Source of the DNA: Dryomyza anilis
Taxonomy: Eukaryota; Arthropoda; Insecta; Diptera; Dryomyzidae
NCBI GenBank assembly: GCA_951804985.1
Contig: OX638133.1
Span: 29,046,963 to 29,110,962 of the forward strand
Direction: 5' to 3'
Length of the DNA stretch: 64,000 nt
Shown here: positions 1 through 64,000 of the stretch, one piece after another
How the letters are laid out: every line of letters begins with the position of its first letter
How positions within the stretch are numbered: the first letter of the stretch is position 1
Notes under the pieces: model-generated
Database searches by the model: none
Told to the model about the DNA's origin: nothing
What the model saw: only the letters and a program-made list of their open reading frames with translations
Position numbers and translations under genes: made by a program

Positions 1-47
1 TAGAATTGTAGTTTGTCGAAAACTCTGTTCGTATTAACTTCTATTAT

Positions 48-711
48 CACCAGGGTATACGAATCCTGAAAATAACTACAAACATTCAATCGCTGAAGAA
101 TTTCCATTCATTTGATACCCATATTTACAAATGGGTAGGTGTACCGAATTTCTATTTTTTTATGTGAACCACAAGTCTTTTCGCCGGAAAACATTATTAT
201 CATGTATTTGAGCATGATGTCAATATATATTTGACCAAAAAAGTTTACCTAAGCACGTATACATAAAAAGTGATCTTTATATGTACATTTTATATGAGGT
301 ATTTGAACATAAGTGGTCGGATCATAGGTCACAATGGACCGATCTCGCCAATTTTTTCGCACATACAGCGTAGGTATATTAGTAATCTAAGTTATAAGTT
401 TTATTTATCTAGCTCTTCAATTTTAAAAGTAGTAGGGATTTCAACAGACAGACAGACAGACGGACATCGCTAAATCGACTCAGGAGGTCATGCTGATCAA
501 GAATATATATACTTTTCCATACCGTAGATGCTTCCTTCTGGGTGTTACAAACGGCGTACCAAACTGAATATACCCTTTTCACTCTTAGTGTAGGATATAA
601 AAAATCGAAATTCGGTACACCTACCCATTTGTAAATATGGGTATCAAATGAATGGAAATTCTTCAGCGATTGAATGTTTGTAGTTATTTTCAGGATTCGT
701 ATACCCTGGTG
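48..711. mobile_element. Foldback/MITE-like element with perfect 105-bp inverted arms
   Basis: Bases 48-152 (starting CACCAGGGTATACG) reappear as an exact reverse complement at 607-711. The arms flank about 450 bp without a convincing ORF. No target-site duplication is obvious outside the arms. Perfect arms suggest a young insertion or a gene-converted foldback element. The superfamily is not recognised. Confidence 0.75.
441..600 (+). repeat. mini-me/DINE-like core with (CAGA)n microsatellite
   Basis: A short CAGA/GACA run at about 444-460 is followed by AAGAATATATATAC, GATGCTTCCTTCTG and a tail ending AATATACCCTTTT. This order resembles the short interspersed mini-me/DINE-1 elements of flies. 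The resemblance is from memory of that family and was not checked. It sits inside the 48-711 foldback element. Confidence 0.35.
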
Positions 712-3700
712 ACCTATATATCACTTTGAATGGTAACCACACATATGTGTAGGGTATTTGTAGTCGGCTTAGACCGACTATAATTTTGATAATCCTAATA
801 TTATAATTACACCTACTTTAAAATTTACCATGTGATCTAACCTTCCCAACTTGTTAGTACATTACAAACATTCACGTTAATGGCACTGCGTAGGATTTTT
901 ATTATTTTTATTTTTAATCTACACATAAATTACAGTTCAAGTTCCAAATAGGTGAACCGAAACTTTAAGTGATCAAAACGAGCCTCGCCCCGGGGCTTTT
1001 TGACTGGCAATTGGGTGGCAAATAAGTATATTTCGCATGATTTAGAACAAACACTTTAATGGCAACTGTGTGGCTACCACTTAAGTTGCCACAACGTAGT
1101 TACTTGGTTGATGCCTTCAACCAAACGGTCGTTCGATTTAACGGTACGTTAAAGGTCCTTAATCGTATATGTTTCCGTGTATATGAAGGGGTTTCGTAAA
1201 TATATTTCTTAGAAAACATTGACATTTTAATCTTAAAACCTTTTCCAGCAATACAGGCCCTGCCGTAAAAGCTATATACACCAAATTGTATTTTAATTCG
1301 AAGCATATCTTTGGAAATATAACGTATATTGTTAAAAACTTATATGGGAATTACGTATTTAGCTACTGCAAATATGAATTACTTGATACAAACATCTGAA
1401 AATAAATAAAAAGAAGAATACATTAAATAAACAGACTATAGTTTAGTGCTTATTATCAATTGACTAATACTGTTTAATTTGTTTCATGGAACTTTACCAC
1501 TTTACTGGAACCGGTTCCGGTACCGGATATATATTTATAAAATAAGAACTGCACCCGCAAAGAATTTCACTCATGGACCCTCATATTTATTAAATCTGCT
1601 TTTTTTAATTTTTTTTAACAGTTAAACAAATAGATAATGCATTAAATTAAAATAAAAGAACAAAAATAAAATACCACAAACATGACATTGAATCTTCTTT
1701 AGCATACAAACAAGAAAATAAAATAAAAGATAAAAATATCATGTTTCCTGTCTAAAGGTTGATGAATTCGGTAGCTCAATGCGCAATTGTCTGGACCATC
1801 TAAATTTCTTAGTGCATTCAACTCTATTCAACAACATATTGACCAGGGAATGAAACCGTATCCGAAACCAGAATATGAAAATCGGAATAAATTGGTTTCC
1901 CGAATGGAAATTTAGTTCAGGGTGCGTTCGTTTCCTGATTTCAAATAAGTTAAAGATCAGGGGGTTCACATTTGTGCTTTATTTAAAATGTGACGCCATT
2001 CGAAGTTGCTATCCTGATTAGGCTTACTGATATTTTCCTTATCCTAACCACATATCATTCGATGCATATATAAATTCCTCTGAAACGGCTTTTACCAATT
2101 TGATAAAAAATAGTTGTTTCAATAACTTTTGCACTGACAAAAAATTTTTCATTTATAATCCACACCAAAGATTCACCTAGATCAAATGATTCAACATTTG
2201 AATTTCTTTTGCATTTCAGTTTAACATTTATTTATTAGAATATTCTATTAGAATAATTTTGTTACCCAATTTTATTATAAAAGGTTTTTAATAACATCTC
2301 GGTCATATTATAATAATACGATATCGAATCAGGTTTTTTAATAAGTGTCAGCTCAGGTTCCATTTAGTTAACTTTCGATCAGGATTCTTGTAAAGGATGA
2401 ATCAATTTGCTCTACGTTGATTTGAAATTAGGATTACTCCCATCGAACCTGATTAGGATCATTTCAGATAGCCTTTAGTAGGCATAAATTATCGTATTCT
2501 GATCAGGAACGGATAAGGCTAACTTTCTTATACCCAGAAAAAAATCATGGTAAATTGATAGTATTTCAATAGAAAAACAATAATTTATACCATTAAAATT
2601 GGTCAATAGGATGCGTCCCATTAGTTCAGTAATATTGAAACTGTTAATACAATGGGTGGATGTACCATAAATTTTATAATGTGATATTTTAATTACAATA
2701 AGAAAGATCTATACAAATATAATGATACGTATTATTAATTTTATGGTAAAGTCGAATTACATTTTCCTAATAATTTATTAAAACAAAAATGAATTTTAGT
2801 TAATTTATTGTATATATTATTTTATTAAAATGTCGAAATTGATATTCACTTTTACAACACACACATAAAAAGACATTTCTTGCTGCAAAAGATTATAAAA
2901 CATTTAATGTTTGCTTTGGTTTCCAATAATTGATTGTAGTACTTGAGTCTGCAGATATTTTTGAGTCCGTTGCCATAATAGAAGTTCGATGTATTATTTA
3001 TTTTCTGTACTAAATAAAAATATCAATATAAATAAATATATAAATATAATTTATTTACATTAAATACATTGAGTCCTTACCAATGTCGCGTTTAATAAGG
3101 TGGATTATTACAAAAAAATACATGCGACCATTTTGAGTAAACACGCAGAATGACGTACAAAACGAACATGTTTGTATTCGTTTTATGTTTTTTACACCAC
3201 ACTTTTTATTAAAGGACGATACCATTAAAACAACAGTATTTATTCTATTTAAAATAATAATATTGAAATATTTAAATTTATGGTAGTGAATTTTTCAAAT
3301 ACTATTGAATTCATTAGAAAACTTTTGATTTAAAAAGAAAAAACTATTAATACATGAACCATAAGATCAATGGTCGTACCATAAAGTACTTAATGGTACA
3401 TTTTCTTCTGAGTGTAATGAAATATTCCCAAAAGAACTAAAGTACCTCCAAAATAAATGAAATAACCAAAGATTGAAATAACCACCAAATGAATGCGATA
3501 ACAAAAAAAACGAAATGAAGTAACCCTAACAATATTTTCGTAGGGAGTTATTATTTTATTGGGGGTAATTTCATTATGAAAAATCTTATGAAAATCTTTA
3601 GGGGTTATTTCATTTGGGGTTTATTTCATAGCGCTCACCAACTATAACAAATAAGAAATAAGTGTGGTAACAAAATTTGATATATTTATACATAACTGCT

Positions 3701-5340
3701 CATTTCGTGAAAAATCTTATGTTCATTCGATTGTTTTATTAAATAATTTATATAAATTTAAATGATAACTTTTCAATAACTCCCCAGCAAATATTTTTTA
3801 AGACTCATACATGTGTCATATGATTGTTACCCTCATATATGAGTACTTAAAAGACCCAAAAGAAGACTCACGATCTACCCATAGGTCGTGCCTACATATA
3901 TTTTAATATATTAAAACATATATTTGAAACATATATTTGAAACATATATTTGAAACATATATTTGAAACTTTTTAGACACACAATTACTTCCTTTACGGA
4001 AATATATAATACGTCTTAAATGAATTCACACATTTGAGATTAATTGCATCCATCTCAACAAAATCCATAATATAAGTATGAATATCTGTTGAACTTACAC
4101 TAATAAAATGAATTTTTATTTTATTTCAAATTCAAAATATCAATTTCATTTTAACAGTAACCTATTAAAGCCAGCAAAGATTTTATGACTCCCTTATTCT
4201 TAAAGTTGATGTTTTTATAAGTTTCATTTGAGAGGCCTTCTAAAGCACTCATGAATGAGAATCTTTTATGAGTCAACATTTGAAGCGCTCCTAAAATATT
4301 TTAAAATACAGAACTTTTATGAGTCCATTTTCAGAGCGCTCATAAATTATACTCTTAAAATATTTTGTGATGGCTCATTAATAATTCCTATATATGACTC
4401 CATTATGAGTATGAGTATATTGTGGAGAACTCCTAAAACTGTCTTAAATGAAATGCATTTAATAGTATTTTATCTGAGGGCTCATCAGACATTGGTTTCC
4501 TTTATGACTTTAATTTCAGGCCACTCCTATCCATTAACAATTAACTAGACAACCCCATTTACTGGCTTGTTTTTAGCGCGAGAATTAAGGGGCTGTAGTG
4601 GCTAAAAAAACTTGCGTATTACTGGCTAATATCTGGGGGGTTTTGCTGGGGCTGTAAGTAGGCAAAACTAGCTAGGAAAACGACTTGAATAATAGGCATT
4701 TTCTAGCCTATAGAAAATTCAGCTGATTGTTATAAATTATTTTTTTTTTGAATTTATCATTAATAAGCCTTAATTTTCAAAGAAATACAAATTAATTAAC
4801 ATTTTCTACACACTATTTATCTTTAATTTCACAATTTATATTTATTTCAGAAAATACGAAATTAAAAACATGTCACAGGACTACTCTCAAATACATCACC
4901 TGCGGTATTTCACTTTTATAAGGGATGCAACAACAAATTGACGTTTCTGTGTTATTGTGTCGTATATATACTACATGGTACGAATACCAGACTAAAGTAC
5001 GACGAACCAGACTAAAATACGAGGTTCCATAATAAAAGCTATCTACAAACTTGGAAGTATTATTATGCTATCTCCACCTAGAACCAGCGTGACACCAATG
5101 ACTAGTTCCTAGCTACTTGTACTATATAGATACTAGTATGGTAATTAGTAAACTGGCTAGTTACTGGTTGACATTGTTACTTGAAAAATTCCTTGATTGG
5201 TCAAATTCTAGCAACCCTGTTTACTACTTAATTAATAATTACTATTTCGCAGTTGGTACGCCTGTTGAACGTTTGACGTTTACGTCAAATAATTGTTTAC
5301 TTTTTTGAAACGTCAAACGCTGCTCATTAATTTTTTTTCT
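712..5340. other. AT-rich intergenic region, no supported gene
   Basis: No ORF longer than about 100 codons shows recognisable protein composition. The region holds a palindromic GTCGGCTTAGACCGAC near 765, an AACCGGTT cluster near 1509, a 13-bp minisatellite at 3914-3970 and scattered homopolymers. I see no RNA gene or transposon with complete ends. Confidence 0.5.
3914..3970. repeat. 13-bp minisatellite
   Basis: About four and a half direct copies of the 13-mer AAACATATATTTG lie head to tail, with no intervening sequence. Confidence 0.8.
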
Positions 5341-5421
5341 GTTGATGTTAATTCTTCTTTTTAAATAAATAAAAAAAGCGCAGAAGAAATTAAAAAAAAA
5401 TATTAATCTAAAAACGAAAAC

Positions 5422-6100
5422 ATGTCGCTTGTCGCAGACTACAGTAGTTCCTCGAACTCCTCTACAACAGACTCAGACGAAGAATCAGATGAATACGAAG
5501 GATTAACAAATAATACAATTGAGTTAAATAAAAGGTAGACAATTAAATGTTTAATTAATATAATTAACTAACCTTATTGTATAGCGAAGTAAAAGCAAAG
5601 CTGCCCAGTGCTAACCAGTTACTGACAACGAATGCCAGTGCCGTCAAACCCGCCGGCGATGTCTTTAATAATCGCTTTCGTGTGGCGGAGGACGCCAAGA
5701 TTGCGTCGCTGGAGAAACACGTCAAGATGGTGGACAAGCTAGAGCACATACAGGAGAAAAATGGACGAAAAATCTGCTGGAATTATCGCAAAGGACGTTG
5801 TCGCTTTGGTAGCAAATGCAGCTATGCGCATGACTCCGATGTAAGTATGGAGACGGCGGCAATGAAAGCAACAATAACACCAGATGTAAGTACAAACATA
5901 GAGTTCGTTTATTTTAAATATTAACTTAAAGCTAAATTGATTAATAGGCAGTTTTAAATACAACACAAACTACAACACAACGTGCTACAAATAATACGCT
6001 GGAGACTACAAAACGCAAACGTCCAGGACTCTCGGACTCGGTGGTGCCCAGTAAACGTGTGATTAAATCCTATACAAATACAAAGCAGACGCGACCTTAG
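5422..6100 (+). CDS. Small CCCH-type zinc-finger protein (three exons, about 188 aa)
   Basis: Exons 5422-5534, 5585-5885 and 5948-6100 join in frame (phases 2 and 0) from ATG at 5422 to TAG at 6098. The N-terminus is Ser/Asp/Glu-rich (residues 1-35). It is followed by a helical stretch (SLEKHVKMVDKLEHIQ) and one C-X7-C-X5-C-X3-H finger, ICWNYRKGRCRFGSKCSYAH, typical of RNA-binding CCCH fingers. The C-terminus is basic with KRKRP and KRVIK. Exon 2 has two GTAAGT donors 45 nt apart (5841 and 5886), and both keep the frame, so a 173-aa form is possible. I do not recognise a named orthologue. An RNA-related nuclear role is inferred from the finger and basic tail only. The gene converges on the RAD51D-like gene. 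Confidence 0.75.
5908..5913 (-). terminator. Candidate poly(A) signal for the RAD51D-like gene
   Basis: TTTATT on the plus strand reads AATAAA on the minus strand, about 230 bp past the recombinase stop. If used, the 3' UTR would be antisense to the last exon of the zinc-finger gene. Confidence 0.35.
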
Positions 6101-6142
6101 TGGTTGTCGTCATCAACATCGTCGTTGTAGTTTTGCGCGTTC

Positions 6143-8711
6143 CTAAATACAACCGACATCTGTGATGCGCACTTTACAGGTGACACCACTTGGCGTGTCG
6201 CAGCTTTTCAGCACACGCAAAATACGTACGTCGTGCTCAACATCTGGTGGCTTTTGTATTGCCAGTCTTAGTGTGGGCACGCTTTGCCAGTAGTTGCCCA
6301 AAGCTGGTCTGGGCAATGAATCTGCATTAGTTTCGGAATCCTGTGAAGCAGCGCGTTCAAGATTGGAGTCGTCATCGTCGTCGCTATTTTGCTGCATTTT
6401 TTCCTCCCCATCATCCTGATCATCCTCATCATATTGCGCTGCTGTTAAACCAAAATAAAACCAAAATGTAAAATATTTAATATTAAAAAAATTATAAAAC
6501 ATTTATGAACCACAATAAACGAAAAAAAAAACTTCATCACAACTAAGATTTTGCCAAATTATGAAACGAAAATATTTTATAAACCCAGAAAATATGCATG
6601 TCTCGTTAGAATTATCAAAATAGACAAATTTACTAAAAACGAAATAATTCAAAAATTCTTCAAATGATATTTGTTTCTATAGAGATAAAATAAAACCAAA
6701 ATCAAGTCTCTTAAAAGGATTATGTTAAATTTTATTGAAGAATCAAATACTAAAACTTTTGATTTTAAATACGATTGTTCAGTACAAAATGGAAGATGTT
6801 CATTTCATTTACTATATATGATAAAATAAATATACCTTTTTCCTGTGCTGACTTCATGGCCAATAGATTAACAAACACAAATATTATACCATGCTGTGCG
6901 GACAGCTGCCGCATAAGATTTGCCAAGCGCGTCAGTAAAAATTTACCTGCAACAGTTGTAAAATATTTATAAATGGATTAACTATATCCTTAACTAATTC
7001 TACACACCCTTTAATCGCTGCTGCTCGTCGAGTATTAGAAACCACACCGCAGGCAACGAATCAATTACAATACATTTTATATTATTCACTTCGTCGGCGG
7101 TGGAACCACTTTGCAGTTGAAATCGCAATTTTTCCAATATATTAATGACACCCTGAGCGCTAAGCGTACACTCCAGTTTAATCTGTTGCATTATATCACC
7201 CATTTGTGTTTTACTAATCCCACTGCTGTGATGTCCCAGCATTTGATAGATACGCGTTCCAATCATATCACACTTGGTATCGATATAGAGCACCTCACGT
7301 TCGTAGTTGCTTGCAAAATTAACAGCTATTGTCAGACAGAGTTGGGTCTTGCCAACGCCTGCGCAGCCGCAAAGCTCCACAAGGGCGCCTGCCTGCAAAA
7401 CACTTCCACCGAGTATCGCATCTAAGCTGTAAAATTTTGAATTTATTAAAAAAGTAATACTTTGTCTTCTGCGAATTGGTTTGCTCCATACATCATTGAA
7501 AAACGATAAATTACATTTTCTCAAAATATACACAATAACTTTTTTTTTATGAACCCATTAAGAATTTATAAAAAAGTAATACTTTGTCATCTGAGAATTG
7601 GTTTGCTCCATACATCATTGAAAAACTATAAATTATTTTTTCTCAAAATATACTAAAATATATATATAACTATTTTTCTTTAACGAACCCAATTAATAGC
7701 GAGATATATTTTATACAAATCATAGATTTTCATACAAAAAATCAAAAGTTATTAAGCTTTAACGAAAATTGAATTTTTCTGTTTTCTGCTTCATATCCAG
7801 TTAAACGTCAAAAGGTTTGTTTCACGTGGAGCAAAAAGTGTGATATTTCAGTTTTGATACAAATATTAAATTTCAGTGGTAGTTTAAACATAGTTTAAAC
7901 TACGTTTACTTAAACGTCTCACGTAGTTTAATTATTCGAATAATTTTTAAGTGGCAGTTTAAGTTTCATTCAATGCAGGGTTTTTTGAATATGGCATTCA
8001 GTTTTAGTTTATGCAATGAATAAAGAAGATATATGGAAGTCGAAATGGGCAGACAAATGAGCACGTGAGCGTTGACTGCAGAACGTAAATAGCGCATCTC
8101 ACATTTTCCTGTCAAAAACATTGAGTTTAAACGTAGTTGGGTTAAACAAAGTTTAAACTACGTTTAAAGATCAATGAAAAACACAATTCTATGTTTAAAC
8201 TACAAATAAAGTTCAACTACCACTGAAAATCTGGTCCTAAGTCACACAAATCCAATTATTTTTTATTATAGGAGTTAATTTGAAAACATCTCGTAAGAGA
8301 TTTAGGAGAGGTAAGAGTTTTTCATGGGTGTTGCTTAATCACGGAAGTTTGGCATTGTCTGCCGTGAGGTGGCGCGGTATAGAAAAATGTTTTCTATTAA
8401 AAGATGTTGTTAGCCAAACCCAGATTTAAAAAAAAAAAATCATTTATTTACCTTGAAATACCGGTTTTGTACTTTTCTGTAGACATACTAATGAGCTGCG
8501 ACATACGCCACGGATGTGGACCATATTTGCACAGCAGCAATTTTTTGATTTTGGCCAGCGAATCTGTTGTTAGATTTGTAATTTTACGCATTTTAGCCGT
8601 ATCACTATCTAAAAGTTCACGCACATTTTCTATTGCATGTTTTTGCAATAAACTAACAACATAATCGTTGAAATCAGTGCCGGCAATCGGCGAGAGTTTA
8701 TTTGAAGACAT
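6143..8711 (-). CDS. Rad51D: RAD51D-like RecA-family recombinase paralogue (four exons, about 362 aa)
   Basis: Exons on the minus strand are 8711-8452, 7426-7008, 6946-6836 and 6441-6143. They join in phases 2, 1 and 1 with GT-AG borders, and the stop is at 6143. Residues 1-85 form a RAD51D-type N-terminal helical domain. The core begins at SLDAILGGS, with Walker A GCAGVGKTQ near residues 107-115 and Walker B IKCIVIDS near 203-210. Then follow QLSAQHGIIFVFVN (beta strand before the L2 region) and PALGNYW, matching the PALGRSW motif of RAD51D. The protein is slightly longer than the human one (328 aa) because of an acidic Asp/Glu/Ser insert of about 45 residues just before PALGNYW. The known family role is homologous recombination repair as part of the BCDX2-type RAD51 paralogue complex. 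It is divergent from dom and convergent with the zinc-finger gene. Confidence 0.85.
6454..6519 (+). terminator. Candidate poly(A) signals for the zinc-finger gene
   Basis: AATAAA occurs at 6454 and 6514, the first such signals downstream of the TAG at 6098. Either one would make the 3' UTR run antisense across the last exon of the RAD51D-like gene. Confidence 0.35.
7442..7653. repeat. Tandem duplication of about 90 bp inside the RAD51D-like intron 1
   Basis: Two copies (7442-7531 and 7565-7653) share AAAAAAGTAATACTTTGTC, AATTGGTTTGCTCCATACAT and TCTCAAAATATAC with few mismatches. The first copy abuts the intron's 3' splice site. Confidence 0.8.
7871..8228. mobile_element. MITE-like element with TTTCAGTGGTAGTT termini
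   Basis: TTTCAGTGGTAGTT at 7871 is matched by its reverse complement ending at 8228. The roughly 350-bp interior is full of GTTTAAAC and AGTTTAAACTACGTTTA palindromic blocks. There is no ORF and no clean target-site duplication. The CAGTGG-type ends recall hAT MITEs, but the superfamily is uncertain. It lies in intron 1 of the RAD51D-like gene. Confidence 0.55.
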
Positions 8712-8949
8712 CTTTCAAGTATATTTATGGGGGTATTATTTATATTTTAATTTTAATAATAAAATATACAAAAATTCGAACATTGCTTTCGAAATTCAAA
8801 CATTGCCTCCACACAAAAACACAAAAATTTTTAACTGGCAACGCTCTTCACACTAAACACACCACAAACAAAAATCAAAAATGGCGTCGCATTTTGCTGC
8901 TGTCGTCGCTTCGGTGTTGCACGATTTTACACCACAATTTTAGTTTCCG
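8712..8949. promoter_or_regulatory. Divergent promoter region between Rad51D and dom
   Basis: About 240 bp separate the RAD51D-like start codon (8711, minus) from the GC-richer stretch that probably begins the dom 5' UTR. No TATA box at a sensible distance is evident. A GGCAACGCTCTTCACACT stretch lies at about 8838. Shared promoter use is inferred from geometry alone. Confidence 0.4.
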
Positions 8950-9332
8950 CCATGTTCTCAACGCAACAACATCGAATGCAGAGTCGCTGCTCGATGACTA
9001 CGTGAAAAATCCAGGCACTGCGCGAGACAAAAGATACGCAACGGCACTGGTGCGAGCAGCACAACCAATACAATCTACGCTTGTCTCGCCGAAAAAAAAA
9101 CGACGACAACGGTCAAAGAAATTTTTCACACACGAAAAACGAGACGTCGAACGGATGTGATTTTGAACAGCCAGAAATGTTTTTGTGATTTTCTATGCAA
9201 CGCCTGTGAAATTAATAAAAACTTTTTGTGCAAATTAACGCAGCGACGTTTCGCGTTTGCATTGACGATAATCTTGAACTTCGATGGTTGCCAGAAGAAG
9301 GGAAAATTTGTGATTGAAAAAAATCGTCTGAG
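8950..9332 (+). other. dom: Probable 5' untranslated exon of dom
   Basis: This stretch is less AT-rich than its flanks and ends at a good donor, GTCTGAG|GTACGT, at 9332/9333. No coding exon upstream of 12813 is plausible, so a non-coding first exon is required. The exact transcription start is not visible. A second GC-rich patch at 9455-9550 could be an alternative first exon. Confidence 0.4.
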
Positions 9333-12300
9333 GTACGTAAAAAACGAATGGAATGATGCGCGAAAAAACAACAACAACACTATAATAAAAAAAATGAACG
9401 AAGCAATTTCGTGTGTGTGCATTGAGTTTTATGCTGTTTTGTTTGGTTAGGGCAGCAATGAATTCAACATGGCCGCCGTGATAGTCGGAGCCTGCTGCCT
9501 CTAGCAACGGCGTCAGTGTACGGCGGCAAAGCGCAGCGTCTCAAGTATATCGTTAAAAGTGTTTTAAATTAGATATTCAAACTAAAAAAACAAGTTTATA
9601 ATAATAAAAAGAGTGGGTTTTATTATTAGCTAAAATTTTAATATACATATTTTTTTTGTTATCTCGTTATCAGTTATATGTCAAAATGTGCCGGCATCTA
9701 TTTCGTAGAGCAAGATTTTAAAAGTCGTCAGAAGTATTTTATTGTATTTCAAAGTTGTAGTCTAAAGATTTACAAACTCAGTTTGCATAACTTTGACTCT
9801 AAAAAGCAATCTAAATATAGTCTAAAAATTGCCTTATATAAGTCACTTCTATCATTGTTTTATATGAAATCGTTTTGTCTACTTTTAGGCGCTATAGTTC
9901 AGTAATTATAAAAATTATAAAGTTATTTATAGCTCAAGCAAATGAGTTCTATGAAGTGGGTTTTACAAAATGTACATTTAAACTGGTCTAAGGTCTAAAA
10001 TAACTAGTTTATTTATATAATTTTTAAATATAATTAAAATCTATTTGATATACCTGCGTCTGTTGCACGATATCATTAGTCATTGCACTTTATAATATTA
10101 AATGCTGAGTCTACAGCTAATATGAAGCACTTTATTAACTGATTTTATATTTTATTTATATCACAAGTGTATGCTAATTAAATTCATGCATCACATCAAT
10201 CGTTTTGTGTTAACTGTAGAACTGAATTTTAAATTATTTAATTTATTCAATTTAACTTTACGGAATAAATAATAATATATTTAATAACAAAGTTTTAACA
10301 GACAATTTAACACTCGAAAAGCAAAATAACTCGTTTAACCGATTCTGGTTTATTTTGTTATGTCTGGGTTTTTTAAAGTGTTTTATAGAGTATTAAAATA
10401 TAATATATAATAGAATATTATACTTTTTATTTACTTAAATTATAAAAAATACATTTTAATATTTAATTGATTTCAATCAATCCGATTTTACATAATCTAA
10501 CATACGACTTGTCTCACCAAGTAAAAAATATATAAAATCATTTATTCTACTTTAATTGTACATAATTTTATTAGATTATTACATTTCAAAATAAGCCCTA
10601 ATAAAAGTACTTGAATTTTACTGTATTCTTTTTTATTATTTTTCATTATGCAGCAACGGAAAATATTACTCGTTTTAGAAAAATAGTAAAATAAAGCACT
10701 TAAAATTAAAAAAAAGCTGTTCAAATTGATAATAACTGATAAGGTTTATAATGATTTTTATATCGATATCAAACTACATATTATGCACATCATGCAATGA
10801 AATGTTTTCATTAAGTTTTATTGTGTTTGCACTGTAAATTTTTTTTTTATTAGTCTTCATTGTAACTCAAAATCCTTCAGGCCTAAAACTTATAATGTAA
10901 ATTTTTAACTATGCAATTAAAATAAAAATGAATGATATTTATGCATTTGTGCTAATAATGCAATGAGTTTACTATAGATTTTGCCGGAAACACGTTTTAA
11001 GGTCAAATTAGTTTATTAATAATTTTATTTTATTAGTAAATAACTCTGGAAATAAGAATTCATGTAATAAAAACATAACTTTAAAATAGATTTTTATATT
11101 ATAAATAGTATCAGCTATATAGTCTTATATAGTCAATTTTAGTTTATAGTATTTTTCATAAATTGATGTACTTATCATGTAATCAGAAGAGCTCATGTTT
11201 AAAGCATCGAATCTTTTAAATATCAACGTTCAGCAATAAATATACTATACCTCAAATTAGATTTTTCAAATTTTAAATATATTTTTTCAATTTTCACTGG
11301 TACTGATCACTATACTATCGAGGAATTTTTTAGTATACGCCTTATAATACTGTTTTAAATAACAAATGTTTTTAACAAGTGGTGATTAAATGATTTTGAG
11401 TGTAACAATGCCAGAATATTATGTGAGTCATTGACGCACTTAAAATGTAAAACAAAACTTAAACAAATTCGTCAAAAATCGTCGGAAATTAGTCGTCTTT
11501 TTTGTTGATAAATTTGATAGATTTGATAAAAATCTTAAGAATTTCGGACGTTTTTTTTGACATATTAGTTTTCGTTTCGTTTTACGTTAAATAGGGATAA
11601 TACTTGGAATGAAAACATTTCTTAAATTTGAATGAAAATATCAATAAATGATAATAGTGTCTTCGGTTTCCTAATATAGCGCATAATAGACTCATTTATT
11701 ATTTCTATTTTTAACATTAATTGGCGTATGGGTCAAATAAATTCTCCAGTTTGCGTAATACTGATTAAAAAATTATTTTAAACGTAGCGTATTATATAAA
11801 AAACGTAGTCACCGCATGTAGAAAATCTGTCAACATGTCTTGTATGGTTTTATTTTGTTTTTAATTTTTGGTCAATGTTCAAATAATTTCTATTTTTAAC
11901 ATTAATTTGATTTCATAAACAATGAAAAATACAAACTTAGTTTAAATCATGTTTAGTGCGTCGTAAGTAATTCATATCCCAGTTTTAAATTATTGTTCTC
12001 GTTATTTTTTCGGAAAGAAATTATTTTATACTTTAAAACAATGGCTGCATTCAGCGATCCCAATAGTTGCGAAACTGTCGTCTTTGTTTATAAATATTTG
12101 AGTTATAATGTGATTGAAGAATGTCATCGAATGTTATCGATAACAAAGGTAGCACAAATGTAGCGTAAAAATGTAAAATGGATGGAAAAAATGGCGTGGC
12201 TAGCATGAAATTCAGCCAATGAGTATAGATTTCGTGGAATAATTTCAGATATTTTCGTTTGTCTTGCAGTATATACGAAAGGAAAAATTATGTAGCCAAA

Positions 12301-12812
12301 TATAAGGATTCCTTGCCCTCTGACAGAGTTATTCTTGATTTTCAAGTCGTGCTGAGATTGTACAGATTTCGTATCTATATGCATTCGCTATTCGTTTTGA
12401 AATTAATAAGGTCCGATGATGCCGCCGCCGTGCCATAAAACGCATCAAACGATGCACATGATAAAATGGCAAACCTCTTAATATTTTGACAGCTCGATGT
12501 ATTTGGTAACTTTGACAGCTGCTGAAAAATAAATAAATAATTGTTATCCTTTGTATGAAATACAAAAAAAAAACAAGTATACAGCTGTCGGACGTTAGAA
12601 ACTACAGTACTCAGGTCGTTTTAAAAATAACGGATATTCATAAGAAAAAAACTGATTTTAATTTTCAAGTTTACTCTAATTTTTGTTAATAAATCATTCA
12701 ATATAGTTTTTTAAATATATGATTTTAAATTTAATAGGTAGTCCAACGTTTATTAGTAATCGAACTCTTCAATTTCAAAAATAAAAATATAAATTTATTT
12801 TTAATTTTACAG
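9333..12812 (+). other. Putative first intron of dom, AT-rich
   Basis: This is AT-rich DNA between the presumed 5' UTR exon and the acceptor TTTTACAG at 12805-12812. I see no snoRNA, transposon end or coding exon. Short ORFs are background. Confidence 0.4.
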
Positions 12813-12827
12813 ATGCATCAAACATGA
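12813..12827 (+). other. Four-codon uORF overlapping the dom start codon
   Basis: The first ATG after the splice acceptor (12813) opens ATG CAT CAA ACA TGA, and its stop overlaps the dom ATG at 12824. Termination and reinitiation, or leaky scanning, would be needed. Regulatory use is inferred. Confidence 0.5.
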
Positions 12828-13680
12828 ATGAAGGTGATTCAGCAGGAGGGGGGCATCAAGGGCTCAGCCCGGCCCCTCCTGCTGTGCCAGACCGCAGATC
12901 AACATTAATAACTACAGCAAACAATCAAACAACAACAACACCACCACCAACACCTACACAGACCGAAACAGCTGCTGCAGCAAACGCAGAAATTGTTGGT
13001 GTAACAACAATTGCTGATACATTAACAACAACAACAGCTACAGCAGCAGCAACAGCGGCTGCAGCTAGAAGTTTTCAACAGGTTTTTACGCAACAACAAC
13101 TGCAGCAGCAACAGCTACAACAACAGCTGCAGCTACAGCAGCAGCAACAGAAACAGCTACAACAGCAACAGAAGCAGCAAACTCTTGCATCGTTCTCCGG
13201 TGGATCTGCGGTTGTCACCTCAACAGCAGTAGCAAATAATACAGCACAGCATCATATGCAGCAAGCGTCTGCCCAGAACGTTGCAGGGGTAGCAGCAACA
13301 GTGACAAATATAAAACATCAACAACAACAAACGTCAGCAACAAGTGTTGCCTATACGCGTACTTTTATTTCAACAACAACAACATCTGCAACAACAGCAG
13401 CAGCAACAACTTCTGCAACTAATAACGATTCTGCTGCTGCTTCACTCAACGTTAAACGTTTTAAAATCGATTCATCTGCTGTGGCAGGCACTGACGTCGT
13501 TGCAGCAGCAGCAGTTGGCTCACTGCTGCCCACAATATTGACGTCGCCGTCATCTTCGTTGGTGAACAGCGACAAACACAACGTTGTGGCGTTGAATGCC
13601 GCAAAGCAGCCGGACGTTTACACTTTAAAGAAGCTCATAATCGAGCAGAAATATCTACGTTTAAGAAGCATTAAAGTAAA
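12824..13680 (+). CDS. dom: dom exon with start codon (residues 1-285)
   Basis: It encodes [19 protein letters not shown], nearly identical to the Drosophila N-terminus, then Thr, Ala and Gln tracts and an [13 protein letters not shown] helix. The donor is AAA|GTAAGT at 13681, phase 2. A reading that continues to TAA at 13682 is an intron artefact. Confidence 0.9.
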
Positions 13681-15173
13681 GTAAGTTGAAAGTATATTTG
13701 ATATATTTTACTTTAATCATTCACGGGCTGATTTTTGTAAAATACTCTGAGAAAATTATTTCAACTGTTCTAGTTGTGTCATGTGAAATTTTATGTCAGT
13801 TTTAATCGCTATTTAAAATAAAAATATAGCATTTCGTAAAGATTTATGGGCCATCCACACCAAATCGACCAAAAAAAGTCAAATTTGAGATTTTACCTTT
13901 TCGATTTTAATGAAATTTTGGCAATTGATAAAGGATATCGAGACATGCACTAACCATTTTTTTTCCGACCACTACTTCCAGAGATACAGTGGCTCAAAGA
14001 TGGAAAAAAGGGCCAACAATAACTTTTGTATGGTTGTTCATATTTAAATATCTCTTGAAATAGAAATGCTAGAAATTGATGGCTCATTTTATAGCTAATA
14101 GAACTAGTTTTCAGAAAAATTAAGTTGTAACTTTTAAACGTTAACATGTGGCCCGTGGTCATTATCTTTGGACTTCAAAATTGTGGTCCTTAAAAAGGAC
14201 CCTTTTTAAAAATCTGAAAAAAATCCAAAGTTTTCGTCAATTTATTGTTAATGTTCATGCAAAATTTCAAGATGGCATTTTGATGGCATCATATTTTAAA
14301 AAATATTTTTCTAAATTTTTTCAATATTTTTCATATTGAAAAAAAAATATATAATTTTTTCAAAGTAAAATTTGCAATAATTTTTCAATGTATTTGTAAC
14401 TCTTATTTCGAAAATGTCGATCTTTCTCTGCAAATTCTACATATTTCGCTAAATTTTAATTTTTTATCTCTATTTCAATTTTATGATTTTTTTTTTTAAT
14501 TTATTGATTTTTTATTTTAGTTTTATTATTTAATTATGGTTTTATTGTTGTTTTAAATATTTATTTTTTAGTTTATTTGGCTTTTTTATTAATTTTGATT
14601 TAATAATTATTTTCAAGTTTATTTTTTTTATTATTTTAGTTGTTTTTTTAATATTTATTTTTAAATTTTTAGTCTTATTAATATTGGTTTTTATTTAAAT
14701 TGTGCTATTTTTTGTTAATTTATATATTTTGGATTTTCTTTTTTATTTTTACAATTTTATTTTTTATTGTTTGTTTTATTGAGTTTTTATTGAAAATTTA
14801 TTGGATTTTTTATTTGATTTTTATTGATTTTTTAATTTTTTTTTAATTTTTTTTTTTTTTTTGTACTTCAACGAAAAATCAATCAAAATAATTGAGTTTA
14901 ATTTCAAAATATCTCTATATTTATTTTATTTTTGTATTTATTACTGACAGATACTCTGAACATGTTGCTGAATTATATTGTCTGCAAAGCGGTGGCAACA
15001 TGATGGATTGTCCAACGTGGAAGAAAAAGCCGCCTAGCCCGCAGTATATCAACTTTTGCAATGCTTATCGGTTGGATCAACTGGTAAATGAGGAAAAAGC
15101 GTCTGCAGCAGCAACAGCAGCAGCAGCAACAAATACTGCAACAGTAGCAGCCACAGCAACACAACAACTACAA

Positions 15174-15217
<44 letters not shown>

Positions 15218-18200
15218 TCATCAACAATTGCAACAGCAGCAGCAACAACAGCAGACTGCAGCAAGCATAAAAACAATAATTGGCGTCAACAGTTTAACGC
15301 AGCAACAGACGCCAGCAACAACAGAATTAGTCAATAAAACGGTGCGTTATATTTTAAAACTTGTGTTCTAGAAATTCTTTCTAAATTTTACTAATGAGGA
15401 TAACACGTCACTGATCGATTGTTGCAATCTATCTTTGAGCGCAACGATCTGCTTAAGGATGTTCGCATTTGCGAGGCATTTGTCTGAAGTTTTAGTTTAA
15501 ATAAATTTAATATTTTGAATATTTTCTTTATTTTAAATTATATATATTAATTAAACTCTCCTTTTTCACAACAGAATACGCAATCTCACTTAACGTCCGC
15601 TGCTGGTCTCTCAGCAACACAGTCCAGAAAGCGCAGCATATCCGCCACTTTAACAAATTCAACAAGAACAAATATTAAAGCAGTAGCAACAACACCGCCG
15701 CCACTACTTTCAACCGCTGCATCTACTTCAACAGCGGCTGCTGCAGCTGCTGCCGCCGCAGCTGCTGGTACGACGGCAACGGTGACGAGAAGCAATACGC
15801 CTGCGCACGATAACGTTGCCGCCGCAACCAGCAGCAGCAACAACAACAGCAACACTCTGCTGCCACAAGGTGCTGAAATTAAAATTCCTGCCGTTGGCGC
15901 CACACCGGTGGCCGTCTCAACACAACTGCCCGCCGCCGTTGTACAGCTGACACAGCAAGGTGAGCCCCCCAAAACGCATCAATTGTTTTTATTACAACAA
16001 CTGCTTGTATATTTCCTTTATCACATTTAATTTAATTTTTCGTTACTCTTACTACTTTTGTTGTACGTTTTCATTTACTCTCAACACTAACAAAATTTCA
16101 TTGTAAAATTCATAAAAGAAAGGCGTCAGAAAATAACACACTAACAGCCAAATCATGTATCTCCCGGCGAACGTTCGTCGTTCGAATCGTGTTCAGTCCC
16201 CTACGTCTAAAATCTGAATCATGTATCTCTTACGTTGCGTTTCGTGCGAGTTGTACGTTGAACGCTTGTTCTGTGCGTCGAACGTTTGAACTGTATTGTC
16301 AAGCAATTATATTAAAAAATATTTCAGAATGTTTCATTGAACATTTTTCGTTTGTACGCATTTTTGATAGTTGGCAATAATGCAATAAAATAATCAAAAT
16401 ATATGTCAACATATATATTTATTAATAATAATTGGATTTTTAAATAACCCATTTACGAAGCTAAATACTTACTGTGTATTTAAATAAAAAAATGCGAATG
16501 ATGAAAACAAGGAAGAGAACCACTTAACATGAGTCTTCCTCTGGCTTCCAAGATAAGTGCAATTGTGTTCAATATAATTTTAAAAATCGAAAAACATTGG
16601 GCTAAACCCTATCGTCAGCATCGGCAGGTTCGTTCGTGTGAACGATCTGTACATAATCAAAATTTCGCAGACAATTTTTGTCACTCGGTTTTAAAGCTAT
16701 GATTAATAGAATAGAGATACCTGATTTGGCCGTAAAACTCGAAAGTATTCCATAATAAAGCATATCATATATCTTACCAACATCAGCACCTCTGATTTAT
16801 GGACTAATATTAAAATTATTATGACCAATGCGAGTAGGCGAACTGTTCCAATCATTGACCTACTTGAACAGGTGGCGTATAATCAAACTTTTTTTTGTGT
16901 AAATTCAAATATCTTGAAAACATATAAAGTACTTTAAATAAGCTTTATTTAATATTCATATTTGCTCACAATCTCAAAAATCATCTCTGGTTAGATGCGT
17001 TTTTTTTTCAGTTTTTGAGTCAAGCAGTATATATTGAATTTAAAAACGAATATGCTTTATTTTACAGACACGTCTATCTTTTATTTTTCAATGACTCGTA
17101 ATCTACTTTACAAAAATTTAAAAATAATAAAATTAAATTCAATTTTTGATAATACTTTTTTTATAATATTTTTATTATTAATATTATTATTTGTATTATA
17201 CGATAAAACGATTTTCTTTTCTGCGTAAAATGAATTATGAACCACTGAAATTGATTTGAAATTTGTTTGGGATATAAGCGATATATAGATAGAGTTATAA
17301 ATTTTATACAGTTTAGAAGCTTCATAAATTTCATGACCAACATTTTAAATATTACAGCTAAAATGTTATGATTAATGCGCAGCAACAATTACACAGTGCG
17401 GCAAAATCACATCTTTTTTAATTGAACTCCAATTTTTTTTTATATTGTGCTTCTATGTGGTCTACCGAAAAAAGTGTAGTATAAACTTATACCCCTACAC
17501 GTCTGGGTTAGGCGCTATGTGGTCCTAAAGGGTTCAAAGGATAACCAATATAGTTCGTCATTTTGTAGCGAAATAGTTCATATTACGCTTTTGATGTCTA
17601 AGGAGCGATTATAGGGAACTTTCTAAGGATGATTTCCACTGACCATTTTAAGTTTGAATCTGACCGATTTACCACTATTTTTAATGGTTTTCTATGAACA
17701 ATTTCTTTAAGGAGTTATAACCAGTAGAAGAAGTCAGAAAACTATCATAATGTCTTTGGAGAAAATATTCGTCATTAAAATTGAGCTAGAGTCTTTAAAC
17801 AACTAAATTCTTCAACACGTACTATTTCTGAAATATAAGCCTACTAATAACGAATAATAGTTCTTTCTTCAATTTTGAATAAAGTCGTAGAAATATATTA
17901 TTACAATTATTTAAGTGCAGTAAAAATTGCATTAATTCTTAGTTAAAATTGTGATGCTGATATCGAAAATGAAATCGGTTTTTTTATTATTGGCTCTAGC
18001 TTTTGAGATATAGCCCATTTTTATGTTCACATGGTTATGCTAATGTAACTTATTTAATAGCTTAACCAATGACAAAAATGAAAATATCTTTTCTGCATTA
18101 GATACACAGAACCTTGTTCTATAATACACAAATTTTACTATATATACGTATATTGTATCAAGAGGAAATTTTCAGAACAAATATTTAAAAATAGCTTGTC

Positions 18201-21200
18201 GACGACACGAACATCAACAATAGACATTAAGGGTATTCATTACATTTTATATCGCCTTTTTGTAAACATTTTACACTATAAAGCATTTAATATTTACGAC
18301 GAAATGTAATTATTTCAATATAGTCAGTCGTGTGATTCGAGCTTATAAGTGTTTACTAAATATCTGCATGAATGAAACGCGTTTCAAGACATTTACTTGT
18401 TTATCGAATATTTTTTTTTGTCTTGTACTAAAAGAAATATATGCATACTCTTTGATCATGTATTGCACAAATTAATTCAAAACAAAAGAGAAGCAAAACA
18501 TTACTGCAGTGTACTCACAAAACTTTTGTATAGTTTGCAGTACAGCGAGTGCAGTACAAAGCGTACTTTTAAAATTGTGAATATTTTTGTTTTTACTACA
18601 TGTTTTGTTTTGAAGCAAACGAGTACTTTGCAGTGTTGGTTTTGTCTCTTAAGATGAGTCTATTACATTATCTTTCATTTACATGAATCAATCAATTTGT
18701 GTGCACTGAAGTAGTGTACACTGAATTAGTGTGCACTGAATTAGTGGGCACTGAAGTGGTGTACACTGAACTGGTGTACACTGAAGTAGTGTACACTGAA
18801 GTAGTGTACACTAAAGTAGTCTACACTGAAGTTGTGTACACTATAAAGTAGTCTACACTGAAGTTGTGTACACTAAATTAGTATGCACAGAAGTAGTGTG
18901 CACTGAAGTTGTGTACACTGAATTAGTATGCACTGAAGTAGTGTACACTGTAGTAGTGTGTACTAAAATAGTGTGCACTGAAGTAGTGTACACTGAATTA
19001 GTATGCACTGAAGTAGTGTACACTCAAGTAGTGTACACTGAAGTAGTGTACACTGAAGTAGTGTACACTGAAGCAGTGTACACTGAAGTAGTGTACACTG
19101 AAGTAGTGTACACTGAAGTAGTGTACACTGAAGTAGTGTACACTGAAGTAGTGTACACTGAAGTAGTGTACACTGAAGTAGTGTACACTGAAGTAGTGTA
19201 CACTGAAGTAGTGTACACTGAAGTAGTGTACACTGAAGTAGTGTACACTGAAGTAGTGTGCACTGAATTAGTATGCACAGAAGTAATGTGCACTGAAGTA
19301 GTGTGCATTTAAGTAGTCTGCACTTAAGTAGTGTACACTGCATTAGTATGCACTGAAGTAGTGTGAATTAAAGTAGTGTACACTGATGTAGTATGTGTGC
19401 ACTGAAGTAGTGTGTACTAAAATCGTGTGCACTTATATAGTGTACTGTAAGTGGTGACACAAATGCATTCATGCAGATGTTTATTGTTTATATTTATTTA
19501 TTTTCCATCAAAGTAAAAATATGAACTTGATTCCTTTTTGCACCAAAGTCTTCAGTTTCTCTGCTGTATTTTTTCCCTCAGAATAAAGTTGTCATTGAAA
19601 AATAATTTTATATTAGAGGTATATAATACGGGGAGGAACTTTTCGAAGTTTAGTAAAGCTAGTAATGAGCAACAACAAAAAAAGGCAAGACTCTTGTTAT
19701 TGATGTTTTTTCTGAAATATGAACAAGACCAACACTGCAAGAAATGAGCAAGAACAAGTATAGAAAAAGGTCTTGCTATTTTTGTCTTTTAAAGCAGCTT
19801 GAATATTGTTTTTTTTTTTTTCTTTTATAAACATTCAAATTTCAAAGTCTGTTTGCTAAATTCAAATTGTAGTATTAAATATTGTAATAAGAAAAATATT
19901 TGATTCTATGGTACAAAGCAGACTATTCGTTAATATTCATAATATTCATTACCGTTTGTTTAAAGATTTTTAACTCGTTCAAATTCCAAACAATTTTAGT
20001 AATTTATATTTTGTTTTACGCAGAATCTATTAACGTTTTACACTATATTATCAATAAAATTTAATACAGAAAATAAAATCATTAATTATATAGAAAACTT
20101 AAACAAAAATTTGTATTTTTTATTTTTCAAATATGTATTAAAAAAAAGAAATAAATTTTAAATTAGATTATTTTGTAACAATTATATACAGAAAATATAA
20201 ACATAAAATACAATCTTTTTTGACCATCATAATACAACATACACCAAAACAATTAAAATGTTCGTTTAAATTAAAATGCTACAAAATTTGATTCCTTTTT
20301 TTTTTTGTTGGTTTTCTTTGTTAATCAATTTTTGTTTGTATGTTTGTTCATTACACCATCACCAAATGTTTCATCACAATTATATCATTATTATTATTTA
20401 GGTCACATTCCCGGCAGACCTCTAGGAGGTCGCCACGGGATGGTGTTTGGTCAAATACCCGCTCCACCTGCAGTAGGAAACTCTTCTGTACCTTTGGTGC
20501 CAGGTGCTTATCTTTTGCAAGCAATAACAAATTCGCTTTTAAACATTTTATTAACTTTTAAGCTATTTTTTGTAAATTTGAATTCAATTTTATATTTTTT
20601 TTTATGTATTAGAAAAACAAAAAAAAATATTGGCAACAAAAGTCGACGTTGTAATAGTTTGATTATTTTTATTTTAATTAATTAGTAGTATATTTAATTA
20701 TTATTTAGTTATTTGCTTTGAATGACAGTGTTTATTTTTTTTTGTACCTAATTCGCAGCATCTTAAAAAGCACTTTCTTGTCTTTGAAATTGACCTGAAA
20801 ATCGTACATGGATGCCAGATTATATTATGCGGATGCAAAGTGTTTTTCTTGCTATACCGAAAAGCACGATAACTCTGCAAACAATAAAATTTTAATTTTT
20901 ATTAAGAATTTTTAATTAAATGTCTATTTTTTTATTATAAATTAATTAAAATAGCGAGTGTACTCTGTCTTCAATTGAATACTACAAGTGAAAACAATTT
21001 GTAAACTTGCTATAGTGATAATGCACTTTAAACTAACAAAAGCTTAAGTTAAACATAAACTTGGCCTTTGTATAAAATTGTAACAAAGTTTTAAACAATG
21101 TTTTCAAAACTCTCGGCATCTTAAAAAGCACTTTCCTGACCTCACACTTGGCTCGAAAATCGTAAATGGATGCTATAAGAAATACTTGTACGAATGCAAA

Positions 21201-24200
21201 GTGTTTGTTTTATGATAAACTAACACGATTATTTTGAACACAAAACCTAAAATGTTATATTAAACTTTATACGTCCTTCCGCAATTATTTTGAGTATTAT
21301 TTGATGTATTCTGTGATTGTTTTATACAAATGGACGTTAGATTGAAATCGCAATATTGCCAATAGAGTGTCTACAATTCAGAGACTTACTCTTTCTAGAT
21401 TATTGTGCACATTTGTTAAGGCAAAACCTTTAAACATCGAAATATAATATGCAAGGGCACTCTGTGTCACAATGATTACCACATGTGAAAACAATTTGTA
21501 ACCTTGCTATAGAAATTTTAAAACTTTTCCGCACTAGCGTTGCTTGCATTTATGGCTTTGCTATAGGAGAAAAGTTGAACAGTCCGAAATATTTTATAAA
21601 GTACTGCGTTGAATTTTAAATATTAACCATATTAAAGAGAAATAATTGAACTTGAATTTGCGCATCTTAAAAAGCACTTTCCTGACCTCACACTTGGCTC
21701 GAAAATCGTAAATGGATGCTATAAGAATTATTTGTACGAATGCAAAGTGTTTGTTTTATGATAAACTCACACGATTACTTTGAACACAAAACCTTATATA
21801 TTATATTCAACTTTTTACGTTCTTCCGCAATCATTTCGAGTATTATTTGATGTATTCTGTGATTGTTTTATACAAATGGACGTTATATTGAAACCGCAAT
21901 ATTGCCAATAGAGTGTCTACAATTCAGAGACTGACTCTTTCTAGATTATTGTGCACATTTTTTAAAGAAAAATTGAAATATATTATGCAAGGGCACTCTG
22001 TGTCACAATGATTGCCACATGTGAAAACAATTTGTAACCTTGCTATAAAAATTTTAAAACTTTTCCGCACATGCACTGTTTAATTCGATATCTTTGCTAT
22101 GGAAGAAAAGTTGTACAATAACAAATATTTTTTTAATACTAATTGTGGCATCTTAAAAAGCACTTTCTTGTCCACCCCTTTGGCCTGAAAATCGTACATG
22201 GATGCTAGAAAAATTATAGTCAGCTGCAAAGTACTTTCTGCGCATAGAAAAATCACGATTACGCTGAGTACAAAATGCTTTAAATAAATTTTATTATTTG
22301 TAATAATAAGAATAATCAAAAGTCAAAGCAAATATGTATTTTTTTAATAGTTTAGGTAAGAAAGTTTTTATATTAATTATTATTTTATTTAATTTAAAGT
22401 TTTTACTTAATTTTTTTTTAGACATTAGGGTATTATTTTCCAAATGGTTTAATTTCTGTGTTTTATTGCTATATTTTCTTCTAGTAATAATTGTTGCAAA
22501 TTTTTATATTAAAAGCGAACTATTTAAAATTTGTCTATATTTATATATTTTTGATAATATTAGCCTCTTTCCCCTTCCATCCCCGTAAAACGCTTTAATT
22601 GTTCTCTTAGTCATTGGCATGTATTTAATTCATACATTTTAAAACTTTTTATTATTTTTAAACAAATTACCTAAAGAATGCGAACAGCATGCTCTGTAAT
22701 AAATGTTTTACATATTTAAGTTTATGTAGTATAAATATATTTACTAAATTTTCAATTTTTATCCATTTCCCCATTAAAGGTGGCACGCCGCTTATACCCT
22801 GCGACAGCGCTACAAGCAGCAATAGCAGTTTGCGTCGTAATGGCAACAGCAGCGGCATCGAAACCGCCTCCGGCTTATCGCACACATCAGCGGCAACGAC
22901 GACGACGTCGACGGGTGCGCCGCCTAGCATTAGTATTGGCGCTGTGTCTACGCCACCGCCGCCACCACCACTTTTCTCACCAAACACCGCAGCAGCCGCT
23001 AGCAATACCGGCAGCAGTAACAGCAGTGTTAATGGCGGCAGCACAAGTTTTACAACAGCAGGTGCTGCTGCCTTCAACACCAACACTGCCGCCTCCAATA
23101 ATGTTCAGGAGTTTTCGCACAAGGCGAAGCAAGAAGTCTACGTGATGCAGCGTATTACCGAACTACAACGAGAGGGATTATGGACTGAAAAACGTTTGCC
23201 AAAGCTGCAGGAACCCAATCGGCCGAAGGCGCACTGGGACTATCTGCTCGAGGAGATGGTCTGGCTGGCGGCTGATTTTGCACAGGAACGCAAATGGAAA
23301 AAGAATGCCGCCAAGAAATGCGCTAAAATGGTGCAAAAGTATTTCCAGGACAAGGCGAATGCAGCGCAAAAGGCTGAAAAGGCACAGGAGCTGCATCTGA
23401 AGCGTATTGCTTCCTTTATTGCGAAGGAGGTGAAAATGTTTTGGACAAATGTTGAGAAATTGGTGGAGTACAAGCATCATACCAAATTGGAGGAGAAACG
23501 CAAGAAGGCGCTCGATCAGCACTTGAGTTTTATTGTCGATCAGACGGAGAAATTCTCGCAGCAGCTGGCGGAGGGAATGAACAAAAGTATTATGGATGCG
23601 ACGGCGGTGGGCGCGAGTGCGGTGACGAGCATTAATTCGAGTCGCATATCGTCGCCCAAGCGAACTCAGTCCAACAATATGTCTGATGGTAAATAGTGAT
23701 TTGTTTTTGAATTTATAAATTATTCATAATTTATTCTTTTGTTTAATTATTTATTGTTTTTTATTTATTTTTTAATATGTAATGATGTTAAATTGTCACT
23801 GACTGTTTGATTTCAACTATTTTTGTGGAAATCAAACTTTAGAAGATGTTCGCATTCGCGAGGCATTTGTCTGAACTGCATATATAATATAGAATTATTT
23901 GCTTTATTTTAAATGAACAAAATAAACTAATAAATTTTGTTTTAATTTCATTTAAAACAGATGAATTTCGTCCTGTATCTTCGTCGGAGGACGATGAGGA
24001 AACCATTGCCAAGGCTGAAGAAGAAGCTGCCGATGTCAATGCCGAGGTTGCCGCACTTGAAAAGGAATCTCAAATGGATTTGGATGATTTTCTCAATGAC
24101 CTACCAAAGGGCTACCTGGAGAATCGTGATAAAATTGTATTGGATGAAAAAATGGATGTAGGTGGCGACAACGATGATGGTAGCGGTGATACGGACGATG

Positions 24201-27200
24201 CAGAATTTGAGGCCAACGAGGCGAGTGAAGATGACGAAAATACGATAAGTCAGCAGGAAGCCGAAGAGAAAGATTTAGATCACAAAAAGGAGCTGGATGA
24301 ACTTGAGGTTGGTTTTACTTAAATTCATGATAAATTCAAAAAACTTTAATTAAATAGAAAATATATTTTTTTGTAATGATGATAAATTGTCACTGAACGG
24401 TTGATGTCGTCTATTTTTGAAGGCATCAATCTCTTATAGGATGTTCGCATTTGCGAGGCATTTGTCTGAACTATTTGCATAATCTGTACAATGTATACAT
24501 CTTATCTTTTTGAGTGAACGTTACTAAACATGATTTTTTTTATTACATTTTAGGCCGATAATGATTTGACTGTCGAACAGTTGATGGCAAAATATAAAGC
24601 GAAAGCAGCAGCGCCCTCCACATCTAAATCTTCGAAAATGGATGTCGACTCTGATGATGATGACGACGAACGGCAGACAGCAATCGATTCGGATGACGAC
24701 TCTAGCGCCAAAGACTCTGAAGACAACTCCGACGATGAGACGGCAGATGAAACTGTTGTTTCTTCCGATTCAGACGAACAGGACAATGAGGATGAAGGGC
24801 TCAAGACTTTGTTGGAAGATGTGAGTAAATCTTTATTTTATTTATTGAAGATAAATTTGGTTATGAATTTATTAAATATATTAAAAGCTTTTTTAATAAT
24901 ATCTACGTTTTTATTTCATTCTTTTCATGATTTCATTACTTCATGTTTTCATTACTTCATTTTTCATTCCTCAATTCATTATGTTATAAATTTATGAAAC
25001 TATAAATAACATTTATAATTAGTTTTTCAAATATTTCTGTAATGATGATAAATTGTCACTGAACGGTTGATGTCGTCTATTTTTGAGGACATCGATCTTT
25101 AACAGGATGTTCGCATTTGCGAGGCATTTGTCTGAACTATTGCATACAATATTAAATAATAATAATGCAAAATAATATAATTTTTATTAATAAAAATTAT
25201 TTTATGCTTCCCCAGAACGATGGCAACAACAAGGACGACATTATCAAAGATGCCGCTGCGCTTGCCGAGAGCATACAGCCCAAGGGCAACACACTCTCCT
25301 CCACCAATGTGGTGACACCTGTGCCATTTCTGCTCAAACACACATTGCGCGAATATCAACACATTGGACTCGACTGGTTGGTCACCATGCACGATCGTAA
25401 ATTGAACGGCATCCTCGCCGATGAAATGGGTCTGGGCAAAACAATACAAACAATTGCATTGTTGGCACACTTGGCCTGTGTCAAAGGCAACTGGGGACCA
25501 CATTTGATTGTGGTGCCATCATCGGTGATGCTTAACTGGGAGATGGAATTTAAAAAATGGTGTCCGGGCTTTAAGATTCTCACCTATTATGGTACGCAAA
25601 AGGAGCGCAAACTGAAACGTGTCGGCTGGACAAAACCAAATGCGTTTCATGTCTGCATTACGTCGTACAAGTTGGTTGTGCAGGATCAGCAGAGTTTTCG
25701 ACGTAAAAAATGGAAGTATCTCATACTGGACGAGGCGCAAAACATTAAAAACTTTAAGTCACAACGTTGGCAACTGCTGTTGAATTTCTCCACCGAACGG
25801 TAAGTGAATTATTGTAATATTTCACACTGCGCTTTTCTATAATATGTGTGTGTGTAAATAAATAATTAGTAATGCGTCAAAATCAGTGCTCATGCGTATG
25901 CTTTGGCTATTAGTATGAGAACTACGCTATGACGCAGAAATTAACTCGAGATAATGTCACTCACCTCAAATTAAGAACAATAATTTTTTTGTTTTATTGT
26001 TTGTGACATTGTTTTGATACAAAAATTACACTTAAATAAAGGGAATGTTATAGCTTTTGAACAAGTATCGATCGGTGCATCATCTAATGAATTCGAATAC
26101 CATGTTCTACATTAGTTTAGCAGTACTTGATACTTTAGTTCTTTATATCTTTAGTATTTTTTTTTTTTTTTTTAGTATGTTGTAGTTTAGTTCTTCAGTA
26201 CTTCGCACTTTAGTTCTTCAGTGCTTTAGTTCTTGAGTACTTTGTACTTTAGTTCTTGAGTACTTTAAGTATTTTGTACATTAGTTCATCAGTACTATGT
26301 TCTTAGTACTTTGTACATTAGTTCTTCAGTACATTGTACTTTAGTTCTTCGGTACTTTGTACATTAGTTCATCAGTACTATGTTCTTTAGTTCTTCAGTA
26401 TTTTGTACTTTAGTTCTTCGGTTCTTTGTACTTTAGTTCCTCAGTACTTTGTACTTTAGTTCTTCATTACGTTGCACATTTGTATTTACACAGTACAGAA
26501 AAACTGTATTTGCACTTCAATATTTTGTTTTTGAGTTCAACTATAGGTTCTCTATCTTAAAAAGCACTTTCCTGACCTTACACTTGGCTCGAAAATCGTA
26601 AATGGATGCTATAAGAATTTTTTGTACGAATGCAAAGTGTTTGTTTTATGATAAACTCACACGATTATTTTGAACACAAAACCTAAAATGTTATATTCAA
26701 CTTTATACGTCCTTCCGCAATTATTTTGAGTATTATTTGATGTATTCTGTGATTGTTTTAAACAAATGGACGTTAGATTGAAATCGCAATATTGCCAATA
26801 GAGTGTCTACCATCAAGAGACTGACTCTTTCTAGATTATTGCGCACATTTCTTAAAGAAACCTTTTGTAAATTAAAAAAGAATCTCCAAAGCCACACCGT
26901 GTCACGTTAAAAACCGCAAGTTATCGGACTAGCGTCGCTTTCTATCTTTGCGAAAGGTGTAAAAGATTTTTACTAAACAATAGGTTATAGATTATTAATT
27001 ATAATAGTCATTGTTATCCATATTATCAATAGAACTAAAATTTTCATTTGCGCATCTTAAAAAGCACTTTCCTGACCTTACACTTGGCTCGAAAATCGTA
27101 AATGGATGCTATACAAACTATTTATTCGAATGCAAAGTGTTTGTTTTATGATAAACTCACACGATTACTTTGAATACAAAATTTAAACATCTGTAAAACT

Positions 27201-30200
27201 TTTTAGACGTCTTTCCAATCTTCACCAATACTTTTAAATGTGTTTTTTGAATGTTTTATAAAAAAAGAACGTCAGATTGAAACTGTGACAATATTGCCAA
27301 TAGAGTGTCTACAATCCAGAGACTAACTCTTTCTAGATTATTGTGTACATTTCTGAAAGAAAACCCTCTTTTTAAATCGATATAGAAAATGCAAGGGCAC
27401 TCTGTGTCACAATGATTACCACATGTGAAAACAATTTGTAACCTTGCTATAGAAATTTAAAAACTTTTCCGCACTAGCGTTGCTTGCATTTATGGCTTTG
27501 CTATAGGAGAAAAGTTGAACACTCAAAAATATTTTATAAAGTACTGCGTTGAATTTTAAATATTAACCATATTAAAGGGAACTAATTGAACTTGAATTTA
27601 AGCATCTTAAAAAGCACTTTCCTGACCTCACACTTGGCTCGAAAATCGTAAATGGATGCTATAAGAATTATTTGTACGAATGCAAAGTGTTTGTTTTATG
27701 ATAAACTCACACGATTACTTTGAACACAAAACCTAAAATATTATATTCAACTTTTTATGTCCTTCCGCAATTATTTTGAGTATTATTTGATGTATTCTGT
27801 GATTGTTTTATACAAATGGACGTCAGAATAAAATCGCAATATTGCCAATAGAGTGTCTACAATTCAGAGACTGACTCTTTCTAGATTATTGTGAACATTT
27901 ATGAAAGAAACCTTTTATAAATTAAAATAAATTATGCATGATGATTTTGAACTTTTGTTTTTTGTACTTTTGTATAATGTACTTTTTTCTTTTGTAGTTT
28001 TATATTTTAGTACTTTGTACTTTATACTCTGTGCATTACAAGAATACTGAGACAATTCTTTTGGTGATTCGATTATGTTTAAGCCCATGTATCACAGAAA
28101 TGACTTCTTTGAAGTGATGCTCTTTTGTACTGTATTTTAATATTTATATTCTTTAAACTGTATTTATATAAAAGCTGCACCAAAATCAGTGATTATTCGC
28201 TTGCAAAACTAGAATAATAACTACGCTATGGTGCACAAAGTAACTCACTATACTGTCACTCACACAACAAGAACATTAAATCATCTCTTTTAATGTTTGT
28301 GGCATTGTAATGAGACAATGAAACTGTTTTACTTTAAACCATTTACATTATTTTAAAGACTGTCAAAAAATCTTTTATATATTTCATAATTTTTAATATA
28401 ATTTTATGTTTGTTTAATTTTCAGTCGTTTACTGCTCACCGGCACACCGCTGCAAAATGATTTAATGGAATTGTGGTCGCTGATGCACTTTCTCATGCCT
28501 TATGTATTCTCCTCACATCGCGAGTTTAAGGAGTGGTTTTCGAATCCAATGACTGGCATGATTGAGGGCAACATGGAGTACAATGAGTCGCTTATCAATC
28601 GGCTACACAAGGTCTGTACATTGTACGTAATGTAGAAACTTTCTTCTTTTTTTCTTTTATTATTTGTTTGTACGTATATCTATTGACTTTTTATTATGCA
28701 TCTTAAAAAGCACTTTCCTGATCTCACACTTGACTGGAAAATCGTAAATGGATGCTATACGAAAACTAAAATTGTACGAATGCAAAGTGTTTGTTTTATG
28801 ATAAACTCACACGATTACTTTGAACACAAAACCTAAAATGTTATATTCAACTTTTTACTACGTCCTTCCGCAATCATTTCGATAACTATTTGATGTATTC
28901 TGTGATTGTTTTATAAAAAAGGACGTTAGATTAACATCCACAATATTGCCAATAGAGTGTCTACAATTCAGAGACTGACTCTTTCTAGATTATTGTGTAC
29001 ATTTGTTAAGGCAAAACCTTTAAACATCGAAATATAATATGCAAGGGCACTCTGTGTCACAATGATTACCACATGTGAAAACAATTTGTAACCTTGCTAT
29101 AAAAATGTTAACACTTTTCCGCACTAGTGTTGCTTGCTTTTATAGCTTTACTAAAGGAGAAAAGTTTTACACGAAAACTATTTTATAGATTAGTGCTTTT
29201 AATTTTAATTATTAAACATATTATTGAACTTGAATTTGCGCATCTTAAAAAGCACTTTCCTGACCTCACACTTGGCTCGAAAATCGTAAATGGATGCTAT
29301 ATAAAAACTAAAATTATACGAATGCAAAGTGTTTGTTTTATGATAAACTCACACGATTACTTTGAATACAAAATTTCAGAAAAGTTATTATCATTTTCAG
29401 ACGTCTTTCCGGTGCTTTTTGAATTCTTTTCAATGTTTTCTCAAATGTTTTATAAAAAAAAGAACGTCAGATCGAAACTGTGACAATATTACCACATCCA
29501 GAGACTGTCTTCAATTCAGAGACTGTCTTTTTCTTAGATTATTGTGCACATTTGTTAAATCGAAACCTTTTTAAAAGGATATACAATATGCAAGGGCACT
29601 CTGTGTCACATTGAACTCCTTAAGTAGAAACAATTTGTAACCTTGCTATAGAAATTTTAAAACTATTCAGCACTAGCAATGCTTATCACATATCTTTGTT
29701 TTATGAAAAGTTTTACAATACTAAATATTTTCTAAATTCTAATTATGGCATCTTAAAAAGCACTTTCTTGACCACACTTTTGGCCTGAAAATCGTACATG
29801 GATGCTAGAAAAAAATATAGGCAACTGCAAAGTGCTTTCTGCGCGTAGAAAATCACGATACTGTTGGCTACAATTTTTTTAAATTTTATATATAATTTGA
29901 ATTATACAATATGTTACTATATAGTTTTTCTATTACTAGTTATAATGCATGACATTTAAATTATTATAAATTAATTCACTCAAATTAAACATTGTTTGTA
30001 TTTTATAAATTGCAGGTCATACGTCCATTCCTATTGCGTCGGCTGAAGAAAGAGGTGGAAAAGCAAATGCCCAAGAAATACGAACATGTTGTCATGTGTC
30101 GTCTGTCCAATCGTCAGCGATATCTGTACGACGACTTTATGAGTCGCGCAAAGTGAGTTTTGTAAAAACCGCCATTAAATTTTTAATTTCTTTTTATATA

Positions 30201-33200
30201 TTTAAGCAATTTTAATAAAATTTAAATATTTTTTTTCTTCTCTCGCACTTTAGAACAAAGGAAACTTTACAGACTGGTAATCTGTTGAGTGTCATCAATG
30301 TGCTGATGCAATTGCGGAAGGTGTGCAATCATCCAAATATGTTTGAGGTGCGACCAACCATATCGCCATTCCAAATGGAAGCAATTTCCTATCATACCGC
30401 GTATTTAGTCTGTGATCTAATGGAGTACGATCCATTTGTGGTGAGTTTCTTTTAGTTTTTCTTTTAGTTTTGCTATTTCTACTTTCATTTAAAACATTTT
30501 TAAACTGATGATAAAATGTCACTGAATGGTTTCTTAATTCTATCTTTGAGTTAATTGACCTTTAATGGATGTTCGCTTATTGCGAGGCATTTGTCTGATT
30601 AAATGTTTGAACATTTAAATGTAGAACTATTTAGTTTTTGTTTTTCGATAACTTTGAGTAGTTATTGGTTTTCTTTAATATATACTAACTAAATCTAATT
30701 TTTTCCCTCTTTTTACTATTTTTGTCTTCTATATCTATTTAACTATTTATTTATTTTTCATTTATTTGTTTATTATATATTATTATGTGTCAAACAATTA
30801 CATTTGTTAATTCAGAGTTCGGTTAACTCCATAAATGAATATTCACAATGCTTTCACAGACACGATTAAACTTGATGAATAATAATACAATTAACACTTT
30901 TTGCAATCCAATATTTTAAATATAATGTTCGTATTAATCAAATCAAGTATCTTTTTCAAGCAAGTTTAAACCTTGCTAGTTCAAAAGTTTACTATACAAA
31001 AAAATGTATGTCACATCCTTAAAATATATCTGAAAGTTTCTGCTAAAAGTTACAGTATTTCTGAATGTTACAGGGACAACGGCAACGTATGACACATTTT
31101 TATTCTGCGCTTAACCAAAATCGATTGTTTCCGTTTTAAAGTTACAACTAATGCTTTTCTAAGTTTTTCTTTTCATAAATATTTCAAACACTTTGTATTT
31201 AATTTTACCAAAACACTATTACTACCTCCACTTGAGGTTATTTTATTTGTTTAACTCCCTTAATACAACCAGAAAAATGGTATCAACATCTTTTTTGTAT
31301 TATTCAAGAAAATATCTACTTGTATTAAACATGTATTATATTTATTTCATACGTTTTATTTATCCTTATATATTATATAAAACTATTCAGAATGAAAAAT
31401 AAAAGAATTTTATGTTGACGTTTACAAGCTTGATGCTAAACTGAGACCACCGATCCTACCGACTTCGCCACTAATCCTTTCCTAAGTTTTTCTTTTCATA
31501 AATATTTCAAACACTTTGTATTAATTTTACTGAAACACTATTACTACCTCCACTTGAGGTTGTTTTTTTTTGTTTAACTCCCTTAATACAACCAGAAAAA
31601 TGGTATCAACATCTTTTTTGTATTATTCAAGAAAATATCTACTTGTATTAAACATGTATTACATTTATTTCATACGTTTTATTTATCCTTATATATTATA
31701 TAAAACTATTCAGAATGAAAAATAAAAGAATTTTATGTTGACGTTTACAAGCTTGATGCTAAACTGAGACCACCGATCCTACCGACTTCGCCACTAATCC
31801 TTTCCTAAGTTTTTCTTTTCATAAATATTTCAAACACTTTGTATTAATTTTACTAAAACACTAGTACTACCTCCACTTGAGGTTGTTTTTTTGTTTAACT
31901 GCCTTAATACAACCAGAAAGATGGTATACAACATCTTTTTTGTATTATTCAAGAAAATATCTACTTGTATTAAACATGTATTACATGTATTTAATACGTT
32001 TTATTTACTTATATATTATATAAAACTATTCAGAATGAAAAATAAAAGAATTTTATGTTGACGTTTACAAGCTTGATGCTAAACTGAGACCGCCGATCCT
32101 ACCGACTGCGCCACTTTTGTTGTATCAAATAAAAACTATTTTTCGTATTTCTTTTGACTGCTCTGTATATTTATCAATTCCAGACTGGCTTAAAAATTAA
32201 TTTAAAAGTAGCTTAAATAATTTTCTTATTCTATATTAGTGACATATATTGCCTACAAGCAAACGATTGAAAGTGCATGATGGTGATTTGCAATTGTGCA
32301 CTTACTTTTTTTATTGTGTAATTATATTTTATTATTTTAAATGGTTCATTAAACCATTGCAACATATGACCCACCCACACAGTTCTCGATTTGCATTAAA
32401 AGTTTAGTACAATTGGAGAACTTTTATTATTGTTTAAATAGTATTGGGTGTTTTTAGGAGGGACTGTACTATAACTATACATCTCAATTTTTACTAGTTT
32501 TGACACACCTTACAATGGAATCGCACACATTGTGGTGAATATCTATTTTCCCTACTCTGATTTGTAATGTTTAGTTTAGTATTTTGGGTAGGGTGACCAG
32601 CATTACTACTCACTAGATTTACCTGATTGCTTAAATTAGAACACTTTGTGATTTAAATGAGAGAACACTTTATTTGTACTACCTTTACATGAGGTGACTT
32701 TTAGCTACACTCTTTTACATTAGTTGCCAGTTTCACTTAAATTCTATTTTCACTATGTTCTAGTAAGTTTTTAATTTATGTAGAGCAACATCCAAAATTG
32801 TGTGAATAGTGAATATCCATAAGAAAAAGAAAAATATGTCAGTATTATACACAACAAAAAGACGCATTTTTATTCTGCGCTCAACCAAAATCGATTTTTT
32901 CCTTTTTAGAGTTACAACTAATACTAAATCCTACTTAAATTTTTGTTTTCAGATTTATTTGAAAAACTTTTTATTTAATTTTACTCAAAAACACTTTAAT
33001 TACCTCCACTTGAGGTGGTTACTCTTTTTGAACTCACTTTATACAACCAGAAAGATGATATTTAACATCTATTTTGTAAATTTCAAGTAAATGTCCACTT
33101 GTATTAAACATGTAACATGTACGTTTTTTTTTTTTTTTTTAGTTAATCGAGTTTTAGCTAATACAGCTAGCTTGCACTTTCAAAGCATAAATTTATTTCA

Positions 33201-36200
33201 GTTGACATTTGAGTTGACTTTTTGACAGATTTACATTAAAATGTGTGCAATATTATAATTTGTTCTACTATATGGATGATAGACATATAGATATCAATTT
33301 CAATATCCATTTTAGAGGGAGCAACGTGCATCAAGGCAACAGTTTCATCCTTACACCATTGTTGAATAAATTATTTTTCTCAATCTACAACACTTCTACT
33401 TTATTTCTAAAATTTATTTCAAAAGTTGGTTTTTCCTTATATCCTTGTGTATTAATTGTAAATTTATCAGTTTTAAATAAATTGAAAACATTTAAATCTT
33501 CATGTTTAATGCATTTACTGCAACTAGCAGGTTTGACATCCTCCATCACATATAACATTTTTGAATATTTTCTTTAACATTTAACACTTACAAGTCAAGT
33601 ACATTTGTCAAGTTTAAAAATAAATTATGTCCAGTTAACACAACATTAAACAATTAAATACAAAGCATTGTCAAGAATTTTGTTTTTTTTTTTTTATTTT
33701 ATTAGCTTTCAAGCGTTTAATATATTTTTATTTAATAATATATAATGTTCACATATTGTCCACTTGGGACACGGGTGACTTCACTTGTTGTTGCTGCTAG
33801 CTGGAGCTGCTTTCGATGTTGAAACAATTTAAAGCTGCTTGTCTTTTCAAGACAATGTAAAAGTTCAATAAAAACTCGTGCTTGTTTTATGTTCAAGTTC
33901 AAACGTTATAATATTAATTTTAGGTTTAAATTTTAAGTAATTCTACGTCATTCTGCTGCAGATGTTAAAAGTGAAATGTCCATCGCACCACGAGGCAAAT
34001 GTCACCTTTTACGTTTGTTCTTTCGCTCATCTATGCGAGTGTATGCGTGCACCTGTCATGCGTTGGAGACTTTTGGTGCAGAGTTGCCAACTGCTCTAAC
34101 GCCTTATGTTGTTATAATGCGGCGATCACATGATGATATTTTTACGTTTACGTTCGCGGCGCGAACACATATTATATCAAAAACCGCAGAAGACAATTTA
34201 TTATTTTCCTTTTTTAATATTACCAAGAAAAACCGCAGAGGATAATTTATTATTTTCCCAAGCACTGAAAAATTGACCTTGTGATTAACACAGTGTGACA
34301 CACATACACTACAACATAAAAAGTATGCGTAATATATTTGACGATTAAGTCAGTGACAGTTTATCTTTGGAGTCCTTACTATTTAATTAAGATTATATCA
34401 CTAATAAGTACTCTTAATATAACATATAAATAAATCTGAATATTACATTTTTCCATATGTATAAATATGTCAAACTAAAGTATGAATTAGTTGACTTTTA
34501 AGTGTATATGGAATAGCTCCTTTTGCAAAATATTAGCGTGTTCTTTGAGCGATAAAATTATCATCTTTTAATTATATGTACGTGAAGATGTAAAATGTTG
34601 TTGCTTCATTATGCTACAATAGTCACAATTTTGATGATTTGTAAAACTTCTACATCCATATTTATAGTGTGGAGTCCTTAATATTTAATTAAGATTATAT
34701 CACTAATAAGTACTCTTAATATACCATATAAATATATCTGAATATTACATTTTACCATATGTATAAATATGTCAAACTAAAATATGATTTAGTTGACTTG
34801 TAAGTGTATATGGAATAGCTCCTTTTACAAAATATTAGCGTGTTCTTTGAGCGATAAAATTGTCATTTTTTAATTATATGTACGTAAAGATGTAAAATGT
34901 TGTTGCTTCATTATGCTACAATAGTCACAATTTTGATGATTTGTAAAACTTCTATATCCATATTTATAGTGTGGAGTCCGTAATATTTAATTAACATTAT
35001 ACCACTAATAAGTACTCTTAATATAACATATAAATAAATCTGAATATTACATTTTTCCATATGTACAAATATGTCAAACTAAAATATGATTTAGTTGACT
35101 TGTAAGTGTATATGGAATAGCTCCTTTTACCAAATATTAGCGTGTTCTTTGAGCGATTTTAATTATATGTACGTGAAGATGTAAAATGTTGTTGCTTCAT
35201 TATGCTACAAAAGTGACAATTTTGATGATTTGTAAAACTTCTACATCCATATTTATAGTGTAGCTACACTATTAATTAAACATGTTATTGATGTCCAATG
35301 GTTGTATTTCCTCCTTCCATAACTCTCACATGTTGTTTTATCATTCCGTCATATTTCATTATATCACATTATCATTTCAGACCTTTTCCCAACAAAATTA
35401 AACGACCTTTTTTGACAATTAAACATAGTGTCTTCAGGGTCGATTTTTGTCTTTTTTTGTGAATTTCGTGTTTCTATTCGTTGAAATGCTGAATTATTAT
35501 TAAGATATTTGTGCCTAAACCTATATTAAAAACATAGCAATTTCCAACTGATGCCAACTGTTTTCATTCCTGTTAAATACTTGCTCAAGTTATTTCTTAT
35601 ATATTACATTTTTTATTACAGAGACATATATGTTCCAAGTTTAATTCAGGTCCAATTTACAACTGCTCTAATTCTTCAATTTGTAAAATTTAAAAAAACA
35701 AATAATATTTTTAATAAAGCTCCAATAGCTGTGTACCACCACTCTGTATCACGTGAAGACGAAACGTAATAGTAGTATTTGTAATGTTCGATGAAAGTTT
35801 ATTATTTATTAATATTTATTTAATTTAATTTTCATGCCATCTATAAAAAATTTAAATAACTTTGAACACAATTTAACTAACACACTCCAGATAAAACTGT
35901 ATACCACAAATCGAAGCACACATTGCATATTAATCAATCTTATGTTATCGTCGGTCGCACCCACCTAAAATTGATAATAACACGGGAAGATGTTCAATAC
36001 GTAGTCTATAAATAATTGAATGGACATCGACTTGTAAATTAAATACATTTTAGGCTAGAGGCATGCGTCACGAGTCTTAAAGTTTATGCTTTGTGCGAAG
36101 ATTCCATATATAATTAAATCATACTTATAAAATAATAAATTATTCAATTAAACAAGTGTTTCAGAGTTCCGTATCTGTCTGCAATTAATATAACAATGAT

Positions 36201-39200
36201 GCGCGTATTTTTGGTTTGGATCTTTTAATTAATATTATTAATTATTTAATTAAACTAACAAAAAACATTATTATTTATTGGCTGTTCGGACACTATTACT
36301 CACGCGATGCACTATTACACTTTCGCAAAGTTTCGACACATAATGTTATCTACTCTAGAGAATTTGTGCTGTTTTCATCCAAATTATATATATTCCTTCA
36401 TATTTTACACAAAATATTATGAGGCAAATTTATTGTCTATTCGGACACTATTACTCACGCGATGCATTATTACACTTTATGAAAGATTCCACACAAAATG
36501 TTATATTAATCGACTTTTGACTAATGCAGCTACACTCGACAATTAGTGCTGTTGTATTTATCCATTGTAATGTTAGAATTATGGTGGATTTAACAACCTC
36601 TGCTTAGCATGACTACAATGTCTTGGTCAACATTGTTACTCTTACAGTATGCTTCCTATATATGTTCCTCCATATTTTCCACAAAATATGATGAGGCCTA
36701 TAATCTATAATCATAATCCTATAATCAAATGCCTATAATTTTAGTTTTTTTTTTTTTAAATTTAGTTATTTAAACCTTTCAAGGCGCCAATTAATCCATA
36801 TGAAGTACAATTTGGTGTCAGTTGGATTTATGTTGTCGTCATTAATTGCATTTTTCTACCATATTAGTAATCGTGAGGTTGTATCTATCAATATTATCCT
36901 TTCCGCACTAAATATGATGCAATTAAACGCATATAATCTAATTTTCTTTTTTTTTTCTTTTTATTATTTAATTCTTTAAACCCTTCAGGACTTCTATTAA
37001 TCCTTATGAAGTACATGTTGACTGTATTTCTTAAAAAATCCTTTTATTGTGTTTTCCCGAAAATGTTTTGGGCAAACCATAATTAAAAATATATATATAT
37101 ATATATATTAGTGGTCTTTTGTGACCTTATATCAATAACTATCGTATGTTGAATAATGAAAGACACGATTGTCAGGTTATATTAAAATATTATTATTTAT
37201 TAAAATAAATACACTATCCTTTTAAATTAAAAAGTTATTTAATTAAAACTAATACGCGAATATTAAAGTTTTTATTATTTAATGAAACGTTGTAGAAAGT
37301 ATCTATAAAAAAAAACTCCTTTTTTATTCCAAATGTCATTAGAAAATGTATCTACAAGGTTTATGACCTTTTTGTTGACTATTAACTCATACAGCTTTTG
37401 GTCAATCCTCTTTGATTAATTTCTAAAACAAAAAATAAATTAACTTTTTCTATCGGAAGTTTGATGTTGACTATTTCTTTATTAAGAAAAAGCTATATTT
37501 ATACCAAAAAATAATAAATATAAAATTTAAGTTGTCATCGTCTCGTAAATAAGTTCATCCTCTATAGAATTCAGAGGAAATATCTATAAAAAAAATCCTT
37601 TATTATTCAAAATGTCATTAGAAAATGTATATAAAAGGTTTATGACCTTTTGGTTGACTATTAACTCATACAGCTTTTGGTCAATCCTCTTTGATTAATT
37701 TCTAAAAAATAAATATATAAACTTTTTCGATCGGAAGTTTGATGTTGACTATTTCTTTATTAAGAAATTGTTATATTTATACCTAAAAATAATAAATATA
37801 AAATTTAAGTTGTCATCGGCTCGTAAATAAATTTATCCTCTATAGAATCCATTGGAAATATCTATAAAAAAAACTTCTTTTTTATTCCAAATATCATTAG
37901 AAAATGTATCTAAAATGTTTATGAATTTTTGCCTTTTTGTTGACTATTAACTCATACAGCTTTTGGTCAATCCTATTTAAATAATTTCTATAACAAAAAT
38001 AAATAAACTATTTCTTTATTAAGAAAAACTTATATTTATACCTAAAAATAATAAATATAAAATTTAAGTTGTCATCGTCTCGTAAATAAGTTTATCCTCT
38101 ATAGAATCCATTGGAAATATCTATAAAAAAAACTCCTTTTTTATTCCAAATGTCATTAGAAAATGTATCTAAAAGGTTTATGAATTTTTGCCTTTTTGTT
38201 GACTATTAACTCATACAGCTTTTGGTCAATCCTCTTTGATTAATTTCTAAAACAAAAAATAAATAAACTTTTTCGATCGGAAGTTTGATGTTGACTATTT
38301 CTTTATTAAGAAAAACTTATATTTATACCTAAAAATAATAAATATAAAATTTAAGTTGTCATCGTCTCGTAAATAAGTTTATCCTCTATAGAATCCATTG
38401 GAAATATCTATAAAAAAAACTCCTTTTTTATTCCAAATGTCATTAGAAAATGTATCTAAAAGGTTTATGAATTTTTTCCTTTTTGTTGACTATTAACTCA
38501 TACAGCTTTTGGTCAATCCTCTTTGATTAATTTCTAAAACAAAAAATAAATAAACTTTTTCGATCGGAAGTTTGATGTTTACTATTTCTTTATTAAGAAA
38601 AACTTATATTTATACCTAAAAATAATAAATATAAATTTAAGTTGTCATCGTCTCGTAAATAAGTTCATCCTCTATAAAATCCAGAGGATATATCTATAAA
38701 AAAAAACTCCTTTATTATTCCAAATGTCATTAGTAAATGTATATAAAAGGTTTATGAACTTTTGGTTGACTATTAACTCATACAGCTTTTGGTCAATCCT
38801 ATTTAAATAATTTCTATAACAAAAATAAATAAACTTTTTCGATCTGAGGCTTGATGTTGACTATTTCTTTATTAAGAAATTGTTATATTTATACCTAAAA
38901 ATAATAAATATAAAATTTAGGTTATCATCGTTTCGTAAGTAAGTTTATCCTCTATAGAATCCATAGGAAATATCTATAAAAAAAACTCCTGTTTATTCCA
39001 AATGTCATAAGAAAATGTATCTAAAAGGGTTATGAATTTTCGCCTTTTAGTTGACTATTAACTCATACAGCTTTTGGTCAATCCTATTAACTACCATTAC
39101 ACTTGTAAAAGTTGAGGCAAACGGAAGGCGGCTGCATTTAAAATAAATATATTTTGTGCGGCCGCTTTTCTTTTATTACTTCCTTTATGTCAATGCAAAA

Positions 39201-42200
39201 TCGAACATACTCGTTTGTTTCGCCTAAAATTAAAAATAAAATATTATCTTTTTTTATATTATTTTGAAAACTCAAAAGTTTTGTCCTCGTATTAATCTTC
39301 TTACTACGTTGTAGTTCCGTTCTATTTAAATAATTTCATTTCCTTCCACTGTATTCGAATTAGTATCACCGTTGAGGTTGAGTTAATTTTATGCTATCAA
39401 TTTTCATTCGACGATTTTGTTTTGTTATACTGAATGATGCAGTTGTAGACGTTTTCCTTCTCGTGCAAACCAACCATCAATAAAATACACACTTCTTTTG
39501 TGTAAGAAGATCAAATGTTAAAGTACCAGGACTTACTTGATGTCTGCTGGTTGGCGGCTCGCAATGTTATGAAATTAAACTTACCCCTTTAAAGACGGCA
39601 ATTCTTTCATCAGGCAAAGATTGTTGAAATTATATTTTTTCAATATTGGCTTTTTTCGAAGCATCAAAACACCAAAGTATTGCCATACTATGGAGCCGCC
39701 AGTTCCACGATTCAAGCTAATTTTTGCAATTTTTTTAACGGACGACCTCCTTTGCAGTAAGTCCTCGTAATGCACCGTATCGGCGTCTCTGTGGTTCCGA
39801 ATGTACCGCTCTTCGTCAAAGTCCGAATCCGACTCCTCTACAACAGCAACCGCTTCAGCACTTTCTTCAGAAATTCCATCAACTATTGATGGAATTGTAT
39901 GAAAGAAATTATCAATTCTTCTCATTTTTTATTTTTGTTTGTAATTATTAAATTTGTCATTTGTTTTTTGCTTACAGCTTTTTTTCAACTTTTAAAATTC
40001 ACTTCGTTTTCACACACACGTACGAATGAACTTCGCGGCACTTCGAAGATATTTTTTTCGCTTTTCGTAATAACCGTTCCTTCTAGAAATATTTTCTAGT
40101 TCGAAAAGACATGTTTAATAATCGGCTTAGCCGATTTTACAGCTTGGCCGCTTAGCCGCAGTGAAGCCGTACGTATCGGCGGCGGCGTAATTACAAAATT
40201 AGGTCGGCTTAGCCGCGCCGCCACCGCCGAGCCGAAAAGACTTGAAACTCTGCACCGATCGTCAATGTGTAATAAACAATGATTAAAGAATGTCGTTGAT
40301 TTATATGATTTGAAAAATAAAGAGTCAAAACAAGTAATAAGTAAAAGCGGGACAACTATATAAGTGTTTCAAACATGTGAACGTTAGAATAAAGTTAGTT
40401 GCAATGTAATGGAAAAATACATTTGAAGGTAACTCAATGTTAATGTGCATTACATATTATGCGTAAATAAAAAAAACATGCAGCTACAAGGTACAATACG
40501 ATGATTATAATGATTATATCCGAAATCCGAAATAAAATTGAAAATGAAAATAAATTAAAAGCCATTACTTGATTCTCGACGACAGTGTCGTTATCTCGTT
40601 ATAATACTCGTATGAAATCCTTTTTATTCAAAGAATTTTTTTCTTTTAAATATTTTCGTCTTTATCGTGCCGTTTACCAGCGTTGAATAAAAAACTTATT
40701 TGTCGAAAAAACACTAAATGGACAAAAATTAATATGTTTTATTTAAAGTATAAAATCACAGAAAAACTTACATGCATTCTGAAAAAATAAATAAAAATGT
40801 ATTTAAATTTTTGTACTACTGAAATAAAAAAAAAAAAATGTATTTAATAAAAAAAAAAATTACTACATTTTTATTACTCCATTACTATATATTTAATAAA
40901 ACAATTATGTAGGATATTTAATAAAACACTTTATAAAGTTATTAGAAAATATTCGACACATAACTTGGAATGTATATATATTTATGAATCCACAACCGTA
41001 CACTAAAAACGACAAAAGCAAAAGAAACGGAAATATTCCATATTTTTTTGCATATGGAATATTTAGGTTAAACAATTAACAAAGTTGTATTTGTTGTTAA
41101 CTAAAAAATATTAATATATTACTGCTTCAAATTTTAATTCTAAAAAATTAACATTCTTATTACTTATTACTCAGATATCGAAAATAATTCGACATATGTG
41201 TAGGTACAACGTTTTTATTAATTTCCACAAGTAGTAGTGCCTTTGCTAATAACGGACAACTATGTCCAAAACAGTATTGAACGATAGCTGCAAATCAGTG
41301 TCACGGCACCTCTTGTGGTTTTCCTACGTTGTCTTATACTAACTTGTAAATCTTGATTAGGTCCTCTAAATTATAACACTTATATTGAATTTTATTATTA
41401 CTTGACGTCTAACCAAACTTACTCCAGGTCGACTTTTCTGGAACTATGCTTCAACGTCCTTAAATAGGACATGAAATTTGGGGTTGGTCACGGTTTTGTC
41501 CTGATTTAAATCTTGATTTGATACTTCTAATGGTACCAATTCAATATTTATTGATTCAATCCAAGTGCAATTCACAATAGTAATTCGCAATTCCTAACAT
41601 TAATCTAACAATAATTACTGTAATAAAAATTAATGAACAGTAATCTCTAAAATAATATTGTACGATATGTTCATACTAAATCCTGCTCTGCGTAAAATGT
41701 CAATTGTATATTGATTCTGACCTGGGCTTTTATACAAAAATATAAAAGAAGTAAATGACATATAACACACGTATTGTTTGAATAATCAAAAACATTGTAA
41801 TAATATATAACTGCTTCGAGAGTAATTTTAATACGCTTTGAATTGTAGTTTAACGAAAATGTTGACGATTATTTTCACAAAACACAATGCAATTTTTATT
41901 CATCATCCCACCACACACTTTTTGATATTTGACACAAAACAGCTGATTTGGCGTTTACTTATTTAGTATTCTGTATAAGCTATCGCAAATAACAACAAAA
42001 TCAGCAGAATATCTGTAGAAAATTCTAAGTCAATCGCTAAAAATTTATCGCAAGGGTGGGTGTGTGCAAGTTTGTCTAAATTTGAAGACTACGTCAAATT
42101 GTCGGTAAAATCAGTCGGTATACAGTACGTTCTTTTTACTGTCAACTTTGTAAAATCTTGAAATTCAAACCGCTGCGTAATTTTGGTTATATTAAGGGCC

Positions 42201-45200
42201 TATTATGACTGGAGAAGCGCGTGTACTTGGCGACCAGATGAATGACGTTCAGGCGAATGATTTTTACGTTCGCATGTTTTGTTCGCTTTAGTTTACTTTT
42301 TTCTGGCGAATGGAAGCTGATATAGCTTTTTAACGTTCGGTTCGTCAAGTACATTCGCTTCGCCAGTCATGATAGCAATCATAGTAGTAATTGACATTAT
42401 CTTCACATTTGTTAAATAAAAGGCCTATTGCTAATATCGATAAAGCAGTGCTATGCTTTGTATGCACTGTTTTATCGATATTAGCAAAGTGATTTAGGAT
42501 GTGTCCGAATTCAACTAAATTTCGGACTATTCGAAATTTAACGGGTTAAAGTCCGCACACATTCTTAGTATTGCGCATGACCTAAGATTGCTTTAAAATT
42601 TGTAAAATTGAATAGTACACACTGCATTACCGACTTATATAATTTTTAAATTTAGACAAACTCGCACACAACACCTTGACTATGTTTTCAAATATTTTTT
42701 TTCTTATTATTATAAAACATTTTCCTGATATAAAATATTTTCTTATTATAAAATATTATCCTTTTTATAAATTTTCTTTCCTTATTATAAAATATTTTCC
42801 TTGTTATTGTTAAGGATGGCCACAATCGGGCCATCGAAAACACAACACGCAGCACATTAGAAATTGTATTAATGCAAATTGACATTTATATTTATTGACT
42901 CGAACATTAATATATATTTAAAACAATATAAAATAAAAATAAAAGAATAAAGTCATAACATTATTATAAAATATTTTCCTTGTTATTATAATATATTTTA
43001 CTTATTATTATTAAAATTTTCGTTATTCATTGTTTGTGTCGTCGCCACATGATTTTTATAATTACCCATGACGATTACCAGAGAATGTTCAACGTTGAAG
43101 TTTGTAATATATGTTGGTCGTGCCCTATTCTATTTTCTGATATGTTCCTATTAATGCAGGGTGACCAGCATTACTACCACAGGTCAAGAGGCGCGCTTAG
43201 TGTTTAATTCAAAACACAGCAGCTCTTAGGGGTTTTGGTTGCTTAGCTTATTTAAAAGCAGTAAGAGAAGAGAAAGCATTTGATGCTGATTTCATTCAGC
43301 TTTATTTGTAAATTTACATTGTCTTTTATACTTAAAATATGTTAAAACTAACAATATTTCGATTCCTTAAATTCCTATGTAACTATCGTTCTTTTGCCAT
43401 GCATTGCCTAATTTGTTATTGTTATTATATTTTGCGCGCAGCGCTGCTTATTAGTTGTTTCATATTTCTGTATTCGTGGCAAGTTCAATGCTCGCGCTTG
43501 ATTTTTATAATGATTTTTATAATTACACATGACGATTACCAGAGAATGTCCAACATTGAAGTTCCATTTTTATTAACCAAAATAATTTAAACAAGTCTTT
43601 CTTTTAAGACATACTTTTATTTAATGAAAATTTAATTTTAATATAATTTTTTTAATATTATGTTTTAATATTATGTTTAATATTTTTTTCCTATTTGTAG
43701 GGTGACCAGCATTTGTTGAAAAGTCGTTTCCTAATGTTTTCCACTGTTGAAATAACTACACTTTTATATTTACTTTTAAATTTTAATGTTACTTTTTATT
43801 TAACACTACCTCCACTTGAGGTTGATTAAACTACACTCTTTTAAATTGCAACGAAAGGTATTAACAATACCTTCGTTGAATTTAACTAAATTTTATTAAC
43901 TGACGACTAACTGTCTTAATAAAAATGTATTCATTTTTGAATAAATGCCGTAGTTGTTTTTATTGCATATTGCATCATTTTTTCTAAAAATTTAAATGTA
44001 GTAAAAACAAACAAATTTAGTTTATTGACATTTAAATGGATTTGTGTTTATTTTCTTTAGCTGATGCTAAATATATGTATGAATGTTTAAATATTTATGT
44101 GTCTCGAGCAAATCTTCTAATGTGGGAATAAGCGCCATGAACGCTCGATGTCTGTCGTGAATATAAATTATCCATTATCCGTTTAACAAATCACATTAAT
44201 TCTTATACGTTTTCAATTCCCATCGAGAACAACCTTTTTCCGTTAATATATGAAACACTAAATGTTTTAGTTTTTTATTTTTATTTTTCATTTCCATTTC
44301 TAACTCTCACTCTTCTCTCTCTTACAGCATATCGATCTGCACTCTCTGAACTTAATGTTAATTCAACTGGAACTGACATTAACCGCCTACGTGTCGCACA
44401 AATCGCGTCTGCTGGCACCGCCGCGCAAACTTATCGAAGAAATCGATACGTTGCCAGCGCCACCACCGCGCTGTCCCGCCGGCAAGTACAAGTTTCACAT
44501 ACGTGTGCGTGATGCCAAGGTGCAGCAGGAGCTGGTGGCGCACAGTGTCGCCAATGTTGCTGCGCATCGCGTTAAAGTTGGCGCCAGTCCGGCCATGAAG
44601 ACTGAGGGCAACAAAATGGTGCCACTGCTGCCGCCGACAAAACAGTTGGAGACTGCAAGTGAACGTATTCGAAAGCGCATAAATTGCTCGATTAATCCGA
44701 AGAGTAGTTGCGCCGTTGTTGTCGGCAACACTATCACCACAACAACAACAACTAAGTTGGCAACACTCAACAGCAACATCGCACGATCTCAGTCAGCGTC
44801 ACAAATGGTTTTAGGCGCCAAGACGACGAGCGCAGATGCTTTAACAGCATCGGCGACGACGTCAACTACCACCACAACCGCGACCAATGCTAAAATTGCC
44901 AAACTAGTGCAGAGCGGTAAACCCTATTTTTTGCTGACATCAACAGGCGCTGCTGGCGAGTCGGGCGGTCGCTTGACGCTTGTCTGCAAAGCAACAACGC
45001 CTGCTTCCACTACTGCCGCTAGCGCTAGCGCTACCGCTGCAACATCTACAACTACAACAGCAGCCGCATTTAAAACAGCAGATGTTGCAGCCACGAGCAG
45101 CAGCACTACCAAGAATACCGCGCTGATGACAGCGCTGGCGCAAAAAATCAAATCAACCGCAAACGCAATGCAAGTCGATGAGGATGAAGCTGTTGCGGCA

Positions 45201-48200
45201 AAGCAATCTGCAAATGATGACGACGACAACTGCTCTGAACTCGATCCGCTCTACAATATGACCGACATATTGCAGCGTCGCAAAGAGCAGCGTCTCTCCT
45301 GTCTGCAGCTGATGTCGCGCGTCAACAAACGTCGTACCGAGGGTGTGCCCATCTATGGCGCTGATTGTCGCGCCACCATTGCGCAGTGCAACGACGCCAA
45401 CCGTCTGCTGCAGTACTCGAGCTGGCAGACACGCGGCTACACCAACTGTCGCATGGCACAGCAGCGCAGCGACAACTGGACGCTCGGTCAACTGCTGCTG
45501 TCGTACGAGCGACGTTGCGTCGAACTGCGCAGCATGTTTGCCAACTATGTCATCTATGTGCCGTCGGTGTGTGCGCCGCGTATGCGCTGCTATGTGCAGC
45601 AACAGCAAACGCTCAGCAGCATAACGCGCGAACGTCACATGGAGCGGACAATAACGCGTGAAATGTCACCACGTCTTGAGCTGCTGCATCCGATCATCAG
45701 CGCACAGACAACGCAGTTTCCCGATCCACGTCTTATACAGTACGATTGCGGCAAATTGCAGACGCTCGACCGGCTATTGCGCCAGCTAAAGTCCGGACAA
45801 CATCGCGTGCTAATCTTTACACAAATGACCAAGATGCTCGATGTGCTGGAGGCATTTCTCAATCATCACGGCCATATTTATTTGCGTCTCGATGGTTCGA
45901 CGCGCGTCGAACAGCGTCAGGTGCTGATGGAGCGTTTCAATGGCGACAAACGCATCTTTTGCTTTATACTCTCGACGCGCTCCGGCGGCGTTGGCATTAA
46001 TTTAACCGGCGCCGACACTGTTGTCTTCTATGACTCTGACTGGAATCCGACAATGGATGCGCAGGCGCAGGATCGTTGTCATCGTATTGGTCAAACACGC
46101 GACGTGCATATCTATCGACTGGTGTCGGAGAAGACGATCGAGGTGAATATTTTGCAGAAGGCCAACCAGAAACGCATGCTCAGCGACATGGCCATCGAGG
46201 GTGGCAATTTTACGACGTCCTTCTTCAAGAGTTCCACCATCAAGGATCTGTTTAATGTGGAGCAGCAGGAGCGCGGTTTGGAGAGCAATGGTAGTAACAA
46301 CAAAGTTGAGAAGCCTACTGTTGTAGCCTCCTTGCCGCCACCGGTGCTCACTGAGGTCGAAACTGAGAAACAGTCGTTGCGCGCCTTTGAGAGCGCACTT
46401 GCTGCCGCCGAGGACGAGCAGGATGTGCAGGCGACCAAGATTGCCAAGGCAGAGGTGGCCGCCGATTTGGCAGAGTTTGACGAAAATATTCCCATTGAAG
46501 ATGCAACGACGATGGGGGTAGCGGCGACGACGACAGATGCAACGACGGCGACAACGGCTGCAGGCACAGAGTTGAGTCGTGCCGATCTGGAGGTGCAGAA
46601 TCTGGTGAAACAGGTAAGCGAAACACATTTCTCTTTTACTTTAAATATGTTTTTTAAATTTAGTGACATTTGTTGACCTCTTGTGAATATATTTAGCAAT
46701 ACATTCACATCTTCAAATGCCCAGATTAAACGCAGTCATTCAGACATAGTTCACGCAGTACTTCTTGCTGGATTATATCACTCAATGGCTCACAAAATCA
46801 ATTTAATTTATATGAATAATATATCCGGCACTGGGCATCAGCGTTTGTGCCATTTATTGTGTGGCTCTGCAAGGTGTCCGGTGCCTATATGAATTGCGCA
46901 AGCAATCGTCGTTCAGACATAGTTGCAGCGATTAACCCACGCTCGATTATATCACTCAACGGCGGACATGTTTATTGTTCGACTGGAGCCTTTAGATATA
47001 TTAGACCCAAAAAAATAATGCGAGAAGAACAGACGTACGATATGTTTGGATCTCTGGCCAACATACGACAGTCAAAGAAACTTATTGGAATGTTAAAACT
47101 CAAAAGGTTCAATGAAAGCATTAAGCGATCCTTGATAGGATTCATAGTTTTATTGTATTTTTTATAATTAATTTTTTAATATTATAAATAACAATGATTC
47201 CTTTTAAATAATAAGTAATAATAAACTCTACATATTGCAGCTCTCGCCCATCGAACGCTATGCCATGCGCTTCGTCGAGGAAACAGGCGCCGCCTGGACG
47301 GCCGAACAATTGCGTGCCGCCGAGGAGGAACTCGAGGCGCAAAAACGCGAATGGGAGGCCAATCGACAGGCGGCACTCCTCAAGGAGGAGGAGATGCTGA
47401 AGCAGGAGTCGGTCGCTGATGAAATGATGACCTACAGTCGCAAGGACGCCAATAATCAGGTTAATAATCAAGCACATACACAAAATAGAACAAAACAATT
47501 GCATAATTCTAAGAAAACAACACTAAATAACAAAAACAAAAAACTAACTAACAATATTAATAGAAATAATAAGAGAAATAGGAAGCGTAATGCGACAGCA
47601 GCCGCCATAGCCGCAAACAAATTGCGTACGGAAGCGGCGCGTGCGGCAGCAGCTGCCGCAGCGACTGCCAGACAAGCAACAAACAGACAAAATTTAAGAC
47701 TTGACAAAAATAATAAGGGTGGCTTTAAGCATAATAATATTAAGTTAACAACAAACACGACGACGACGATGACGAAAAGGAATAAGCAGTCAAATTCGGC
47801 GGCGGCTGCTGCTGCTAGTATTAGTAAAAATGGGCGGCTGGTTAGTGCGAACGCTAGAAATGCCTCGAAGAAAACGACGCCTACTAAAAGAACAACGCCA
47901 AATAAAGCGACAAAAACCATTAGAAAGACAACGCGTACTTCACTGGCTGCAGCGACGGCGGCGACAACGACTACGACAACAACGTCAGAAGCATCCGAGG
48001 CTTCGTCAGACAACAGCGATGCACAACTGACGCCACCAAAGAAAAATAATAGTCGTGCTGGCGCCGGCGGCAATACAGCGTCTCGCAACACCTCGACAGG
48101 CGTCAGAAATCAAAAGCTCTTGAGTATTTCGAAAAAGCGACGAAAAATGCTGCGCAGTCATGATGCCAAACGCAGAAGATTGGGCAGCGGCAGTCCAACA

Positions 48201-49646
48201 AAACGGCAAACGGTGTCGCAATCAAGAGCGCCGGCGCGTGTTTTGAGAAACAGTCCAAAGAAGGTGACAAATTTGAAAGAGGTAGCAACAAGTGAAGATG
48301 AGGAGGAGGAGGAGGATGATGATGAGGAGAATGAAGAGGAGGAGGTTGAAGATGAGCCGGAAGATTATGAGCATTATGAGGTACAAAATGAGGATGGAGA
48401 GTTGGAAGATTGTGAGCAGGAAGATTTGATAGGCTATACAGAGGAGGATGATGAAGAAGTTGAAGAGGAGGAGGAAGAAGAAGAGGCGACAGAGAGTCAG
48501 CCGGACGTTCTAACGGAAGATGAGCTGTTGGAGCAAGAAATGCAAAGTGAAATTGAAGCAGATGAAGTAGAGGATGAGGAAGAATATGTAGGTGATAATG
48601 ATGAAGCAGAAGCATATGAAGAAAATGAAGAAGATGCGGAAGAAGCTGCTGATGAAACGCTTGATGAAGATGTTGAAGAAACCATCGAAGATGAAGAAGA
48701 GGCGGAGGACGATGAGAACTTGATCACCTACCACCACCATGACAACTCCAACTCTGACAACGAGGTGTTGCAAACAAAACGCCACAATAACAGCAGGCGA
48801 CACTATGTGCGACACAACAGAAGATCTAACGCCGGCGCCGCCACTGCAGCCTATGAGCCGGCTGATCCATTGGCAACGCCAAACTGCGCCGACGAACATA
48901 CGCGCAATAATTCCAACAGCATCGATACCTGGGATGCGCATAATCAGGACACCACAACAACAAATTCCACCTACTACAATGTCTCCGAGGAATCCGACTC
49001 GGATGAGCACGAGACATTAGCGCAGCTTAATGCAACGCTTAAGAAAGGGGCGCCGTCTATTTCGCTGGGCAAAGCAATGCCTGGCAGCACAACGACGACG
49101 CCACAAAACAATCAAATCGATGTTAATAGTCCGCGAACGCGTTCACGTGGTTCGGTCAAAATTAATCTCTGGACTTTGGATGTGAGTCCGGTGTTACCAG
49201 GAGTGCGGCCACATGTGACAAAGAGCGCCAAAAAGGAGGCAACGCCGTCTGATAAAAGCAAAAAGTTGCCAGCTGCATTTGCAGCCGCTTCGCGTGTAAA
49301 AGATGACGAGAAACTGTTTAAAAAACGTTTGGATGCTTGCTCAACACCGCTGCGTGCAGCACACTCCGCCGCGACAAAAACAACACCTATTGCGTTGGTG
49401 AAAACGCCGGTGCAACTGCCGCGACGCAGTGTAAAACGTTTGGCGAGTAACGCGTCACCAGCTGCTCTAAGTGAGACGCAAAAACGCAGCAATCTGCTGC
49501 AGCGTTGGCTGCTGACGACGCCTAAAACAACAACTCCCAAAACAACGACAGCGTTATCGTCATCGTCAGTTGTGGCTGGCAGCAGCAGCGAGGCAGAGAC
49601 ATCTCAGACGACGAAGCAAATGCTAGCGGCAAATGGACCGTCATGA
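12824..49646 (+). CDS. dom: Domino short isoform (DOM-B type)
   Basis: This form shares exons 1-12 with the long form, then reads through the exon-13 donor at 47459/47460 without a stop to TGA at 49644, giving about 3014 aa. The unique tail of about 728 residues holds Lys/Asn-rich and poly-Ala stretches, a very acidic Glu/Asp block (48289-48720) and a conserved-looking [15 protein letters not shown] segment. In Drosophila the two dom isoforms also diverge after SRKD-SNQ, so the same architecture is expected. Poly(A) is probably near 49841. Isoform use is inferred from the open frame and family knowledge. Confidence 0.85.
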
Positions 49647-52600
49647 TGATTGTAGAAGTAGAGTTTGTTGGTGTCGTCGTCGTTGTCGTCCGTCAAACGC
49701 TTAATAAGTGACAGTATTTAAAAATAAAAACTGAAGTCAATTGACACAAACAACTGCTGCTGCTTGTTGTTGTACGTTGTATGATTTACCTTTTAGTGGT
49801 ATTTGTTGCTTTGATTTGTGTCGGGGGCACGTTTTTAACAAATAAATGTATTATTTTTGTAAAATATAAAGAAGAGAAGATGGAGAAGAACATAGTAGTG
49901 GAAGAAGCAAATGTTTGGCAAGAATTTAATTTGTTTGAAATTAATTTTATTTATTAATGCATTAAGCACTAAGCAGCTTTAAGTCATATCTACTATTATT
50001 ATTTGTTATAATGCTCAGCTCATCTACTACTCATTGCAAAAAAAAACATTAAAAAAAACTAAAATTAATTTCAATTATAAAGTATTTATTTACAATTTAA
50101 ATGTTATGGAAAAATTTTAATGTTTTTGAAAATTCAAAAATGAAATTAAATGCAAAATTAAATTTAAAACCTTTTTATTTAAATTTAAAAGCAGTTTAAA
50201 TTTTGCTTTAATGCAAAATTGTTTTAAGTTGAAATTTAAACTGTTTTCATAAATCAATTAAATTTTTAATAAAATTTGAAAAAGACAATTTCATTTTAAT
50301 AAAAATTCAAATTTTATTAAAGTTTTAATGCAAATTTGAATTTCTTCAAAATACATTTAAAAAATTATTAACTTTATTTAAAAATTAAAAGTTTTAGTTT
50401 AAAAAAAATATATAATTTTTTTTTATTTAATTTTTTTTTTATTTAACAATTGCAAATTTAAATGTAAAATGTATAAAATTAAAGTCTTTGTAAATACAAC
50501 ATGAATTACTTAATGTTAGTTAGTTAGATATGCTTAGTAACTAAAAAATAAAATAAAAATAAACTAAACTAAATATTAAAAAATATATCTACTACTACTA
50601 TTATTATTAATACTATTATTATGACAGGAATTGTTTAATGTTAGTTTTTTAAGTTAATTTAAATTTTAATTTATAACTTAGCTCTAAGCTAGCGCGAGGC
50701 AAATGCAAAAGAGGCGGCTGCCGCGCGGACAAATTTGTGTGCAGAAAAAAAAATTCTAAAATTACGCAGCCACACTTAAAGTTTTAAAACTACATTTATT
50801 AAAAATTCCATTAACTAAAGAGAAAAACTAAATTTTTGAAAAAATTAAAAAAAAAACTATTAATTGTTATTTATTATAATTTCACAAATGATTTTATTAT
50901 TAACAAGTTTTATAATAACATAAAAAAAACGCATTATTTTGGCTGCAAAATAAAACACACAACAAGTTTGTTCATTTAAACTAATTAAACAGAAAAAACG
51001 TGTACCGTACTTTGTGTTTTTATTTCAATTTTATTTAACTCTTCGCAAAAAATGTTCACAAAAGCAAGAAGACAATTTTGTAATCTTTGGCCTGGCACTA
51101 TCTATGCAGTTTATAAAAAAAATGAAAAAAAAAAAAAACGTTTGGAAATCTTGAAAAAACAAAAAATTCAATTCTACCGCCTCAAATTAAATACCCTACC
51201 TCAAACTTCACACTACAAAGACGCCCCCCATCGTCGTACATAATGATAATAAAAAGAAAAGAAACTGCGCGTTGTTTATATTATTTTCTGTTTAAAATAA
51301 TTAAATATAAATATTATATATAAAAAAGATAACAAATAATATAAAGCATCAAATATTTTAACCTTTTTAAATTTTGAAATTTTTAATATATTAAAAAAAA
51401 TTTTGAAGTACTGAAAAATAATATATTTCCATCTTTAATATATTTCAAAATAGTATTAAAGCATTTAAATACATTTTTTAATATTTAAATTATGTTTAAA
51501 AATATATTTTAAATATAAAAAAATATTTTATATAATTTCAAAATATAATTTCAAAAAATTAATGTGTTTCAAAGTATTTTAATATATTTAGAAATAGTTT
51601 AATATGTTTTAAAGTAAAGTTAAAAAGATTTGAAATTTTTCAAAATATTTTTTAATATATTATAAATATTTTAATATATTTTCTAATACATTTTAATTTA
51701 TTTCCAACTATTTTCATTTATTTCAAAATATTGTTTTATATTCCAAAATATACTTTTAAATAGATTATTGTATTTTAAAATACTTCTATGTATTTAAAAA
51801 TATTTTTTATATTTAAAAATATTTTTTATATTTAAAAATATTTTTTATATTTAAATATATTTTATTTATATTTAAAAATATTTTTTATATTTAAAAATAT
51901 TTTTTTTTATATTTAAAAATATTTGTTTTATATTTAAAAATATTTTTTTATATTTAAAACATATTTTTTTATATATAAAAATATTTTTTTATATTTAAAA
52001 CATATTTTTTTATATATAAAAATATTTTTTTATATTTAAAAATATGTTTAAAAGTATTTCAATTTATATACAAAAATACGTTTTAAAACTTTTTAACCGT
52101 TTTAAAAAGAAAAATAAAAATGTTTAAATATTTAAAATATTTCCAATATTTGTTATATTTAAAAACATGTTTTAAATATTTTAATATATTCCAAAATATT
52201 TTATTATATTTATAAATATGTTTTAAAATATTTTATATATTTTTGATATGTTTTAAAATATTAAAAAATGTTCAAAAACTATTTTTAAAATATTTTAATA
52301 TATTAAAAAATCGTTTAATATTATAATGAAATATATAAAATATTAAAAAATTGCTTTAAAAATATCCCAAAATATATAATATAAAAATAAATAATATATA
52401 ACAAATAATAATTAAAAAAAAAAATCTGTTTTGGTGTCGCAACATTGACGCCGTAATTCATACTTAAATAATGATCTAAATAGAGGTGTTTATTTCGTAT
52501 ATATTTTTTTTCTGTAATTACACTAGCTACTCTGGCCATAAAATTGTGCAAGTATTGCTCTATCTCTCTGTTTTATACACTCGTCGTGTCTCATTGGTCC

Positions 52601-55600
52601 GTCGCTCGCTCGCTCACTCGCTCTCTCTCAATTGGGCACCAAAACAGTTGCGTCTCTCTCTCGTCTCACTCACTATCATCACTATTACGTGCTCCCTCGC
52701 GTGTGCTACTGATTCAAGCACAAATACTCTAGAATTTAATACGTTTTGTACTTGAATTTATTGCCATTTCCAAACGGCCACAGATATTTATAGATTGTAT
52801 TCTTCTTACTTTTATGTTTTATAGTTATGCTTCCACAATGCAGAGTCAAATAAAATTCAAATAGAAACCATTTGCGGTTGTCGCTCATCGGCTCACTTTT
52901 ACATCTCCTCCATAGCGCATATAATTTAAAATATTATATTGAAATATAATTTAAATTTAAGCTAATCAAAGAATTTTTGCAAAAACACCAAAACAGATTC
53001 ATTTATTTGCAAAAAAAAAATACTTAAAAAAACGGAAAATAATATTTACCTCCATTCTTTTTCTTTTCTTTTTTTGTTTGTCTGTTCGATCGATCCGTTC
53101 CGTTCGTTCAAACTTGGCGCTCGCTCTCTCTGTATCAACGAACCACCAACCAAATCTTACAAACAACTACAACTGACCAACACGACCGAACAACACTCTC
53201 CTCTCCTGTTGTGGCATACATTTGACGTTTCGTGTCCTCGGTTCTGTCGAATATGCCTTCTTCTGCTTCTTATTGCTGTTGTGTTGCGCAGGTTTGGATA
53301 TCGGGCAATACGCTGGAACAAATGCCGGTAAGTGATGCGCAAACGAAATTTTGCAAAACATTTTTTTCCCTTTATTTATTCGTATAATTTATAATATATT
53401 TAATATCAATATAACAACAAGATTGAATGGATTATGGGTAGCTTCTTCTCCGAGATAATTTTAAGAAGTCAATTCTTCTCCCGAAAAATTGTTTTCAAGA
53501 CATTATTTCATCATGAACATTTTTTAGGTACGTTTATCCCATATTATGAGAAGGTTTAAAAACGATGGTGAAAATATTGGAAACCACCTTGTCTTTGTGA
53601 AAGAATTATCTTTGGAGAAGATTTATATATGGGAAAATAATGTTTGCTAAGTCTATTCTATTCCAGAACACTTTTCTCCCATTATTTCTGGGAAAAATCT
53701 TGGGAAAAAAATCACTTTTACTAAATCAATTATTCTCCAGATAAATTTTTTCCAATACATTATTCTCTCTTTTTTCCCCAGACATTTCTTTCCCAGGTAC
53801 ATTTTTCTTAAATTATTTCAAGGTATAGAAAATATGGGGGAAAATAATATATTTGGGCAAAAATTGTCTTACAGGAGAATTGTCTTTGGAAGAAAATAAT
53901 TTTTTCCAAGTCATTTCTTCTCCAGAAAATTCTTTCAAAGATTTTTTCTCTTCTCCTTTTTTATTAAGACAATTCTTTGTCAGTTTCAATTTTTATTAAA
54001 TAATTATTTCAGGCTATAATAAATATAGGAGAAAATAGGGAAATCATTGTTTTTGGCATAGAAATGACTCCTGAAAAGAATCTTCAACGGGAAAAATAGT
54101 CTTTGAGAAAGATATGTCTTTGGGTTAGATATGTCTTATGAAAGAAACTACATTGGAAAAGTATTGTTTAGAGATGAAATTAGAGATGTCCCAAATATAT
54201 CGATGTTTTCTAAAAACTCGATGTATTGCTTCGATACATCGATGTTTTCCGATGCAATATAAGCCTCAGAATATATTCGATAACTAATGGAATTCTTTTT
54301 GAAATTAAACACTACAAATTACCATTTGCTTCATACATGATTTTCGTGTTATTCTCAAAATGATGTTTGTCATTTAGACCTTTTTGATTCCCAACGCCTT
54401 AATTATTTTGTTTTATAAGAAAATATTTCAAGTCAAACACTTATTTATTTCAAACTTTTTATTTTGGTTATTTGAGATATAAAATCTTCATCAAAATTTA
54501 AATTTTTTACCTAATAATTTATCATTCGATGTATCGAAAACATCGATGTTAACGAGTCGAAGTATTATATCGACCAAAACATAGATATTTTTTTCAGATG
54601 GACATCCCTAGATGAAATTTATTTGGGGAATGTACTTTTTACTATGTCAATTCTTCTACAGGAAATTTAATTCCAACACATTATTCTCCCATTATCAAAT
54701 TTTTCCTAGACATTTCTTTCCCCGGTTTTTTTTCAAATTATTATTTCAAGGAATACAAAAATATAGGGAAAAAAAAGTATTTGTACAAAAATTGTCTTAC
54801 AGAAGAATTGTCTTTGTGAAAGATATTTTTTTTTAAAGTCAATTCTTCTCCAGAAAATTCTATCAAAGATTTGTTTACATCTCCTTTTAAGGCATCTCCT
54901 TGTCAGTTTCAATTTTTGCTAAATTATTATTTCAGGGTATAAAATATAGAGAAAAAATAGTGAAAACATTGTCTTTGGGAATGAAATGACTTCTGAAAAC
55001 AATCTTCTACGGGAAAATTGTCTTTGAAAAATGTTCTTTGTGAAAATTAGTTTCGGAAAGATTTTATTGGGGGGATGGTTGATTTTCTGTAATCCATTCA
55101 ATATTTTTGGACCATGTGTTACCCAGTTTGTAATTCTTAGTTCAAATAGAAAAATAAAAATTACCACAATTCAAAATACTCAAAGAATTCTGATTAATTG
55201 AGAACCATTTTGATTAATCAAAAACTATTCTAATTAATTGATAAATATTTAAATTTATAAAAATGTTATTTGATTTTTATTTTTTGTCTATTTAAAATTT
55301 CTTATTTTTTAATAGGGCAGTTCGGTTAACCGAACAATTGTAAAGATTTGATTATTCAAAATCACATTGGAACAAATTGTCAAATTTTCTAATGATTTTT
55401 TTAAATTTTAAAATTTTCTGATTATCAAAATTCGATTAATTAAAGTTTTAATTCAAGTTTTTATAAATGAATTAAATATTATTGTTTAGATATTGTTTAA
55501 ATATTATTAAGTAAACAAACATTTGGAATATATTAGAAATATGATCGACGAATCAGATAAAAATTGATAAATTAAAAATTCAATTTTGCAAAATGCAATT

Positions 55601-58600
55601 TTGAGAAATACCAGTATTGATTTGAACAATATTATTAATCAATAAATTGTAATGAATCTAAAATATTTATTTACACAAATATTTGATTTATTAAACTCTT
55701 TATCACTGATATTTAAATTCTGATTAATTAATAAATGACAATTGAAATTAATTAATCTATTTAATGATTAATCATTGTCTACCAATGTTTTGATTAATCA
55801 GAAATTTGAAGTATTTTAAATAAACATTTGGAATATATTAGAAAAATCATCGACAATTCAGATCAAAATTGATTAATAATAAATTCAATTTTGCACAATT
55901 CAATTTTGACTAATAACAATATTGATTTATGAATTTGAACAATAATTTTGATTAATCAATAAATTGTAATGAATCAAAAATATTTATTTTCACAAATTTT
56001 TGATTTATCAAAGTCTTTATTACTGATAATGATATTCTGATTAATTGATAAATGACAATTTTAATTCATCTATACCTCTTTTAAATGGTTAATCAATGTC
56101 AACTAAAGTTTTGATTAATCAAAAATTTTAATGACATTTTTTTTGAAAATTTTTGATTAATAAAAATTTAATGAATCAAAAATATTTATTTATACACATT
56201 TTTGATTTATCAACATCTTTATTACTGATAATTAAATTCTAATGAATTGATAAATGACAATTTAAATTAATCTATACCTCTTAAGTGATTAATCATTGTC
56301 AACTAATGTTTAGATTAATCACAAATGTGAATGATTGATCACAATATTGAGTTTTGATTAATTCAAAAATTGTTTGATCAAAAATTATTTATACATTTTT
56401 TGATTAATCAAAATTTTGTAATGAATCAAAAATATTTATTTATAAATGTTTTGATTTATCAAAATCTTTATTACTGATAATTAAATTTCTATGAATTGAT
56501 TAATCTATACTTATATTAAATGATTAATCATTGTAAATTTGGAATATATTAGAAAAATGATCGACAATTCAGATCAAAATTGATTAATCAAAAACTCAAT
56601 TTAGCAAAATGCAATTTTGTCTAATAACAATATTGATTTATCAATGTGAACAATAGTTTTGATTAATCAATAAATTCTAATGAATCAAAAATATTCTTTT
56701 ACACAATTTTTGATTTATCAAAATCTTTATTACTGATGATTAAATTCTGATTAATTGATAAATGACAATTTTATTTAATATATACCTCTTTTAAATAATT
56801 AATCAGAAATTTGAATGAACCAAAAATATTTTTTTTTATAAAATTTTTGATTTATCAAAATATTAAGTTTTGATTAATTCAAATATTCAATGAACCAAAA
56901 ATTATTTTTTTTTTTCAATGTTTGATTAAATAAATTTTGTTAAGAATCGAAAAATATTTATTTATACTATTTTTTTGATTACTGATAATGAACTTCTGAT
57001 TAATTGATAAATGTCAATTTTAATTAATCTATAATAATAAATCAATGTCAATTAAAGTTTTGATTAATCAAAAATTTGAATGAATCCAAAGTATTTATAC
57101 AATTTTTGATTTATCAATATCTTGATTAATCAAAAATCGTGATAATTGAAAAATGTTCTTTAAACAATTAATCAGTTATCGATTAATGAAACAGTTTCCT
57201 AAACGCACAGCCCTAATTAATTCCCCTTTTAATTTATTTCCCATTAAATTTGAAAAATAATATTAAAATTTGAAATAACATTAATGATACTTTAACGAAT
57301 TCAGTGTTTATAAAAAAATATACAATCAAGCTTTTTTAAATTAATTTGGTTTGCCCAAACTTTATTAAATTTACCTTTCGCTTCCGTCCATAGATGTGGT
57401 GCCCACCCACACCTCCGCAAAATGACAACGACATCTACATCGACTACTCGCTGAGCTTCCTCTACGAGAGCAGCGTCATACCGGACGTCGAGCTGCCCGC
57501 CATCTACGTGCGCAAGGACTACAAACGTTCACGCACCGATGCCGGATTCCTGGCGGACGGCACCCGCCGACCACCCGCCAAAATACGCAAGGAAGACAAT
57601 TTCTTTGCGCCTCGCTCCCTCTTCGATCGCCCCTCACCGGCCATTGCAAAAATACGACGCGACCTAAAGCTGCAACGCTATCGCGGCGTCTTCAAGCCCA
57701 ATGTGCAGATACCCGGCCTAAAGCCGCAGCTGCCACAAAAACCACCAGCAGAACCAGAATCAATGCTCGAATGGTGCATCTTCGAGGACATTGCGATCGT
57801 GCAGGTGCTGGTCAATCTGCAGGGACTGCCATGCAATTTGATGCCGCTGTCCCCAGGTCATACGCCCAACTGGGATCTGGTGGCAGACATTGTAAATCTC
57901 AGTTCGAAAACCTATCGCTCGCCAAAGCAGTGTCGCTGGCGCTACGAGACAGTGATTCAGCCACGCGAGGAGGGCAAAATTGTCGAGAGTCCCAAGAAGC
58001 ACAAAAAGCTAAAGACTGCAGGTGGCGGTGCGGCTTCAACATCGGCCGCCGCAGCGCAGCAACAAACGGCGTCAATGAAGGCCGCTATTAAGGGGCCCAT
58101 ACGCACGCTAAAAACCGCCTCGATGTATGGCAGCGACAATAATATGACATTCGTGAAGTTAATGCGCTCACGCTTCGACTGCATTAAGGCAGCGTACTTG
58201 AAGCGTGCGCCACCGCCGAAGCGTCACTTTAGCGCACCATCGCCCATGAATCCCAAACATGCAGAGGTGCTGCAAGAGTTTGGCATTGCCAACTATGATC
58301 AGCCCATATCGCCGATGAATATAGCGCTCATGAAGGCGAACAAACTGCGCGAGAAGCAGCAGCGCGTCAATATGGCCACCCAACAGCAGCAGCAGGCGGC
58401 GGCAGCTGCAGCGGCAACGAGTGCAGCAAATACCAGTCAGCAGGCGACAGCAGTTAGCGTGCAGCAGCAGCAACAACAGCAGCAAGAAATGCAGCCGCAG
58501 CTGGTCGCGGTATCAGCGCCCGCTGTCAATGTGCTGCCCCAATCAACGAGCGCGCAGCAGCAGCTGCAGCAAATACAGACGCAGCAACAGCAGCTACGTG

Positions 58601-60006
58601 TTGCGCAACAACAACAACAGCAGCAGCAACAACAACAACAACCACAAATTGTCAAGGCTTTGGTAACGCCGCAAAACACTTTGCTCAGCGCCAGCCAAAT
58701 GCAGCAGCTGACGCAGCAGGCCAACGTGCAGCAACAACTGCAGCTGCAACAGTCTGCGACGCCTACTGCGGTCTCTGTAGTGCTGTCAACGCAACAACAG
58801 CAGCAGCAACATCTACAGCAGTCCGCCGGTGTTGCCTCCAATGCGCAAATTGTTTCTTTAACGCCGCAGACCATAGTTGCTGCTGGCGGCGCACCACAAA
58901 TGGGCAGCATTGTACAGACATTGCCCTCGCAGTCGCTGCCACAAGTGGTGTCCGTCTCGCAGCTGGCAACCGTGGGCACTGTGCTGACAACAACGGCCAA
59001 TCAGCAGCAACAACAGCAGCAGCTGCCAAATGTGACAACGCTGAATACAGCAACGCTGCGCGCACAACGCATTGTTGCCGCAAATGCCGCCGCAATGCAG
59101 GATGTTGTGCTGCAGTCACAACAACAGCAGCAGCAGACAACACAGCAGCCGCGACCCACCAATCAAAGCCCCACCATTGTCTCCATGTCCAGTCTGGGGC
59201 AGAGCGTCGTAACGCCCACGCAATTTCAGGCGCATCTACAGCTGGCCTCTATACTGGGCGGCACGCAGAAGGTGCTCACTACAAAGGGCGGCATTGCGGT
59301 GGGCGCCCTGCAGCAGGCGGGCAAAGTCAATGCGAATGTGAATGTCAGCGGCGCCGGCAATCAACCCGCGCAAATACAGCTTTATCGGCAGCGCCAACAG
59401 CTGAAAGTGCTGCAGGCAGGTGGCGCCGTTGGTGGCGCTGCACAAACTGCAACCGTAGTGCAGACTGCCAATGGACAGACGGCACTCGTTAATGCAGCGG
59501 GTGCCATTATACAGGGTGGCACCATTGTACAGACAGGCGGCGTTGGCGGCTCAACGCAAACAACAGGTGGACTGCAAAAACTCGCCGTTGCCAGCGTTGC
59601 AAATACCTCAAATGCGGGTGGCGCTGTTGTTACTTCAGTGGCTACGGTGCAGGTGGCACACGCGCAAGGACGCGCACAATTTATCAAACAGGTCTCGGCT
59701 GCAGGCAAACAAACGTTGACGCGTCAGGTCAACGACAATGAGATGCTGCTGGTGAAGCGACAGCTTGTGGGAGCACATCAAAAGGCGCAGCTGCAACTGC
59801 AGCAAGGACAGATTTTCACAACGTCGAGCGGCAATGTGCAGTTGCAGCAGCAACAATTGCAACAACAGCAACAGGTGACAACTCTTAGTAGTGGCAACGT
59901 TGTGCAGCAACAACAACAAGTAACGCATCAGCAGATTGCAACACTCGTGAAAACATCTGGCGCTGGCAGCAGCGGTCAACAGTCCATCACAATTGCCACC
60001 GCGCAA

Positions 60007-60037
<31 letters not shown>

Positions 60038-63007
60038 CGCAGCAAGGCACCGTCAATATGGCTTTGTCGCAGCTTAAGCCGGGCGGTCAGATCAAGGTGA
60101 CCATGGCGCATCAATCGCAGATACGTCAGCTGCAGCGACAGCAGTTGGCCATTGCACAGCCACGTAAAATCAGCAAAATGACGCAATTGGCAGCAGCTAC
60201 AAATACCGCAGATGGCAACAATCAACAGCAGCAGCAACAGCAGACATCAACGCAGAACATTGGTGGCGCACAGGTTGCATTGCAGCAGACGGGTGGCGGT
60301 AATGTGGTGACGTCCCAAAAGTCTGCGGGCAACGCTTCAGGCGTGCAAACGCAACTCTTGCATATACAAAACACCAAATCGTTGCCGGGCTCCGTGACGG
60401 TGCAACAAGTGCAGCAGGTGATGCGTCAGGGACAGCAGGGTACGTTGTCCGCCACAGGGCTGGTGCTGGGCAAGACGAGCGTCGGACGCATGATACCGGT
60501 GTCGGTGGCGTCACAGCCGAATCAACGACAGAATATGACGGTGAGTTTGCGAATGAGTAGAGTATTTGTAGTTATTACAATTTGTAGGACTCAAATTAAA
60601 ATTACCCAATACAAAAATATTGGCAGGGTAGGCGGTCGAAGCAGTTTCGATCGATTTTTAAAGTTTAATAAAAAAAAAATACAAATTGATCGTAATAAAA
60701 TTTATTTCTTTTATGATGACAACCAGTCACTGAACAATTGTTGTCGCTCGTTTTGAGTGGCAATAGTTTTTATAGGATGTTCGCATCTGCGAGGCATTTG
60801 TCTGAAAAGCATTCAAGTATGAAACGGCCAATTTTAGCTTCAGTATTTTCTAATTTTATTTATTAATTTGTTTTTTATTTATTTTTTACTTACCATAGGC
60901 ACAGACACTCATCAATGCCATACAACAGCATTCGGTTGCGCTGAATCAACGCCAAAATCCAAGTCCTGTGCGTTTGAAGACAACAGTTGGTGGCAATTTG
61001 GTGGCTGTTGTGCAACAGCAGCAACAACAACAGGGTGGTAACAATGCTGGTGGTTCCTCCAGTATATCGGTTACTTCGACGCAAGCAGATGCGCTGACAA
61101 TAACGCAAACCACTGCTGCGGGGCAACAAACGCAACAGCAGGGTAATGCGCCGCAGCAGCGTCAGACAGTAACGGTGAGTTTATAATTTAAATATGTATT
61201 AAAATTAGTACTAAAAAAAAATTTACAAAAATTTGATATTTTCAACTTTACAGTTAAATATCTTGAAAACTAATTGATATATTTGTATTATTTGTTATAT
61301 TCAAATTGGTTTTGACAATTAGCAGAAAAAGTGCATTTTAAGGTTTTTGAAAAACTAATTTTGTAAAGTACGACAATTTATTTTACAAAGTGACTATTAA
61401 AAAAAGGACTTAAAAAAGTTTGAATGCTATGTTCTCTTAAACGTTATGTGAAATAAAAAAAACTGAGTATGCAGTTAAAATCAGCAACCTCGAATTATAT
61501 AGAAATGATTTAAGGAGTAACTATTTTAAAAACTGTGATAAGTTGTACAAATGAAAACTTCATTATTGTGATAGCAATTTAAAACTATTCCAAATACATG
61601 GAAATATATTGAAAACTAATTGCTATACAGTTATTCTTTTTTATATTAAAATTGGTCGTGACTATTTAAATTAAAATTGCATTTAAAGTATTTTAAAGAA
61701 GCACTTTTTAAAAGTGCTATAATTTCTTTTATGGAAAAGGTGACTAAAAAATCATCAACTATTTTGAAATCATTATTCGCAAAAACGTTATGAGATACGA
61801 AAAAAGTGAGAATGCAGTTAAAATCAGCATACTTGAAATATATTGTAATAGTATATAGAGTGCCTATAGGAAAACCATGTTGAGTAATGTAATTTAATAT
61901 TTAAATTTTCTAATAATAGTTTTAAATTTTTTCAAATCTGGAAAATTAATTGTCAAATTTGCATTCTTTTTTATATTAAAATTGCTCTATACCATTTCAA
62001 TTAAAATAGTATTTAAATTATTTTGAAAGTCTTATAAAGTTCAAATTTGTTTATTCTAAAAAGTGACTAAAAAGCGCCAAATTTTTAGAAAGCAATTTTC
62101 TCAAAAACGTCGTGCGTTAGAAAAAAACTGAGTATGCAGTTAAAATCAGCATACTTCAATTATATAGAAATAGTATTTAGAGTGCCCATAGGAAAACCAT
62201 AATATTAAGTAATGTAATTTAATATTTAAATTTTCTAATATTAGTTTTAAATTTTTTGCAAATACATGTAAATATCTGGAAAAGTAATTGTCAAATTTTG
62301 CATTCTTTTTTATATTAAAATTGCTCTTTACTATTTCAATTAAAATAGCATTTATATTATTTTGAAAAAGTATTTTTTAAAGTTCAAATTTTTTTATTCT
62401 AAAAAGTGATTAAAAAAAGCGCCAAATTTTTAGAAAGCAATATTCTCAAAAACGTTATGCGTTAGAAAAAAACTTAGTATGCAATTAAAATCAACACCTT
62501 CGAATTTATATAATTTTTGTAAAATTTAATTTTTCTTTAATGATGACAACCAGTCACTGAGCAATTGTTGTCGCTCGTTTTGAGTGGCAATAATTTTTAT
62601 AGGATGTTCGCATTTGCGAGGCATTTGTCTGAAAAGAAATAGTTATTTTTATTTAGTACATATATTTTTTATTAACATTTTAAAAATTTCACTTAATTTA
62701 TTTGCGTTTTATTCTTTTGCAGTCACAGTCTTTCATCAATGCCATGCAACAACATTCTGCCTATTCGCTCATCAATGCTATACAACAACAGCAGCAACAA
62801 CAACAACAGCAGCAACAGCAACAGGCGGGCAACAATTCAGGCGGCAGCTCAAACGTCTCTGTAACTGCGACACAAGCAGATGCGCTCACAATAACGCAGA
62901 CCACAGCGGCTGGCACCTCGAGCCAACAACAGGCAACAACGCCACAGCAAGTGCGCACTTTGGTCAAAAAGAAAATCATGCAAATACGCAGCGAAAAAGA
63001 TGCGTAA
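12824..63007 (+). CDS. dom: Domino long isoform (DOM-A type), SWR1/p400-family Snf2 ATPase
   Basis: Seventeen coding exons join with matching phases into about 3533 aa (3499 without the cassette exon): 12824-13680, 14951-15341, 15575-15959, 20402-20503, 22780-23688, 23961-24307, 24554-24820, 25216-25799, 28425-28611, 30016-30152, 30254-30440, 44328-46613, 47241-47459, 53292-53327, 57394-60540, 60899-61174 and 62723-63007. Domains: low-complexity N-terminus; HSA near 725-800; Snf2 N lobe with DEMGLGKT (about 1155) and DEAQ (about 1258); a long lobe insertion; C lobe from about 1921 to QDRCHRIGQ (about 2032); SANT-like domain about 2426-2490; Gln-rich tail ending IRSEKDA. The start [11 protein letters not shown] and the tail match Drosophila Domino. 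The known family role is the ATPase of the nuclear TIP60/p400-SWR1 complexes that exchange H2A for H2A.V. Length is similar to or somewhat above fly DOM-A (about 3200 aa). Introns host many snoRNA-like copies. Confidence 0.93.
13681..14950 (+). other. dom intron with T-rich low-complexity tract
   Basis: The first part (13840-14320) is of mixed composition and may be an old transposon remnant, though no ends are seen. From about 14440 to 14870 the plus strand is T-rich (many ATTTTTATT blocks), leading to the acceptor TTACTGACAG. No snoRNA was recognised here. Confidence 0.5.
14951..15341 (+). CDS. dom: dom exon (residues 286-416)
   Basis: It opens [19 protein letters not shown], matching the conserved Domino block, then [13 protein letters not shown], followed by Ala and long Gln tracts. 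The donor is ACG|GTGCGT, phase 0. Confidence 0.9.
15391..15490 (+). ncRNA. C/D snoRNA, U15/snR13 type, copy 1
   Basis: It lies in the intron 15342-15574. The C box is degenerate (ATGAGGA at 15393), D' is within GTCACTGA, the internal hairpin is GTTGC/GCAAC, and the 3' guide GCGAGGCATTTGT precedes D box CTGA (15484). The guide is complementary to the conserved large-subunit rRNA segment CAAATGCCTCG. The weak C box makes activity less sure. Confidence 0.7.
15575..15959 (+). CDS. dom: dom exon (residues 417-544)
   Basis: It encodes a basic patch (SRKRS), Ala/Thr/Ser tracts, then the conserved block [16 protein letters not shown] and [12 protein letters not shown]. The donor is CAAG|GTGAGC, phase 1. 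Confidence 0.9.
15960..20401 (+). other. dom intron (4.4 kb) containing a minisatellite
   Basis: Apart from the 15-bp minisatellite at 18699-19455 this is AT-rich DNA. A CGTTCG-rich patch at 16160-16280 and a CGTCAGCATCGG patch near 16610 differ in composition and may be transposon debris. No snoRNA was recognised. Confidence 0.5.
18699..19455. repeat. 15-bp minisatellite, about 50 copies
   Basis: The unit is GTGTACACTGAAGTA, most uniform at 19025-19260, with TTA, GTGCACTG and TATGCACTG variants at the edges. The unit contains the 10-bp palindrome AGTGTACACT. Because 15 is divisible by 3, both strands stay open and produce spurious VVYTE/LLQCT repeat ORFs. Confidence 0.95.
20402..20503 (+). 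CDS. dom: Candidate dom cassette exon (34 aa)
   Basis: TTATTTAG precedes and CCAG|GTGCTT follows a 102-nt block that is phase 1 on both sides, so inclusion or skipping keeps the frame. It would add a Gly/Pro-rich [16 protein letters not shown] segment ending VPLVPG. Skipping joins QQG directly to GTPLIPC, the arrangement I recall for Drosophila. Confidence 0.6.
20758..20886 (+). ncRNA. H/ACA-like snoRNA, module A' (A1)
   Basis: The 5' hairpin is closed by GCATC/GATGC with TTTC/GAAA above the pocket. H box is AGATTA. The 3' hairpin is TGCAAAGT/ACTCTGCA, with ACA at 20881 three bases from the end. It carries the A' signature ATCGTACATGGATGC, shared with copies 4 and 10. Confidence 0.65.
21116..21243 (+). 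ncRNA. H/ACA-like snoRNA, module A (A2)
   Basis: Hairpin GCATC...GATGC, H box ATAAGA, second hairpin containing TGCAAAGTG and CACGATTA, then AACACAA with ACA at 21238. First member of an A-B-C triplet. Confidence 0.7.
21271..21414 (+). ncRNA. H/ACA-like snoRNA, module B (B2)
   Basis: 5' hairpin closed by ACGTCC/GGACGT, hinge AGATTG (last base off the ANANNA consensus), 3' hairpin AGAGTGTCT/AGACTTACTCT on a CAATA/TATTG base, ACA at 21409 followed by TTT. Confidence 0.6.
21451..21584 (+). ncRNA. H/ACA-like snoRNA, module C (C2)
   Basis: 5' hairpin GCAAGG/CCTTGC, H box ATAGAA, 3' hairpin ACTTTTCC/GGAGAAAAGT, ACA at 21579 followed by GTC. Closes the first A-B-C triplet. Confidence 0.65.
21662..21789 (+). 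ncRNA. H/ACA-like snoRNA, module A (A3)
   Basis: Nearly identical to A2: GCATC/GATGC hairpin, H box ATAAGA, terminal AACACAA with ACA at 21784. Opens the second A-B-C triplet in this intron. Confidence 0.7.
21817..21960 (+). ncRNA. H/ACA-like snoRNA, module B (B3)
   Basis: ACGTTC/GGACGT outer stem, hinge ATATTG, 3' hairpin with AGAGTGTCT, ACA at 21955 followed by TTT. Confidence 0.6.
21987..22120 (+). ncRNA. H/ACA-like snoRNA, module C (C3)
   Basis: GCAAGG/CCTTGC hairpin, H box ATAAAA, 3' hairpin ACTTTTCC/GGAAGAAAAGT, ACA at 22115 followed by ATA. The apical part of the 3' hairpin differs from C2. Confidence 0.6.
22148..22275 (+). ncRNA. H/ACA-like snoRNA, module A' (A4)
   Basis: GCATC/GATGC hairpin with CCA/TGG upper pairs, H box AGAAAA, 3' hairpin CAGC/GCTG with pocket TGCAAAGTA, ACA at 22270. 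A' subtype, last element of the first cluster. Confidence 0.65.
22780..23688 (+). CDS. dom: dom exon with HSA domain (residues 579-881)
   Basis: The conserved GTPLIPC start is followed by a low-complexity linker, then [18 protein letters not shown] and the HSA core ([18 protein letters not shown]). A long Lys/Glu-rich helix continues with [18 protein letters not shown] domains bind actin/Arp4 and organise these complexes. Acceptor CATTAAAG; donor GATG|GTAAAT, phase 1. Confidence 0.92.
23780..23878 (+). ncRNA. C/D snoRNA, U15/snR13 type, copy 2
   Basis: Intron 23689-23960. C box ATGATGT (one mismatch), D' in GTCACTGA, internal stem TTTGATTTC/GAAATCAAA, guide GCGAGGCATTTGT, D box CTGA at 23871. 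Confidence 0.75.
23961..24307 (+). CDS. dom: dom exon (residues 882-997)
   Basis: Acidic segment with the conserved [16 protein letters not shown] block found between HSA and ATPase in Domino, followed by an Asp/Glu-rich stretch. Donor GAG|GTTGGT, phase 0. Confidence 0.9.
24372..24473 (+). ncRNA. C/D snoRNA, U15/snR13 type, copy 3
   Basis: Intron 24308-24553. Perfect C box ATGATGA at 24376, D' in GTCACTGA, internal stem TTGATGTC/GGCATCAA, guide GCGAGGCATTTGT, D box at 24466. Confidence 0.85.
24554..24820 (+). CDS. dom: dom exon (residues 998-1086)
   Basis: Starts [17 protein letters not shown], a conserved block just before the ATPase, then a highly acidic Ser/Asp stretch. Acceptor TTTTAG; donor GAT|GTGAGT, phase 0. 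Confidence 0.9.
25038..25139 (+). ncRNA. C/D snoRNA, U15/snR13 type, copy 4
   Basis: Intron 24821-25215. C box ATGATGA at 25042, internal stem TTGATGTC/GACATCGA, guide GCGAGGCATTTGT, D box at 25132. Very close in sequence to copy 3. Confidence 0.85.
25216..25799 (+). CDS. dom: dom exon: ATPase N lobe, motifs I-II (residues 1087-1281)
   Basis: Contains [13 protein letters not shown], Walker A DEMGLGKT, motif Ia [14 protein letters not shown], and Walker [12 protein letters not shown]. All catalytic residues of a Snf2 N lobe are present. Donor AACG|GTAAGT, phase 2. Confidence 0.95.
26150..26475. repeat. Imperfect repeat of about 24 bp (TTAGTTCTTCAGTACTTTGT)
   Basis: About 13 degenerate copies of TTAGTTCTTCAGTACTTTGT with CATTAG and TTAGTTCATC variants lie upstream of the second H/ACA cluster. 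A similar smaller patch occurs at 27957-28030 after that cluster. Confidence 0.75.
26552..26679 (+). ncRNA. H/ACA-like snoRNA, module A (A5)
   Basis: As A2 but the 5' end reads CTATC instead of GCATC, which weakens the basal stem. H box ATAAGA, ACA at 26674. Confidence 0.55.
26707..26850 (+). ncRNA. H/ACA-like snoRNA, module B (B5)
   Basis: ACGTCC/GGACGT stem, hinge AGATTG, 3' hairpin with AGAGTGTCT, ACA at 26845 followed by TTT. Confidence 0.6.
26891..26975 (+). pseudogene. Decayed H/ACA module C (C5)
   Basis: Fragments of module C survive (GTGTCACG, GGACTAGCGTCGCTT, CTTTGCGAAAGG), but GCAAGG/CCTTGC and the H box are lost. It sits where a C copy is expected after A5-B5. Confidence 0.5.
27052..27181 (+). 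ncRNA. H/ACA-like snoRNA, module A (A6)
   Basis: GCATC/GATGC hairpin, H box ATACAA, ACA within AATACAA at 27176. Confidence 0.65.
27206..27352 (+). ncRNA. H/ACA-like snoRNA, module B (B6)
   Basis: Outer stem GACGT/ACGTC with adjoining CTTT/AAAG, a different pairing from ACGTCC/GGACGT. Hinge AGATTG, 3' hairpin AGAGTGTCT/AGACTAACTCT, ACA at 27347. Confidence 0.6.
27391..27524 (+). ncRNA. H/ACA-like snoRNA, module C (C6)
   Basis: GCAAGG/CCTTGC hairpin, H box ATAGAA, 3' hairpin ACTTTTCC/GGAGAAAAGT, ACA at 27519 followed by CTC. Nearly identical to C2. Confidence 0.65.
27602..27729 (+). ncRNA. H/ACA-like snoRNA, module A (A7)
   Basis: Near-identical to A3: GCATC/GATGC, H box ATAAGA, ACA at 27724. 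Confidence 0.7.
27757..27900 (+). ncRNA. H/ACA-like snoRNA, module B (B7)
   Basis: ATGTCC/GGACGT stem (one G-U pair), canonical H box AGAATA, 3' hairpin AGAGTGTCT, ACA at 27895 followed by TTT. No C module follows. Confidence 0.6.
28425..28611 (+). CDS. dom: dom exon: ATPase motif III (residues 1281-1343)
   Basis: Encodes [19 protein letters not shown] and [15 protein letters not shown], Snf2 motif III and the following conserved segment. Donor AAG|GTCTGT, phase 0. Confidence 0.95.
28698..28829 (+). ncRNA. H/ACA-like snoRNA, module A (A8)
   Basis: GCATC/GATGC hairpin, H box ATACGA, ACA at 28824. The basal part of the 3' side is four bases longer than in A3. Confidence 0.65.
28860..29004 (+). 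ncRNA. H/ACA-like snoRNA, module B (B8)
   Basis: ACGTCC/GGACGT stem, canonical H box AGATTA, 3' hairpin AGAGTGTCT, ACA at 28999 followed by TTT. Confidence 0.65.
29041..29174 (+). ncRNA. H/ACA-like snoRNA, module C (C8)
   Basis: GCAAGG/CCTTGC hairpin, H box ATAAAA, 3' hairpin ACTTTTCC/GGAGAAAAGT, ACA at 29169. Confidence 0.6.
29240..29373 (+). ncRNA. H/ACA-like snoRNA, module A (A9)
   Basis: GCATC/GATGC hairpin, H box ATATAA, ACA within AATACAA at 29368. Confidence 0.65.
29401..29553 (+). ncRNA. H/ACA-like snoRNA, module B (B9), altered
   Basis: ACGTCTTT/AAAGAACGT-type stem, but the 3' hairpin carries a partial internal duplication (CAGAGACTGTCTT twice), which disrupts the usual AGAGTGTCT stem. 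ACA at 29548. May be inactive. Confidence 0.45.
29590..29720 (+). ncRNA. H/ACA-like snoRNA, module C (C9)
   Basis: GCAAGG/CCTTGC hairpin, H box ATAGAA. The 3' hairpin is divergent (ACTATTCA with ATGAAAAGT). ACA at 29715. Confidence 0.5.
29748..29875 (+). ncRNA. H/ACA-like snoRNA, module A' (A10)
   Basis: GCATC/GATGC hairpin with TTTC/GAAA, H box AGAAAA, 3' hairpin closed by GCAAC/GTTGGC with pocket TGCAAAGTG, ACA at 29870. A' subtype ending the third cluster. Confidence 0.65.
30016..30152 (+). CDS. dom: dom exon (residues 1344-1388)
   Basis: [19 protein letters not shown] followed by [19 protein letters not shown], the Snf2 region after the N lobe. Phase 0 in, phase 2 out, donor AA|GTGAGT. 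Confidence 0.95.
30254..30440 (+). CDS. dom: dom exon (residues 1389-1451)
   Basis: [20 protein letters not shown], a Snf2 signature (motif IV region), ending EYDPFV|GTGAGT. The intron before it is only 101 bp, the one after it 13.9 kb. Confidence 0.95.
30501..30602 (+). ncRNA. C/D snoRNA, U15/snR13 type, copy 5
   Basis: Near the 5' end of intron 30441-44327. C box CTGATGA at 30505, internal stem TTAATTC/GAGTTAA, guide GCGAGGCATTTGT, D box at 30595. The spacer reads TTCGCTTATTGCGAGG, one base longer than in the other copies. Terminal TTAA/TTAA pairing. Confidence 0.8.
31161..32115. repeat. Three tandem 323-bp units
   Basis: Units start near 31161, 31484 and 31807. Each holds ACCTCCACTTGAGGT, a TTTATTTATCC AT-rich part and a GC-richer end, GACCACCGATCCTACCGAC. 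Copies 1 and 2 are almost identical; copy 3 is slightly diverged. Confidence 0.9.
31426..31472 (-). repeat. tRNA-like (Pol III A-box) remnant, unit 1
   Basis: On the minus strand, AGTGGCGAAGTCGGTAG fits the tRNA A-box form TGGCNNAGTNGG, and GGTCTCAG follows at anticodon-arm spacing. No good B box is present. Equivalent copies lie at 31749-31795 and 32069-32115. Probably a SINE or tRNA-derived fragment. Confidence 0.35.
34369..35265. repeat. Three tandem 302-bp units
   Basis: GGAGTCC marks the unit starts at 34369, 34671 and 34973. Each unit contains TATGGAATAGCTCC and TTAGCGTGTTCTTTGAGCG. The third unit has a short internal deletion after GAGCGAT. Confidence 0.9.
36276..36560. repeat. Direct duplication of about 155 bp
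   Basis: TCGGACACTATTACTCACGC occurs at 36286 and 36441, with the following 60 bp similar. Copies have drifted. Confidence 0.7.
37290..39092. repeat. Tandem array of about 280-bp units, over six copies
   Basis: CAGCTTTTGGTCAATCCT recurs at 37392, 37671, 37957, 38216, 38503, 38783 and 39068. Shared segments include GTTGACTATTAACTCATA and GTTGTCATCGTCTCGTAAAT. One unit (37957-38216) has a deletion. Confidence 0.92.
39585..39925 (-). pseudogene. hAT-like transposase, first exon only
   Basis: Minus-strand ORF from ATG at 39925. It has an acidic N-terminus and a segment [17 protein letters not shown] ending [12 protein letters not shown], resembling the start of a BED zinc finger (W-x-x-F). It ends at a canonical donor, GGG|GTAAGT. 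The catalytic domain is not in the window, so this is a truncated 5' end of an element. Confidence 0.5.
39926..40242 (-). mobile_element. Terminal and subterminal region of the hAT-like element
   Basis: The minus strand begins CAGAGTTTCAAGTC at 40242, a hAT-type terminus. CGGCTAAGCCGA-like palindromic repeats and CGGCGGTGGCGG follow and are much more GC-rich than the intron. The opposite terminus was not found, so the element appears truncated by the adjacent array. Confidence 0.5.
42200..42375. mobile_element. Short MITE-like inverted-repeat element
   Basis: CTATTATGACTGGAGAAGCG (42200) is mirrored by the reverse complement of CGCTTCGCCAGTCATGATAG (ending 42375). Arms are about 34 bp with a few mismatches; the 108-bp interior has no ORF. 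Confidence 0.6.
42428..42488. repeat. Near-perfect hairpin with 24-bp arms
   Basis: TTGCTAATATCGATAAAGCA pairs with TGTTTTATCGATATTAGCAA across a 12-base loop. It contains TATCGATA, the DRE/BEAF-like core, once in each arm. Could be a MITE remnant or a transcribed hairpin. Confidence 0.6.
44328..46613 (+). CDS. dom: dom exon: lobe insertion and helicase C lobe (residues 1452-2213)
   Basis: Starts HIDLHSLNL, then the conserved [19 protein letters not shown], a Thr/Ala/Ser-rich insertion typical of split INO80/SWR1 ATPases, and PIYGADCR. The C lobe follows from [14 protein letters not shown] through [25 protein letters not shown] and [15 protein letters not shown] to [20 protein letters not shown]. 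Then come [14 protein letters not shown] and an acidic C-terminal segment. Donor CAG|GTAAGC, phase 0. Confidence 0.95.
46665..46797 (+). ncRNA. H/ACA-like snoRNA D1
   Basis: Intron 46614-47240. 5' hairpin GACATTTG/CAAATGCC with inner GTGAAT/ATTCAC, H box AGATTA, 3' hairpin GTCATT/AATGGC, ACA at 46792 followed by AAA. The 3' hairpin is homologous to that of D2. Confidence 0.65.
46825..46971 (+). ncRNA. H/ACA-like snoRNA D2
   Basis: 5' hairpin GGCACTGG/CCGGTGCC with inner GTGCCA/TGTGGC, H box ATATGA, 3' hairpin GTCGTT/AACGGC sharing CAGACATAGTT and GATTATATCACTCAA with D1, ACA at 46966 followed by TGT. Confidence 0.7.
47241..47459 (+). CDS. dom: dom exon 13, DOM-A splice form (residues 2214-2286)
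   Basis: [20 protein letters not shown], nearly identical to Drosophila, then a charged helix ending [10 protein letters not shown]. Donor CAG|GTTAAT at 47460. Without splicing the frame continues as the DOM-B tail. Confidence 0.92.
47460..49646 (+). CDS. dom: DOM-B specific tail (about 728 residues)
   Basis: In-frame continuation of exon 13. It runs through a Lys/Asn/Arg-rich stretch, Ala tracts, basic KKRRK and AKRRR clusters (possible nuclear localisation signals), an acidic block, then [20 protein letters not shown] and a Ser/Thr-rich end MLAANGPS. The acidic run could bind histones by analogy with other chaperones; that is inference. Confidence 0.82.
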   Translation, partial: VNNQAHTQNRTKQLHNSKKTTLNNKNKKLTNNINRNNKRNRKRNATAAAIAANKLRTEAARAAAAAAATARQATNRQNLRLDKNNKGGFKHNNIKLTTNTTTTMTKRNKQSNSAAAAAASISKNGRLVSANARNASKKTTPTKRTTPNKATKTIRKTTRTSLAAATAATTTTTTTSEASEASSDNSDAQLTPPKKNNSRAGAGGNTASRNTSTGVRNQKLLSISKKRRKMLRSHDAKRRRLGSGSPTKRQTVSQSRAPARVLRNSPKKVTNLKEVATSEDEEEEEDDDEENEEEEVEDEPEDYEHYEVQNEDGELEDCEQEDLIGYTEEDDEEVEEEEEEEEATESQPDVLTEDELLEQEMQSEIEADEVEDEEEYVGDNDEAEAYEENEEDAEEAADETLDEDVEETIEDEEEAEDDENLITYHHHDNSNSDNEVLQTKRHNNSRRHYVRHNRRSNAGAATAAYEPADPLATPNCADEHTRNNSNSIDTWDAHNQDTTTTNSTYYNVSEESDSDEHETLAQLNATLKKGAPSISLGKAMPGSTTTTPQNNQIDVNSPRTRSRGSVKINLWTLDVSPVLPGVRPHVTKSAKKEATPSDKSKKLPAAFAAASRVKDDEKLFKKRLDACSTPLRAAHSAATKTTPIALVKTPVQLPRRSVKRLASNASPAALSETQKRSNLLQRWLLTTPKTTTPKTTTALSSSSVVAGSSSEAETSQTTKQMLAANGPS
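49841..49846 (+). terminator. Candidate poly(A) signal for DOM-B
   Basis: AATAAATGTATT lies about 195 bp past the TGA at 49644 and is followed by a GT/T-rich stretch, TTTTTGTAAAA. Confidence 0.5.
51780..52060. repeat. AT-only tandem repeat (TATTTAAAAATATTTTTT)
   Basis: About 14 imperfect 18-22-bp copies of TATTTAAAAATATTTTTT. Each copy is self-complementary, so the tract could extrude as hairpins. Confidence 0.85.
53292..53327 (+). CDS. dom: dom 36-nt micro-exon ([12 protein letters not shown])
   Basis: Between TTGCGCAG and CCG|GTAAGT, twelve codons in phase 0 encode [12 protein letters not shown]. Drosophila DOM-A has VWIS-NT-EQMP at this position. It joins SRKDANNQ to MWCPPTPPQ. Confidence 0.9.
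54181..54610. mobile_element. Non-autonomous hAT element with 8-bp target-site duplication
   Basis: Ends are TAGAGATGTCC and GGACATCCCTA (inverted, one mismatch). The flanks carry the identical 8-mer GATGAAAT at 54173-54180 and 54611-54618. The 430-bp interior holds repeated ATCGATGTTTTC palindromes and no ORF. Eight-base duplications and such ends are diagnostic of hAT elements. Confidence 0.88.
55200..57190. repeat. TTGATTAATCAA-rich degenerate array
   Basis: Dozens of GATTAATCAA/TTGATTAAT blocks, with longer units of about 260-310 bp marked by GATTTATCAAAATCTTTATTACTGA (in parts) near 55690, 56000, 56210, 56460 and 56720. Confidence 0.75.
57394..60540 (+). CDS. dom: dom exon: SANT-like domain and Gln-rich region (residues 2299-3347)
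   Basis: [20 protein letters not shown] and RSRTDAGF match Drosophila DOM-A. The SANT/Myb-like segment spans [20 protein letters not shown] to [17 protein letters not shown], followed by [20 protein letters not shown], then about 850 residues rich in Gln with recognisable Domino islands ([42 protein letters not shown]). Phase 0 both sides; the Met is not a start. Donor ACG|GTGAGT. Confidence 0.95.
60707..60811 (+). ncRNA. C/D snoRNA, U15/snR13 type, copy 6
   Basis: Intron 60541-60898. Terminal CTTTT/AAAAG stem, C box ATGATGA at 60713, D' in GTCACTGA, internal ATTGTTGTC with GGCAATAG, guide GCGAGGCATTTGT, D box at 60802. Spacer reads TTCGCATCTGCGAGG. Confidence 0.85.
60899..61174 (+). CDS. 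dom: dom exon (residues 3348-3439)
   Basis: [20 protein letters not shown] and [20 protein letters not shown] match the Drosophila C-terminal region. A Gln tract and [14 protein letters not shown] follow. The next exon repeats much of this. Phase 0 both sides. Confidence 0.93.
61175..62722 (+). other. dom intron with repeats of about 330 bp and a snoRNA
   Basis: Segments at 61560-61880, 61920-62190 and 62240-62500 are degenerate copies sharing TGCAGTTAAAATCAGCATAC, TTTTTTATATTAAAATTG and GAGTGCC(T/C)ATAGGAAAACC. The U15-type snoRNA copy 7 lies near the 3' end. Confidence 0.75.
62534..62638 (+). ncRNA. C/D snoRNA, U15/snR13 type, copy 7
   Basis: Intron 61175-62722. Terminal TTTCTTT/AAAAGAAA pairing, C box ATGATGA at 62540, guide GCGAGGCATTTGT, D box at 62629. 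Differs from copy 6 at only a few bases. Confidence 0.85.
62723..63007 (+). CDS. dom: dom terminal exon, DOM-A end (residues 3440-3533)
   Basis: [20 protein letters not shown], Gln tract, [14 protein letters not shown], then [18 protein letters not shown] and TAA at 63005. The last block matches the Drosophila DOM-A C-terminus, which ends in IRSEKE. Confidence 0.93.
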   Translation, partial: SQSFINAMQQHSAYSLINAIQQQQQQQQQQQQQQAGNNSGGSSNVSVTATQADALTITQTTAAGTSSQQQATTPQQVRTLVKKKIMQIRSEKDA

Positions 63008-63718
63008 AACTCACCTCTAATAAATGTCGTTAAATTTAGCTGTTTGAACTGTGACATTTTGTGTGACTCTCAAAAATAATCACAAAAAAACTCTGCACTC
63101 TTTGGTTGGTTTTACAGCCTCTTTTGAATAGTAATTTTTGTTTTTTAACAAATACATTTAGTGTGTTTAAAAAAAATATATAAGTCACACTAATTTGCAT
63201 TGGCCAACATGCCAACTACACAAGGGATTCATTTTGTATTTTAAGAATTTTAGCGTTTTTTTTAAACATTGATTAGTTTTAAGTTATATCGATTAATATT
63301 TAGCACTTAATGTACATGATAGTATGTGAGTATTATTACTTTTAATTAAAACAAAAAACAAATTTCATCTGTAATATAAACAATAAAAGAAAAACAAAAC
63401 ATATTAAATTAAACTACATAGTTCTAAAAGAAAATTAAATCTTTTATTTTATTATTTTTTATATTTTGGCATTATTTATAATATAAATTGTGTACTTAGG
63501 CTATTTATAAAATTAATAAATAATTAAAATTATTTAACTTAAATTCAAATAACGCTTTAGAAATTTATTATTCTGTGAACTTTTTTGTAATACATACTCG
63601 TAATAATATTGTATATAGTATAAGCGGCACTTACCGCTTATAATGTAATATTTACCATTTCAAGGAAATTAATAAAAACTAAAAAATAAAAATTATAACA
63701 AATAAACTCAACTGGTTT
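63008..63718 (+). other. DOM-A 3' UTR and intergenic DNA
   Basis: AT-rich, with several AATAAA signals. The first strong one is at 63382; others lie near 63511 and 63668. No further gene is recognised before the retroelement fragment. Confidence 0.5.
63382..63387 (+). terminator. Candidate poly(A) signal for DOM-A
   Basis: AATAAA in ACAATAAAAG, about 375 bp past the stop. It is one of several candidates in this AT-rich 3' region. Confidence 0.35.
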
Positions 63719-63774
63719 TTGTTTTCAAAAATATATAAGTGTGAAGTAATAACTGGTAATTCTATAACTAATAA

Positions 63775-63966
63775 CTATAAAGTTCCAACGAGTGTATTAT
63801 GTGAAAGACTGAAGCCCATTCGCAACAGACTGATTGGATCTTGTCAGTGCGGCTTCAGACCTGGCAAGTCCACCATAGAACCGATTTTCACATTGCGCCA
63901 AATCCTGGAAAAGACCAAAGAGAGGCAGATCGACACCCACCACCTCTTCGTCGACTACAAAGCTGG
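63775..63966 (+). mobile_element. Truncated non-LTR (LINE) reverse-transcriptase fragment
   Basis: Encodes VLCERLKPIRNRLIGSCQCG, FRPGKSTIEPIFTLRQILEK and THHLFVDYKA, a typical LINE RT segment up to the first catalytic-aspartate region (FVDYKA normally continues AFDS). Homology stops abruptly at about 63966, and the 5' flank is unrelated. A dead fragment. Confidence 0.8.
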
Positions 63967-63970
63967 TCGG

Positions 63971-64000
63971 CAGAGCTCTTAGCCGAGCGGCTCCGAGCCG
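63971..64000 (+). mobile_element. Possible hAT-type terminus running off the window
   Basis: CAGAGCTCTTAGCCGAGCGG, followed by more AGCCG-type sequence, interrupts the LINE fragment. It resembles the CAGAG...CGGCT terminus of the hAT-like element at 40242. Only 30 bp are visible. Confidence 0.3.

Follow-up and report, generated by a model that had tools for sequence, protein, structure and literature searches.

The window analysed here, a 64-kb stretch of the Dryomyza anilis genome, contains dom, a chromatin-remodeller gene of the SRCAP/SWR1 type. Three introns inside this gene, at positions 20504-22779 (array intron 1), 25800-28424 (array intron 2) and 28612-30015 (array intron 3) of the window, carry arrays of H/ACA-like modules, all on the sense (+) strand. 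GT..AG ends were found in all three introns. The exons bordering introns 2 and 3 splice into a single open SNF2-type frame, and the exon upstream of intron 2 (25219-25800) matched SRCAP at 2.5e-104. The joined exons flanking intron 1 are open in one frame.

In total, 25 intact modules of four types (ten A, seven B, six C and two D) and one apparently decayed C were observed in these introns. Models built from the copies recovered the ten A, seven B and six C modules at E < 1e-18 when both strands of the 64 kb were searched, and no further A, B or C copy was found on either strand at E < 0.009. Two C-model matches at 35174 (E 0.26) and 35732 (E 0.28) were too weak and were taken as chance. A previous sequence-only reading of this DNA described three modules in 23 copies, with 8, 8 and 7 copies in the three introns. 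The repeat models, Rfam, the GT..AG ends and the exon joins bore out an array of H/ACA-like modules across the three dom introns, and the types A, B and C and the seven copies of intron 3 were recovered. The total was an undercount, since a divergent ninth module of intron 1, C1 (20953-21088), and the two copies of the fourth type D in intron 2 had been missed, which gives 7 to 9 intact modules per intron. The repeating A-B-C cassette was found as five complete trimers (A2B1C2, A3B2C3, A6B4C5, A8B6C6 and A9B7C7), but the remaining groups are partial. The spacers between most modules are 21-76 nt, and array units from different introns are as much as 96% alike.

The modules are given below in their order, with bit scores against the Rfam families RF00546 for A, RF00545 for C and RF02714 for D; B1 to B6 were defined by repeat alignment, fold and ACA, and B7 by alignment and target scan. 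Intron 1 contains A1 (20757-20886; 44.7), C1 (42.1), A2 (21115-21245; 42.8), B1 (21268-21414), C2 (21450-21584; 67.5), A3 (21661-21791; 40.5), B2 (21814-21960), C3 (21986-22120; 65.6) and A4 (22147-22275; 45.8). Intron 2 contains D1 (25873-26022; 77.4, E 3.1e-13), A5 (26551-26681; 27.3, E 0.25), B3 (26704-26850), the apparently decayed C (about 26885-26985), A6 (27051-27181; 42.6), B4 (27204-27352), C5 (27390-27524; 70.1), A7 (27601-27731; 43.6), B5 (27754-27900) and D2 (28176-28318; 107.1, E 4.4e-20). Intron 3 contains A8 (28697-28831; 33.9), B6 (28857-29004), C6 (29040-29174; 68.1), A9 (29239-29373; 35.4), B7 (29399-29553), C7 (29589-29720; 51.3) and A10 (29747-29875; 42.2). The decayed C, which had also been noted in the sequence-only reading, is suggested by its place within the unit and a few common words, but an intact C aligned to it locally with a score of 68, no better than shuffles (70 for the best of 200).

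Since the copies match their own models by construction, Rfam served as the independent evidence. Both the module repeats and the Rfam matches exceeded chance, and the Rfam matches of the array were on one strand only. The likeness of C, A and D to their families is a match of sequence and structure over the model length. Module C is RF00545 (psi18S-841), with five of the six copies reaching the 50-bit cut-off (51.3-70.1 bits) and C1 falling below it. The ten A copies scored 27.3-45.8 bits against RF00546 (psi28S-3316), and the two D copies scored as given above against RF02714 (psi28S-3378). A and D differ from these families in that all their scores are under the curated cut-offs (65 and 136 bits, respectively), and A is likely a relative of RF00546 rather than a filed member. 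No Rfam family was found for B when one of the seven copies was tried at E up to 10, the best snoRNA being SNORA20 with an E of 4.8. Genome-wide, there were five RF00545 matches and seven B-model matches, all inside the window; in this genome B was found at dom only. The window also holds seven C/D snoRNA copies in other introns, as detected by Rfam. Other tandem intron repeats are present in dom, e.g. at 31-39 kb; these were considered as more snoRNAs and rejected, as a search up to E 0.5 matched them to none of the H/ACA families.

Unconstrained and consensus folds showed two hairpins, a hinge and a tail in the modules, although A5, A9 and C1 deviate in places. A5 has a damaged 5' basal stem and its 5'-half minimum-energy fold is unlike that of other A modules, as is the 3'-half fold of A9. 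The stability of single-sequence folds was modest for A to C, with z between -0.2 and -2.8 in 15 of 23 copies. An ACA three bases from the 3' end, as previously proposed, was confirmed in 25 of 25 copies, a count that is partly circular because the ACA helped to define the ends. The hinge box was present in its strict ANANNA form in A (10/10), D (2/2) and C (5/6, absent from C1), but in only two of seven B copies, and the motif arises easily in A-rich hinges.

Covariation strongly backs the A structure and moderately that of C. For A, seven pairs changed on both sides, which was reached by 1 of 500 shuffles, while the number of paired cells and the score were reached by none of 500. For C, five pairs changed on both sides (13/500) and the score was reached by 6 of 500. 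These copies are related, and kinship can inflate such values. A further measure, counting additional pair types, was no better than shuffles for either module (A, 407/500; C, 130/500). The covariance check that the sequence-only reading had proposed thus yielded paired-site support for A and C, and B showed no excess over shuffles (93/500), its copies varying too little for a verdict.

The pockets of the modules were compared with the rRNA of the same species, of which the 28S 3' sites were read from a single fragment that lies apart from the rDNA array. The best site of the A 5' hairpin pocket was 28S AGCGACG[U]CGCUUUUUGAU in all ten copies, and that of the B 3' hairpin pocket was 28S GACUCUAG[U]CUGGCAGUGU in six of seven, the match being lost in the divergent B7, whose pocket is altered. 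The C 5' hairpin pocket gave 18S GAACAAA[UU]AGAGUGC in all six copies, and either of the two U's is a candidate target. The sites of C and A agree with the kind of target in their family names. Individual pocket fits are modest, since shuffled pockets matched as well in 43-45 of 300 cases for A, 9 for B, 16 for C and 110 for C1. A second guide was not found in the other hairpins, as none of 23 pockets was better than 73 of 300 shuffles on the own rRNA. In A, B and C alike, the hairpin with the rRNA match is the better conserved one (variable columns 16/58 vs 34/56 in A, 19/65 vs 35/69 in B and 18/57 vs 42/55 in C).

Protist rRNA from six contaminant contigs was used as a distant, stand-in target. 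The A site ranked top jointly in four distant LSUs, which none of 200 shuffles achieved, and it was not the best site on a piece of D. melanogaster 28S. For B (1/200) and C (8/200), the sites that came out best conserved in this test differed from their own-rRNA sites. The 841-like site of C ranked first in two of four distant SSUs, second in one and outside the top two in one. The alternative B target from the distant rRNA, 28S GAUCUUGG (1/200), was rejected because the own-rRNA site was better (30.6 vs 25.0 for the next).

Taken together, we consider it very probable that the arrays are tandem intron-encoded box H/ACA snoRNAs, whose pockets pair with rRNA for pseudouridylation and whose copies have grown by block duplication. 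The H/ACA identity is supported by Rfam, the folds, the covariation of A and C and the own-rRNA pocket matches, but not by covariation in B. The array modules probably guide pseudouridine onto rRNA. Transcribed with the dom pre-mRNA and released from it, each module, with its two hairpins, internal pockets, hinge and ACA tail, would assemble into an RNP with a dyskerin-type enzyme (Nop60B in Drosophila). In each module one pocket is nearly constant and can base-pair with the rRNA to either side of a uridine, which the enzyme would convert into pseudouridine; the second hairpin drifts. The arrays probably grew as blocks were duplicated, both inside single dom introns and from one to another, and the many copies would raise the dosage.

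It is quite possible, if not favored, that working snoRNAs are confined to a few copies. The others would then be passive duplicates that arose through tandem or cross-intron duplication, or through conversion, and are drifting. The decayed C, the damaged A5, the divergent B7 and C1 and the close likeness of units across introns are in line with this, whereas the paired stem changes in A and the near-constancy of one hairpin's pocket (A 10/10, B 6/7, C 5/6) while the remainder varies speak against it. The short spacers speak for another explanation, in which the arrays would not yield separate guides but act as long multi-hairpin RNAs, for example by soaking up H/ACA proteins as a sponge or by regulating dom splicing. 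In its favor, too, no strong stems that could serve as cutting sites were found in five folded spacers (-2.7 to -3.2 kcal/mol); however, every module carries an ACA and a pocket of its own, and C and its Rfam relatives are filed as single 145-position RNAs, so we regard this explanation as highly improbable. That the arrays are plain satellite-like intron repeats with a chance likeness to H/ACA RNAs hardly seems credible in view of the single-strand Rfam matches, the A and C covariation and the rRNA pocket matches, even though dom does have other tandem intron repeats devoid of Rfam signal.

Within the reading of the arrays as H/ACA snoRNAs, a more specific proposal is that the dom introns are polycistronic sources that give off most of the 25 intact modules, and that B joined an older A-C array as a new recruit and subsequently spread with it between introns. 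We hold this to be speculative and rather doubtful. Release of most modules would need cuts between modules besides end trimming, and the dom introns offer a natural test of how multiple H/ACA RNAs leave one intron. With so many copies, a single genome is enough to tell the retained hairpin from the drifting one. Should B prove to guide the 28S site proposed for it, a family absent from Rfam would be added to the known guides.

A literature search, with most subscription papers outside its coverage, found no description of the D. anilis dom array. The host and the kind of array are not new, since a 2026 preprint (PMC13228274, section 5) places dom among the well-characterized snoRNA clusters of D. 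melanogaster. This weakens the earlier view that such an array is unusual in a chromatin-remodeller gene. Going by this listing, the two loci share the host gene and an intronic snoRNA cluster, and with the present array a snoRNA host locus known from Drosophila is seen in a further fly. What is new is the number of intact modules per intron, the predicted guide B and the block duplication between dom introns. Duplicated small RNAs in the introns of one protein gene are likewise found in the Drosophila mfl/Nop60B cluster (PMC1821038). The mfl/Nop60B cluster has one RNA gene per intron, whereas dom of D. anilis has 7 to 9 intact modules in each array intron. The dom array is therefore a large but ordinary case of a known kind.

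The window (G000:C4:29046963-29110962) belongs to a genome of 656.6 Mb. The protein encoded by the exon at 25219-25800 matched human SRCAP (2.5e-104) and also yeast SWR1, an HSA domain was found in the preceding exon, and the exons flanking introns 2 and 3 formed a single open SNF2-type reading frame once they were joined. Together these features identify the host as the dom orthologue on the plus strand, and they bear out the sequence-only reading on both points.

H/ACA modules of four types (A to D, copies numbered along the window) were arrayed on the plus strand of three introns. The order was A1 C1 A2 B1 C2 A3 B2 C3 A4 in intron 1 (20504-22779), D1 A5 B3 (C) A6 B4 C5 A7 B5 D2 in intron 2 (25800-28424), and A8 B6 C6 A9 B7 C7 A10 in intron 3 (28612-30015), where (C) is an apparently decayed copy at about 26885-26985. 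The array of 23 modules reported earlier was thus found, and its count was revised: ten A, seven B, six C and the apparently decayed C make 24, and two D modules bring the number to 26. The 25 intact modules occupy 53, 48 and 69% of introns 1, 2 and 3, respectively. A minisatellite with a 23-nt period (TTTAGTTCTTCAGTACTTTGTAC-like) lies between D1 and A5 at 26151-26506.

Five C copies passed the Rfam cut-offs for psi18S-841 (RF00545). At relaxed thresholds, C1 matched the same family with 42.1 bits, the ten A copies matched psi28S-3316 (RF00546) with 27.3-45.8 bits against a cut-off of 65 (A5 only at an E value of 0.25), and the two D copies matched psi28S-3378 (RF02714) with 77.4 and 107.1 bits against a cut-off of 136. 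No Rfam family was found for B in the region at E values up to 5, and the top snoRNA match of a single B copy was SNORA20 (E 4.8). In the whole genome, a DNA search with one B copy gave at least seven matches, those listed being the seven of the window, and RF00545 gave at least five, all listed ones inside the window; both counts are lower bounds because only the best candidates are scored.

Unconstrained folds gave two pocketed hairpins for most copies, the deviating ones being the decayed C, A5 (in the 5' half), and A9 and C1 (each in the 3' half). Stability relative to shuffles was modest for A to C (z -0.2 to -2.8, given for 15 of 23 copies) and strong for D (z -4.5 and -5.3). In A, seven pairs had changed on both sides (reached by 1 of 500 shuffles), 96.4% of cells were paired (0 of 500) and the covariation score was matched by 0 of 500, with no excess of further pair types (407 of 500). 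C had five two-sided pairs (13 of 500), with 4 of 500 for paired cells, 6 of 500 for the score and 130 of 500 for further pair types. B had three two-sided pairs (93 of 500), and none of its measures was significant. Since kinship among copies may inflate these counts, we hold the grading to A as supported and C as moderately so.

A and C had the less variable hairpin on the 5' side (16/58 vs 34/56 variable columns in A, 18/57 vs 42/55 in C); in B it was the 3' hairpin (19/65 vs 35/69). The pockets of each copy, with borders that we chose from the folds, were scanned against the 18S, the 5.8S and the 5' part of the 28S of this species, and against a 28S 3' fragment represented by one genomic match outside the rDNA array. 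All ten A pockets preferred 28S AGCGACG[U]CGCUUUUUGAU (score 26.8, equalled by 43-45 of 300 shuffled pockets). Six of seven B pockets preferred 28S GACUCUAG[U]CUGGCAGUGU with 14 pairs (score 30.6, next site 25.0; 9 of 300), the match being lost in B7. All six C pockets preferred 18S 834/835 (30.6, 16 of 300; for C1 26.8, 110 of 300), which we take to be 840/841 of D. melanogaster 18S, in agreement with the family name psi18S-841. The more variable hairpins contributed another 23 pockets, of which none beat 73 of 300 shuffles on the same rRNA. In four distant LSUs combined, the A site ranked top (0 of 200 shuffles). Counting against the proposed targets, the top conserved sites of C (8 of 200) and B (1 of 200) in the test on distant rRNA were other places, and the A site was not favoured on a piece taken as D. 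melanogaster 28S. In the 28S 3' fragment the best sites of A (599) and D2 (661) are 62 nt apart, exactly 3378 minus 3316; the D2 match itself was not significant (366 of 400), and the best site of D1 was a different one (103 of 400).

A7-B5 of intron 2 and A3-B2 of intron 1 are 96.0% alike over 299 bases. A4 grouped with A10 (support 94/95), B4 with B7 (99/96) and C3 with C7 (86/90); on these grounds the 3' ends of the arrays in introns 1 and 3 appear, with moderate support, to be copies of one block. The A1-C1 unit has no B, suggesting, without proving, that an A-C array came first and that B was added to it later.

Other repeats were also observed. Seven copies of the C/D snoRNA RF00529 (Me28S-Am2589), each 106-107 nt and above cut-off, lie on the plus strand at 15388, 23776, 24370, 25036, 30499, 60707 and 62534. 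The stretches 60705-60930 and 62532-62760 hold two of them, 96% alike and with similar exon starts after both, which looks like an intron-plus-exon duplication within the gene. A repeat of 15-nt period, with at least 37 copies that overlap, lies at 18574-19400. In a long non-coding stretch, the tandem repeats at 31136-33145, 34368-35271 and 37302-39146, whose units measure about 323, 302 and 280 nt, matched no H/ACA family at E values up to 0.5. In the rDNA (G000:C6, L019-L024), 28S was broken after CCCTATCTACT in all six copies inspected of eight found, the known insertion place of R1-type elements.

The modules would be transcribed along with dom, the inner ones released from the introns, assembled into RNPs and then engaged in modification. 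A more novel and less likely reading has most of the modules set free, for which cuts between them would be needed. Drosophila H/ACA genes, according to Huang in 2005, reportedly often break the one-RNA-per-intron rule. In Drosophila, 95% of expressed snoRNAs are described as intronic and dom is named among the well-characterized snoRNA clusters (PMC13228274), so that, going by that listing, the host and the kind of cluster were already known. The D box of RF00529 lies 80-86 nt upstream of the 3' splice site in the three copies measured, near the approximately 70 nt described in PMC1821038. The same source describes one RNA per intron as widely observed in animals, a rule from which the dom array departs.
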